Assembly: GCA_030427835.1 (NCBI GenBank)
Contig: JAUICN010000016.1
Location: 1 to 45,852 of the forward strand
Reading direction: 5' to 3'
Origin: Polyangia bacterium
GTDB lineage: Bacteria; Myxococcota_A; Polyangia; Polyangiales; JAUICN01
Length of the DNA stretch: 45,852 bases
Shown: piece after piece, positions 1 to 45,852 of the stretch
Layout of the letters: the number at the start of each line of letters is the position of its first letter
Numbering within the stretch: the first letter of the stretch is position 1
Translations under genes and position numbers: made by a program
Notes under the pieces: generated by a model
What the model saw: the letters and a program-made list of their open reading frames with translations, nothing else
Databases searched by the model: none
Told to the model about the DNA's origin: nothing

Positions 1-268
1 GCACCACCGCAGACTCCACCGCACGCAACGCCCGACGCGAAACCCCCTGGTGACCCCCATTGCCCATCATCAAAAACTCATCCGCTCGGGCCACGCCCGA
101 CGTGGATCCAACCGCAAGCACCATGCTCAGCACAGCCCCCAGGGCCAGCACCCACGACCGTATTCCAGCACCCTGTTGGATCCACGTCGGCCGTTGTACG
201 CCCTGCAGTGCACCCTGTTGTGCGCCCTGCCGTGCCCCCCATGGGGCCCCCCTGTGAAAACAAGCCAT
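1..268 (-). CDS. Exported protein of unknown function, N-terminal part only
   Basis: The reading frame starts at the ATG at 268 and runs off the left edge, so only about 89 residues are visible. AAGGCGG lies roughly ten bases upstream of the start. Residues 11-26 are four 4-residue units (GARQ, GAQQ, GALQ, GVQR), encoded by four 12-bp tandem repeats at 191-238. A hydrophobic stretch (SWVLALGAVLSMVLAVG) follows and ends in a signal-peptidase I-like site (GVARA before DEF). It is therefore probably exported to the periplasm or beyond. The mature part is too short to assign. Position, direction and signal peptide support a real gene; function is unknown. Confidence 0.55.
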   Translation of the reverse strand, partial: MACFHRGAPWGARQGAQQGALQGVQRPTWIQQGAGIRSWVLALGAVLSMVLAVGSTSGVARADEFLMMGNGGHQGVSRRALRAVESAVV

Positions 269-354
269 CCGCGATCCGCCTTGGCACAATCTAGGCGAGT
301 CACCCGGGGATTGCAACGCCCCCCCACCGGGAACCTTGCCGTATGTTTTCAACG

Positions 355-364
355 GGTTGCAACC
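355..364. promoter_or_regulatory. 10-bp palindrome upstream of the partial exported gene
   Basis: GGTTGCAACC is a perfect palindrome about 90 bases upstream of the minus-strand start at 268. It could be an operator half-site pair. No promoter elements are clear around it, and a 10-bp palindrome can occur by chance. Confidence 0.2.
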
Positions 365-452
365 TGTGCCGCTACTGTTTGTACGTCGTTTCAAATCCAC
401 CAGACATCTCCTCACCGCGAAATCCATTCAAGAACCCAAAAATCCCAACACG

Positions 453-508
453 AGAGCCAACCCGCTAGAGCCAACCCGCTGGAGCCAACACCCTAGAGCC
501 GACCCCCT
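453..508. repeat. Four tandem copies of a 14-bp unit
   Basis: The unit AGAGCCAACCCGCT occurs at 453-466 and 467-480 (identical). Diverged copies lie at 481-494 and 495-508. The array spans the stop codon (493-495) of the minus-strand PEGA-like gene. The last copy encodes its final residues and the rest lies just downstream. A 14-bp period cannot keep a reading frame, so the array probably grew in non-coding sequence. Confidence 0.8.
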
Positions 509-2745
509 AGGACAAGCGAAGCCCCGGCCCGCTCCGGCCGCACCTGCAGCGATAGGCCCGCCCCCGTAGAATCGCCCCGCGCCCCACGAACCCAATAGGT
601 CACCGGCACCGAAAGCAGGGGCACCGCCGACATCACCGTGGCCCAGGCAAGCCCACTGTTGGACAACTCCACCAGGCACGTGCCCGCGTTGTCCTCCGTT
701 TCGCAATACCCATCAATGTGTAGAAAATAGGCCGAAAGCCCGCCCAGGCCCAGCCCCGCCGCACCGCTCACGTAGGCCCAACCGGGGATCCCGAGCGGCC
801 CCACCGGGCGCGTCCAAAAGCCACCCTCCGGATCCATTTCAGGGGCAAGGGCCGCCGCACCCACCGAAAGCAGGCCCGCCCCCAGCACGCCCGTGGCCCC
901 GTAGAGCAGCCGGGAGGATTCCACCTCCGCGTCCCCACCCTGGTGCCGGTGCACCCAGGTCGCCCAGGCCCCCGCCAGGGATACCGCACCCGCCCCCAGG
1001 GCCACGGTTCCCCAGGGAATATGCAGGGGCTTGCGTGCCCTGCCGCGACCCCGATCCTCGGAAAGCAACTGCTGCTGGGCCTTCTTCTGCGCCTGGGGGG
1101 AAACAAACACCGGCCCCCCGCCACCCATCTCGCCCAACCCATCCGCGCGGCCAAACCCCTGCACCGCAGCCATGCCGATGGCCTGTTGGGCCACCGTGGG
1201 CAACCAGGCCTCCCCGGGGCCCGTTTCCTCCCCCTGGAGTTCCAACACATCCCCCTGGTTCACCCGGCTCAGGGCATTGGCCAGGGGCAGGTAAGCCCCC
1301 TGCCTGCCCTGCAGGGATTCCAAATCCGCCCAGGAAAGCCAGAGGTTGCCCAGCACCCTCCCGGTGGCCACCTCCACCCGGTCCAACCGAACCCGGTCAC
1401 CCCCGGCGCTTCCGTCCCTATCGGGCACCAAACGCACCAGCCACAGGTTCTGGGCGTGGAGCAGCCGGGCGGTGTAGATGCTGTCCGAAAAACTGCGGCG
1501 CCGTTGGGAGACCTCGCTCGGGTACCGCAAGCTCACCCCGGGCGTGGAACCCTCCAGGGCCGCCCGGCGCTGGGCCGCAAGAGAGGCCGAAATCAAATGG
1601 CTCGGCAAGGGATTGGCCGCCCGGGCCATGGGGCCGTTGTAAATGACCCGGTCGTAGGCCACGTCCACAAACACATCCCGGGAGTAGGCCCCCAGGGTCA
1701 AATGGTGCACGCGGCCCGGGGGAGACCCGGCCTGCCCATCCACGTCGGTACCAGAGTCATCGTTGCCAGAGTCATCGAAACCCGATCCACCTGAACCCGT
1801 GCCACGACTCACCGAACGGCCGGTCGCGTCCATATCCACATCCACCATCACCCCGGGCTCGCACTCCGTTTGCACCCGGTAGACCCCGTATTCGGCCTTC
1901 TCCATGGTGAACGGCGTATTGCCCAGCTTGCGGCCATTGACATACACCGCACAACCCGTGGGCTGGCTGTGCACCCGAAAGGTGGCCTTGGGGGCGCGAT
2001 CCTCCTCGCGCATGGCCCGGCGGTACATGTGGTGCACCGGGGGCGGGTGGTACCGGGCCGAAAGCGTAATATCCGGCACCAGGCGGCGGCATTGCACACA
2101 TTGCCAAAACGCATCGTTGAAGCGGTTCATATCGATGGACGCCCGCACCGAGTACATGCACCCGTTAAACAGGTTGGCGGCGGCCCGGGGTTGCCGGTTC
2201 ACGGACTCAAGCGCCCCGCGCACCTGATTCACACAGGCATCGGACGACCGCAGCGCACCGCGGTTGTACCCAAAGGCCCCCTGGTTCAGGGTTTTCTCAG
2301 AACACTGGGCCAGGGCTCGCAAATCCGCCGCCTCCACGGGCACGGCCTCCCGGGAATGGCGCAACTGAAACTCCTTGGAATAGACCTCCCAATCGGGCAC
2401 CTCCTGGCCAATCTCACGCAGTTGCTGGGCCACCAGCATGGCCGCCCGCTCCACCTGCACCTCCCGACCATCCACCGAGGTGGCCAGCACCAGGTGCGGG
2501 GATCGCTCCTCACGCTTGCGGGCCCGATCCAGGGAACGCTGGGCCTCCGCCTCATCAAACTCATGGGTCGCCATGGCCTCATTGGCGGATTCCGCCCGGG
2601 ATGGCCCCTCGCCCCGACCGCGGCCCGCGCCCCGACCCTGGGCCTGCGCCCCCAGGGACACCAACACCACGGACACCAACACCAGGGAAACCAGCCCCAA
2701 CGACAACAACCCCACCCATCCCGATCGCTTGTTTTGCCTATTCAT
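493..2745 (-). CDS. PEGA-like domain exported membrane protein
   Basis: About 750 residues from the ATG at 2745, chosen because GAGGG lies about ten bases upstream and a signal sequence follows at once (hydrophobic LVSLVLVSVVLVSLGAQAQ). Residues 35-80 form a charged low-complexity linker. A Cys-containing region follows (CVQCRRL near 215). A PEGA-like segment (ATFRVHSQPTGCAVYVNGRK, then LGNTPF) lies near 255-300. Next is a Gly/Ser/Asp linker, then a region of unknown fold. Near the C-terminus are several hydrophobic segments around 590-740 (WGTVALGAGAVSLAGAWATW, GATGVLGAGLLSVGAAAL, GWAYVSGAAGLGLGGLSAYF). PEGA domains are common in surface proteins of this bacterial group. The function is unknown, and the product is probably held in the envelope by the C-terminal segments. 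The signal-peptide coding region carries a 15-bp tandem duplication at 2656-2685. Confidence 0.8.
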   Translation of the reverse strand: MNRQNKRSGWVGLLSLGLVSLVLVSVVLVSLGAQAQGRGAGRGRGEGPSRAESANEAMATHEFDEAEAQRSLDRARKREERSPHLVLATSVDGREVQVERAAMLVAQQLREIGQEVPDWEVYSKEFQLRHSREAVPVEAADLRALAQCSEKTLNQGAFGYNRGALRSSDACVNQVRGALESVNRQPRAAANLFNGCMYSVRASIDMNRFNDAFWQCVQCRRLVPDITLSARYHPPPVHHMYRRAMREEDRAPKATFRVHSQPTGCAVYVNGRKLGNTPFTMEKAEYGVYRVQTECEPGVMVDVDMDATGRSVSRGTGSGGSGFDDSGNDDSGTDVDGQAGSPPGRVHHLTLGAYSRDVFVDVAYDRVIYNGPMARAANPLPSHLISASLAAQRRAALEGSTPGVSLRYPSEVSQRRRSFSDSIYTARLLHAQNLWLVRLVPDRDGSAGGDRVRLDRVEVATGRVLGNLWLSWADLESLQGRQGAYLPLANALSRVNQGDVLELQGEETGPGEAWLPTVAQQAIGMAAVQGFGRADGLGEMGGGGPVFVSPQAQKKAQQQLLSEDRGRGRARKPLHIPWGTVALGAGAVSLAGAWATWVHRHQGGDAEVESSRLLYGATGVLGAGLLSVGAAALAPEMDPEGGFWTRPVGPLGIPGWAYVSGAAGLGLGGLSAYFLHIDGYCETEDNAGTCLVELSNSGLAWATVMSAVPLLSVPVTYWVRGARGDSTGAGLSLQVRPERAGASLVLGGRL

Positions 2746-2882
2746 ACCCAACGGCCCTCGAATTCCCATGCGCCACAACCCTTCACCCCTGGTTCCGCCA
2801 CAAATCACCGCAACACCCGTTGCAGTCCTTGTGATCACCCCGCTTATCGGCCCGAGCCACCGCCAGTTGCGTATTGACCTTC

Positions 2883-2901
2883 TTTTTTTTCATTTTTTTT
2901 T
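2883..2901. other. Paired homopolymeric T tracts (T8-CA-T9)
   Basis: Eight T residues, then CA, then nine T residues, inside the 278-base gap between divergent genes starting at 2745 (minus) and 3024 (plus). In this GC-rich window the tract stands out. It could act as an A-tract/UP-like promoter element or cause local bending. I see no hairpin before it that would make it an intrinsic terminator. Confidence 0.4.
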
Positions 2902-3023
2902 GGGGAGCGCCCACCCAAAGGTTCCGGGCATCAAAACACCGCCCCCACGGATACACAAGCCACCCTAAAAAGAAAATCAAATTCACCTAGGAGGGACAGG
3001 TCTGGTAACGTAAATGTCACGCA

Positions 3024-4880
3024 ATGCCCGGGCACCTCACCCCATTTCGCCTCCACCCCAAGCGGGGCAAAGCACCCAACAAAAACCACAAGCGCCCGCA
3101 GGCGGCGATCCGAAACGGGCGTTTCGCCATGGGTCTTGGAGGCCTGTCCCTCGCTACGCTAGGGCTTGGAGCCCTTCTTGCCCTGGGCCTGGGCCTGGGC
3201 CTGGGTGCGGGGTGCGCACAAAAACAGTGCGCCACCTACGACGAAAACGGGGTCTGCCTGTACGCTTCCCTGTTGGGCGACGGTTCCGACCCAAACGCCA
3301 TCGCCTGCGCGAGCAACACCCTCGACTGCGACGGCAACCCCGACAACGGCTGCGAAACCCCCATCGACGACGGCACCCACTGCGGCGCCTGTGACGTGCA
3401 ATGCACGGCCAACCAAACCTGCGCCCTGGGCACGGGAAACAATCGCACCTGCCAGGAGTTGTCCGTGGTGCACCTCTACACCAACCCGGGGTACGCCCTC
3501 ACCAATGCCCTACCCGACGTGGCCACCCTCTCGGACGGCAACGCGGCGGTGGCCATTCCCCACGACGGGCAACTCTCCGTGGCAGGCCAGGTGTTGAGCG
3601 ATGCCGGATCCCTGTTGGCCAAGGTGGGTATCGGCGGCGGCATTGTCTGGCTGGATGCCTTCTTCTCCCCCACGGGAAGCATGGGCCCAAGCCAGCTCCA
3701 GGCCCATTTTGACGACAGTGTGTTTTGGGCCACAAGCCACACGGGATACCTGGAAGACGGCTCGGGAGATCCCCTGGCCTCCTATTCCGGCCATGTGCTT
3801 GGCCACTGGAGTGCAAGTGGATCCCTACGCCGTCGGGACATCCGCGTGGTGGACGGTGCACAGACCCGGGTGAACATCCACCACCTGCAGGTCTCCCGGG
3901 ACGGCCAAACCCTGTGGGCCAGCGGTGAGGGCAACGACGGGCTGGACCTGGGCTCCCGGCATGTCTTCTTTGAACGGGATCCCATGGTGGGCAGCGGCGG
4001 GTTTTCCCGGGCCACCCGCCTGGCCGACGGCAGCGACATCACCGCCACCCATTGGACAGCCCAGGACGATCCCGCCCCTGGCCAAACGGCCGTGAATCAA
4101 ATCGCCCGATCCATCGGCGTGGTGGAACCACAGGACGGCACCCGATGCACCCTGGGCCAGGCCCTGCTTGGCGGCAACGGGATCCTGCAATGGGGCAACG
4201 GGCAAACCACCGCCGAGGCCACCTCCATCCAATCCACCAGCGCCAACACCACAAGCGCCCATACCACAGCCCTCGTCGCCAACTGCACGGCACCCGACGG
4301 CACCCTTGCCGCGCCCCAGATCCTGGACCTGCCCACCACCGGCGTGAACACCGACCCAACAGCACAGCCCGCAGCCCACCCACAACTCCAGCCCAGCACC
4401 GACGGGCGCACCTGGCTGGTGAGCGCCTTTGAGGATTCCGCCACCCCCTCAGAGAACCCAAGCTACATCGCCCTGCTCGAACCGGACCTCACCACCGCGG
4501 CCCGCGCCGACCTCACGCCCACGGCCATGGTTCTCGCCACCGCCACCGACGGGCAAGGCAACCTGTACCTGGCCGGCTACACCCACGGCAACCTCACCTA
4601 CGACGGCGAAACCTTTGCCCCCTACCCGGGCGCCGAGGCCAACCCCAGCAGTGCCCTGGACTACGGTTTTGTGTTGAGCCTCACCCCACACATGAAACGC
4701 CGTTGGTTCCGTGGCACCGGCCCCGGTACCCAGGTGCGTGCAGTGAACGCCAGGGGTTCCCGAGTGGACACGTTGGTGGCTGTGACCGGCACACTGCACC
4801 TACAGCTCGATCAGGACCTCACCACCCACACCCCCCCCGCGGGCACCACCGACCTGGCCCTCGTTCGCATCACCCAGTAG
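3024..4880 (+). CDS. Cys-rich lipoprotein with probable repeat-propeller body
   Basis: 618 residues. An in-frame stop at 3006 fixes the earliest start at 3024. AGGAGGGA at 2989-2996 is rather distant. An ATG at 3129 is an alternative with no visible binding site. A basic N-terminus precedes a hydrophobic run of Leu-Gly repeats ending in LGAGC, a plausible but imperfect lipobox. The Leu-Gly run is encoded by four 6-bp repeats at 3183-3206. A Cys-rich segment follows (CDGNPDNGCE, CGACDVQC, NQTC), of a type seen over and over in Myxococcota surface proteins. The rest has repeated short strands with Gly/Asp turns (DGQGNLYLAGYTHG) suggesting a beta-propeller or SBBP-like fold. Probably surface-exposed; function unknown. 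Confidence 0.8.
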   Translation: MPGHLTPFRLHPKRGKAPNKNHKRPQAAIRNGRFAMGLGGLSLATLGLGALLALGLGLGLGAGCAQKQCATYDENGVCLYASLLGDGSDPNAIACASNTLDCDGNPDNGCETPIDDGTHCGACDVQCTANQTCALGTGNNRTCQELSVVHLYTNPGYALTNALPDVATLSDGNAAVAIPHDGQLSVAGQVLSDAGSLLAKVGIGGGIVWLDAFFSPTGSMGPSQLQAHFDDSVFWATSHTGYLEDGSGDPLASYSGHVLGHWSASGSLRRRDIRVVDGAQTRVNIHHLQVSRDGQTLWASGEGNDGLDLGSRHVFFERDPMVGSGGFSRATRLADGSDITATHWTAQDDPAPGQTAVNQIARSIGVVEPQDGTRCTLGQALLGGNGILQWGNGQTTAEATSIQSTSANTTSAHTTALVANCTAPDGTLAAPQILDLPTTGVNTDPTAQPAAHPQLQPSTDGRTWLVSAFEDSATPSENPSYIALLEPDLTTAARADLTPTAMVLATATDGQGNLYLAGYTHGNLTYDGETFAPYPGAEANPSSALDYGFVLSLTPHMKRRWFRGTGPGTQVRAVNARGSRVDTLVAVTGTLHLQLDQDLTTHTPPAGTTDLALVRITQ

Positions 4881-4914
4881 TTCCTACCCAGTAGGCACAA
4901 CGCTGCAGCGCAAA

Positions 4915-6045
4915 TCAGCGTTCCACGCGGCGCCACACCATGCCCCGGTAGGGTGCCGTGGGTGCCGCAAGGTTGCCGCCCACCGCCACGCGCTCCTGGC
5001 CCACACCAAACACCGCGTGAAAGTCGTCGTTGCCCACCGGGTACGCGGCAAGGTCACGCCCATCCAGTTCCTGGGCGCGGAACTCGGGCGCACCCGCGGC
5101 CAGGCTTGCGACGGTAATCTCCCCCACCGTGCCGCGCTGCCCGGCCACGCACACCGTGCTTCCGGCCATCCACACCCCGTTCAACCCAGGTACCGCCTCC
5201 AGGGTCCGGGCCTGCCAGGTCATTTCACTCGCGGTGCCCTCCCCGTACACCACCACCCCATTGCTACGCCCCCCTACCATGGCCACACGTACCGTGCCCT
5301 CTTCGGAATCCCCGGATGGACTTGTGGTTGTTCCCCAGAGCGCGATCAAATCATCGGAGGTGCCGACGTTGATCTCCACCCAACTCTCCCCGTTCCAGTG
5401 AAGCACCACCCCCTGCTGCCCCACCACGTACACCTGATCCGCCGACACCCCCCACACCTTAAAGAACGCGCGCACCTGGGCCCGTTCCAGCGCGGGCACC
5501 ACCACGTTTTCCCAGGTCGTGCCGTCGTAGTGAATAAGCACGGGCAGGTCCCCCTCCCGGCCGCCGCCGCCCACCGCCCAAAGATCATCCTCGGTCGCAC
5601 CCCACACCCCCCACAGGGATTCGGTGGTGGGGGAGGTTTGCTTGGTCCATTGCTCCCCCTCGTAGTGGAGAATCACGCCGCCCTCGCCCACGGCCCAGGC
5701 GTTCACCGTACTGAAGCCAAACACCCAGTTCAACAGCCCCGTACCCGCGGGCAAGGGGTCCGACACCCAGGATTTGCCCACACGCCGCAGGGCCACCCCA
5801 CGACCGGAGTCGTCCCCAGCACCATCTCCGGACGCGGGCTCCCCACCCACCACGAACACATAGGCTTCGTCCGGCGCCCAGGTGCTGAGGTACCAGGTGG
5901 ATTCACTGCGCATCCCAAACCCCCAGCGCTCCACCACCGGGGCACCACAGCCACCCAACCCCACGGCAAGCGCCACCCCTAGGCCGAAAATCAAACAACT
6001 CACCAGGCGCGTGGCAAGCAACTGCATCCGAGTGGGCAAGCCCAT
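4915..6045 (-). CDS. Beta-propeller (WGxxxxDxWAVG repeat) lipoprotein
   Basis: 376 residues from the ATG at 6045, with AGGG about eleven bases upstream. Longer in-frame starts reach 6192 but would overlap the divergent gene at 6180 and bury the signal peptide. Hydrophobic LIFGLGVALAVGLGGC ends in a lipobox. The body repeats the pattern seen as WGVWGATEDDLWAVGGG, WGVSADQVYVVG, FGFSTVNAWAVGEGG and FHAVFGVGQERVAVGG, each followed by strands such as ILHYEGEQW, LIHYDGTTW and VLHWNGESW. This is a propeller-type repeat frequent in Myxococcota secreted proteins. No catalytic residues are evident, so it is probably a surface binding or structural protein. Confidence 0.82.
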   Translation of the reverse strand: MGLPTRMQLLATRLVSCLIFGLGVALAVGLGGCGAPVVERWGFGMRSESTWYLSTWAPDEAYVFVVGGEPASGDGAGDDSGRGVALRRVGKSWVSDPLPAGTGLLNWVFGFSTVNAWAVGEGGVILHYEGEQWTKQTSPTTESLWGVWGATEDDLWAVGGGGREGDLPVLIHYDGTTWENVVVPALERAQVRAFFKVWGVSADQVYVVGQQGVVLHWNGESWVEINVGTSDDLIALWGTTTSPSGDSEEGTVRVAMVGGRSNGVVVYGEGTASEMTWQARTLEAVPGLNGVWMAGSTVCVAGQRGTVGEITVASLAAGAPEFRAQELDGRDLAAYPVGNDDFHAVFGVGQERVAVGGNLAAPTAPYRGMVWRRVER

Positions 6046-6162
6046 CACGCCTGAAACCCTGTCATGCCGGAAAGTATGGCCGTTGTTTGCCGTTTCACCA
6101 CCACATCCATGGGTTGCGCACCCACCCGAAAGATTCACGAACATTCGCGCCCGCACCCCATG

Positions 6163-6178
6163 TGGGGCAGAATGCCCC
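6163..6178 (+). other. Small hairpin abutting the start codon of the tetrahaem lipoprotein gene
   Basis: TGGGGCA (6163-6169) and TGCCCC (6173-6178) can pair with a GAA loop, ending two bases before the ATG at 6180. It would lie over the ribosome binding region and could limit initiation. No conventional Shine-Dalgarno sequence is visible here. Confidence 0.3.
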
Positions 6179-6179
6179 C

Positions 6180-8561
6180 ATGCGGCCGCCATTCGCTCTC
6201 CTTCTCCTGTCCATTTTTTCCGCCCAGCTCATGGCCTGTGGCGGTTCCAGCTCCGGGGATGACAATACCACCCCCGCAGAGGGCATCTTCGGGGACCTGG
6301 GCACGGTGCTCCCCTCGGCAACCGAAGAGCAACAGGCCACCTTCGAACGCGGCCTACGGGTTCTGGAACGGCGCTTCACCCCCGCCCAGGGGCTCGGCCC
6401 CCACTTCAACGTCACCTTCTGCGGTGCCTGCCACGAAAAACCCGTGTTCGGCGGAAGCGCCGCCCGCTACCGCAACTTCCTGTTGGTTGGCCAATCCCTT
6501 TCCGGCGACGACTTCATTCCCCTGGGCGTGCAGAGCGTACAACCCCAGTACCACATCGATGACGTGCGCCAGGCCACCCCCGTGTCCACCAACGTCACGG
6601 CCCTGCGCAATCCCATTCCCTTCTTTGGCGCCGGCCTGTTGGCAGAAATTCCAGAAGAGGAAATCCTCAAGTACGCCGACCCGGACGACGCCGACGGCGA
6701 CGGCATTCGCGGGCGGCCCAACTACGACCGGGGCTTCGTGGGGCGCTTTGGTCGCAAGGCCCAAACCGTATCCATCGAGGGCTTCATCCGGGGCCCCCTC
6801 TTCAACCACATGGGCATCACCACCGATCCCTTGAGCGAAAGCCAAAAGGCAAACCTGCCCGTGCCCAGCACAGACACCCTCACCGCCGGACTTCGCAGCC
6901 CCATCCGCACGGGTGATGCGGGCGACACCATCCGTGGTCTGGTCATGGGGCAGGCCGCCGCACCCGACGAACCCACCACCGACGCCGATGGCGTGGCCGA
7001 CCCGGAGCTTTCCAACGACGACCTCTTCGACCTGGTGTCCTTTGCCATGCTGACCGCCGCACCCACGCCCCAAACGCCGGGCATCGGCGCCGACCACGGG
7101 CAAGCGCTGTTCGACGAGATGGGCTGCGCAGACTGCCACGTCCCATCGCTGCAGGGCCCCCGGGGCGCCATTCCCGCCTACACCGATTTGTTGCTGCACG
7201 ACATGGGCGCCGACATGTCCGATGGCGTGGTCCAGGGGTTGGCGGGCGGCCAGGACTTTCGCACCGCGCCACTTTGGGGCGTCACCGCCACCGGGCCCTA
7301 CCTCCACGACGGGCGTGCCGACACCCTACGGGAGGCCATTGTGGCCCACGGGGGAGAGGCCGAAGCTGCGCGGGTGGCATTCACCAACGCTTCCCCCTCC
7401 TTCCAGGAGGACCTCATCGGCTTTTTGGACACCCTTGGCGGCGCCTCCCAACGCACCTCAGGCCTGCTGGCACCGGGCGCCACCGTGCCAAGCCCTGGCC
7501 AATACGGCGCACCCAACGACGGGCTTGATACGGACACCGCCGCCGCATTTGCCAACGGCCGCGCGCAGTTCGATCGCGACATGGCCCTGTCGGACGGCCT
7601 TGGGGCGTCGATTCCCGGCACCACCGGAACCGACCGCCACTTCAATGGAGATGCCTGCCGCGCCTGCCACTTTGAGCCCGTCATCGGAGGCGCCGGGCCC
7701 CTGGGTGTGGACGTGATTCGCCAGGGCACCGTGAGCAGCGGTACGTTCACTGCACCCACCGACGGCACCATGCTGCACCGTTTTCGCACCGAGGCCACAC
7801 GCCCGGAACCCGCAAGCGGTGTGAACACACTGCAAGCACGGCAAACCCCACCCCTCTTTGGCCTGGGGTTGCTTGAGCAGGTCAGCGAATCCGAAATCCT
7901 CTCCCGCGCCGATCCCACAGACAGCAACATGGATGGCATTTCAGGGCGGGAACATCGACTGGGGGACGGCCGCCTGGGCCGTTTTGGATGGAAGGCGGAC
8001 GTGCCCACCCTGCAGGAGTTCGCCCGGGATGCACTCTTCAACGAAATGGGCATCACCCTGCCCACCGAAGCGGGCCAAACCTTTGGCGCCACCACGGACA
8101 ACGACAGCATTGGCGACCCTGAGATGGCACTGGAAGATCTGCAAAACCTGGTGACCTTCATGGCACAGCTCGCGCCTGCGCCACGTACCCGCACGGACGT
8201 GGCATTGGAGGACCAGGGCGAAGCTCTGTTCGCATCCGTGGGCTGCGACGGTTGCCACGTACCCGCACTACCGTTGCAGGGGGGCGGAACCGCCCAGGCC
8301 TACACGGATCTTTTGCTGCATGACGTGGCAAGCCCGGGAGCACCCGGGATTGAATCGGGCGATGCCGCCATGACCGAGTTCCGAACCGCACCGCTGTGGG
8401 GCCTGGCCACCAGCGCCCCCTACATGCACAACGGCCGCGCGGAGACCGTCAGCGATGCCATCGAGGCACACCAGGGCGAAGCCCAGACCGCACGGGACGC
8501 CGCCCTCGCGCTGAGCCCCTCCGATCAAAGCGCATTGCACGCCTTCCTTCAGTCGCTGTAG
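6180..8561 (+). CDS. Tetrahaem lipoprotein: two fused di-haem oxidoreductase (DUF1111-like) units
   Basis: 793 residues. The ATG at 6180 is chosen because MRPPFALLLLSIFSAQLMAC is a clean lipoprotein signal (lipobox LMAC). Four c-type haem sites are visible: CGACH 81-85, CADCH 316-320, CRACH 493-497 and CDGCH 689-693. The halves (about 40-430 and 450-793) repeat the same order: HFNVTFCGACHEKP / HFNGDACRACHFEP, then FGAGLLAEIPEEEIL / FGLGLLEQVSESEIL, ADPDDADGDGIRGR / ADPTDSNMDGISGR, LFNHMGIT / LFNEMGIT, AYTDLLLHDMG / AYTDLLLHDVA, and RTAPLWGV..YLHDGRA / RTAPLWGL..YMHNGRA. The family (DUF1111/DHOR, related to di-haem peroxidases) normally has one such unit. It is probably a periplasmic or outer-membrane electron-transfer enzyme; substrate unknown. 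It converges on topA with a 7-base gap. Confidence 0.88.
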   Translation: MRPPFALLLLSIFSAQLMACGGSSSGDDNTTPAEGIFGDLGTVLPSATEEQQATFERGLRVLERRFTPAQGLGPHFNVTFCGACHEKPVFGGSAARYRNFLLVGQSLSGDDFIPLGVQSVQPQYHIDDVRQATPVSTNVTALRNPIPFFGAGLLAEIPEEEILKYADPDDADGDGIRGRPNYDRGFVGRFGRKAQTVSIEGFIRGPLFNHMGITTDPLSESQKANLPVPSTDTLTAGLRSPIRTGDAGDTIRGLVMGQAAAPDEPTTDADGVADPELSNDDLFDLVSFAMLTAAPTPQTPGIGADHGQALFDEMGCADCHVPSLQGPRGAIPAYTDLLLHDMGADMSDGVVQGLAGGQDFRTAPLWGVTATGPYLHDGRADTLREAIVAHGGEAEAARVAFTNASPSFQEDLIGFLDTLGGASQRTSGLLAPGATVPSPGQYGAPNDGLDTDTAAAFANGRAQFDRDMALSDGLGASIPGTTGTDRHFNGDACRACHFEPVIGGAGPLGVDVIRQGTVSSGTFTAPTDGTMLHRFRTEATRPEPASGVNTLQARQTPPLFGLGLLEQVSESEILSRADPTDSNMDGISGREHRLGDGRLGRFGWKADVPTLQEFARDALFNEMGITLPTEAGQTFGATTDNDSIGDPEMALEDLQNLVTFMAQLAPAPRTRTDVALEDQGEALFASVGCDGCHVPALPLQGGGTAQAYTDLLLHDVASPGAPGIESGDAAMTEFRTAPLWGLATSAPYMHNGRAETVSDAIEAHQGEAQTARDAALALSPSDQSALHAFLQSL

Positions 8562-8568
8562 GGTCGGC

Positions 8569-11370
8569 CTAGGAAGCGCCGGACGCCGTCTTCGCAGCGG
8601 TTTTCTTTGCAGCAGCCTTCTTCGTCGTCTTTTTGGTCGCCTTCTTGGCAGCCTTCTTCGTCGTCTTTTTGGCCGCTTTCTTCGCGGGCCGCTTCTTGGT
8701 TTTCTTGGTGGACGGTCCCCGATCCCTTCGGATCTGAAGCAACTCCTGGGCCCTCTCTGGCAAAATCGTGTCCGGATCATCCGCCGTGCGCAGGGAGGCG
8801 TTGGTTTCCCCATCGGTCACGTAAAATCCGAATCGCCCCTTGCGCAGGGTGATGGTTTCGCCCGACACCGGATCCTTGCCCAGTTCCTTCAGCGGCTCAG
8901 CCGCCTTTCGACCCCGGGAGGTTTTTGGCTGGGCAAAAAGGGCAAGCGCCTGTTCCACCGTCACCGTGAACAACTGATCCTCGTTCTCAAGGCTTCGGTT
9001 GTCCTTGCCCCGCGTCAGGTAGGGGCCGTACCGGCCGTTCTGCGCGGTGATGACCTCACCGGACTCCGGATCCTTGCCCACCTCACGGGGGAGCGTGAGT
9101 AACTTGAGTGCCTCCTCTAGGGTAAGCGTCGCCGGGTCCATGCTCTTAAGCAACGACGCCGTCTTGGGTTTTTGCTTGGAGCCCTCCTCCGGTTCCCCCA
9201 GCTGAACGTAGCTGCCAAAGCGCCCGTTCTTCAGGTTCACATCCAATCCAGATTCCGGATCCTTGCCCAATACCCGGTCGCCACTGGGCGCAGAAAGGAA
9301 CTCAAGCGCCTTCTCCACGCTTAGCTCATCGGGCGGTAGATCATCGGGAATGCTCGCCGTATCTTCCCCACGCTGCACGTAGGGCCCGTAACGACCCACC
9401 CGGGCCACCACCGATTCACCATTTTCATCCGCACCGAGATGAATCGTGTTGACCTCCCGGGCATCGATTTCCCCCAGCTGATCATTGACCAGGGCCTTCA
9501 GTCCAAGGTCTTCGGCCACCGCATTGGAGTTGGCCGGAATGCTGGTTCCCTGTTTTCCAAAATAGAAACGCTTGAGCCAGGGCACGGTTTCCCGCTCACC
9601 GGAAGCAATGGAGTCCAGGTCGTCCTCCATGCGGGCCGTGAACGCGTAGTCCACCAAACCGCCAAAGTAACGCTCCAGAAGGCCCACCACCGCAAAGGCC
9701 TTAAAGGAGGGCACCAGGGCCGTGGCCCGCTTCCACACGTATCCCCGATCCTGAATGGTGGTGAGAATCGATGCGTAGGTGGATGGACGCCCCACCCCCA
9801 GTTCCTCCAAACGGCGCACAAGAGAGGCCTCCGTGTAGCGCGCAGGCGGCTGGGTTTCATGGGACTCGGGCACAAACTTCTTTGCGTCCACGCCTTGCCC
9901 CTCTTGCAGGGCGGGCAAGGGCCGTTCCTTGCTGTCCAACTCCGCATCCGGATCGTCGCTGCCCTCCACGTAGGCGCGCAAAAACCCGGGGAAGGCAATC
10001 GTATTGCCGCTCGCTCCAAACTTCACAGCCGTACCGTCAGCCGTGGTGGCGCCGATGCGTACACGCACACTGTGCCCCCTGGCATCCACCATCTGGGAGG
10101 CCACCGTGCGTTTCCAAATCAACTCGTAGAGCACCGCTTCGTCATGCTCCACTTCACGGGCCACATCCTCGGGTAGGCGAAACACATCCCCCGCCGGGCG
10201 AATGGCTTCGTGGGCCTCCTGGGCGTTCTTAACCTTCTTCTTGTACTGCCGTGGGGCCGCGGGAAGGTAGTCCGCGCCGTACTTCTCTTTCACAAGCGAA
10301 CGGGCCGCCGTCAGCGCGGACTCGGACAGGGTGGTGCTATCCGTACGCATGTAGGTGATGTAACCGTTTTCGTAGAGTCGCTGGGCACCACGCATGGTGC
10401 GCGACGCCGAGAAGCGCAGCTTTCGCCCCGCCTCCTGCTGCAAGCTGGAAGTCATGAACGGTGCCGCAGGGGATCGCTTGGTGGGCTTTCGCTCCACAGA
10501 GGTCACGGTGAACGCCGCCCCCTGCAACCCCTCACACAAAGCACGCGTACCATGGCCGTCCAATACACGGATACTTGTGCTTCCACCGGACTTGAGTTTG
10601 CCCTGGGAATCAAAATCCTTGCCCTGGGCCACCCGGTCACCGGCCACCTCAAGCAAACGTGCATCGAAGGACGTGGGCTTTTCGGAGCCCAGGGATCGGT
10701 CCATGGCCGAAAGCTCCGCGGTCACATCCCAATACTGGGCCGCGCGAAACGCCATGCGCTCGCGCTCGCGCTCCACGATGATGCGCGTGGCCACACTCTG
10801 CACCCGACCGGCAGACAACTTAGGCATCACCTTCTTCCACAGAACCGGCGACACCTCGTAACCGTACAGGCGATCCAAAATGCGCCGGGCCTCCTGGGCA
10901 TCCACCAGGCTTCGATCCAACTCCCGGGGAGAATCGAGGGCCGCCCGAATCGCCCGTTTCGTGATCTCGTGAAACACCATGCGCTTCACGGGCACCTTGG
11001 GGTTCAGCACCTCAAGCAAATGCCAAGCAATGGATTCCCCCTCGCGATCCTCATCGGTGGCGAGCAACAGTTCGCTGGAATCCTTGAGCAACGCCTTGAG
11101 CTTTTTGATGTGCTCCTTCTTGCCCGGGTCCACAATGTACAGGGGCCGAAAGTCGTTCTCCGTATCCACCCCCAGCCGGGACCAGGCCTCCTTCTTGTAC
11201 TTCTCAGGAACATCGCCGGCCTTCCGGGGCAAATCCCGAATGTGGCCGATGGAGGATTCGACCACGAATCCGTCCCCAAGAAACCCTGCAATGGTACGGG
11301 CCTTGGCGGGGGACTCCACAATCACCAACGCCTGACCGACCGTACCTGCTCCCTTTTCCCTCTTAGACAC
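8569..11370 (-). CDS. topA: DNA topoisomerase I with lysine-rich C-terminal tail
   Basis: 933 residues, type IA topoisomerase that relaxes negative supercoils. Toprim motifs are ALVIVESPAKA (14-24) and LATDEDREGE (103-112). The active-site tyrosine is Tyr340 in YITYMRTDST, with SAGRVQSVATR at 186-196. After the core there are no Cys4 zinc fingers. Instead four GRxGxY repeats follow (GRYGPYVQRG, GRFGSYVQLG, GRYGPYLTRG, GRFGFYVTDG), then a tail of about 45 residues made largely of Lys, Ala and Thr (KKTTKKAAKK). This resembles the repeat-plus-lysine arrangement known from actinobacterial enzymes and suggests extra DNA contacts and processivity. The start is GTG at 11370. A Shine-Dalgarno-like AAGAGGGAAAAGGGAGCAGG lies inside the first codons, so a downstream TTG or GTG start is possible. 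Confidence 0.95.
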   Translation of the reverse strand: MSKREKGAGTVGQALVIVESPAKARTIAGFLGDGFVVESSIGHIRDLPRKAGDVPEKYKKEAWSRLGVDTENDFRPLYIVDPGKKEHIKKLKALLKDSSELLLATDEDREGESIAWHLLEVLNPKVPVKRMVFHEITKRAIRAALDSPRELDRSLVDAQEARRILDRLYGYEVSPVLWKKVMPKLSAGRVQSVATRIIVERERERMAFRAAQYWDVTAELSAMDRSLGSEKPTSFDARLLEVAGDRVAQGKDFDSQGKLKSGGSTSIRVLDGHGTRALCEGLQGAAFTVTSVERKPTKRSPAAPFMTSSLQQEAGRKLRFSASRTMRGAQRLYENGYITYMRTDSTTLSESALTAARSLVKEKYGADYLPAAPRQYKKKVKNAQEAHEAIRPAGDVFRLPEDVAREVEHDEAVLYELIWKRTVASQMVDARGHSVRVRIGATTADGTAVKFGASGNTIAFPGFLRAYVEGSDDPDAELDSKERPLPALQEGQGVDAKKFVPESHETQPPARYTEASLVRRLEELGVGRPSTYASILTTIQDRGYVWKRATALVPSFKAFAVVGLLERYFGGLVDYAFTARMEDDLDSIASGERETVPWLKRFYFGKQGTSIPANSNAVAEDLGLKALVNDQLGEIDAREVNTIHLGADENGESVVARVGRYGPYVQRGEDTASIPDDLPPDELSVEKALEFLSAPSGDRVLGKDPESGLDVNLKNGRFGSYVQLGEPEEGSKQKPKTASLLKSMDPATLTLEEALKLLTLPREVGKDPESGEVITAQNGRYGPYLTRGKDNRSLENEDQLFTVTVEQALALFAQPKTSRGRKAAEPLKELGKDPVSGETITLRKGRFGFYVTDGETNASLRTADDPDTILPERAQELLQIRRDRGPSTKKTKKRPAKKAAKKTTKKAAKKATKKTTKKAAAKKTAAKTASGAS

Positions 11371-11499
11371 GGCGCAAGGATTGACCGGTTCTCCCCGCCC
11401 CTGTCAAACACTCCACCAAAATCCACCGCGCCACCCCAAACCCAGATCAAACCTCGAAAAACATCACAACATATTGAAAACAAACAGCATTAGCAGAAC

Positions 11500-11515
11500 G
11501 AATCAACAATGATTC
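11500..11515. other. 6-bp stem hairpin
   Basis: GAATCA (11500-11505) and TGATTC (11510-11515) pair around an ACAA loop. It lies just before the second hairpin and the parS-like site. Role unknown. Confidence 0.35.
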
Positions 11516-11521
11516 AAGGAT

Positions 11522-11538
11522 TTGGGGCCAGACCCCAA
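11522..11538. repeat. TTGGGG-CCAGA-CCCCAA hairpin
   Basis: Six paired bases around a 5-base loop. It resembles the widespread short extragenic palindrome TTGGGGTCAGACCCCAA that recurs in many proteobacterial genomes, though its centre differs by one base. No T tract follows, so it is a poor terminator. Only one copy was seen in this window. Confidence 0.35.
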
Positions 11539-11544
11539 CAGGGA

Positions 11545-11560
11545 TGTTTCACGTTAAACA
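11545..11560. promoter_or_regulatory. parS: parS-like ParB (Spo0J) binding site
   Basis: TGTTTCACGTTAAACA differs from the bacterial parS consensus TGTTTCACGTGAAACA at one of 16 positions. ParB loads at such sites to form the chromosome-partition complex, and they cluster near the replication origin. The site is intergenic. No parA or parB gene is in the window. It could be a functional secondary parS or a decayed one. Confidence 0.65.
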
Positions 11561-11629
11561 ACAGTCTGTCCACATTTCACATTTCAGCAAGTCGTTGATT
11601 TTATTGAATATTTGCCAGTGTCCCCAAAG

Positions 11630-11638
11630 TTTTCCACA
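11630..11638. promoter_or_regulatory. DnaA-box-like sequence
   Basis: TTTTCCACA matches the DnaA box TTATNCACA at eight of nine positions. It sits about 70 bases from the parS-like site in AT-richer DNA. TTATCCACC at 11715-11723 is another eight-of-nine match. Single boxes are common by chance. Confidence 0.3.
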
Positions 11639-11780
11639 ATTGACTGTGGTTTGCGGTGGATTGGCTGCCAAGAAAAGACCGAACCAGCGCCAGGATCGCG
11701 GCGCGGGCATTGCTTTATCCACCCGCCAGACCCACATTCCCTCCGTGGAGCGCCCCCCCCAGGAAACAAACCCAGAGTCC

Positions 11781-12188
11781 ATGTCGGCCCCCCAGGGCCC
11801 GGTGGTTCTCTACGACGGCACCTGCGGGTTTTGCGACCGGGTGGTGCAGTTCGTGCTCAAACACGATCGAGAAGGGGTCTTCACCTTTGCGGCGCTCCAG
11901 GGGGAAACCGCCACCGCACTCAGGCAGCAACACCCCAGCATTCCCCATGAGGTGGAAACCATGGTGCTCTTGCATGGCGGCAACGTGTTTCTTCGTTCCA
12001 GGGCCGCCTTTGAAATGGCCGCCCTGCTCCCTCAGCCCTGGCGCTCACTGCGGGTCCTTCGCTGGCTCCCACGGTGGCTCACCGATCTGGGCTACAAACT
12101 TGTGGCCCGGGTGCGCTACCGCATGTTTGGCCAACACGACGTCTGCCCCATTCCAGAACCTGCCATACGGCACCGGTTCCTGCCCTAA
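11781..12188 (+). CDS. DCC-family thiol-disulphide oxidoreductase (DUF393)
   Basis: 135 residues from the ATG at 11781. The family normally starts just before the VVLYDGTCGFC motif, which fits this start, and AGGAAA lies about 20 bases upstream. VLYDGTCGFCDRVVQFVLKHD is the family signature: a thioredoxin-like strand followed by DGxCxxC with two redox cysteines. FAALQGETA, then LHGGNVFLRSRAAFEMAALL, and the C-terminal YRMFGQ and CPIP complete the usual layout at normal length. Substrate unknown. It stands alone between the parS-containing gap and the lipoprotein locus. Confidence 0.88.
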   Translation: MSAPQGPVVLYDGTCGFCDRVVQFVLKHDREGVFTFAALQGETATALRQQHPSIPHEVETMVLLHGGNVFLRSRAAFEMAALLPQPWRSLRVLRWLPRWLTDLGYKLVARVRYRMFGQHDVCPIPEPAIRHRFLP

Positions 12189-12343
12189 CCACCCCGGCGG
12201 CTGGACTGGCCACCCACCACAAGTACCCGGTGCACCCTCGACAAAACAGCGAGCCTTTCCTTCGAAAAGCGGCATGGCTCATTTTTTGCTGACCGGTAGT
12301 CGTGTTTCCGTTGTACCACCTGCTCCCTCGCCTCCGATCGCCA

Positions 12344-14263
12344 ATGGACCACAAGGGTTCCACCCCGCTACACAGCGCCCGCACCCTATCCACATGCCTG
12401 CTCTGGGCGGCGCTCGCCATGGCATGCACACCCGGCGCAACACCATCACACCAGGCAAAAACCACCTGGACCAAGAACGTGCCCCTGACCGACGGTTGGG
12501 TCATCAGCTTTCAGATGGATGTGCATCTATCCACCCAGACCCAGTGCCCGGGCAACCCTCTCGTGTGGAGCAACTCAGTCATCACGGCCGTCCAGGATAG
12601 CTCCGAACCAACAGGCTACAGGAGGGGGCCTGGCTTCACCGTACACAGGGCTGTACACAGTGCCGTCCACGGTGAGGGCTTTGCGGTGCGACTCCACCCC
12701 GAGGGCGCTGCACTTCGGGTTCCAGAATGCGACGCCTTTGATACCCATCCCGGTAGACTGGACAACCTTCTCACACAGGCCACCCAACGTACACTTCACC
12801 ACTTGGCAGAACTGGAAGGGTGGAATCTTGGCGAGAACTTCTCATCCACCCAGGTCCAACTGAGCCCTACCGTTGAAAAGGGCATCAAGGCCTTCGGCAC
12901 CCAGTTGCGGCAACGCCCCGTCGGAATCGTGAACCACCAGGTCCGCAGGCTACTGACTTCCGAAGAAAGTGCCACGACCCCAACGGCCTACGTGGCCTAC
13001 GAGTACCCGACCCAGAACACCCTTAGATGTGCGGCAACCCTTGTGGATTCCGGGTTGGACCGCTACCCCACCGTGGCCATCACCGCATCCCACTGCGTAG
13101 GAGATGGCTCCAGGCCCCAATGGTTAGGCCAGGGAAATATGGATCCGAACGACATCGACACCGGGCACATGGTCCCCGTGCACCTTGCGGTACGCCACAA
13201 CCGTGGCCCCGCCCCGATGGAGAACGTAGGCCTGGGCTTTGAAGCATCCCCCATAAACAACATGGCCATCCTCTTTTCCAGGGAGGATCTTCCCGGCCCC
13301 CGGGCAACCATTCGGTGGGAGCAACAGTTTCCCCCCGCGTCCTTTGAGAAGTTGCATTTCACGGGATTCGGCCACCCACGAAACGGGCAGGCCTCCACCT
13401 GGAAACCCACGGACCCCTTCGTAATCTCCCTGCCACAACAGCCCAAACCCTCACCCTCCGAGCCCTGGAGCCAACCCAGCCATGTCAGTGATCGCGTCTG
13501 GGTCGCACGGACGGACGCCTCCACCAATTGGGGAGACGACGGCGCCGGCCTGCTCAACCACCAGGGGCACCTGCTTGCGGTCCTTTCAGGAACCATCAGC
13601 GGGCCGGACAAGCTTTCCATGTCACCCATTTCCCAGCACACCGGTTTTCTTCAATGTGGCCTCCGCGTGGCAAACACACACCTCTCCTACGCCATTGGGT
13701 ACCAGGTGGATGCGGAGACCTGCCCGGACTGGAATCAAAACCACCTACCCCCCCATTTGCGCGACGGTTCCCCATGGGAGCCGGGCACCCTGGGCACCCT
13801 GCTAGGAGAAACCCAAACCATCGTAAGCGACTGGGAAACCGTGCAGTGCAACGACCCAGACCTGGGAAGCATAGGCATCCTGCGCCGCACCGTGACAGCG
13901 CAAATCGAGGAGGACCAGGCGCCCGTGACCCTTCATATGGATGCCCAGTTCCGGTACGACATCAGCGACAAGGACATCGTGCACAACCGCTCCGTATTTG
14001 GGGGCGCCCATCCGGTCGCTTCCTTGGCCACGTTCTTCACAGCCTACGTTCCCAACCCCCAGCGGACCATTTCACGTTGCCCAAGCACCCGGGGTCGCTG
14101 CACCTGCGTGGGAAATCCAAAACCCGACTGCAAGTGCAGACAACTCTCCCTGGCCGACGCATCCACCGACGCGGTGCATCTCATGTGGTGGACCATCCAC
14201 GGAGAACCGTTCACCGGGGAGGTTTCCCAAACGGAACTCTGGCAACTGCTCCAACGGCTCTAG
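12344..14263 (+). CDS. Family A lipoprotein 1: trypsin-like (S1) fold lacking the catalytic serine
   Basis: 639 residues from the ATG at 12344. A GTG at 12302 is possible, but the signal MDHKGST..LLWAALAMAC (lipid Cys28) starts well here. The middle resembles a chymotrypsin-like protease. CAATLVDSG then TVAITASHCV carries the His position (H250). INNMAILF (305-312) has Asn306 where DIALL proteases have Asp. WGDDGAG has Asp399 where the GDSGG serine should be. A Cys-rich tail (RCPSTRGRCTC then CKC) is shared with the other A proteins. With Asp and Ser both lost it is probably inactive as a protease. It shares an N-terminal segment (DGWVISF..TQC) with other proteins of the locus. The next gene follows after 37 bases. 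Confidence 0.8.
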   Translation: MDHKGSTPLHSARTLSTCLLWAALAMACTPGATPSHQAKTTWTKNVPLTDGWVISFQMDVHLSTQTQCPGNPLVWSNSVITAVQDSSEPTGYRRGPGFTVHRAVHSAVHGEGFAVRLHPEGAALRVPECDAFDTHPGRLDNLLTQATQRTLHHLAELEGWNLGENFSSTQVQLSPTVEKGIKAFGTQLRQRPVGIVNHQVRRLLTSEESATTPTAYVAYEYPTQNTLRCAATLVDSGLDRYPTVAITASHCVGDGSRPQWLGQGNMDPNDIDTGHMVPVHLAVRHNRGPAPMENVGLGFEASPINNMAILFSREDLPGPRATIRWEQQFPPASFEKLHFTGFGHPRNGQASTWKPTDPFVISLPQQPKPSPSEPWSQPSHVSDRVWVARTDASTNWGDDGAGLLNHQGHLLAVLSGTISGPDKLSMSPISQHTGFLQCGLRVANTHLSYAIGYQVDAETCPDWNQNHLPPHLRDGSPWEPGTLGTLLGETQTIVSDWETVQCNDPDLGSIGILRRTVTAQIEEDQAPVTLHMDAQFRYDISDKDIVHNRSVFGGAHPVASLATFFTAYVPNPQRTISRCPSTRGRCTCVGNPKPDCKCRQLSLADASTDAVHLMWWTIHGEPFTGEVSQTELWQLLQRL

Positions 14264-14300
14264 AAACCCCATCGCCCCCTGCGCCACACAGATCCACCCC

Positions 14301-16106
14301 ATGGCCCAAGCCGTACACATCGCCCAATCGATTCTAGCCACGGGAATAGTAGCGGCCATCGGTGCCTGCACGGCCCTTCCCCATTCCCAAAACACACCAC
14401 CTCCTGGGATTGCGAAAACCTCCACGGACCCACTCACACTGGATCTGTTGCTCCCCGACGGCTACCGGCTCGACACTCGCCCTGAGTACCACCTGTTTAC
14501 CTACCAAAGTTGCCCCGTCGCACGGGTAGTACGATCCCTCCAGGTGATTCTTTTCGATAGGGACCTCAACGGGGAGCTTGGCCTGGGCGTCAGTTGGAAC
14601 GAAGCCACCGGGCGGTTTTCTGTGCGACACGGCAACTCCATCTATCCCAACGATCATCTGCATTACCCCCCTGTGTTTTGCAAAGACCACGACCTTATGC
14701 ACAACGACGCGGTCGCAAAAATCACCCAGTCCATTGTGGACAAACTCCTTTCGATACTGGGAAACATCCCGCTCCACAACGAAGACGAACAGCGCATTGC
14801 CCTGCGCATCCATGACCTCTTAAAACGGCTATCCCAACGGCGCCCCGAAACGGTGGGTCGCTTCGGTGGAAGTTCCGGTGGGAATTCTGGTCCAACGCCA
14901 CTTCACATCCTTGTACCCCGTCGCGGCGACCTATGGGAGCTCACCTGCGCGGCAACGTTGCTCAACGAAACATCGCCTAGCCACAGTGCCATGGTGGCCA
15001 CGGCAGCACACTGTATTCCAGGCAACGAACCGCAGTTGTACGTCGGATCAGGAGAGATGGCCCCTGGCAACGGCCAACAGATCGACCTGGCTGTGGTCCA
15101 TCGAAACAAACCAAGGCCCAACCGATCGACACTCATGGAGCTCCAGGTGCCCGCCGCCAACAACATCGCCCTGCTCTTTCTCAAGAACTCCCTGGGCCAT
15201 TCGAACGTGGCCTGGCCCAAACCACCCATGCCCCCCCAGGCAACACCCGAGGGCCCGCTCACGGGTTTCGGCTACGGGAGCCCAAAAACCGGCACCCCCC
15301 ATTTCTGGCGAGCGGATTCCCTACAAACCACCCGCGAGAACACCTGGCACGCCTTGGGACAGGGGTTCAACCTGGCCCGGGGCGACGAGGGTGGCGGTGT
15401 CGCCGACGGGCACACCCTGTGGGGCATCCTAGGGGGCCGAGGCCCGGGCTACGACGCACCAACCCACCAACCTGCCCCACGGGCAGCGCTGATTCCAACG
15501 GCGCCACATGGCAAATTCTTCCAATGTGCCCAACGGACTGCCCGTCGACTGGCCAACACACACGGCCACTCCACCTCCCTCACAAGTACCCTTCAGGAGC
15601 GGAACCAGTGCCCCCGACCATCCGGAACAAAACAGTCCCAGGCACTCCCACCCCTAGCGGAGCGTTCACAAACCATTGCCGTGGGAGAACACGCCACCGC
15701 CGTGGTACTTCCCTGGGCAAGCGCCCTGTGCAGAAGCAACCTCGGCATCCACCCCATCGCCAACCGGAGAATCATGTTGGAGGATCCTAATGGCAGAACC
15801 CTCCACTTCCTCATCACAGCCCAAACGAAAACCACAGCAACAACAGACGGGGGCTCTGTGGCCAACCACGAAGACCACTTCCTAGGCTACCTACCTGCCC
15901 CAGACCAGCCCGTAGTGCCGCCCTGCCCGAGCACACGGGGTTCATGCAAGGACAAACCAGCCTCCGTGGACTGCGTCTGCAGCCTACCCACCCTGCAGCA
16001 GGCCGCAGTATCCACCTGGAGCCTCATGATTCAGCATCTGGGTGATGCCGGAAGCAACGACGTTGCGAACTTCGAAGCCTTCCTCAGCGTCATCGAAGAG
16101 CCATAA
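14301..16106 (+). CDS. Family A lipoprotein 2: trypsin-like fold lacking the catalytic serine
   Basis: 601 residues from the ATG at 14301. The frame stays open upstream, but that part overlaps the previous gene, and a lipoprotein signal (ILATGIVAAIGAC, Cys23) begins here. CAATLLNE then MVATAAHC keeps the His (H237). NNIALLF has Asn288 in place of Asp. RGDEGGG has Glu363 in place of the catalytic Ser. The tail PCPSTRGSC then VDCVC matches that of the first A protein. A predicted helical stretch (IVDKLLSIL..IALRIHDLLKRL) precedes the protease-like domain. It is probably catalytically dead but retains the fold and the disulphide cysteines. Paralogue of 12344-14263 and 26582-28516. Confidence 0.82.
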   Translation: MAQAVHIAQSILATGIVAAIGACTALPHSQNTPPPGIAKTSTDPLTLDLLLPDGYRLDTRPEYHLFTYQSCPVARVVRSLQVILFDRDLNGELGLGVSWNEATGRFSVRHGNSIYPNDHLHYPPVFCKDHDLMHNDAVAKITQSIVDKLLSILGNIPLHNEDEQRIALRIHDLLKRLSQRRPETVGRFGGSSGGNSGPTPLHILVPRRGDLWELTCAATLLNETSPSHSAMVATAAHCIPGNEPQLYVGSGEMAPGNGQQIDLAVVHRNKPRPNRSTLMELQVPAANNIALLFLKNSLGHSNVAWPKPPMPPQATPEGPLTGFGYGSPKTGTPHFWRADSLQTTRENTWHALGQGFNLARGDEGGGVADGHTLWGILGGRGPGYDAPTHQPAPRAALIPTAPHGKFFQCAQRTARRLANTHGHSTSLTSTLQERNQCPRPSGTKQSQALPPLAERSQTIAVGEHATAVVLPWASALCRSNLGIHPIANRRIMLEDPNGRTLHFLITAQTKTTATTDGGSVANHEDHFLGYLPAPDQPVVPPCPSTRGSCKDKPASVDCVCSLPTLQQAAVSTWSLMIQHLGDAGSNDVANFEAFLSVIEEP

Positions 16107-16375
16107 AACCGGCCAGCCGAGCCAAAGGCGCGGACCTCGAATTTCCAACCGCTCGCCACCGGAACACCATTCCCACCGAAACGGACCTGCCGCCCCTGGC
16201 CACCCCAAGCGCCAGGCAGTCCAGAAAACAGCAACTGAACGCGCCACAGCTCCCTGAAGTACTTGGCCTCGTCCCAATGAATTTCCGATGAGCGAACCTG
16301 GCACAGGACGTGCTCGACAGGACTACGCAAGCCACCCAATCCACCGTGGACAAACCATGGCCTGCAGCCCTTACC

Positions 16376-18511
16376 ATGCCGTTCTATTCCTCAAGGTCCC
16401 GAAAAAAAACCAACCCGCCAGCCAGAGTCGCCCGCCGCACCCTGTGGGCCCTCTGCCTCACGATTAGCAGTCCCCTTGCTAGCCCCTCCTGCCTGGCACC
16501 TCCCCCTGGGGACCAGAAAAGTAGCGCATCCTCCCTAAAATGCGGGCGCAATATCGGTGCCCATCAACTGAGTGTCATTCGAACCCTAGGGTATCGGACC
16601 GATCACAACCGCAGACCCATGTTGGACAGCCAAGGTCACCCGAAACCCGCCACCCTTGTGGCAGTGACACTTGGAACCTTTGGGGGACCAAACGGTCTAC
16701 TCGCCAAAACCTACACCGTGGAAATTTGGGGGAAAGATTTAAACCCTCCGCCCCGCGAACCAAAACTCGACTCTCGCTACCTGATTGCACCCGAGAGAAT
16801 TAAGCCAGCAGACTCCACAACGAATACCCCCCAACTGACCGACGGCGCCACACATACACCCCACCTGGAAGAGGATGGTGTCATTCGCATGACCGAGGAT
16901 GATGACGGCACCTACCATCACGTAGCCCCCGTGGACAGCACCTCGTCCTCGACCGCGCTTGTCCCCACCACGTCGCAAACGGGCCAGGTGGCCACGATCC
17001 CTGACCCAGGGACCGCAGGCCTACCCGCAACCGCACGGGCCTCCCAAACCCCAACCCTCTATCAACAGGCCCCCACGTGGGCCCCCGCAACCCTGCAATG
17101 CAAGCTCAGGGGATCCACCGTTGGCCTTGATACCGATTGCACGGAAGTTACCCGCAACATCATCAGCGAAATCGCACGCTATGTTCACAGCACGCTGTTG
17201 TTCAATCTAGGGAAGCTCCCCCCAGGGGTTGCGGCCTCCTTCGAAACCGTTCGCACCGCCTACGTTGCGTCCAGTCAAGACTTCGCAGGGCACACAAGCG
17301 CGCAGCTACTCACAAGGGCCGCCACCAGCTCCACACACGACTTCAATAACTTCCTGGATGACTTCTACGCGACCATGACGAAGATGGTGGTGGACTACCT
17401 GCAAACCCTTGGAAACAAGCTCCGCCAACACCTGGAGCAATACCCAACGGAACTTGCCGCCCTGACCACCGCCACCTGCAGTCAACTCCTGGACGTGAAC
17501 CCCCAGTTTGCCGCCCGCTGCAACCACTTCCTTGCCGACCCGGGTCAGTTCAACGCCTGGGCAAGCGAAGCCATCACCCAGGCCACCAACCCTGAACATC
17601 TCCTGGCCCGACGATTCGTCCAGGAAAACCGTACCCTCATCGACAGCGATCGGGCAGTTCCGCCGCTGATGAACGCAGCACCACCTTTCACCCCCATACA
17701 CCTTGTGGAAACCAGCTGGCAGGCACAGCATGAAGCCGAAACCCACCTGCACCCCTCCATGTTTGCATTCCACGCGGGTTACTACGACGCCGCGGATCCC
17801 AACGGCCCATTTGCGGGAAACGTTTCCCTCCACAACGCGCTCATGGCCGCCACCCTGCAGCGGTGGCTTTGGTTGCACGCCACGTCTTCCCAGGGCGGCC
17901 CCGGTGCAGAGCCCCAGGCCCCAGCGGGACCCCAGTGCCACGTGATCACCTCGAAGCTCAAACACCCCTCCCGTTGCCATGAAGCTGCAGAGGCGTCCTA
18001 CGGAACATGCATGGCCCGCATGAACGAACTCGCCCTCGCCACCACCATTCCCGCACCACCCACCATGGTCGCCCCGGGAGGAAACCCGCATGGAAACCTG
18101 GGAGGAAACCTGGGTCACCAAAGCGACATGCATCTTGGCGACCCCAATCCAACCCCATCCAACACCGGGTTTCCCAGTCAGACCATGCGACCTGAACCGG
18201 AGTACAAGGAAGCCCTGCTGCACGCCTGCGCAAACCTTCGAACCAACATCACGGCCTCCTGCGATCAAGCGCGGCCACCCGTGAACAACCTGGGCTGGGT
18301 GGAGGGCACCGTGGCCGCTCTGGATCCAAACGGCTGCAAGGAGGCACACCAACCCCCGTGCACAGGTTTCAGGGGGCTACACCAGACCATGGCGGAACAT
18401 CACGTGCCCAACGCCGGTGCCATCGCCACCCAGTACCTCGATGAGGCCTGCAGAACCGGCCTTGCCATCTGCACCGCCATGGGCCCCCAGGACTCCCCCT
18501 GGAAGAACTAG
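16376..18511 (+). CDS. Family B lipoprotein 1, no recognised family
   Basis: 711 residues from the ATG at 16376; a GTG at 16310 is an alternative. No clear ribosome binding site is visible. The signal ends LASPSC (Cys39). I do not recognise a known domain. Against the paralogue at 21484-23610, shared landmarks are CGRNI soon after the lipid Cys, xTVEIW, CKLxG, FNN followed by a long helix (from F323), WxxxHEAExxxxPSM (H452) with YY downstream, LxxATLQRWLWL, Cys pairs in CHVI..RCHEAAE..GTCMAR, and LLHACANLRTNITASC. The middle (150-250) is low-complexity Thr/Pro/Asp-rich. C-terminal cysteines suggest disulphides outside the cytoplasm. The stop is 8 bases before family C protein 1, so the two are probably co-translated. 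Confidence 0.8.
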   Translation: MPFYSSRSRKKTNPPARVARRTLWALCLTISSPLASPSCLAPPPGDQKSSASSLKCGRNIGAHQLSVIRTLGYRTDHNRRPMLDSQGHPKPATLVAVTLGTFGGPNGLLAKTYTVEIWGKDLNPPPREPKLDSRYLIAPERIKPADSTTNTPQLTDGATHTPHLEEDGVIRMTEDDDGTYHHVAPVDSTSSSTALVPTTSQTGQVATIPDPGTAGLPATARASQTPTLYQQAPTWAPATLQCKLRGSTVGLDTDCTEVTRNIISEIARYVHSTLLFNLGKLPPGVAASFETVRTAYVASSQDFAGHTSAQLLTRAATSSTHDFNNFLDDFYATMTKMVVDYLQTLGNKLRQHLEQYPTELAALTTATCSQLLDVNPQFAARCNHFLADPGQFNAWASEAITQATNPEHLLARRFVQENRTLIDSDRAVPPLMNAAPPFTPIHLVETSWQAQHEAETHLHPSMFAFHAGYYDAADPNGPFAGNVSLHNALMAATLQRWLWLHATSSQGGPGAEPQAPAGPQCHVITSKLKHPSRCHEAAEASYGTCMARMNELALATTIPAPPTMVAPGGNPHGNLGGNLGHQSDMHLGDPNPTPSNTGFPSQTMRPEPEYKEALLHACANLRTNITASCDQARPPVNNLGWVEGTVAALDPNGCKEAHQPPCTGFRGLHQTMAEHHVPNAGAIATQYLDEACRTGLAICTAMGPQDSPWKN

Positions 18512-18519
18512 GAAATCAA

Positions 18520-21237
18520 ATGCGTCAACACCACTCCACACGGTTCCCCCTGCTCTCCCTCATTTCCCTGGCCCTCATCTCCCTGGCGCTGGTCTCCTGC
18601 AGCCCACCCGCCCTGCGGATCAAATCCAACCTGCGGGAGCTCCCAGGTGGAGTACAGGTATCGTTCACCTCAGGGCAAACCCCGCTCACCTGCGGCACCC
18701 AGGTCATGTTGGACGACCGGTTGAGCGTCGGGCACACCCGCCTGGCCTCCTCCACGTCGACCACCATCGACGTTCAGATCCTGCGGGTGGAACTCACCGC
18801 ACCCCGGGGTGGAACCTTCACCGCCCAAATCGAAATGCACCACCAGGGCCAGGGCGCCGATGCACGCATCGGTTACAACCGCACCTACCACAAAAGCGAC
18901 AACCTAAACGTTCCCACGTACGCGCAGAACAACTTCGCCTCCGCCCTTCAGCTGGCCGAAGGAGTACTTCAACCGGACTCCTTCCAGCGATTCCACAACC
19001 CACTCCAACTCAGGGACCCCACCCAGCCCATGCTGACGGACTCCCTGGATGACATGACCCTTGATCTTTCACAGGTCGTGGCCACCCAAACGGGCGTACA
19101 GCAATTCCAGGATGCCAAGGAGGGATTTTGGACATTCATGGGTTCACCCCCGGCACCCACTCCGGAGGCCCAGGGGCTGGTTCCAGTGGACACCTTTGTA
19201 TCCGCGTGTGAGTTCGAAACCAGCCCCGTTCGCATCAAACACATGTTTGATGAAGTGGCCTCCACCACGGCGGCCATGGCCCGAATGATGGCCCAGGGAA
19301 CGGGCACCCACGTGGATGTTCCCACGGGAGTTCACCCCGGGAAAACCCACCCACGAACCTGGGGAGGCCTTGCCGATGCCCTACGCCTATGGGCACAGAC
19401 CCACAGCGCCCATGGCGGATCCCAAATGGACAACAACGCCCAGAAGGAAATCGAGTTGCAGCTCACCGCCACCATCGGTTCCCCGGAGCGGGCCCTGGCC
19501 AACCCGGACACGTGGGTAAGCTACACCGATCCAAATGGCGCCAAGAATATTGACGCCAGGTGCCTCAACGGCGAACCCGCAGTCCTGGGTGTACGCCACA
19601 ACCCCGAAGGTCATCCCGCCTACGCCCTCGTGGATTTTGCGGGCGGCGCAACCTCCCATGACCGTGACGAAGGCACCGGATCCCTCAACGGGTTCCTAGG
19701 GCCTGACGCCCCACCCACCGACGACCAACTACCGGCACTCGCCTCTGAGATTTTCGAACCCACGGGTGGGTTGGCCCTCGGCAGCACCCCATACGATGGT
19801 ACCGCCATCGAGGGCGTACCCGCACCGGAATGGCATTTTCTTACCACCCCATGTACCCAGGATCTGGGCATCGGTGCCAACACCAAAAACCGCCACCAGG
19901 GGATGCTGAACTTCGTGGAGTTGTTCCAACGCTTTGCGGGCACGCTGGTGGCGGGGGACCACCCCGTGGAACAGGTTATTGTGGTGGGAGAAGGGGCCGG
20001 GGCCGCCCAGGCCACGTTGGCCCCCCAGGTCATCACCGCACAGCTAAACGGGCCGTTGTTGTTCCGAAAGGGATTGGCCATCTACCAGGACGGCAACGGC
20101 CTCGTACTGGACGCCAAGCCTGGCATCGTCCCGGTGGACACCATCACCTCCGGCAACCCCCTGCTCACCCTTCCCGGACACCTTGCCGAACACCTAGACC
20201 AGGTCGCTGTGGACGAGTGGGGTTTCAGAGATCTACCGTCCACAACATACCATGCAAACGCCCAAAGTTGGAGCTATGGAAACCTCGGATCCACCTACCA
20301 GAACAAAGCATCTGGAATTCCAAACGACTTCCATGCCAATAGTGGGTGGGCAGACACCCAACAACGCAAAATCCGAAGCACGCTTCAGGACATAGAACGC
20401 TATCTGCCCTTGCTACAGGGTGCAGGGTTACGGGTACAGGCTGCCCTAGGGCGGCTCAGCCACCAGAGCCAACATGGGGACCACGATCACCTGGCCATGC
20501 ACGCGTTGGGGGATCCCACCCTGCTGCAGTTCACCCAGTGGGCCAATGATGACAGCCCTGAAAAACGCACCGCATTGCAAACCGCCATCAACCTGGGGGC
20601 CGGCCTCGCACGGATAGAGATTGCCAGCACCGTGGCGGGTTCAAGCGCCGCCGCCGCTGAAGCCCTGGCCTTGCTGCAGGAAAATCAGTGGATTCTCCCT
20701 GAGGACCTCCGCAAGGCAGCACAAACCACCGCCCAGGCCACGGCACAAACCATCCACGTGGCATCAGAAGTCACCACCAAGTTCCTGGACGCCCTGGCCA
20801 CCATCCAGCTGGGGATCCGGGCCGTCAACGGCGACCCCATGGCCATCACCGCCATTGTGCTCACCTCACTCGATGCCCTGGGCTTTCAAGTTCCCAACTG
20901 GGTGAAAATCCTCACCTCCAGCCTCACCGCCCAACAATGGGCCGACGCCACCATGAATCACCTTTTCGGTCGGGCAGGGTTGGCATTCTCCCCTCACCTT
21001 GCCGTGGCCCTCGCCGGCAGTGCGGACCACGACTGGCTGGAGTCCGCGGCCAATGCCGCCATAAAGTACGGCTTTCTGGCCATCCAAAACGACCTCCAAC
21101 GGCGGGTAGAGCACAGCGCCACAGAGTTGGCCTCCCAATTCCTCCACAAGGAGCTTCGCTTCCTCGGCGCCTACGCGGGCCGTGCCATCAGCCAGCGGTT
21201 TGCCGCCGGCATGGCCGATCTGCGCCCCGCCATCTAG
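18520..21237 (+). CDS. Family C lipoprotein 1: degenerate pectinacetylesterase/NOTUM-like alpha/beta hydrolase
   Basis: 905 residues. AGGAAA lies six bases before the ATG, and the lipobox is LVSC (Cys27). N-terminal segment LPGGVQVSF..LTCG is shared in style with family A. Landmarks in the order of the pectinacetylesterase (vtpJ/NOTUM) family are: VDFAGGATSHD (F373), compared with the family's F.GGG.CWD oxyanion segment; CTQDLGIGA (C445), compared with CTGDxHxG; HQGMLN (H459), compared with HHRGxxN; and VVGEGAGAAQATL, compared with GxSAGG. In the last, Gly492 occupies the nucleophile serine position. The C-terminal 300 residues are mostly helical, ending RFAAGMADLRPAI. The family match is my motif comparison, not a search. 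If right, the enzyme is inactive. Confidence 0.8.
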   Translation: MRQHHSTRFPLLSLISLALISLALVSCSPPALRIKSNLRELPGGVQVSFTSGQTPLTCGTQVMLDDRLSVGHTRLASSTSTTIDVQILRVELTAPRGGTFTAQIEMHHQGQGADARIGYNRTYHKSDNLNVPTYAQNNFASALQLAEGVLQPDSFQRFHNPLQLRDPTQPMLTDSLDDMTLDLSQVVATQTGVQQFQDAKEGFWTFMGSPPAPTPEAQGLVPVDTFVSACEFETSPVRIKHMFDEVASTTAAMARMMAQGTGTHVDVPTGVHPGKTHPRTWGGLADALRLWAQTHSAHGGSQMDNNAQKEIELQLTATIGSPERALANPDTWVSYTDPNGAKNIDARCLNGEPAVLGVRHNPEGHPAYALVDFAGGATSHDRDEGTGSLNGFLGPDAPPTDDQLPALASEIFEPTGGLALGSTPYDGTAIEGVPAPEWHFLTTPCTQDLGIGANTKNRHQGMLNFVELFQRFAGTLVAGDHPVEQVIVVGEGAGAAQATLAPQVITAQLNGPLLFRKGLAIYQDGNGLVLDAKPGIVPVDTITSGNPLLTLPGHLAEHLDQVAVDEWGFRDLPSTTYHANAQSWSYGNLGSTYQNKASGIPNDFHANSGWADTQQRKIRSTLQDIERYLPLLQGAGLRVQAALGRLSHQSQHGDHDHLAMHALGDPTLLQFTQWANDDSPEKRTALQTAINLGAGLARIEIASTVAGSSAAAAEALALLQENQWILPEDLRKAAQTTAQATAQTIHVASEVTTKFLDALATIQLGIRAVNGDPMAITAIVLTSLDALGFQVPNWVKILTSSLTAQQWADATMNHLFGRAGLAFSPHLAVALAGSADHDWLESAANAAIKYGFLAIQNDLQRRVEHSATELASQFLHKELRFLGAYAGRAISQRFAAGMADLRPAI
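18560..18589. repeat. 15-bp tandem duplication within a signal-peptide coding region
   Basis: TCATTTCCCTGGCCC and TCATCTCCCTGGCGC are adjacent, 13 of 15 identical and in frame. They encode the doubled ISLAL core of the family C protein 1 signal peptide. Confidence 0.7.
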
Positions 21238-21360
21238 CGGCTTCGAGGTCACTTCCACCGGATCGCCTCCCCCATGCAAAATTCAGCTGCAAATTGAGTC
21301 GCAGGGTGACCACTGGAGAAGCCATAGAAAAAGCGATCTAGCCGGTTCGTATTCAAGGTT

Positions 21361-21386
21361 CCTGGAAACCTACCCAATTTTCCAGG
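21361..21386. other. 8-bp inverted repeat between family C 1 and family B 2
   Basis: CCTGGAAA (21361-21368) and TTTCCAGG (21379-21386) are separated by ten bases, in the 246-base gap 21238-21483. The gap has no gene I can support. The repeat could be a terminator stem without a T tract, or an operator for the second B-C pair. Confidence 0.35.
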
Positions 21387-21483
21387 CACTTACGCTTGGC
21401 ATAGCCCGTGCAGAAGGGGTTCTACGTTTTGCCAGGGATCCATTCCAGGTCCCCGGCCAACGCCCTGCCAGGAAGCCAAACCC

Positions 21484-23610
21484 ATGAGCACCCACAACAC
21501 GTCCCCCAAGCCCTCCCGACACCCCAAACTCCCTGCCCATCGACTCGGTGCCCTCCGACTCGGTGCACTTCTACTCACCCTCCCCACCCTGGCCTCCTGC
21601 ACCGCCATGGGCGTCCCCAACACCAACACCAAATCCACCCACCGCTGCGGCCGGAACATCTACGACCTTTTTAACCTAGAGGTTCGGCGTTGGGTAAGCC
21701 ACCGCACCCATGAAGACGGAACCACCGTTCTCGATGAAACCACAGGTTCCACCCAAGACGCCCTTCGAATGGACATCACACTAAGTAACTTCGGAGCGAG
21801 CACCTCCCAACAACAGTCCGTCACCTGGAAGGTCGAGATTTGGCAAAACGGCACTCGAAAAGTGGAAGACCCCCGAGAGGGCCACGAGCTCTTTCGTGAA
21901 ATCGCATCCGCCAACCCGGCCGCAGACTCCTCTGAGTTACAAGGCACCCCCCATGCAGACTCCGCCCATGCCCGGCTTGAGCCCATTGCTAGGGACGACT
22001 CCACCGCCGCCCTGGCGGACAGCTCCACCCAAACCCGAACGCCGGTTGGCCTTCGCAACACATGGCCCTTCGCCGACACCGCAAGCCAAGCCAACGCCCT
22101 GGGGTGCAAACTCATCGGGCATTCCGCAGATCTTCAGGACGGCAGTTGCAGTACCGTTTCCTTGGAGATTAGCTCCAGCATCAGTCGAGCGGTGCGCGAC
22201 TTCACCGTGGGCGACCTCGCTGGGCTACCGCTGGCAGACAAGACCCCCCTGGACATGATCCAAGCCTATTCCACCCAAGTCATTCGCGAGGGCAACGGTT
22301 CAGCCAGAAACGGCCACATCCGAAGCATTCAAGGCGCAATCTACGCCCATACCACAACGGGGCATGAAGGGCTTTTGTACTCCGGACTCCATGAAAACAG
22401 CCAATCGTTTAACAACTACATCGAGCATCTTGCGGGATCCATTCGGCACTGGGCAGAAGCCTACCTCAACATCGTTCAGGAAAAACTACTGGCCTACGCG
22501 GAAAACAACCAGGAACTACCCGATCGCATCCAGAAAGTGTGCGCGGTCCTCTGGGGATCCAACACGCCATTCAACGATGCATGCGCAGAAAACAATGAAA
22601 ACGTTCACGCATGGGTAGAGAATTCCGTAAAGCATTCGCTCAGTCTTGTGAGCCAGGCGCGACGGGTACTTCAGCAAACCGCCCCCGTCCTTGGTCAAGA
22701 CCGAAGAGACAACAACTCCTATCCCGCCAAACATGCGATGCTGCCCGATGCTTGGTACCCGCGGCACGAGGCAGAACTGGAAACCGACCCTTCCATGGAG
22801 GTCTTTTACCATGTGTACTACGGGGCCCTGTCCGAGCCGGGCGCAGTTGAACTTGCACCGGTCAGCCCTGAGCCCGGAAACGCCAAGCGACACCGACACG
22901 CACTGTACTCCGCGCAGTTGGCCCGCATGCTGTGGCTTGCAGAAAACTACCCTGGGAACCACAACTCACTGGAACCCCACATCACACCGATATCCGACGC
23001 GTGTGGCGTCATCTATGGCCAAGAGGGCCCCGGAGGCAACCACCGGCTCTGTGAAAAGGCCGCGCAAATCGCACATTCCACGTGCATGGCCTATCAAAAA
23101 AGGCCGGAGTTTATTCTCACCAAATATCCGGAACTTCATGGTGGAAACCAACCGTCCCCAAGTGTCGCTCCGATCGCTCCCGACCCCCATCTGCGAGACA
23201 ACAGAAATGCCGTCAATCTGAACCCGAACGCACAGTTGGGCCCGGTCGCATACCTAAACGAAAAGCAACTCTACTACCTTGCAAAGGGCTGCGCCGGCCT
23301 GCGGGACACCATGGCCGCCAGCTGCGGCATTGCCGAGGAAGAACAAACCCTTGGCAGCAATGTCCCCCCAGACGTGGGCACACCCCTAGATATGGAGCGG
23401 TGCAGACACGCGGTCACCGATGTGTGCGGTACCTACCTCCAAATGGAAGACGCCTGTGAAAAAGCTGAAATCCCCGAGCCCGGAGAAAAAGCAACCCATC
23501 TCCTACAACGATCTTGCACCGCTGCGGCAGAAATTTGCCCCGCACAACAAACATACGGCCCGGTTGCGCCCCCCTGGACCAGCCACCTCACCCCAAACAC
23601 CGATCACTAA
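21484..23610 (+). CDS. Family B lipoprotein 2, no recognised family
   Basis: 708 residues. AGGAAG (21470-21475) is well placed for the ATG. The signal ends LPTLASC (Cys39), and its coding region has a 15-bp tandem repeat at 21541-21570 (RLGAL twice). Landmarks shared with the B protein at 16376-18511 include CGRNI, VTWKVEIW, CKLIG, FNNYIEHLAGSIRHWAEAY (from F309), HEAELETDPSMEVFYHVYYG (H428), LYSAQLARMLWL, HRLCEKAAQIAHSTCMAY and GCAGLRDTMAASC. Conserved His, Glu, aromatic and Cys residues suggest a shared fold with several disulphides, but I cannot name it. It is followed after 69 bases by the second C gene, repeating the B-C order. Confidence 0.82.
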   Translation: MSTHNTSPKPSRHPKLPAHRLGALRLGALLLTLPTLASCTAMGVPNTNTKSTHRCGRNIYDLFNLEVRRWVSHRTHEDGTTVLDETTGSTQDALRMDITLSNFGASTSQQQSVTWKVEIWQNGTRKVEDPREGHELFREIASANPAADSSELQGTPHADSAHARLEPIARDDSTAALADSSTQTRTPVGLRNTWPFADTASQANALGCKLIGHSADLQDGSCSTVSLEISSSISRAVRDFTVGDLAGLPLADKTPLDMIQAYSTQVIREGNGSARNGHIRSIQGAIYAHTTTGHEGLLYSGLHENSQSFNNYIEHLAGSIRHWAEAYLNIVQEKLLAYAENNQELPDRIQKVCAVLWGSNTPFNDACAENNENVHAWVENSVKHSLSLVSQARRVLQQTAPVLGQDRRDNNSYPAKHAMLPDAWYPRHEAELETDPSMEVFYHVYYGALSEPGAVELAPVSPEPGNAKRHRHALYSAQLARMLWLAENYPGNHNSLEPHITPISDACGVIYGQEGPGGNHRLCEKAAQIAHSTCMAYQKRPEFILTKYPELHGGNQPSPSVAPIAPDPHLRDNRNAVNLNPNAQLGPVAYLNEKQLYYLAKGCAGLRDTMAASCGIAEEEQTLGSNVPPDVGTPLDMERCRHAVTDVCGTYLQMEDACEKAEIPEPGEKATHLLQRSCTAAAEICPAQQTYGPVAPPWTSHLTPNTDH
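21541..21570. repeat. 15-bp tandem duplication in a signal-peptide coding region
   Basis: CGACTCGGTGCCCTC and CGACTCGGTGCACTT are adjacent, 13 of 15 identical and in frame. They encode RLGAL twice at the start of the hydrophobic core of family B protein 2. Confidence 0.7.
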
Positions 23611-23679
23611 TCCCCCACTGCCACCAAACGCAGTCCCTTCATCCCAACCAGTCCACCCACAACCCCTGCTGGAACTCCA

Positions 23680-26580
23680 ATGACCCAACCCCGCACGTCC
23701 CAATCCACCACCCACCCATGGCGCCGCCTTGGAGCGTGGATCACCACCGCCACCCTGGCCGCTACTTCCGTGGCAATCGCCGGCAACCTTACCGCCTGCC
23801 AGGCCCCCGCCGCACAACTGCAGGGCCGTGGAAAGTCCATCACCCGGGAGCTCCCGGGCCATGTCAACGTCACATTCAACTCTGCTCTCTCCGAGGTAAA
23901 CTGCGGGGAAATCATTTCCCTCAACGATCAGTTCAGTCCCGGCGATTCCTTTTCCAACGTCGCCCGTGTGGACACAAAAAGCCTGGAGCTACACACCATC
24001 ACCCTCTCGGACACGTACGGAAAAAAATTCTCCGTGAGGATTGAAATCCAACGGAACGATCAGGGTCGATCCGGAGTCAACCGCACCTACTTCTACGACC
24101 AGGACCTCGGTTTTCCGTTATACGAAAAATCCAAGTTCCAAACCTACAAACAGATTGCCACCATCACATGGGAAGGGAACCAGGCGGACAGATTTGTACA
24201 TCCAGACGAAAACCCAGACAGCACCTCCTTGCCGGGCGTGTTCATGGATGCCATCGACGATACCGGAATCGATCTGTCAAAGGACCTCGGGCTCAACGGC
24301 CTATCCCCAGACTCCCTCGGCCTCAACAAGCTCCACCTCGACAGAATCTTCAACTGGACGGACGATGAGAAAAAAGAGGGAACACAGCCCTACAGCCACC
24401 TCTCCATGGCATCCGTCCACTGGACCCCCAACGTGGTGGGCCAGGAAGCCTGCGAAACCACTTACCGTGGAGACCACGCCACCGAGATGTACGCCGAGAT
24501 TGGCTACAACCTTGCCTACGTGGCTCGAATGATGGCCCAGAAGGCGGGAGTCATCGTAGATGGAAACACCGGCGCCACGCCTGAACCGGTCTGGAACGGC
24601 CTCTCCAATGCGCTCGTCCATTGGGCCACGCCCCCGGGAATCCCAGACTCCGTGGCGGACACGGAATTCCAACACCAAATCCTCCTACAGATCCAATCCG
24701 CCATCCACGGCTACACCCGCGCCATGGCCCAGGAGGATACCTGGGTAGAGTATGGAGATCTGGAACCCAACGGCATCCAAGCCACGTGCGCCAACGGAGA
24801 CGCGGCTACCTACGCAGTCAAGTACAACAGCGGAGGCGCACCCTACCTCAACTACCACTTCAGCGGCGGCACCACCTCCCACGACCAGAACGACCGCACA
24901 GGAGACGTGGACGACTTCCTTGGCACCGACCACCCGCCGGAAAACAACCAGGGCACCTGGGATCGGCTGGCCATGCCCTCCCTGGACGTCGCCACCGAAT
25001 TCACCACGCAAGTTACCGCAGGTCAGGCCACCCCAGGCCAGGCCAGCACAAGTCAGGGAGCCAACGGAGACTTCGGGTACGACGGCACACCTTCGGGTGC
25101 CCCGGCACCCATGTGGCAAGTTACCCAACCCGCATGCACCCAGGATCTTACCCTGGGTGCGGACACCGATCCCGCCAACGGCTACCACCAGGGCCTCACC
25201 AACACCAACGAGTTCCTGGCCCAGTTGCGTTACGCTGTGACCGGCACGGAACACCCCATCGAACACATTGTACTGTCAGGAACCGGAGCCGGAAGCGGCG
25301 GCGTCACCCTTGCAAAACTCTTCGACCACAAGTTCAGTAAAGTCTTTACAGAGATGGAGATGCCCACAGTGGAGGTGAACTCCAAGCACTTCAACATCAT
25401 CCCCATCTCCATGATCATGGAGGCGAGTCCTTTTCAGGCCCTCACCAAGGACCTATCGGAGAATCTCGATCGCTTTGCCGAAAAAAACTGGAACATGGCC
25501 GGGCTGTACACAAGTACTGGGGTCTGGGGAAATGGGTCCGCCATTTGCAATGACTGCTGGGCATCCCTCACCTACGTCATGAGGAACCTCGCCATTGACA
25601 AACATTCGAACTGGATAGCGTCCCGAGGAAGCAGGATCTGGGAAACCATCGTCGGAAACGATAGCAGGCGGATCCCAATCCCAACCCTGGAGCCCCACAT
25701 CAATACCCTGATCGCCCAGGCCGGCGGCGGCAACCGCGCGGCCACCGCACTTCTAGAAAACATCTACCACGTGGCCAAGGAGGGGGATCCGGACCTACTC
25801 ATGCTGGGCTCCCTGAGGGACGAAACACTGCTCCAGTTCCTCCGCTGGGCGGATTTGGGAGGCCCAGAAACCCTGGATCACATGGACAAGGCCCAACGGC
25901 TGGCCACCGCCCTTTTACAACTGCGTGTCACCCAGGCCGCAGAGGGCACCCTCATGACCATTGCCGAGGCCCTGGACTTCTTTGAAAAGAACGAATGGGC
26001 CGTTCCAGACGGGCTTGTGGCCCACTCACGAAACCTCGCCCAAGCCTCCGAAGACGTTCGAACCGGCCTCGAGACCTTCTTCAAGGCCCTGGGCGCCGTT
26101 CAGGTGGCCGTGCGCGCTGCCAACGGGGACCCCCTGGCCATCGCTGCCGCGGTGGTGGAAGTCCTGGACGTGGTGGGCGTGGAAGCACCGGAATGGGTCA
26201 AATCCCTCGTGGGCCTCCAGGACTTCACCATGGATGACCTGGCCAACCACACGAAGAACTACCTCTTCGATACCGGTGTGGGGCGGGTGGCCCAGGGCGT
26301 GGCCACAAACATCGCCGACCTCAAGGGAATCACCGTGGCAATCACAAGCAACGAGAATCACTCCTGGTGGGAAAGCGCTGGAGAAGCCGCGGCGGACTAC
26401 GTCTTCAAGGCAGGCACCCAACAGGTCAAGAAGAGTGCCAACCAACTGGTGGGCGAGTTCCTCACCCGTGAACTCCCCTTTAACCGCCACTACGGTGGGC
26501 AAGTCGCTAGCTGGGCGTTTAATCAGTTCCGAGGTGGGTTTGCTGAAGGAATGGCGGACCTACAACCTGCCTCGAACTAG
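23680..26580 (+). CDS. Family C lipoprotein 2: degenerate pectinacetylesterase/NOTUM-like alpha/beta hydrolase
   Basis: 966 residues. A twin-Arg-free signal ends AGNLTAC (Cys40). N-terminal LPGHVNVTF..VNCG aligns with LPGGVQVSF..LTCG of the first C protein. Pectinacetylesterase-like landmarks recur in the same order: YHFSGGTTSHD (F394), CTQDLTLGA (C486), YHQGLTN (H503) and IEHIVLSGTGAGSGG. Gly536 sits where the nucleophile Ser of GxSAG is expected. The 33-residue spacing from the HQG His to the Gly is identical in both paralogues. The C-terminal half is helical (ALGAVQVAVRAANGDPLAIAAA) and ends GFAEGMADLQPASN. Only one base separates its stop from the next gene, indicating translational coupling. 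Probably a non-catalytic hydrolase-like surface protein. Confidence 0.82.
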   Translation: MTQPRTSQSTTHPWRRLGAWITTATLAATSVAIAGNLTACQAPAAQLQGRGKSITRELPGHVNVTFNSALSEVNCGEIISLNDQFSPGDSFSNVARVDTKSLELHTITLSDTYGKKFSVRIEIQRNDQGRSGVNRTYFYDQDLGFPLYEKSKFQTYKQIATITWEGNQADRFVHPDENPDSTSLPGVFMDAIDDTGIDLSKDLGLNGLSPDSLGLNKLHLDRIFNWTDDEKKEGTQPYSHLSMASVHWTPNVVGQEACETTYRGDHATEMYAEIGYNLAYVARMMAQKAGVIVDGNTGATPEPVWNGLSNALVHWATPPGIPDSVADTEFQHQILLQIQSAIHGYTRAMAQEDTWVEYGDLEPNGIQATCANGDAATYAVKYNSGGAPYLNYHFSGGTTSHDQNDRTGDVDDFLGTDHPPENNQGTWDRLAMPSLDVATEFTTQVTAGQATPGQASTSQGANGDFGYDGTPSGAPAPMWQVTQPACTQDLTLGADTDPANGYHQGLTNTNEFLAQLRYAVTGTEHPIEHIVLSGTGAGSGGVTLAKLFDHKFSKVFTEMEMPTVEVNSKHFNIIPISMIMEASPFQALTKDLSENLDRFAEKNWNMAGLYTSTGVWGNGSAICNDCWASLTYVMRNLAIDKHSNWIASRGSRIWETIVGNDSRRIPIPTLEPHINTLIAQAGGGNRAATALLENIYHVAKEGDPDLLMLGSLRDETLLQFLRWADLGGPETLDHMDKAQRLATALLQLRVTQAAEGTLMTIAEALDFFEKNEWAVPDGLVAHSRNLAQASEDVRTGLETFFKALGAVQVAVRAANGDPLAIAAAVVEVLDVVGVEAPEWVKSLVGLQDFTMDDLANHTKNYLFDTGVGRVAQGVATNIADLKGITVAITSNENHSWWESAGEAAADYVFKAGTQQVKKSANQLVGEFLTRELPFNRHYGGQVASWAFNQFRGGFAEGMADLQPASN

Positions 26581-26581
26581 G

Positions 26582-28516
26582 ATGCGGCATATCCCACGGG
26601 CTCGCGTGAGATCCCGGAGCAGCACATTGGGGCGCCCCTTGTGTTGCTCTCCCCTCCTCTGCATGGCGCTGGTAGCGTGCTCCGCTGGTTCAAACACCCC
26701 AGCCGCACACATCAAATCCAGCCACCGGCAGACCACCGTGGAGTTTGGTGACGGCGGCAAGGTCATCTTTGACCACCTCAACCGGGTCTACATTCACCCC
26801 CGGTGCGACAACTCCCTGTTCTGGAATGTACAAATCACGGTGGTCCCCCAGAAGGGCGACAAAGCCCTGGGGACCACCCGCCTGGATCTCCACCACAGGG
26901 TGCAAAAGGACACCTATGCCCTGATCGAAGAACCCGCCGAGATACCTGCAGAAACGCCTGACTGTGACGAATTCACGCTCGAGATCCAGGATCTGCGAAA
27001 GCACGTCGATCAACTGATTCGGCACTCCGTAGAAAGCCCCCAGGAACAGAACACCGAGAACGAAACCGACATCACCTCAACCACAGTACGCAACCTGGAG
27101 ATGGAAGAAATCCTCACCCAAACCCGCCGGCTCCTGCACAAACTGGAAACCGGCAACTTCCCCTCCACCAACCGCACGCTCATCCACCATCGCACCCGTA
27201 CCAAACCAGGCGGCCACGCCTACGTGCTCACCTCCCAATGGCCGCCCGCAACGGAGCAACGGCGCCTTACCCATTTCGACAGGCACGAGCTGCATTGCTC
27301 CGCCACCATGATCGACACCCGGGCAGGCCCCTACCAAACCGTCGCCATCACCACCGCGTCCTGCCTCACTCCAGCTCCGGGCACCAAACGTTTTCCCAAC
27401 ACCACATACCTGCCCCTTCGGCTGGGGGGAGGATCCAAAATCTCCTGGGGCGCGCCGGTGGAGTTTGCGGTGGTTCACAACCAATACCGTTCCCAGGGCG
27501 CAGCACACCAAAACAGCCCCCTTGTGGACAATCCGCCTGCCAACGACCCAATGGCAAACCACATCGCAGACAACGACATCGCCCTGCTTTTCGTGCACAA
27601 ACCCCAGTGGGGAATCCGCGCCCACACACCCGCAACGCACAACAGCACTCCGGAGATTATGCAAACCAAGTTGGCAGGAAAAGTATCGTTTTTAGGCTAC
27701 GGATCACCACGGGTGGGCACCGGATCCCAATGCATGCTCTCGGTACAGGGCCAGGACAACCTCCCCAACCTGCGTTGGAACGGTGTGTCGTCCTGTTCCG
27801 TGGGTTGGGGCGACCGGGGCGCCGGAGTCATGGCGAGCGACGGTCATCTCCTGGGCATCCTTCGGGGAACACAAATCGACCCCACGACCCCCTGGCCCAC
27901 CCAGGACCTTCAAGTCACCCCCACCTCAGCGCACCTGGATTTCATTCAATGCGCCCTTGGCATGGCATCACGACGGGCCGACATTCCTGATGGCAAACGG
28001 GGCTCCATTCCCTTCGACGTCAACGAGGAAAGTTGCCCGCCCCATTCCTCCCATCGAAACGTTTCCCTGGCCCGGAACACCCGTGAAACCTACCTTCGAA
28101 AGAAGCGGGTGTTGGTGTCCCCCTGGGAAACATTCACGTGCAACACCGCCTCCTACAACTACCATCAGATCCAGCACCGCACGGCTGTGGTGGAGGTTCC
28201 CAAGGAAGTATCGCCCACAGAGTCGATCACCATTCACCTCTTTGCTGAACCGGCCCCCAACCCCAGCTCAGACACCGTGGGCTTCTATTCTGCACAGGCC
28301 GGCCCCTTCCCCGAAACCCAATGCCCCCACGCCCTTGGAAAATGCGACTGCAGCCCCATCGAGCGAAACTGCCCCTGCCACCGAACCAAGGTAAGCGAGG
28401 TTCTCGACGATGCCACCGACCTTGCGCGCCTCGCACTTTCAAATCCAGACTCGGGTGAGATCCCTGCCATCCCCCAGGCCGAAGCCGACCACTTCCGAAG
28501 CCTGCTCTACCACTAG
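26582..28516 (+). CDS. Family A lipoprotein 3: trypsin-like fold lacking Ser and His
   Basis: 644 residues from the ATG at 26582, one base after the preceding stop; the upstream open frame is out of phase inside family C 2. The signal ends CMALVAC (Cys33). The S1-like framework is CSATMID then TVAITTASC, where Ser260 takes the place of the catalytic His. DNDIALLF keeps Asp332. VGWGDRGAG has Arg412 in place of the catalytic Ser. The Cys tail QCPHALGKCDC then NCPC matches the other A proteins. It has lost a different pair of triad residues from its two paralogues, so decay was at least partly independent. The N-terminal segment (GGKVIF..HPRC) and a charged helical region (130-190) precede the protease-like domain. 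Confidence 0.82.
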   Translation: MRHIPRARVRSRSSTLGRPLCCSPLLCMALVACSAGSNTPAAHIKSSHRQTTVEFGDGGKVIFDHLNRVYIHPRCDNSLFWNVQITVVPQKGDKALGTTRLDLHHRVQKDTYALIEEPAEIPAETPDCDEFTLEIQDLRKHVDQLIRHSVESPQEQNTENETDITSTTVRNLEMEEILTQTRRLLHKLETGNFPSTNRTLIHHRTRTKPGGHAYVLTSQWPPATEQRRLTHFDRHELHCSATMIDTRAGPYQTVAITTASCLTPAPGTKRFPNTTYLPLRLGGGSKISWGAPVEFAVVHNQYRSQGAAHQNSPLVDNPPANDPMANHIADNDIALLFVHKPQWGIRAHTPATHNSTPEIMQTKLAGKVSFLGYGSPRVGTGSQCMLSVQGQDNLPNLRWNGVSSCSVGWGDRGAGVMASDGHLLGILRGTQIDPTTPWPTQDLQVTPTSAHLDFIQCALGMASRRADIPDGKRGSIPFDVNEESCPPHSSHRNVSLARNTRETYLRKKRVLVSPWETFTCNTASYNYHQIQHRTAVVEVPKEVSPTESITIHLFAEPAPNPSSDTVGFYSAQAGPFPETQCPHALGKCDCSPIERNCPCHRTKVSEVLDDATDLARLALSNPDSGEIPAIPQAEADHFRSLLYH

Positions 28517-28597
28517 CGATGTTGCCTGGACCGTTGCAGTTCCTCCACGGGCAGGCGCGCTCAGGATCCAACCCGCGTACCGTGTTAGGATACCCGC

Positions 28598-29473
28598 ATG
28601 GGGTGGACCGGCATGGGGATGGCCAACATGGGGATGGCCAGTCTGCAAGCATGGCTTACGGGTGTGGCGCTCGCCGCCCTTTCCGCAGGGCACTGTGCCG
28701 CCATGTGCGGCCCCCTTTGCCACGCCATGTGCGGTACCCAGTCACGCAACGGCCTATCGGCCTACCCCCTATGGGCTTACCAAACAGGCCGAGTGGTGGG
28801 GTATGGATCCCTGGGCGCCCTGGTGGGTTGGACCGGAAAGCGACTTCTTGACCACACGCCTCCCTGGACCTCCTGGGTTGCCGCAGCAATCGCGGGCCTG
28901 GTAATCATTGCTGCAGGGTGCCGACTTTGGCAACACACCTTTGCCGACCCTAAGAAAAACGAGGACTCCGTTGCGGGTGCCCCAACACCCCACCCACCGA
29001 AACCCGTACAGCTCCGGTTGCCCCGGTCCCCCAACCCTTCCCAGAACCGCCGTACATTGCACGGCCGCAGGTTTCGCTGGGCCACTGCCGTGCCCAGGGC
29101 ACTCAACTCCCTACGGCAAAAGCCAGGAGGCCTTTTCCTGGTGGGAATAGCCACCCTCATCCTGCCCTGTGGCGTCCTCTGGATTGCCGCGGCCCACGCC
29201 GCAGTCCAGGGCCACCCACTCCTAGGTGCACTTGCCATGGTGGGGTTCGCCCTCGGTAGTGCCGTGCCCCAGATCGCGGTGCACCTACTCCTTCCTCGAT
29301 TGCTCCCTGGGCTTGCTTTACGGTCACCGTGGATTCCCAGAGTGCTTGGCACCTCCATGATCCTAGTTGGATTCCTATTTGTGGGGCACCCGTGGTTGCA
29401 CTTGCAACACGCACAAAGTGGCATCCATTCCGTGCACAACATGGGCGCTCCGTGTATTGTTCCAGAGCAGTGA
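28598..29473 (+). CDS. SafE/DsbD_2-like membrane protein of the cbb3 locus
   Basis: About 291 residues if started at the ATG at 28598; ATGs at 28613, 28619, 28628 or 28634 are equally possible. The first codons are a 15-bp repeat (28613-28642). GHCAAMCGP is the conserved entry motif of the SafE/UreH-like branch of DsbD_2 membrane proteins, normally GHCxGMCG. Hydrophobic segments include WVAAAIAGLVIIAAG, FLVGIATLILPCGVLWIAAA, LLGALAMVGFALGSAVPQIA and VLGTSMILVGFLFVG, with the conserved LPCG turn. Such proteins are often encoded beside ccoI and are proposed to help copper handling during oxidase assembly. The 64-base gap to ccoI suggests one operon. Confidence 0.75.
   Translation: MGWTGMGMANMGMASLQAWLTGVALAALSAGHCAAMCGPLCHAMCGTQSRNGLSAYPLWAYQTGRVVGYGSLGALVGWTGKRLLDHTPPWTSWVAAAIAGLVIIAAGCRLWQHTFADPKKNEDSVAGAPTPHPPKPVQLRLPRSPNPSQNRRTLHGRRFRWATAVPRALNSLRQKPGGLFLVGIATLILPCGVLWIAAAHAAVQGHPLLGALAMVGFALGSAVPQIAVHLLLPRLLPGLALRSPWIPRVLGTSMILVGFLFVGHPWLHLQHAQSGIHSVHNMGAPCIVPEQ
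28613..28642. repeat. 15-bp tandem repeat at the 5' end of the SafE-like gene
   Basis: ATGGGGATGGCCAAC and ATGGGGATGGCCAGT are adjacent (13 of 15 identical) and create four in-frame ATG codons. The true start is therefore unclear. Confidence 0.7.
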
Positions 29474-29537
29474 ACCCGCACACAACAACCGCAGCCTGCT
29501 TGGCCACATTACGCGCGAGCAACTCCTTGGAAAGGAC

Positions 29538-32102
29538 ATGGCGAATACCGCGCCATTCATCTCTCCAGGCGTAGAAAACGTCGATTTTTCAAGGGAACAC
29601 ACTCCCTACCCCCTCTGCCTACACTGCAACGTAACCCTACCGTGCACGTTAGACTCTGACTTCTGCTGCCGCGGTTGTGAAGCGGTGTACAACACCCTTC
29701 ACCAGGAGGGTCTTTCAGACTTCTACCGCCTCCGTACGACCCCCTCAGGAGGCACTCCCCAACAGGTCACACGTTGGCGTGATTCTAGGGCCACCCCCTC
29801 CCCCTGGGTGCAGGAACTGATTCAAAACCAGGGCACGGCCACCACGTTTCAACTTCGCGTCCAGGGCGTCCATTGCGGCGCCTGCGTGTGGGCCATCGAA
29901 CAACTGTTCACGAGGCAGCCCGGCGCACAACGGATCCGGGTGAACCCCACCCAGGGAACCATCGTCCTACACGTAGAGACCCATTTCGATCTTTCCACGT
30001 GGGTCAACGCAGTGGAGAGCATCGGATATTCCCTTGGGCCAAACCAGAGATCCCCCGCAGATGCACCGAACAGGAGCACCTCCCGGGGCCTGCTCATTCG
30101 CATGGGAGTTTCCCTAGCCCTGGCAGGAAACGCCATGCTGCTTTCGGTAGCCCTCTACCTGGGCCTGGAGCAACCCACCACCCCTGGCGAACAGCTCCTG
30201 CAACAACTGTTTCGACATGCCCTTTTTGCCCTGTCCACCCTCACACTCATGGTGGGCGCCCCCGTGTTCCTACGGGGAGCCTTCCAGGCCCTTCGCCGCG
30301 GCATTCTCCATCTGGATCTCCCCATCTCCATTGGAATGGTGCTCGGGTACGGGGCAAGCACCTGGTCCCACTTTGGGGGCACCACCGGGGGCTACCTGGA
30401 TAGCGTCGCAGTCTTCGTCGCATTGATGCTGGTGGGCCGGTACCTCCAGGAACGGCAAATCGAGGTCAACCGAAAGCGAATTCTGGATCCCACGGATGCC
30501 GCAAACCTCCCCACACGAAGAAAGACACCTACGGGTAGTACGGAACTCGTCGCCCTGTCCAGTATCCAAGCGGGGGACCACCTCCTGGTAGCTCCCCAGG
30601 AACTCGTCCCCGTCCAGAGTCACATGGAACCACTCCAGTCCACATCGGGTCCACAGCTGAACTCGGAACACCTAGAAATCAAGAACGTCTTTTCGCTGGA
30701 ATGGATCCGTGGCGAAAGCGAACCTGTGGAGATCCAGGGTGCACCCATCCCCGCCGGGGCTTTCAACGCCACCGAACGCACCCTGACGCTCGTTGCCGAT
30801 CAGACCTTTGAAGACTCCAGCCTACCCGCCCTCATGCAAGCCACTTCCTCCGAAGAGGTGGACCAGTTGGGGCTGGGCCAGTTCTGGCAACGACTGTCGG
30901 GCACCTACGTGGCAGGAGTACTGCTGCTGGCGTCCGTCGGCTTCGCCCTCGGCGTCCTCTGGCACGGAAGTGCCATCCAGGGGCTTGAGATCAGCACAGC
31001 CATTCTCATTGTCACCTGCCCCTGCGCCTTTGGAATCGCCGTACCACTGGCCTATGAGCTCGTGCTCGGCAACCTACGACGCCATGGCCTATTCGTTCGG
31101 CGCGCGCGCTTTCTGGACCGTGCCCGAAGTGTACGCAGGGTCGTGTTCGACAAAACAGGAACCCTCACCACCGGGGCCTTACAAGTCTCCCAGCACGAGG
31201 AGGCACCGAAAGCAGCTACTTTTCTGCCCATCCTGCACACCATGGTGAGCCGGGCGCGCCACCCTAAGAGCGAAGCGCTCACCCGGCACTGTCAACAACG
31301 CCATATCCCCACCATGGCCAATCTTCACGTGGCGCTCACCACAGGGTTTGGCATTGAGGCACGGCACCTGGGCCATCGGTTCCGTCTCGGCCAACCCCAC
31401 TGGGCCACCGCAAACGACAGCACCGGAGCCATATCTCCATCCAATGCCGTGCTCTTTTCCATGGACGATCGGCCCCTGGCGACCTACCACTTCGACGAGG
31501 AGTTTCGCCACGACGCACTCCGTGAGGTCCAGGAGCTCCAGTCCATGGGCTACGAGACCTGGATCGTCAGTGGCGACGACCCCGACCACGTCAAACGGGC
31601 CGCCCATCGCCTACAGATCCCCCCAGAACGGGCCCTCGGGGGCCAGACTCCAAACGACAAACAGTCCTTTGTGGCCCAGCACGACAAGCAGGACATGCTC
31701 ATGGTGGGCGACGGCCTCAACGACAGTCTGGCGGTCTCCACGAGCTGGTGTTCGGGAGCCGCCGCGGTCGACCAGCCCTTCGTGGCCGCAAAATCGGATT
31801 TCTACCTACTCGCGGCAGGGCTAAAACCCATTACCCACGCACTCCAGTCCTCCCACAGGTTGGCGCGGGTGGTCCGAAGAAACCTCGTGTTTGCGGTGGC
31901 CTACAACCTTGTGGCCGTGGCGCTCAGCTACACAGGCCTCATGCAACCGTGGCTTGCCGCAGTGCTCATGCCCGCAAGCTCCCTTTTTGTAGTGGGAACC
32001 ACCGTGCTCAGCCTTTCCCGAAGCACCTCAATGGGCACCACGGCGCGCCATTCAACTGCACTGGAGAAGCCCCCAACAAAGGAGAGGCCATGGAAGCGCT
32101 AG
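29538..32102 (+). CDS. ccoI: Copper-transporting P-type ATPase for cbb3 oxidase assembly
   Basis: 854 residues from the ATG at 29538, with AAGGA just upstream. Moves copper across the inner membrane for the CuB site of the oxidase. The N-terminal Cys cluster typical of CcoI/FixI is CLHC (27-30) with FCCRGC (42-47), followed by a heavy-metal-associated domain with HCGAC (C113, C116). The transmembrane CPC is at 494-496. The phosphorylation motif DKTGTLT begins at D538. The ARHPKS nucleotide-site motif follows, and GDGLND is at 724-729. All catalytic motifs are intact and the length is normal. The stop overlaps the start of ccoS by 13 bases. Confidence 0.95.
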   Translation: MANTAPFISPGVENVDFSREHTPYPLCLHCNVTLPCTLDSDFCCRGCEAVYNTLHQEGLSDFYRLRTTPSGGTPQQVTRWRDSRATPSPWVQELIQNQGTATTFQLRVQGVHCGACVWAIEQLFTRQPGAQRIRVNPTQGTIVLHVETHFDLSTWVNAVESIGYSLGPNQRSPADAPNRSTSRGLLIRMGVSLALAGNAMLLSVALYLGLEQPTTPGEQLLQQLFRHALFALSTLTLMVGAPVFLRGAFQALRRGILHLDLPISIGMVLGYGASTWSHFGGTTGGYLDSVAVFVALMLVGRYLQERQIEVNRKRILDPTDAANLPTRRKTPTGSTELVALSSIQAGDHLLVAPQELVPVQSHMEPLQSTSGPQLNSEHLEIKNVFSLEWIRGESEPVEIQGAPIPAGAFNATERTLTLVADQTFEDSSLPALMQATSSEEVDQLGLGQFWQRLSGTYVAGVLLLASVGFALGVLWHGSAIQGLEISTAILIVTCPCAFGIAVPLAYELVLGNLRRHGLFVRRARFLDRARSVRRVVFDKTGTLTTGALQVSQHEEAPKAATFLPILHTMVSRARHPKSEALTRHCQQRHIPTMANLHVALTTGFGIEARHLGHRFRLGQPHWATANDSTGAISPSNAVLFSMDDRPLATYHFDEEFRHDALREVQELQSMGYETWIVSGDDPDHVKRAAHRLQIPPERALGGQTPNDKQSFVAQHDKQDMLMVGDGLNDSLAVSTSWCSGAAAVDQPFVAAKSDFYLLAAGLKPITHALQSSHRLARVVRRNLVFAVAYNLVAVALSYTGLMQPWLAAVLMPASSLFVVGTTVLSLSRSTSMGTTARHSTALEKPPTKERPWKR

Positions 32103-32323
32103 TCCTCCTACTTTTTGTGAGCCTCACGCTCGCGGCCTGCGCCGTGGGATTTTTCGTCTGGAACGTGCTGCAGCAAAACCAGGACCACACCGACAGGTTG
32201 TCGATTTTGCCCCTGGACCGCCCAACCTCCCACGCCACACCCACCACCCATTTCGGCGACCACACACAAGCGGCCGCCACAAAAGGAGAAGAGAATGGAA
32301 ACGGAACGAATCACCTACAATGA
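32090..32323 (+). CDS. ccoS: cbb3 oxidase maturation protein CcoS
   Basis: 77 residues. GGAGAGG is immediately upstream of the ATG at 32090, which lies inside the 3' end of ccoI in another frame. A single N-terminal transmembrane helix (ALVLLLFVSLTLAACAVGFFVW) is followed by a short polar tail, the usual CcoS form, here extended by about 25 residues. It is required in other bacteria for cofactor insertion into the oxidase. The stop overlaps the ccoNO start. Confidence 0.85.
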   Translation: MEALVLLLFVSLTLAACAVGFFVWNVLQQNQDHTDRLSILPLDRPTSHATPTTHFGDHTQAAATKGEENGNGTNHLQ

Positions 32324-34631
32324 CCGCATCTCCCGATGGTTTATCGGGGCCTCAGTCACGTGGGGCATTGTTGGCATGCTTGTGGGGGTCATCGTCGCCC
32401 TGCAACTGGCCTTCTGGCAGAGCAACCTCCCGCCCTATTTGAGCTTCGGCCGCCTTCGCCCGCTCCATACCAACGCGGTCATCTTTGCGTTTGTGGGCAA
32501 CATGTTGTTCGCCGGTGTGTACTACTCCACCCAACGGCTACTGAAAGCACGCCTGGCGTCCGACAAGCTTTCCTGGATCCATTTCTGGGGTTGGCAGTCT
32601 ATCATCGTATCCGCCGCCATCACCCTTCCGCTCGGCATAACCCAATCCAAGGAATACGCGGAGCTGGAATGGCCCATCGACATTGCCATTGCGCTCGTCT
32701 GGGTCGTGTTCGCCGTCAACTTCTTTTGGACCCTGGCACGACGTAGGGAAAAACAGCTCTACGTGGCCATCTGGTTCTACATCGCCACGCTCATCGCCAT
32801 TGCCGTACTCCACATTGTCAACGCCCTCGCCATTCCCGTGGGCCCCTTGCAAAGCTACTCGGTCTTTGGCGGCGTGCAGGATGCACTCGTCCAATGGTGG
32901 TACGGCCACAACGCCGTCGCGTTCTTCCTCACCACGCCGATCCTCGGGATCATGTACTACTTCCTGCCCAAGGCCGCGGACCGACCGGTCTTCTCCTACC
33001 GGCTCTCCATCATTCATTTCTGGGCGCTGGTGTTCCTCTACATCTGGGCCGGACCGCACCATTTGCTCTACACCGCCCTGCCCGACTGGGCCCAAACCCT
33101 TGGCATGGTGTTCAGCGTCATGCTTTGGGCACCCAGCTGGGGCGGAATGATCAATGGTCTATTCACCCTCCGAGGGGCCTGGGACCGCCTGCGGACCGAC
33201 CCCGTACTGAAGTTCTTTGCAGCCGCGATCACCTTCTACGGCATGGCCACCTTTGAGGGCCCACTGTTGAGTATCAAGAGCGTGAGCGGGCTTGCCCACT
33301 ACACGGACTGGATCATAGGCCATGTGCACGCGGGTGCGCTGGGCTGGAACGGCTTCATGGCCGCCGGCATGTTCTACTGGATGGTTCCCCGCCTCTTTGG
33401 CACCAAGCTCCATTCCCAAAAATCCGCCAATACCCATTTCTACCTGGCCACATTCGGGATTCTTCTCTACGTGGTTTCCATGTGGGTGGCAGGCGTCACC
33501 CAGGGCCTCATGTGGCGTGCGCAAACCGAAGATGGCGGGCTCATGTACCCCAACTTCCTGGAAACCGTTCTTGCGCTCAAGCCCATGTATTGGACCCGCC
33601 TTGTGGGGGGAACCCTGTACTTCGTGGGCTTTGTCATGATGGCCTGGAACCTCTACAAGACCGCCCGTTCCGGAGCACCCGTGGACGAGGAGGTCGAGGT
33701 CCCTGCCGCGACACTGCAGGACGCCGCTTCTAGCCAACCACACACCCCCTGGCACAAGCTGGTGTTCGGGGCGCCGGTGGTATTGACCCTCGTCGTGGGC
33801 GGCATGCTCAGCACCCTCGCCTTCGTCAACGAAATGGCCAGCACCTTCATTGTGGTCATGGCATTTGGTGTGGCGTTGCTTGGCAGCATTGCGCTTCAGC
33901 TCACCCGCAAATCGGACAGGCCCACCTGGCACGCCCTGCTCGAGGGTCGTGCCCTGGTATTCACTGTGCTGACCGTGGGAGCCGTACTGATCGGCGGCGT
34001 GGCTGAAATCGTGCCCATGGTGGTCACAGGGTCCCGCGACCTGAAAGTCACAAAAAACAAGCCCTACTCACCGCTGGAGCTGCAAGGGCGTGACGTCTAC
34101 GTCGCGGAAGGTTGCTACACTTGCCACTCCCAGATGATCCGCCCCTTCGTGTGGGAAACGGCCCGATACGGCAAAGTATCCTCCGCGGACGATTCCATCT
34201 TCGATCATCCGTTCCAGTGGGGGTCCAAACGAACCGGACCGGATCTCGCGCGGGAAGGCGGTCTCCGTTCGGATCTTTGGCACTACCGACACCTGGTGGA
34301 CCCACGGGAGGTTTCAGCAGGGTCCATCATGCCGGACTACGCCCACCTGGAGCGTCACACGTTCAAATTCTCGGGAATCGAAGCAAAGGTACGTGTCATG
34401 CGTTCCCTGGGCGTTCCCTACAGCGTCAAACAAGTGCAACAGGCACCAAGAGACGCCGAAGCGCAAGCCATCCTCATTGCCACCGGGCTCAAAAAAGAAG
34501 CCAATGTGGAGGTTCCTGCGGACAGCAAGATGGTTGCGGTAATCGCCTACCTGCAAAGGCTGGGGCGACTGCCCACACCCCAAAGCGACCCTGGGGCCAC
34601 GAACGAAAACACGGTCAAGGAGGTCAACTAG
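32295..34631 (+). CDS. ccoNO: cbb3-type cytochrome c oxidase, CcoN-CcoO fusion
   Basis: 778 residues; AAGGAG precedes the ATG. Residues 1 to about 475 are CcoN, the haem-copper catalytic subunit. Visible ligand histidines include H58 (RPLHTNAV), H205 (WWYGHNAV), H255-H256 (GPHHLLY), and H343 and H345 (GHVHAGALGWNG). A polar linker (about 476-505) and three added hydrophobic segments lead into CcoO, whose single haem site is CYTCH at 607-611 (GCYTCHSQMIRP). CcoO downstream has the expected GPDLAREGG and MPDYAHL. The subunits are normally separate; fusion is known in Bacteroidota and some former Deltaproteobacteria. The enzyme reduces oxygen to water with high affinity and pumps protons. First structural gene of the operon. 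Confidence 0.96.
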   Translation: METERITYNDRISRWFIGASVTWGIVGMLVGVIVALQLAFWQSNLPPYLSFGRLRPLHTNAVIFAFVGNMLFAGVYYSTQRLLKARLASDKLSWIHFWGWQSIIVSAAITLPLGITQSKEYAELEWPIDIAIALVWVVFAVNFFWTLARRREKQLYVAIWFYIATLIAIAVLHIVNALAIPVGPLQSYSVFGGVQDALVQWWYGHNAVAFFLTTPILGIMYYFLPKAADRPVFSYRLSIIHFWALVFLYIWAGPHHLLYTALPDWAQTLGMVFSVMLWAPSWGGMINGLFTLRGAWDRLRTDPVLKFFAAAITFYGMATFEGPLLSIKSVSGLAHYTDWIIGHVHAGALGWNGFMAAGMFYWMVPRLFGTKLHSQKSANTHFYLATFGILLYVVSMWVAGVTQGLMWRAQTEDGGLMYPNFLETVLALKPMYWTRLVGGTLYFVGFVMMAWNLYKTARSGAPVDEEVEVPAATLQDAASSQPHTPWHKLVFGAPVVLTLVVGGMLSTLAFVNEMASTFIVVMAFGVALLGSIALQLTRKSDRPTWHALLEGRALVFTVLTVGAVLIGGVAEIVPMVVTGSRDLKVTKNKPYSPLELQGRDVYVAEGCYTCHSQMIRPFVWETARYGKVSSADDSIFDHPFQWGSKRTGPDLAREGGLRSDLWHYRHLVDPREVSAGSIMPDYAHLERHTFKFSGIEAKVRVMRSLGVPYSVKQVQQAPRDAEAQAILIATGLKKEANVEVPADSKMVAVIAYLQRLGRLPTPQSDPGATNENTVKEVN

Positions 34632-34633
34632 TC

Positions 34634-34840
34634 ATGCTCGGTTGGTTTGCAAGCGACTTCTTCGCACAAAGTCCTCTATTGGCATTTCCCTTAGTGGGAT
34701 TGACCATCTTCATCACGGTGTTCGGTGTCATCACCCTTCGCACCATCCACATGGGCAAGGGGCACGCCGGCAAGGCGCGCATTCAACACCTCGCCTCCCT
34801 TCCACTTAACGATTCCAATGAGGAGATCCAACATGACTGA
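34634..34840 (+). CDS. ccoQ: cbb3 oxidase small subunit CcoQ
   Basis: 68 residues. AAGGAGG lies about twelve bases before the ATG, inside the ccoNO end. One transmembrane helix (LLAFPLVGLTIFITVFGVITL) and a short basic cytoplasmic tail are as expected for CcoQ, which stabilises the complex. The 3' end overlaps the ccoP start by eight bases. Confidence 0.8.
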   Translation: MLGWFASDFFAQSPLLAFPLVGLTIFITVFGVITLRTIHMGKGHAGKARIQHLASLPLNDSNEEIQHD

Positions 34841-35426
34841 CCACAATGCACCCCTACGAAAAGATGAGATCCAAGGTGACGTCATTCACGAATACGACGG
34901 CATCGAGGAGGCGGACAACGACCTTCCCCAATGGTGGCTTGGCCTATTCTATGCCTGCACCCTTTTCGCCGTGGGCTACTGGTTCTACTACCACGTGTAC
35001 AACGTGGGGCCCCTGACCATGGAGGCCTACGCCAAGGAGCTTGCCGATTCGGTAGGTGAAGGCGGCGAAGTCAGCGAAGAACTGCTGCTGGCCCTCATGG
35101 AGGATCCGGACGCCATCGCAGAAGGCAGCGCCCTGTTCGTGGCCAACTGCGTGGTTTGCCACAATGCCAAAGGTGAAGGGAACATCGGCCCCAATCTTAC
35201 GGACCCCTACTGGATCCATGGGGGAAGCCCCGTGGACATCCACCGAGTCATCGATCAGGGGGTGCTCAGTGCAGGCATGCCCGCCTGGGGATCGCTCCTG
35301 GGCCCAGAAAAGGCACGGCAGGTCACGGCCTATGCCCTCACCCTCAGGGGCACCAACATCCCCGGCAAGCAGCCCCAGGGCGAGCTTTGGAGTCCAGACA
35401 ATGGCGCAGAACCTGGAACTCCCTAG
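34833..35426 (+). CDS. ccoP: Mono-haem CcoP subunit of cbb3 oxidase
   Basis: 197 residues; AGGAG precedes the ATG. N-terminal IQGDVIHEYDGIEEADNDLP and one transmembrane helix (WWLGLFYACTLFAVGYWFYY) are classic CcoP. The periplasmic part has one c-haem site, CVVCH (106-110), with the distal Met in AGMPAWG. CcoP usually has two haems and about 300 residues. Here one cytochrome domain is missing, as in some Bacteroidota-type cbb3 enzymes. Delivers electrons to CcoO. The stop codon shares a base with the GTG start of ccoG. Confidence 0.9.
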   Translation: MTDHNAPLRKDEIQGDVIHEYDGIEEADNDLPQWWLGLFYACTLFAVGYWFYYHVYNVGPLTMEAYAKELADSVGEGGEVSEELLLALMEDPDAIAEGSALFVANCVVCHNAKGEGNIGPNLTDPYWIHGGSPVDIHRVIDQGVLSAGMPAWGSLLGPEKARQVTAYALTLRGTNIPGKQPQGELWSPDNGAEPGTP

Positions 35427-36811
35427 TGGCCCATCCCCTGCCTGTCATTGACGAGCAACCCAGCTCCCTGCGGGGCGACGGCACACGCAACTGGGTGCAC
35501 CCTGCCGACGTTCAGGGCAGGTTCACGCGCCGTCGCCGAATGGCATTCATGGTGCTCATCACGATCTACGTGGTGACACCCTGGATTCCCATCCACGGTC
35601 ACCCTGCGGTCCACCTGGATATCGCATCAAGGCGCTTCTACCTCCTGGGCATGACGTTCAATGCCCAGGATGCCTGGCTCGCCTTTTTCCTGCTCTCGGG
35701 AATCGGTTTTCTACTCATCGTTCTCGCCGCCCTGGTGGGTCGGGTTTGGTGCGGATATGCGTGCCCGCAAACGGTGTTTTTGGAAGGGGTATTTCGTCGC
35801 ATCGAACGGGGCCTGGAGGGCCCGCGCAACCTGCGAATTCGCAGGAACGCGGCTCCCATGAGCTTTGATAAATTCTGGAGAAAATCCCTAAAACACATCA
35901 TCTACGGGGCCCTTTCCCTGGCCATTGCCCATGTCTTTCTGAGCTATTTCACTTCCATTCCAGAGCTCTTCGCCATGATGAAGAACAACCCCAAGGAGCA
36001 CCCCGAGGCCTTCGGCTGGGTGGCATCCATTTCAGTGGTTCTCTACCTCAACTTCGCATTCTTCCGTGAACAGCTTTGTCTGGTCGTCTGCCCCTACGGG
36101 CGCCTGCAGTCCGTGCTGGCGGACAAGCAATCCCTGGTCATCGGGTACGATGCAAAGCGGGGAGAACCACGGGGCAAGGTCTCCGACAAGCACGCGGGGG
36201 ACTGTGTTTCTTGCAACCGGTGTGTGGTCGTGTGCCCCACGGGGATTGACATTCGCAACGGCCTACAACTGGATTGCATTGGGTGTGCCAACTGTGTGGA
36301 TGCCTGCGACGAAGTCATGGACAAGATCAAGCGCCCCCGGGGTCTTGTACGTTACGACTCCCAGCAGGGACTCGATGGCCAACCCTGGAGATTCCTGCGT
36401 CCCCGTCTATTCGCCTACGTGGGTCTAGGTGTCGTCGGCCTTGGGGTCGCCAGTTTTGCCATTCAAAGCCGCGATTCCTTTGAGGCCAACGCCCTGCGGT
36501 TGGGTGCCATGCCATTTGTGGCCACAGAGGTGCACGTTCGCAATCAGGTGGAGTTGCATGTTGTGAACAAATCCAACGAAACCGTTTCTTTCCGGATCAC
36601 CTCCGACATGCCCGCCGAATACAACATCGTCATTTCCCAGCAGGAAGTCACCCTCAGGGCGTTGGAGTCGGCCCACATCCCGGTGTTCGCCACCCGGCCC
36701 ATAGGAAAACATTCACCGAAGGGCGAAGAACTGCGGTTGATTGTGGAACACACCGGTACCGGGCAGCGCCAGGAAACCCAGATACCGTTCCTATCCCCGA
36801 AATCCAAATAG
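35426..36811 (+). CDS. ccoG: cbb3 oxidase accessory iron-sulphur protein CcoG (FixG/RdxA-like)
   Basis: 461 residues if started at the GTG at 35426, which overlaps the ccoP stop (TAGTG). A TTG at 35387 is an alternative. Membrane segments surround VWCGYACPQTVFLEGVFRRIE and LCLVVCPYGRLQSVL. Two 4Fe-4S clusters are indicated by CVSCNRCVVVCPTGIDIR and CIGCANCVDACDEVM. A periplasmic Ig-like domain (FixG C-terminal type, VHVRNQVELHVVNKSNETV) ends the protein. CcoG is proposed to reduce Cu(II) for CcoI during assembly. No ccoH (FixH) gene follows. Confidence 0.94.
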   Translation: MAHPLPVIDEQPSSLRGDGTRNWVHPADVQGRFTRRRRMAFMVLITIYVVTPWIPIHGHPAVHLDIASRRFYLLGMTFNAQDAWLAFFLLSGIGFLLIVLAALVGRVWCGYACPQTVFLEGVFRRIERGLEGPRNLRIRRNAAPMSFDKFWRKSLKHIIYGALSLAIAHVFLSYFTSIPELFAMMKNNPKEHPEAFGWVASISVVLYLNFAFFREQLCLVVCPYGRLQSVLADKQSLVIGYDAKRGEPRGKVSDKHAGDCVSCNRCVVVCPTGIDIRNGLQLDCIGCANCVDACDEVMDKIKRPRGLVRYDSQQGLDGQPWRFLRPRLFAYVGLGVVGLGVASFAIQSRDSFEANALRLGAMPFVATEVHVRNQVELHVVNKSNETVSFRITSDMPAEYNIVISQQEVTLRALESAHIPVFATRPIGKHSPKGEELRLIVEHTGTGQRQETQIPFLSPKSK

Positions 36812-36814
36812 CCC

Positions 36815-36834
36815 TGCTGCCTTTCATGGCAGCA
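36815..36834 (+). terminator. Hairpin after ccoG
   Basis: TGCTGCC (36815-36821) and GGCAGCA (36828-36834) form a 7-bp stem with a TTTCAT loop, a few bases after the ccoG stop. There is no T tract, so it may be a weak terminator or an RNA-stabilising stem separating the cco operon from the next two genes. Confidence 0.4.
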
Positions 36835-36931
36835 ATCCTGCTGTAACGCATGGGCCCCTGGGCCGTACATCTTCCCCGGACCCACTGGAAAGCTGGGGTC
36901 ATCGTCGAAAACACGGTAAGTACGGGGAACC

Positions 36932-38425
36932 ATGGGCCCATCGTCAAGAATCGTCATCATTGGAAACGGCGTGGCTGGAATGGAAGCCGCCCTGCTCATT
37001 CGAGCGAGGGAGCCCCAATGGCCCATCACCATCATTTCCGAAGAATCCGATCACTTCTTCTCGCGCACCGCCATGATGTGGGTTTGTTGCGGGCAAATGA
37101 ACCACCAGGACATCGAACCCCTACAACGGGACGCCTACGCCAACGCCAACCTCACACGCATCCGCGCACGTGCCCTTGGAATTGACCGAAGCGCACAACA
37201 GGTTCTGCTTGCAGGGGATCACCCTCCCGTTCCTTACGATCAACTTCTCATCGCCTGTGGCTCCCGCCCACGACCAGGGCCCTGGAAAGGATCCCAAGCC
37301 ACGGGAGTGGGTCATTTTGTCACCATGCAGGATCTGGAATGGCTGGAAGACGAAATCCACGGTGGGCCCGCTTCCACCCGAGCACCACGCCACGACGCTC
37401 ACCTGCGCGCTTCCAACCCGGAATCACCCTACTTCAAACGGGGGACAGCCCTGGAGTCCCGGGGCAGCACCTCAAGCCAGCCCGCCGTCATCGGAGGCGG
37501 GCTCATCGGCATCGAAGCCATTGAGATCATGGTTGCAGCCAAACGAACGCCCCATTTTTTCATTCGAGACGAGTGGTTTTGGCCCATCGCCCTGGACACA
37601 CGCGAATCCCGCTGGATAGGCGAACGCATGGAGCAGCACGGGGTCCAGGTACACCTGGAGCACGAAATCGAAGAGCTCGTCACAGACGACAACCATAGGC
37701 TTACGGGTATCCGTACCAACCAGGGAGAATTCGGGGCGGACCTTGCGGTGGTGGCCATCGGGGTCATGCCCAACACGGACTGGATGGCCAACTCAGGTGT
37801 GGAGTTGCACCCCCGCGGCGGCATCCCGGTCAACGGATCCCAGGCCACAAACGACCCCAACATTTTTGCGGCCGGAGACTGCGCGGTACTCCCATGGTGG
37901 GATGGCACACAGCGGCCAGAGCAACTCTGGTACACCTCACGGGACCAGGGGCGCGTTGCCGCCCGATCCATGCTGGGAGAGAAGGCCACCTACCAACGGG
38001 GGCTTTGGTACAACTCCGCCAAGCTCATGGACATCGAGTACACCACCGCCGGATTCGTCAATCTCAATATCACCGGCGAGCGCAATTGGTACTTCGAAGA
38101 ACAGGGCAGTGTCCGCAGTACGATTCGAATCGTCACCCTCAGCGCCGACGACCAGGACAACGGCAACCAGAGTGACCACAATCAGGGGCAGCGCGTCATC
38201 GGCTTCAACATGCTTGGGCGGCGGTGGGATCACAGCATCCTACTTCAATGGATCCGTGAACGCAGAAGCCTCCAATGGGTCCTGGATCATCTCAAGGATG
38301 CCAGTTTCGATACCGAACTCACACCTCCACTGCGCATCCCCAAAAGTGCGTTGCAGCAGGAACCCATTGCAGCGACCGCGCGCAAAACAAATCAACCCAC
38401 CATTGAGCCGCCCACATTCTTTTAG
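36932..38425 (+). CDS. FAD/NAD(P)-dependent pyridine nucleotide-disulphide-type oxidoreductase
   Basis: 497 residues; GGGGA lies upstream of the ATG. FAD-binding IVIIGNGVAGMEAAL (GxGxxG) at the N-terminus, YDQLLIACGSRPRP, a second dinucleotide motif VIGGGLIGIEAIEI (from about 186) for NAD(P)H, VAIGVMPNTDW, and the FAD-pyrophosphate motif IFAAGDCAVLPWWDG. Class I pyridine-nucleotide reductase without a CxxxxC redox pair; MMWVCCGQMNH near 48 holds two adjacent cysteines of unknown role. The region 140-180 (many Arg and His) is an insertion. Forms a likely two-gene unit with the iron-sulphur membrane protein 41 bases downstream, perhaps passing electrons from NAD(P)H to it. Confidence 0.88.
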   Translation: MGPSSRIVIIGNGVAGMEAALLIRAREPQWPITIISEESDHFFSRTAMMWVCCGQMNHQDIEPLQRDAYANANLTRIRARALGIDRSAQQVLLAGDHPPVPYDQLLIACGSRPRPGPWKGSQATGVGHFVTMQDLEWLEDEIHGGPASTRAPRHDAHLRASNPESPYFKRGTALESRGSTSSQPAVIGGGLIGIEAIEIMVAAKRTPHFFIRDEWFWPIALDTRESRWIGERMEQHGVQVHLEHEIEELVTDDNHRLTGIRTNQGEFGADLAVVAIGVMPNTDWMANSGVELHPRGGIPVNGSQATNDPNIFAAGDCAVLPWWDGTQRPEQLWYTSRDQGRVAARSMLGEKATYQRGLWYNSAKLMDIEYTTAGFVNLNITGERNWYFEEQGSVRSTIRIVTLSADDQDNGNQSDHNQGQRVIGFNMLGRRWDHSILLQWIRERRSLQWVLDHLKDASFDTELTPPLRIPKSALQQEPIAATARKTNQPTIEPPTFF

Positions 38426-38466
38426 AAGAACACTCGATCTAGGCGCACACAGTTCAGGAACACAAC

Positions 38467-39597
38467 ATGGATCAACAGGGGCAAAATGGACTACTCACAA
38501 CCTACAGGGAGGGCTGGCGCAAACGGGGCCTCAGCGGCATCCTCATCTCGTTGCTTCTGATAGGCTTCTACCTGTTCCTCTACTTTGAGGACAAGGTGCA
38601 TCGCTACTACCACGTGCGCCCACTCACGGACCTGGCCGCCTCCCTGGGGTTGCGAAACCGTTGGTACCTCTACGGGTTCCTTTACTGCGCCGCCATGTTG
38701 TTTGGAGCATTCTACTACCTCAAACGGCACGGAAACAGCCGTTACAACCGCATTCGCATCTCCGTCAATGTGGCCGTGCAGGTCATGCTGGGCTTTCTCC
38801 TGCCCTTCATCATGCCGCTTTTTGGGGGAACCGAATTCTATGCCTCCTACTTCTGGCCCCTGAAGTACGACTACCTGTACCCCCATACCCTGCAGGATCT
38901 GCCCCTCTACCTCGCCGTCTACACCATCGCTGGATCCCTCATCGCAGCACCGTTGCTGGCCTTCTTCTTTGGCAAGCGTTGGTACTGCTCCTGGGTATGC
39001 GGTTGCGGTGGGCTGGCCAACACCTTTGGCGACCCCTGGAGGCATCTCTCCAGCAAAACCACCCGCTCCTGGCGATTCGAGCAGGTGTCCGTACACACGG
39101 TGATGTTTCTTGCCATCGCATCCACCGCACTCATCGGCCTGGACTACCTGATGGACAACAAGAGTTCCGCGTTCCACGCCGTGGTCTCAGGCAACCGGTG
39201 GGACGACTGGTCCATCAAATACGTGTACGGCCTCGGCGTGGGCGCCATCCTTTCCGGCGTGGCCGGTACCGGGCTCTATCCACTTCTGGGGCCGCGGGTG
39301 TGGTGTCGAAACTTCTGCCCCATGGCCGCCATGCTGGGGTTAATTCAGAAACTTGGGCGCTACCGAATCCGCGTCAAACCCGACATGTGCATTTCCTGTG
39401 GCAACTGCAGCACCTACTGCGAAATGGGAATCGACGTCCGGTCCTATGCCCAAAACAACGAAAGTTTCACCCGAGCCTCCTGCGTGGGTTGCGGCGTGTG
39501 CGCCCACATGTGCCCACGGGGGGTGCTCAAGCTAGAGAACGTCAAACCACTCGCCACCGAGAAAGGGCGGCAAGGGCTCCCCATCGTCCATCTCTGA
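38467..39597 (+). CDS. NapH/NosR-like membrane protein with two 4Fe-4S clusters
   Basis: 376 residues; AGGAACAC precedes the ATG. Membrane helices include LSGILISLLLIGFYLFLYF, WYLYGFLYCAAMLFGAFYYL, ISVNVAVQVMLGFLLPFIMP and TVMFLAIASTALIGLDYLM. Conserved polyferredoxin motifs are WYCSWVCGCGG and WCRNFCPMAAMLG, then CISCGNCSTYCEMGID and CVGCGVCAHMCPRGV for two 4Fe-4S clusters. NapH, NosR and CcoG-like proteins carry electrons between the quinone pool or cytoplasmic donors and periplasmic acceptors. No nap or nos structural gene is present. Linked by position to the FAD protein upstream. Confidence 0.9.
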   Translation: MDQQGQNGLLTTYREGWRKRGLSGILISLLLIGFYLFLYFEDKVHRYYHVRPLTDLAASLGLRNRWYLYGFLYCAAMLFGAFYYLKRHGNSRYNRIRISVNVAVQVMLGFLLPFIMPLFGGTEFYASYFWPLKYDYLYPHTLQDLPLYLAVYTIAGSLIAAPLLAFFFGKRWYCSWVCGCGGLANTFGDPWRHLSSKTTRSWRFEQVSVHTVMFLAIASTALIGLDYLMDNKSSAFHAVVSGNRWDDWSIKYVYGLGVGAILSGVAGTGLYPLLGPRVWCRNFCPMAAMLGLIQKLGRYRIRVKPDMCISCGNCSTYCEMGIDVRSYAQNNESFTRASCVGCGVCAHMCPRGVLKLENVKPLATEKGRQGLPIVHL

Positions 39598-39629
39598 GCC
39601 GGTCATCCACCTCTAAACAATAGCTTCAT

Positions 39630-40256
39630 CTACTCAGAACCTTCAAAATCCAACGAAGCGGAGTTGATGCAATAACGCAAACCCGTGGGCTGGGGCCCAT
39701 CCTCAAACACATGCCCCAGATGGGATCCACATTTGGCACACCGCACCTCCGTACGGTCCATGCCATGGCTACGATCCACCACACGTTCCACGGCATTCCC
39801 ACTCACGGGCTCCCAATAGCTGGGCCACCCAGAGCCGGACTCAAACTTCGCGTTGGACCCAAAAAGTGCCTGCCCACAAGCCGCACAATGGTACACACCC
39901 GTTTCGTGGTGGGCGTAGTACTTCCCGGTGAATGCCCGTTCCGTCCCCGCTTCCCGCAGGATCCGATACTGCTCCGCCGTGAGATTCTCCTGCCACTCCG
40001 ACTCGGTTTTTTCCACCCTGTGATGCTCCTCATCCGGCCCATGCCGGTGCTGTGCATTGCTTGGTTGTCCAGTGGAATCCTTCATCATGGCGTCCTCTCT
40101 CTCTGCATTGGGCTGGGCCGATACATGGGGCGGCATGGTGGGCTCCGCAACCGCAGATCGGGAGCCGCACCCCGGAGAACAGGCCGTGGTTGCCAACGCC
40201 AATACCACCCAAAGTGGAGACATCACACGCCTTTGGTGCAAGCTAGTCCTACCCAT
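39630..40256 (-). CDS. msrB: Lipoprotein peptide-methionine (R)-S-oxide reductase
   Basis: 208 residues. AGGAGGT sits seven bases before the ATG at 40256, a better start than the GTG at 40265. The signal [10 protein letters not shown] gives a lipoprotein, so it repairs oxidised methionine outside the cytoplasm. Zinc-binding pairs are YHCAACGQ and [14 protein letters not shown]. The catalytic Cys196 is in RYCINSASL, with GSGWPSY. Residues 35-80 form a linker rich in His and Glu. Converges on the NapH-like gene with 32 bases between stops. The start codon overlaps that of the divergent endopeptidase candidate. Confidence 0.93.
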
Positions 40257-40270
40257 GATCCGCACCTCCT
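40248..40270 (-). promoter_or_regulatory. Strong Shine-Dalgarno sequence deciding the msrB start
   Basis: On the minus strand GGGGAGGAGGT lies directly upstream of the ATG at 40256, so translation from there is well supported. The same bases encode residues 3-7 of the candidate divergent gene, whose own ATG (40255-40257) shares the CATG. Confidence 0.6.
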
Positions 40271-41466
40271 CCCCTTACCGTACGTATTTGCCCCGGGCGG
40301 GTTACCCCATCCTGGTGTGGGTTACCCTATTTCCAAACCCCTGCGAACAGACACCCCGCACGCCCCAGGATAAATCCCCAGTCGAAGCGCCGGTACCTCC
40401 AGCTCCAGCACCCACAACAAACACAGCCCCGGAGCGGCTTGATCCAGAGCCCAGCAGAGAAGAGGAGGTAGCGGTCACACCAGAAGATGAAACTGTGGGT
40501 GAAACCACCGCTGGCTCGTCCCTATTTCCCCCGGTAACCGGCCCTCCCCTGGGCCCCACCGTCGACCAGGTGCCGCTGCTCCCCCGCCTGCCAAAGCCAA
40601 ACTGCAATCCCTCCCTTTCCGTGGGAAGCCCCACCAAGGGTGAACTGCAGTGTGGGGTGCCCCTTCCCCCCTCCGCCCCGGGATTGCGGTCCAACCCCAT
40701 ACGCCCAAACCCCCGTGCCGGGTACGGAACCGCCCACCTCGTACGGGCCCTGCTCCATGCCGCCAAGACCGTGGCAGAGATCTATCCGAACAGCACCCTA
40801 TGGGTGCACGACATCTCCCACCGAAGGGGCGGATGGATCTCCCACCACCGTTCCCACCGCGCGGGGCGCGATGTGGACGTCATGTTCTACCTATTGGACG
40901 ACCACGGCCATCCACGACAAAGCAAAGCCATTCCCATCGGCCCCGACGGCCGTGGCACAGACTACGGGGATCTCCTGGACCCCACAGACGACATCCCCGT
41001 GCAGTTTGATGTGCCGCGAACCTGGGCGTTCTTGCAAGCCTTGGCACAGGATCCAAGAACCTGGATCCATCGTGTATTCATCGCCGAACACATCCGCACG
41101 CAACTATTGGAACACGCAGCTGCCGTCCAGGCTCCGCAACGGGCAGTGGATCAGATAGCCCACGTGACCTGCCAGCCCGCCAACCCCCACGACGACCACA
41201 TGCACATTCGCTTCTATTGCAGCCCAGAGGACATTGACGCCGGGTGCCTCGATACCTGGCCCGTCTACCCCTGGCATCAACGTAGGCTCGCCCGCCTCGG
41301 AAAGACTTCGAACCCCGCACCGGCGCCCAGGCCCAGGCCTGCACGGCCAAAACGAGCATTCAATCCCCAGGATCTACCCCCCATGCACGAAAGTGTCAGG
41401 GAGTTCCTTGAACAACGGCACCAATGGGCAAGCAAACCCCACCCTGGACGCCGCTACTGCCCCTGA
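40255..41466 (+). CDS. mepA: M74-family (MepA-like) murein endopeptidase
   Basis: About 403 residues if started at the ATG at 40255. The start is uncertain: it overlaps the msrB start, has no clear ribosome binding site and gives only a short hydrophobic stretch ([10 protein letters not shown]). TTG 40288 or GTG 40315 are alternatives. Pro/Glu-rich linker at 40-90. The metallopeptidase signature is clear: [22 protein letters not shown] then RDVDV, with zinc ligands expected at H198 or H201 and D208, and DDHMHIRF with H315 and H317. It cleaves D-Ala-meso-DAP crosslinks in peptidoglycan. The C-terminal 70 residues are a Pro/Arg-rich extension. Confidence 0.87.
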
Positions 41467-41484
41467 TAGAATGGCAAGAACCCC

Positions 41485-41691
41485 GTGTTTACCGCCATCC
41501 TCAACATCGTACTGGGATCCGTTCTCATCGTGGGCGCCCTGACGGGTGAGTTTACATTGCTGGGCACAGAAAGCCGCGGTGCCATGATTGCCATCGGAGC
41601 ATTGGTTACCGCCGTGGGGATCCTGCACTTCTGCAAACGCATGCGCCCCAAACCGCAACGCACCGGGCAAACTCTTCCTCCAGAAAACTAG
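41485..41691 (+). CDS. Small two-helix membrane protein
   Basis: 68 residues from a GTG, 18 bases after the endopeptidase stop. Two hydrophobic segments (TAILNIVLGSVLIVGALTGEFTLL, GAMIAIGALVTAVGIL) and a basic tail (KRMRPKPQR). No family recognised. Composition and spacing suggest a real small gene in the same operon. Confidence 0.55.
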   Translation: MFTAILNIVLGSVLIVGALTGEFTLLGTESRGAMIAIGALVTAVGILHFCKRMRPKPQRTGQTLPPEN

Positions 41692-41698
41692 ACCGGTT

Positions 41699-41721
41699 CT
41701 AGACGTCCCCTGCTAGACGTC
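41699..41721. repeat. Direct repeat of CTAGACGTC
   Basis: Copies at 41699-41707 and 41713-41721, 14 bases apart, at the 3' end of the small minus-strand lipoprotein gene. The second copy contains its stop codon. Probably a short duplication. Confidence 0.5.
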
Positions 41722-41919
41722 TCCGGAAGCGTCCAGCATCTCGTCGGTGGCATCGAGGACGCAAGCCCCTTCCACACACGTCATGCCACCTCCGCAATCG
41801 CTTTCGCGGATGCACGTAGAACCACATCCAGCACCAATCAAAACCGCGATCGCCACCAGGGCGACACAACACCCAGGCGGGAATGCCCTTTTCCATCCAT
41901 CAAAACAGAACACGGGCAC
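41713..41919 (-). CDS. Small Cys-rich lipoprotein
   Basis: About 68 residues from a GTG at 41919 (or GTG 41913, better spaced from GGTGGG). The signal ends LIGAGC. The mature part has CIRESDCGGGMTCVEGACV, a short cysteine motif like those that recur in Myxococcota surface proteins, then an acidic tail. It overlaps the upstream gene by 20 bases, implying co-expression. Function unknown. Confidence 0.6.
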   Translation of the reverse strand: MPVFCFDGWKRAFPPGCCVALVAIAVLIGAGCGSTCIRESDCGGGMTCVEGACVLDATDEMLDASGDV

Positions 41920-42403
41920 CCACCATAACGTTCACCATGACGATCGAGGAATTCGCCGGCAAATCGCCCCCCCAGAAAAAGCCGTCCATCAACAACGTAC
42001 CCACTCCCTCCACACCCTCCATCAACGGATAGGCCACCTGGAGGCTGGCCTCGATACCTAGCAAGGAAGATGGTGAAAAAAAGAACGGCACACCCAGGCC
42101 TGGGCGAACCACAAAATCCAGCACCTTTCCCTCAAGCGAGATGCGCGGGACAATGGCCACCGCTGGCCCTCCCGTGATTTCCAATCGCAAGCTTCCTCCA
42201 TAGAGAACCTGTGGAAACTCCGTGTTGCGACCATCCACCGCCAAATCAAGAAACAGTGGCGTGAGACCCATGGTGGTCCCCCCCCCAGCCCCCTGGCCCA
42301 TGCTCACCCCCGTGCCCAACGACGGCCCCAGGAACAACTCAAGGTCCTGCGCCCCGGCATATGTCGTGGGAACGGCCACACAGGCCACCAGTACACCTAC
42401 CAT
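41900..42403 (-). CDS. Probable outer-membrane beta-barrel protein
   Basis: 167 residues from the ATG at 42403, chosen because a signal peptide (VGVLVACVAVPTTYAGAQ) begins there. The frame is open to 42586, but the extra part resembles no protein. The mature sequence alternates hydrophobic and small residues in strands (LELFLGPSLGTG, LRLEITGGPAVAIVPRISLEG, VVRPGLGVPFFF, IEASLQVAYPL). It ends in a C-terminal aromatic (VMVGARVLF), which fits recognition by the BAM machinery. Exact family unknown. Its 3' end overlaps the small lipoprotein gene. Confidence 0.65.
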   Translation of the reverse strand: MVGVLVACVAVPTTYAGAQDLELFLGPSLGTGVSMGQGAGGGTTMGLTPLFLDLAVDGRNTEFPQVLYGGSLRLEITGGPAVAIVPRISLEGKVLDFVVRPGLGVPFFFSPSSLLGIEASLQVAYPLMEGVEGVGTLLMDGFFWGGDLPANSSIVMVNVMVGARVLF

Positions 42404-42609
42404 AAAGAATGTGACCCACTGGGGGGAGAACCTGTTTCGTGTTGGGATCCTATCCGCACAACTGCAGGGGGGGCCTGTTGGAGAACCCCCATGAAAGCTC
42501 CTTGGTGAGCAAGCGCGTTGGGTTGTCGCAGGTTGCGGGCAATACTCCATCCACGTCTTGTCTCCCGCCCGTTGGGTCACGTTCACTGTATAAGCAACGC
42601 CCGTGCCAG

Positions 42610-42966
42610 CTAGGCCCGCTCAGAAAGGCCCGCGCGATACTTCTCCTTTGCACCACGGTACCCGCGGGCTGTCTCCCGGGCCCCGGTGGACCGTTTAGAG
42701 GCATTTTCAAGGGCCAAACGGTGAATATCCAGCGCTTCCACAAGAATGCGATCACCCTCCAGGGTGGCACGAACGCCGTTCATCAGTGCCCTCTGGTCCT
42801 CCAAACCCAACGAGGATCTGTCAAGGCTTTGGATTTCATCGAGTACTTTTTGACGGTCGTTGAGCAGCGACATGATCTGATCGAGGGAGTCCGTAAGTCC
42901 ATCCTCAGGAACCGAGTGCGTGGATAGGGACTGAAGGCGAAGCACCAAATCATGAACCATCGCCAC
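42610..42966 (-). CDS. fliT: FliT-like flagellar chaperone
   Basis: 118 residues from a GTG at 42966 (or ATG 42960), two bases after the fliS stop. All-helical, charged sequence (LTDSLDQIMSLLNDRQKVLDEIQ) of the length typical of FliT or FlgN export chaperones. The assignment rests mainly on position after fliD and fliS. It would bind FliD before export and could modulate flagellar gene control. Confidence 0.6.
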   Translation of the reverse strand: MAMVHDLVLRLQSLSTHSVPEDGLTDSLDQIMSLLNDRQKVLDEIQSLDRSSLGLEDQRALMNGVRATLEGDRILVEALDIHRLALENASKRSTGARETARGYRGAKEKYRAGLSERA

Positions 42967-42968
42967 CG

Positions 42969-43337
42969 TTACTTCACTCCCGCAAGCTGTGCCCAGGCCG
43001 CCCGCAGTTCCTTCATGACGCGTATGGCGGGTTCCACAGCTTCCCCATCTTCATCCAAGGTAAACACCGAGATACGGTGCAGTACAAAGTCGTACAGGCG
43101 ATCCAAGTCCGCGCAGAGCTCCGGCGCATGGCTCGGGTCAAGTGTGAGCTGCAGCTCACTGACAATCGCATGGGCCCGCTTCAGCTTCTGGTTTTTGAGG
43201 GGCAAATCCCCCGCTTCAACAGCCACCACAGCCTCCGACAAAAACCGTATGGCGCCATCATACAGCTGGACCACGATTCGCTCGGGTGATGCGGTTTCAA
43301 CCTGGGCACTACGATATTGAGCTACAGCAAATGACAT
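42969..43337 (-). CDS. fliS: Flagellin export chaperone FliS
   Basis: 122 residues; GGGAGA is upstream of the ATG. AQYRSAQVETASPERIVVQL then YDGAIRFL is the family N-terminus, followed by three further helices (RAHAIVSELQLTLD, ADLDRLYDFVLHRI, AIRVMKELRAAWAQL). It prevents premature flagellin polymerisation in the cytoplasm. Lies between fliD and the fliT-like gene, all on the minus strand. Confidence 0.93.
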   Translation of the reverse strand: MSFAVAQYRSAQVETASPERIVVQLYDGAIRFLSEAVVAVEAGDLPLKNQKLKRAHAIVSELQLTLDPSHAPELCADLDRLYDFVLHRISVFTLDEDGEAVEPAIRVMKELRAAWAQLAGVK

Positions 43338-43397
43338 CTTGTCTCCCTACATGGATGCGACTTGTGTGATTGGGGAAAAAGCTCCCCGGACTGGGAA

Positions 43398-44759
43398 CTA
43401 GCTCGAGTTGGAGCTTCCGAGCACAGCCAGCATTTGCTGCCCCTGGGCCTGGAGACTACCGACCAACTGTTCCATGGCTGTGAACTGCGCCCGAAGCCGG
43501 GCTTCGTACGCCTCCACATTGAGTTCCATTCGACCGATTTGATCATCGATGTCGTCGATACGATCTCCGATCCCATCAATCTTTGTGGACAGCAAACCAT
43601 CAGTACTATCTGTATATTCGTCCACTAGCGCCGCAAACTGAGGCATGAAGCCCTCAATTCCTGAAAAAGTGTCATCGCGGAACAACGCAGACACCGCTTC
43701 GGGGTCGTCCGCCAGGGCACTTGCCAGTTCCTCGGAGTCCAAATCCAGGGTTCCATCCGAGTTCGATGAAATACCCACGCTCCGCAACGTGGCGTAGTTC
43801 GAAGAAAGGCCTGTGATTTCACTGGAAGTCAGCACCCTTAGACGGCTCTGCAGGCCTCGCAGGGTGGAATCACCCGACAGGGAATCCCCCACCCGAGCCT
43901 CCCCCGAGAACGTAAACTCCGCGTTGATGGCGGACATGACTGCATTGTAAGCGTCCAAAAACTCCTGAACGTTTGTTTCCAGTGCCTCAGAATCCCTAGA
44001 AATGTTCACGGTCACGTCAGAGGAGGTCACCGCCTTCAGATCCAACTCCACCCCGGGAATCGCATCTACAACCGTGTTGTTTTCGCGAGTCATGGCAAAC
44101 CCATCCACCGTAAAGGCCGCATCCTCAGCGGTTACAACCTCATTGGCAGCCTTGTCCAAACCTATCTGGAGGCCCCAGTTCTCGCGAAAATCGATGTCAT
44201 TTGCGGCACCCGTATTGTTGCCAGTAACTGAAATTCGATAGTTTGTGCCATCAAACAGAATACCTGCCGTCACATCTAGGCCAGAAGAGTTGATGTCCGA
44301 AACAATGGATTCCATCGTGGAGCTGTTGTCCACCATGATATCTGTCCAGGGGTCCGAACCCACTCGAATACGCAGCCGACCTGTATTGAATAGACCGGTT
44401 TGATCCTTCGCAGCCACCCCATCGCTGTAGGTCCGTTCCGCCGTCGCAAGTTGGCTTACAGAAACGGCAAAACTACCGAGTGAAGCACCGCCCGTGGCGG
44501 TCACCCCTACACTATCCTCATCGCTGGACGTCACAGCCGACGGCAACGATTCCTCACGGGAGTCCAGAGCTTCCGCCTTCTCCTTCATGGCATCCATCAG
44601 GGAAACCATATTCCCAACCCTCTGGGAAATAGAACGAAGGTTCCCTTGGGTCCCCTGCAAACGGGTGATCGGTATCCGCTCTACCTGTACAAGCTGGGTC
44701 ACAATGCTCGCGGTATCAATTCCCGTAGCAAGACCTGAAAATGTAGTAATCGGATCCAT
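43398..44759 (-). CDS. fliD: Flagellar filament cap protein FliD (HAP2)
   Basis: 453 residues; AAGGAGGTGATGT precedes the ATG. N-terminal TTFSGLATGIDTASIVTQLV and the following coiled region form the D0 domain. The centre is the flagellin-like cap domain (VTATGGASLGSFAVSVSQLATAE), and the C-terminus is a coiled coil (IDDIDDQIGRMELNVEAYEARLRAQFTAMEQ). It forms the pentameric or hexameric cap at the filament tip, placing flagellin subunits. Same order (fliC-fliD-fliS-fliT) as in many bacteria. Confidence 0.95.
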   Translation of the reverse strand: MDPITTFSGLATGIDTASIVTQLVQVERIPITRLQGTQGNLRSISQRVGNMVSLMDAMKEKAEALDSREESLPSAVTSSDEDSVGVTATGGASLGSFAVSVSQLATAERTYSDGVAAKDQTGLFNTGRLRIRVGSDPWTDIMVDNSSTMESIVSDINSSGLDVTAGILFDGTNYRISVTGNNTGAANDIDFRENWGLQIGLDKAANEVVTAEDAAFTVDGFAMTRENNTVVDAIPGVELDLKAVTSSDVTVNISRDSEALETNVQEFLDAYNAVMSAINAEFTFSGEARVGDSLSGDSTLRGLQSRLRVLTSSEITGLSSNYATLRSVGISSNSDGTLDLDSEELASALADDPEAVSALFRDDTFSGIEGFMPQFAALVDEYTDSTDGLLSTKIDGIGDRIDDIDDQIGRMELNVEAYEARLRAQFTAMEQLVGSLQAQGQQMLAVLGSSNSS

Positions 44760-44783
44760 ACATCACCTCCTTTTATAAGAAAT

Positions 44784-44817
44784 GTGAGTGGGGCACCGAC
44801 ATCGGTGCCCCATTCAC
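44784..44817 (-). terminator. Long near-perfect hairpin between flagellin and fliD
   Basis: GTGAGTGGGGCACCGA and TCGGTGCCCCATTCAC pair over 16 positions with one G-T wobble, with a very short loop. On the minus strand it follows the flagellin stop by about eleven bases and precedes ATTTCTTATAAAAGGAGG. It probably stops or attenuates transcription after the abundant flagellin message, so fliD is made at a lower level. Confidence 0.7.
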
Positions 44818-44828
44818 GACTCACCAAG

Positions 44829-45671
44829 TTATCCAAGCAAGGATAGTGCCATCGCTGGCAACTGATTGGCCTGGGCCAACACAGAGACGCCCGCCTGCAT
44901 GAGAATGTTATTTCTCGTGAGGGAAGCAGACTCTGATGCCACATCCGCATCCCGAATCCGTGAATTCGCAGCGGAGAGGTTCTCCCGGGCAGACGCCAAA
45001 TTCGTGACGGTCACCTGCAACCGATTCTGCACAGAACCCAGGTCAGACCGGGCTGTGGAGATGTCGGTAATTGCGTCATCGATAATGGCAAGTGAAGATT
45101 GCGCCTCACCTATCGTGGTTACCGATGCTTGATCGAGACGTGCACCCGCCGTCGCACTTCCAATCTGCGCCGACTGGATGTCCGTCATGGTCACGGAAAT
45201 ACGATCATCGGTGGTGTTTTGGGTACCCACCTGGAACGAAAATGCCGTGGCCGCGTTCAAAAGCGAAGAGCCATTGAACTCAGTCACGTTTGCAATGCGG
45301 TCCACTTCACTCCGCAGGGATACAAACTCCTGCTGAATGAAATCCCGTTCCGTGGATCCAAGCGTACCGTTGGCCGACTGCACCGCCAACTCACGCATTC
45401 GGGTCAGGATGCCGCTCACTTCGTTGAGCGCACCTTCCGCCGTTTGAATGAGACTGACGCCATCGTTGGCATTCCGTTCCGCCTGGGAAAGGCTGCGGAT
45501 TTGGGACCGCAACTTTTCGCTAATCGCCAAACCCGCAGCATCGTCACCTGCCCGGTTGATCCGAAGACCACTGGACAACCTTCCGAGGCTCTGGTTCAGC
45601 CCTACCTGGGTTTTCGCCAGGTTTTTCTGCGCATTGATCGACGCAGTATTTGTCATTACTGTAAGTGCCAT
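44829..45671 (-). CDS. fliC: Flagellin
   Basis: 280 residues; GGAAGAGAG precedes the ATG. The N-terminal D0/D1 (MTNTASINAQKNLAKTQ, LGRLSSGLRINRAGDDAAGL, IRSLSQAERNANDGVSLIQT) and C-terminal D1/D0 (ARENLSAANSRIRDADVA, ASVLAQANQLPAMALSLLG-like end) are almost the whole protein. The variable outer domain is essentially absent, giving a short flagellin. A second flagellin gene ends 124 bases upstream on the same strand with the same C-terminal residues. Confidence 0.97.
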   Translation of the reverse strand: MALTVMTNTASINAQKNLAKTQVGLNQSLGRLSSGLRINRAGDDAAGLAISEKLRSQIRSLSQAERNANDGVSLIQTAEGALNEVSGILTRMRELAVQSANGTLGSTERDFIQQEFVSLRSEVDRIANVTEFNGSSLLNAATAFSFQVGTQNTTDDRISVTMTDIQSAQIGSATAGARLDQASVTTIGEAQSSLAIIDDAITDISTARSDLGSVQNRLQVTVTNLASARENLSAANSRIRDADVASESASLTRNNILMQAGVSVLAQANQLPAMALSLLG

Positions 45672-45694
45672 TGTTATCTCTCTTCCTTGAGTTT

Positions 45695-45723
45695 GTGGTC
45701 CGGTTCATCCCGATTCGGACCAC
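45695..45723 (-). promoter_or_regulatory. Inverted repeat in the flagellin leader
   Basis: GTGGTCCG (45695-45702) and CGGACCAC (45716-45723) form an 8-bp perfect stem around a 13-base loop, 24 bases upstream of the flagellin ATG. It may be a leader hairpin stabilising the mRNA, or the terminator of the upstream flagellin (no T tract). No clear sigma-28 or sigma-54 promoter was found nearby. Confidence 0.45.
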
Positions 45724-45770
45724 CTGAGCAAACGCTTCTATCTTCGAGTGCCTAGGGAACCCCCGTTTCC

Positions 45771-45797
45771 AGGGGCCGCCCTAGGGCCAGCGCCCCT
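45771..45797 (-). terminator. Nested GC-rich palindromes at the second flagellin stop
   Basis: Outer arms AGGGGC (45771-45776) and GCCCCT (45792-45797) enclose the palindrome GCCCTAGGGC (45778-45787). Located at and just after the stop codon of the second flagellin gene. A terminator is plausible but there is no T run. Confidence 0.3.
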
Positions 45798-45852
45798 ACC
45801 CGAGTAGGGATAGCGCCATGGCCGGCAACTGATTGGCCTGGGCCAACACAGA
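45796..45852 (-). CDS. Second flagellin gene, C-terminal end only
   Basis: The last 18 residues (SVLAQANQLPAMALSLLG) and a TAG stop at 45796-45798 are visible; the rest lies beyond the right edge. The residues are identical to the end of the complete flagellin at 44829-45671, showing a tandem flagellin duplication. Confidence 0.85.
   Translation of the reverse strand, partial: SVLAQANQLPAMALSLLG

Follow-up and report, generated by a model that had tools for sequence, protein, structure and literature searches.

Inactive enzyme homologues are known to serve as ligand sensors, partners and regulators, as exemplified by CspC of Clostridioides difficile (PMC6636752, PMC12880746); the inactive serine protease homologues (SPHs) of insects likewise act as partners and regulators (PMC9365933), and metallopeptidase homologues have been reviewed (PMC11266112). 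The S1 SPHs of insects are chymotrypsin-fold copies lacking triad residues, often with extra domains, that have expanded greatly beside intact paralogues, reaching 125 SPHs beside 137 intact S1 proteins in Tenebrio molitor (PMC11172050). Prokaryotic S1 proteases have the same fold, and expansions are known among them, for instance in predatory Bdellovibrio, but nearly all of these proteins are intact: across 91 prokaryotic genomes, 2 inactive homologues were found among 247 trypsin-family proteins (PMC2605481), a figure that, coming from a 2008 survey of Pfam-detected members, provides a rough yardstick for comparison.

Pseudoenzymes, and inactive homologues of S1 proteases in particular, are known kinds of protein; the myxococcote genome analyzed here is unusual in that a single bacterium has 15 of them, that they are lipid-anchored, that dead hydrolases of two kinds cluster together and that intact paralogues occur as well. 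Unlike the insect SPHs, the array we describe is bacterial and carries lipoprotein signals and different flanking domains. Mycoplasma MIB-MIP, in which a lipoprotein of serine-protease fold and its binding partner are encoded by adjacent genes, presumably resembles the array in architecture only. MIP differs from the array proteins in being an active protease (PMC12994834), and Mycoplasma peptidase models gave no match to the chymotrypsin-fold family of the array. We consider it likely, with the weight of this judgement on the identity of the proteins, that the array is a lineage-specific set of lipid-anchored, disulphide-rich pseudoenzymes kept as binding modules or as regulators of active paralogues.

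The window, meaning the whole stretch of DNA analyzed, comprises the 45,852 bases of contig C1 of a 3.3 Mb draft genome. For TopA the nearest matches, with 70-73% identity, are metagenome bins assigned to Myxococcales/Polyangia, which makes a member of the Myxococcota the most likely source. It contains seven lipoprotein genes, all on the + strand, belonging to three families in the order A-A-B-C-B-C-A. An earlier note on this DNA had described seven intact genes, and the open reading frames (ORFs) bear this out, all seven having ATG starts and 601-966 codons with no stop or frame damage. The array and its flanks are laid out as follows:

11544-12188, DCC-type thiol oxidoreductase-like ORF, judged from sequence, on one flank of the array
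12344..14263, + strand, A1, 639 aa: lipoprotein, predicted chymotrypsin-fold pseudoprotease; triad His-Asn-Asp (His kept, Asp102 replaced by Asn, Ser195 by Asp)
14301..16106, + strand, A2, 601 aa: lipoprotein, predicted chymotrypsin-fold pseudoprotease; triad His-Asn-Glu; Pfam Trypsin E=5e-5
16376..18511, + strand, B1, 711 aa: orphan lipoprotein; 14 Cys common to B1 and B2
18520..21237, + strand, C1, 905 aa: lipoprotein, predicted pectinacetylesterase/Notum homologue at 344-569; nucleophile Ser replaced by Gly (GEGAG); extra N- and C-terminal regions
21484..23610, + strand, B2, 708 aa: lipoprotein, the other copy of orphan family B
23680..26580, + strand, C2, 966 aa: lipoprotein, second copy of the predicted pseudo-pectinacetylesterase (GTGAG)
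26582..28516, + strand, A3, 644 aa: lipoprotein, predicted chymotrypsin-fold pseudoprotease; triad Ser-Asp-Arg
28598-29473, DsbD_2 protein (domain match), on the other flank of the array
after the DsbD_2 gene, genes for cytochrome cbb3 oxidase and assembly, assigned by sequence

In array order, the intergenic gaps measure 37, 269, 8, 246, 69 and 1 bases, and the next gene downstream lies 81 bases away. Co-expression had been proposed on account of the short gaps; with four of the six gaps below 70 bases the spacing does fit partial co-expression, but gaps of about 250 bases (269 and 246), which were not listed at the time, precede B1 and B2. Promoter and terminator scans returned sites no more numerous than in shuffled sequence. 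The third-position G+C of the seven ORFs (0.65-0.74) is like that of the flanking genes, and their base composition likewise matches that of their neighbours.

Every one of the seven proteins has a signal peptide and, with it, a plausible lipobox Cys (AMAC in A1); they are hence predicted to be bacterial lipoproteins, as had been claimed. We also observed a short tag, Lys-Ser/Thr at about +8 to +16 after the lipid Cys, on many unrelated lipoproteins of this genome. The tag is present in all seven window proteins and, in a sample partly biased towards A clusters and with lipoproteins called by a simple rule, in 21 of 65 predicted lipoproteins, where shuffling leads one to expect 2.5 and 2000 shuffles never gave more than 10; counted per family, it occurs in 10 of 42, against 1.5 expected (maximum 7). 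It is a candidate lipoprotein sorting signal. The K-(D/E)2 export signal of Bacteroidetes lipoproteins (PMC5080379) is comparable in being a short Lys motif placed soon after the lipidated Cys, near the N terminus, on unrelated lipoproteins; the tag differs in having Ser or Thr after the Lys, in its position and in belonging to a myxococcote.

Comparison by blastp supports three separate families. Matches within A (A1-A3 5e-30, A1-A2 5e-17, A2-A3 2e-14), within B (6e-27) and within C (2e-109) are unambiguous, and nothing better than 0.03 was obtained between families. A domain common to the N termini of A, B and C was considered and rejected, since only the signal peptide and the short tag after the Cys align; the description of the locus as seven paralogous lipoproteins therefore holds for three paralogous families but not across them, where homology is confined to the signal peptide and tag. 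Pairwise identity amounts to about 23-26% in A, 25% in B and 31% in C, which indicates that the copies are old and rules out recent amplification of the array, in agreement with the earlier view of intact and well diverged paralogues. The B-C pair does appear to have been duplicated as a unit, B1-C1 and B2-C2 being adjacent at 8 and 69 bases, respectively. Searches of Pfam, NCBIfam, PADLOC and PDB brought up no described system of this composition, as the earlier note had supposed, and none of those libraries (PDB sequences in the last case), searched directly, yielded a usable match for B or C; for C there was no Pfam match at E<=10. A phage or defence origin was rejected: C had no viral-contig match, and the PADLOC defence models yielded a single match to the array, at chance level (E=0.06 for B1).

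Family A is, by sequence homology, of the peptidase family S1 fold. The Pfam Trypsin model (PF00089) matches A2 at E=5e-5 and the intact paralogue A14, on contig C18, at 6.6e-9, and its curated cut-off is exceeded by three A members in a search of the genome; A1 and A3 by themselves give weak Trypsin_2 matches (0.02 and 0.08) and are linked to A2 by blastp. The three window proteins combine an N-terminal region bearing two conserved cysteines, a degenerate chymotrypsin-fold core and a cysteine-rich C-terminal domain. Searched with a profile built from 13 A proteins, the genome gave matches at 25 places, and 18 full-length members were counted at eight loci: three in the window, six arranged in tandem on contig C15, four at two loci on contig C18, two on contig C17 and one each on contigs C12, C2 and C25. 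This count rests on genome profile searches and about 480 kb of sequence stretches, and may miss members that are too remote. Four further proteins (L153, L155 and two in L156) have only the C-terminal cysteine domain of A (E=3.5e-15), and L154, on contig C15, shows a distant, partial match.

The catalytic triad His57-Asp102-Ser195 is intact in three of the 18 members, one on contig C18 and two on contig C17, and incomplete in the other 15, among them the three array proteins (A1 HND, A2 HNE, A3 SDR), none of which has the residues of an active enzyme. The residues found at the Ser195 position of the 15 triad-less members are D,E,R,E,C,G,D,T,L,R,I,V,T,R,Q. Ten Cys columns are retained in 17-18 of the 18 members, and the GDxG(G/A)G frame is largely near-fixed. 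Family A thus seems to have kept its fold and dropped catalysis, and we regard its identity as a pseudoprotease family as very probable; prokaryotic S1 proteases at large are nearly all intact, whereas 15 of 18 full-length members are predicted to be inactive here. A tree of the family has very long branches and leaves the number of triad losses unsettled, parsimony giving two changes and one being possible.

The A profile found matches in 31 of 184 genomes of the order; outside this genome the matches are all partial and fall in or around the protease core (E down to 2.9e-11). Those inspected look like ordinary trypsins, six of seven having TAAHC-type and GDSGG motifs. The full A architecture occurs in one of the 184 genomes, the one under study. 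Confinement to a single genome, together with catalytic residues that vary freely, is what relaxed selection would produce if the array were what remains of an expansion of proteases and esterases, decaying and with no present function. We nevertheless find such decay very improbable, because the seven ORFs are intact at these lengths with a third-position G+C like that of their flanks, and because decay would also strike the cysteines and the GDxGGG frame, which are retained at 23-31% identity.

For family C, the likeness of the motif CTQDL...GxGAG to YCTGD...GxSAG of pectinacetylesterase/Notum (PF03283, CE13; motifs in PMC5465549) suggests that family. Profile comparison with hhalign against the pectinacetylesterases of this genome and its relatives gave E=1.6e-7 over residues 344-569 of C1, a segment that aligns across the CLDG-, YCxGD- and GxSxG-type motifs, and E=9.8e-7 against the enzymes of relatives only. 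Among controls, the best of 60 column shuffles reached 0.078, the reversed profile 0.16 and other lipoprotein families 0.04 or worse; C2 alone yielded only E=0.002. Both C proteins have Gly at the nucleophile position (GEGAG in C1, GTGAG in C2) where the enzymes have Ser, the catalytic Asp position, located by eye, holds Ser in C1 and Glu in C2, and the His region is unalignable; large extra N- and C-terminal regions further set C apart from its putative relatives. By these alignments, C is a homologue of the pectinacetylesterases that lacks at least their nucleophile, one we call remote because no direct Pfam match was found at E<=10, and we hold the pseudoenzyme identity of the C proteins to be highly likely, if slightly less so than that of A. 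PF03283 itself is present in 78 of 97 genomes of the order, and this genome carries two adjacent members on contig C7, both lipoproteins with intact motifs (GNSAGG and GDSAGG). No relatives of C were found in GTDB genome contigs, and an AlphaFold model of C2 built from a two-row alignment was useless (mean pLDDT 28).

It is conceivable that these proteins still catalyze through moved or alternative residues, such as a Thr nucleophile in A8 and A13, which have Thr at that position, or a metal-assisted esterase mechanism in C, and the retention of Asp102 in A3-A6 and of His57 in A1-A2 is in keeping with this. The two residues occur together only in the three intact A members, however, and Ser is missing from both C copies, so that we deem residual catalysis the least probable of the readings considered, marginally behind decay.

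Family B is an orphan. B1 and B2 share 14 of 16 cysteines, and an AlphaFold model of B2, again from a two-row alignment, was useless (mean pLDDT 32), showing low-confidence strands followed by many helices. Two lipoproteins, D and E, that stand beside the intact pectinacetylesterases and have a similar Cys spacing were examined as counterparts of B and rejected (profile comparison E=0.29 for B-D and 0.15 for B-E). Because B immediately precedes C in both pairs, it is a reasonable guess that B is the partner of the adjacent C. Of the three families, all left without identity by the earlier note, B alone remains so; the trypsin fold of A and the pectinacetylesterase homology of C, both missing catalytic residues, had been overlooked.

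The earlier note proposed that A, B and C act together, as a surface-anchored complex or a set of interacting proteins; a dedicated complex or operon of this kind, serving a single function, has in its favour the seven co-directional genes, the preponderance of short gaps and the repeated B-C unit. The distribution of the families weighs against it, as do the longer gaps before each B. Within the genome, A occurs mostly without B and C, as 15 genes at seven other loci. B and C were found in one of 318 genomes of the class, again the one under study, and no linkage of A, B and C in more than one genome was detected among these 318 genomes for B and C and the 184 of the order for A, leaving no second genome in which to assess it. 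We therefore view a single A-B-C system as doubtful.

Returning to the reading of the array as a set of pseudoenzymes, the loss of catalytic residues in five of the seven proteins suggests that they probably bind, or steer active relatives, instead of cutting. Old gene duplication would have generated copies that retained their fold, dropped catalysis and are now kept for binding. The proteins would be exported, lipidated and thereby retained in the envelope of the cell; their dead protease and esterase pockets may then accommodate peptide as well as polysaccharide or acyl ligands, or, alternatively, the dead proteins may bind and tune active paralogues, with each B partnering the C encoded beside it. 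A binding or regulatory role for the dead copies, put forward by analogy with the known roles of inactive enzyme homologues elsewhere, is plausible but tentative, and in our estimation falls a little short of an even chance.

A more specific version would have the dead copies regulate or chaperone active paralogues, with pseudo-trypsins and pseudo-esterases forming hetero-complexes with active lipoproteins, as in insect cascades. On contig C18, the intact A14 lies directly next to the dead A15; the genome also retains intact enzymes of both families, built as lipoproteins in the same way; and inactive homologues are known to act with active proteases or to transduce signals (PMC9365933, PMC12880746). 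Yet one-to-one regulation fits poorly with 15 dead against three intact A proteins, and no intact member is encoded in the window; we judge this version unlikely. More broadly, the lineage may have assembled, for its envelope, a whole set of modular lipoproteins marked by a common new sorting tag. Within it, decommissioned hydrolases (pseudo-trypsins and pseudo-pectinacetylesterases) would act as diversified modules for ligand binding, a role that recalls the inactive protease homologues of animals; to this speculative picture we assign a similarly low likelihood.

Animals commonly have inactive chymotrypsin-fold proteins; among prokaryotes, the 15 predicted in this one bacterium stand against two of 247 in the 91-genome survey (PMC2605481). 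The post-lipobox tag can be tested as a candidate for a signal that sorts lipoproteins in Myxococcota, and a genome holding putatively dead and intact copies of two hydrolase families offers a tractable case for studying the conversion of enzymes into binding or regulatory proteins in bacteria.

Relatives of the A family, the chymotrypsin-fold lipoproteins of the array, recur on other stretches of the same genome (handles beginning with L; coordinates run within each stretch). The A-family C-terminal cysteine domain was also found in four proteins with another middle region and, because that region differs in the proteins sharing the domain, the domain is a separate module. At L150:7454-11272, a copy lacking the catalytic triad directly adjoins an A protease with intact triad. 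Member A13, on contig C2, adjoins a 2044-residue Rhs/SpvB-like protein (L015:936-7070), so called by sequence only, and lipoproteins of family F are interspersed among the A genes of the contig C15 run; the one family F member tested had no Pfam match.

Features on other stretches of the genome
L153:8957-10909; L155:7471-9291; L156:7248-11307: proteins with the A C-terminal cysteine domain (n = 4)
L013:5465-6889; L013:10974-12464; L157:10378-12045: family F lipoproteins
L048:1216-6915, strand opposite to the esterase pairs: E family, three tandem Cys-rich, lipoprotein-like ORFs

At L048:6775-14084, each of two intact pectinacetylesterase lipoproteins is directly followed by a second lipoprotein (D1, D2). 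D1 and D2 are paralogues, and this duplicated esterase-D pair resembles the B-C pair duplication of the window.

Coding-strand GC skew is negative in the array genes (window 12344-28516; -0.12 to -0.22), whereas it is positive for A13 and the esterases, located on other contigs; amino-acid composition seems to change with skew.

Many unrelated lipoprotein families share a tag in which the lipid Cys is followed, after 7-15 residues, by Lys-Ser/Thr. Tag-bearing places comprise window 12344-28516 and L013, L014, L027, L048, L150 and L161. A tandem lipoprotein pair at L027:12580-15973, where the Lys-Ser tag is also present, has leucine-rich repeats in at least one protein (Pfam LRR_4, 9.6e-8). The post-lipobox tag, a candidate sorting signal, is borne by 21 of 65 lipoproteins, against 2.5 expected.

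Follow-up and report, generated by a model that had tools for sequence, protein, structure and literature searches.

Neuroligins and other cholinesterase-like adhesion proteins are dead α/β hydrolases that serve as binding proteins. In another branch of the superfamily, the bacterial pectinacetylesterases (PAEs; PF03283) of the vtpJ type retain the nucleophile Ser, two loop cysteines, the Asp of an IDDSG motif, and a C-terminal His. The Wnt deacylase NOTUM (4uyu and others) is an active carboxylesterase with the triad S232-D340-H389, in which the His follows the Ser (PMC8172013), and plant PAEs carry their triad in GCSxG, NxayDxxQ, and HCQ (PMC5465549). In MamO, a bacterial serine-protease fold comparable to that of the A proteins described below, and unlike the PAE fold, has been repurposed for a nonproteolytic role, metal binding in magnetite formation (PMC4794232). 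Our literature search for PAE or NOTUM relatives in connection with nucleophile loss or pseudoenzymes returned nothing on point. We know of no earlier noncatalytic PAE-type protein; the two proteins reported here, C1 and C2, would be the first if confirmed, and it is the PAE type that would be new, since dead α/β hydrolases as such are already known from the neuroligins.

The window is a whole contig of 45,852 bases from a 3.3-Mb, 30-contig genome. Both open reading frames of interest lie on the + strand exactly where the sequence-only reading had placed them, within a series of genes in the order A1, A2, B1, C1, B2, C2, A3:

A1: 12344..14263, + strand, predicted trypsin-like lipoprotein with Asp for Ser (GDDGAG)
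A2: 14301..16106, + strand, predicted trypsin-like lipoprotein, PF00089 above cutoff, with Glu for Ser (GDEGGG)
B1: 16310..18511, + strand, Cys-rich predicted lipoprotein ahead of C1, no family match, start codon uncertain
C1: 18520..21237, + strand, predicted lipoprotein of 905 aa (lipobox ...LVSC) that contains a divergent PAE-like domain
B2: 21484..23610, + strand, paralog of B1, between C1 and C2
C2: 23680..26580, + strand, 966-aa predicted lipoprotein (lipobox ...LTAC), paralog of C1
A3: 26582..28516, + strand, predicted trypsin-like lipoprotein with Arg for Ser (GDRGAG) and Ser for His

The intergenic gaps are, in turn, 37, 203, 8, 246, 69, and 1 bases. The lipoprotein call for all seven was made from the sequence itself, in which a hydrophobic leader is seen together with the Cys of a lipobox; C1 and C2 would accordingly be lipid anchored and may lie at the cell surface. 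Codon-position G+C of C1 and C2 resembles that of the neighboring genes (GC3 0.73 and 0.74).

C1 and C2 are paralogs that align over 977 columns at ∼31% identity (E 3e-110). The landmarks attributed to both proteins were found exactly at F373/F394, C445/C486, H459/H503, and G492/G536 (C1/C2), and the spacing of 33 residues from the His to the Gly is the same in each. The PAE-like regions and their motifs are as follows:

C1 PAE-like region: 19498..20919, + strand, residues ∼327 through 800 (hhalign, 327 through 572; range in the model by VIA-align, 327 through 792)
C2 PAE-like region: 24727..26241, + strand, residues ∼350 through 854
C1 FAGGATSHD, F373 through D381: 19636..19662, + strand, matches the PAE oxyanion-loop motif YLxGGGACFD
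C1 CTQDLGIGA, C445 through A453: 19852..19878, + strand, matches PAE CTGDxHxG
C1 HQGMLN, H459 through N464: 19894..19911, + strand, matches PAE fvGYxN, not the triad His
C1 elbow GEGAG, residues 490 through 494: 19987..20001, + strand, Gly492 at the nucleophile position
C1 Asp665: 20512..20514, + strand, in the catalytic-Asp column of PAE/NOTUM
C2 elbow GTGAG, residues 534 through 538: 25279..25293, + strand, Gly536 at the nucleophile position
C2 Asp714: 25819..25821, + strand, in the catalytic-Asp column

The proteins share with the vtpJ-type PAEs, including two from the same genome (P0001 and P0002), the order and spacing of W, C..G, the GG loop, CTxD..G, G..N, the GxxAG elbow, and the Asp; like P0001 and P0002, they are also predicted to be secreted lipoproteins. 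They differ from these PAEs in the Gly of the elbow, in a longer helical C-terminal part, and in scores that fall below any curated cutoff.

Searches of Pfam and NCBIfam at E 1 brought up no PAE family for C1 or C2, and the similarity was therefore tested by profile methods; both score below the PF03283 gathering threshold of 26.6 bits, which P0001 (46.1 bits) and P0002 (44.2 bits) exceed. Comparison of C1/C2 with 16 vtpJ-type PAEs by hhalign gave a probability of 96.0 and a score of 77.1 over 197 columns (C1 residues 327 through 572), against 29.6 for the best of 200 column-shuffles and 16.1 for a reversed alignment; a larger profile of 54 PAEs gave 95.9%. This similarity covers the N-terminal half of the catalytic domain and places both proteins in the PAE/NOTUM superfamily. 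In hmmsearch with the 16-PAE profile, C2 reached 15.0 bits and C1 14.2 bits (best of 2000 shuffles, 6.3). The larger profile (A8; 54 PAE rows) ranked C2 third and C1 fourth, behind two real PAEs, among the 313 ORFs of the window and of stretches from the same genome (E 2.5e-4 and 1.3e-3; next ORF, 1.9). Its shuffle control was narrower (14.8 and 12.5 bits for C2 and C1 vs. 9.9 for the best of 4000), and over the whole genome it returned the two real PAEs only, with C1 and C2 absent even at E 10. In the reverse direction, a profile made from C1 and C2 alone was run against 80 real PAEs, 45 of which outscored every one of 800 shuffled PAEs. Human NOTUM was matched in the PDB at E 5.3e-33 by a profile built from 13 vtpJ-type PAEs, and this match ties the PAE bridge to NOTUM; the C1/C2 profile gave two weak, unrelated matches in the PDB.

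A MAFFT alignment of full-length C1 and C2 with 52 nonredundant named PAEs (80 named loci, giving 72 parsed domains, 64 after trimming, and 52 after removal of near copies) contains 10 columns that are invariant in all 54 rows; these include the Asp, the loop GG, and both Cys and Asp of CTxD. Conservation in the PAEs is 85% or higher in 42 columns, of which C2 retains 24 and C1 23. Judged by the profile comparisons and their shuffle controls, the landmark match is not a product of chance. The remote homology to PAE/NOTUM α/β hydrolases that the sequence-only reading had proposed is thus supported by profiles in both directions and by the multiple alignment, and also by AlphaFold2 models that are not independent of them.

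The AlphaFold2 models of C1 and C2 were built from 54-row alignments that included PAE rows and are of low confidence (mean pLDDT 56.6 for C2 and 54.6 for C1; pTM 0.52). In both, a strand leads through a tight GxGAG turn into a helix, and two further strands follow, the last of which ends ahead of the Asp. Superposition with VIA-align, applied to models of pLDDT 55-57 that had been given PAE rows, returned NOTUM as the top match for both (C2, Z 17.2, 280 residues, 4.0 Å; C1, Z 16.4, 276 residues, 4.3 Å); the predicted core superposes over ∼280 residues, with 12-18% identity in the listed superpositions, and the Ser and Asp columns of the triad can be mapped. Foldseek placed NOTUM first for the C1 model (E 5.1e-5; 35 matches at E 0.001); for the C2 model it found nothing at E 0.001, NOTUM was absent among the 50 matches listed, and neuroligin chains were among the weak matches listed. 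Because PAE rows were fed to the models, the NOTUM match speaks to consistency and is not independent proof. Residues 50 through 140 of C2 (window 23827-24099) form a confidently predicted five-stranded β-domain (block pLDDT up to 92, from few informative rows); weak, short Pur-α matches of the C2 model in Foldseek (62 columns, E 0.11) may correspond to this N-terminal domain.

Of the 52 nonredundant named PAEs, 51 have Ser in the elbow column and the remaining one has Ala. Unlike NOTUM, which has its active Ser at this position, C1 and C2 have Gly (G492; G536), as had been claimed. A substitute serine was sought in the elbow and none was found (C1 GEGAGA, C2 GTGAGS); S539 of C2 lies three residues beyond the elbow and is not common to C1. 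The column of D665/D714, at the end of the seventh strand, holds Asp in all 52 PAEs and likewise in each of 11 NOTUM-like PAEs from the order, several of the latter as YDxxQ or MDxxQ. These 11 were chosen with GxSAG as a condition, and their elbow Ser was therefore not counted as evidence. On this alignment, the catalytic Asp is probably kept in both proteins (D665; D714). The D of IDDSG had been considered for this role and was dropped, as the bridge alignment puts the YDxxQ-type Asp on D665/D714, in line with the plant PAE triad motifs (PMC5465549); the IDDSG Asp itself is gone (S544 in C1; E581 in C2).

H459/H503 are not the triad His, because they lie ahead of the elbow and in a column that is not His-invariant among PAEs; the invariant His of the PAEs examined is near the C terminus. 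The residue in the triad-His column varies by alignment (C1 H746 or A733; C2 R794 or H782), the C-terminal quarter aligning poorly, and a tail-only hhalign comparison of the C-terminal part of C1/C2 gave no significant match. Past the Asp, the first His common to both proteins is H837/H894, which an inspection of the alignment by eye places in a conserved HxWxES stretch. The triad His would either be lost or be this His, behind a helical insertion, and what has been lost from C1 and C2 appears to be the Ser and perhaps the His. Both cysteines of the GGGxC...C loop are invariant in the 52 PAEs and neither is present in C1 or C2; the cysteines retained are C348/C370 and C445/C486.

We consider it likely that C1 and C2 are secreted lipoproteins with a domain derived from a vtpJ-type PAE, in which Ser was replaced by Gly before the duplication, and that they act most plausibly as noncatalytic binders or as partners of the B proteins. 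The central domain would descend from a bacterial PAE of the PAE/NOTUM branch of α/β hydrolases and would keep its fold along with the glycines of the oxyanion loop, the position of the catalytic Asp, and a possible cysteine pair (C348-C445). A single loss, preceding the separation of C1 and C2, is the simplest account because the two paralogs have the same Gly. This replacement would leave the serine-esterase mechanism unusable, and hydrolase activity of every kind may be absent. C1 and C2 may instead bind an ester- or acetyl-bearing ligand, such as a glycan or an acylated surface polymer, or pair with the neighboring B lipoproteins; acetylated or acylated glycans are a guess by analogy with the parent enzymes, and the B partnership is a guess based on the recurring succession of B and C genes. 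Neuroligins differ from the C proteins in belonging to another branch of the superfamily, in being animal proteins, and in a loss of catalysis without common ancestry.

Retention of an enzymatic role, with other chemistry (another nucleophile, or a metal) in the same pocket of an α/β-hydrolase fold, seems unlikely to us. Such a role would fit the kept Asp column, and the His of HxWxES (C1 H837, C2 H894) could, by eye, be a triad His displaced past the helical insertion; against this, the elbow offers no Ser substitute common to C1 and C2, neither the loop cysteines of PAEs nor the Asp of IDDSG is retained, and the tail comparison lends H837/H894 no support. The resemblance to PAEs could also be convergent or fortuitous, in which case C1 and C2 would be large orphan lipoproteins that carry a few Gly/Cys motifs but are unrelated to α/β hydrolases. 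The landmarks occur in order, however, and profile support in both directions far exceeds the shuffles, both proteins stand directly behind the true PAEs in the ranking of 313 ORFs, and NOTUM is the top VIA-align match for both models; we regard coincidence as rather improbable, even with no curated family match, a genome-wide PAE-profile search that misses both proteins, and low model confidence. Decay into pseudogenes would account for the catalytic loss and for a C family confined to its own genome among 377 phylum genomes sampled. It is very unlikely because two long frames (905 and 966 codons) are intact despite divergence to 31% identity and because codon-position composition is normal; the same landmarks are also retained in both proteins, and the genes sit close to their B and A neighbors (gaps of 8, 69, and 1 bases).

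P0001 and P0002 are lipoproteins encoded on contig C7, with the elbows GNSAGG and GDSAGG; in both, the columns of the invariant Ser, Asp, and His are preserved, and both are presumably active. From the named PAE relatives, the genome may belong to the Myxococcota. Derivation of the C proteins from these PAEs is unsupported, as the C profile scores L076 best among PAEs and P0002 lower. PF03283 is common in the order (matches in 89 of 115 genomes). At E 0.001, relatives of C were found in the own genome only and in none of the 376 others among 377 phylum genomes; it is the sole genome of its family among the relatives sampled. At E 0.01, matches came from 3 of 56 genomes of the order, namely the own genome, G035, and G016. 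The G035 match is a real PAE, aligned from CTGD to GxSAG, and that of G016, an ORF that to us reads like DNA polymerase I, was taken as chance. Two short C peptides found no relatives in the genome contig collection. In a named metagenome-assembled genome, a PAE (L102:2983-4089) has Ala for the elbow Ser (GVAAGG) and is possibly, from its sequence, another dead PAE. At L005:5775-13084, two tandem pairs each combine a triad-retaining PAE lipoprotein with a ∼430-aa partner lipoprotein; three related Cys-rich proteins adjoin these pairs on the opposite strand.

Five hydrolase-like proteins of the locus have the nucleophile replaced, as the sequence-only reading had counted: C1, C2, and the three A proteins, whose elbows (GDDGAG, GDEGGG, GDRGAG) depart from the GDSGG of trypsin. 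The repeated recruitment read from this count holds in part. For C it probably counts the same event twice, C1 and C2 being paralogs with the same Gly; for A the repetition is genome-wide, not local. An iterated search found 24 A-family ORFs in 12 stretches of the own genome. Among the 18 that could be aligned at the motifs, 3 have Ser and His (two on L066 and one on L064) and 15 are without Ser; the 6 left out did not align there, and one of them (L072:3066-4586) has DSG at the elbow. The family is spread across L063-L069 and window positions 12344-16106 and 26582-28516, with six members within ∼13 kb on L063. On the A-family tree, which has long branches, the 3 triad-bearing and 15 dead members would call for two changes. 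Loss of the nucleophile is, by these alignments, a theme of the genome in two unrelated folds, trypsin-like and PAE/NOTUM, and the bacterium probably puts such dead enzymes to new use as binding components. With two triad-keeping PAEs and both dead and triad-bearing trypsin-like lipoproteins, the genome therefore has built-in controls for why dead hydrolases persist in numbers. That the A-A-B-C-B-C-A array is a surface lipoprotein system of dead trypsin-like and PAE/NOTUM folds, sharing a Lys anchoring signature and serving in adhesion or ligand recognition, is a tentative and somewhat doubtful extension.

Homology of B1 and B2 to the ∼430-aa proteins that follow the contig-C7 PAEs (Q1 and Q2) was rejected (hhalign probability 0.2). 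An N-terminal domain common to C and the A, B, PAE, or partner proteins was likewise not supported over 15 pairings: A-PAE lay clearly above 30 shuffles (31.5 vs. 15.0), A-C, A-B, A-Q, A-M, B-M, and PAE-M lay slightly above them, and the rest, including C-PAE, C-B, C-Q, and C-M, fell below. A Lys, mostly as KS or KT, occurs ∼7-18 residues past the lipobox Cys in C1, C2, B2, A2, the L005 lipoproteins, and several A proteins. It spans several unrelated lipoprotein families of the genome, is absent from most other lipobox-like ORFs listed, and may act as a signal for export or sorting. Downstream of the locus lies a cytochrome oxidase gene; at window positions 32295-34631, a single ORF fuses CcoN and CcoO of a cbb3 oxidase (COX1 and FixO domains).
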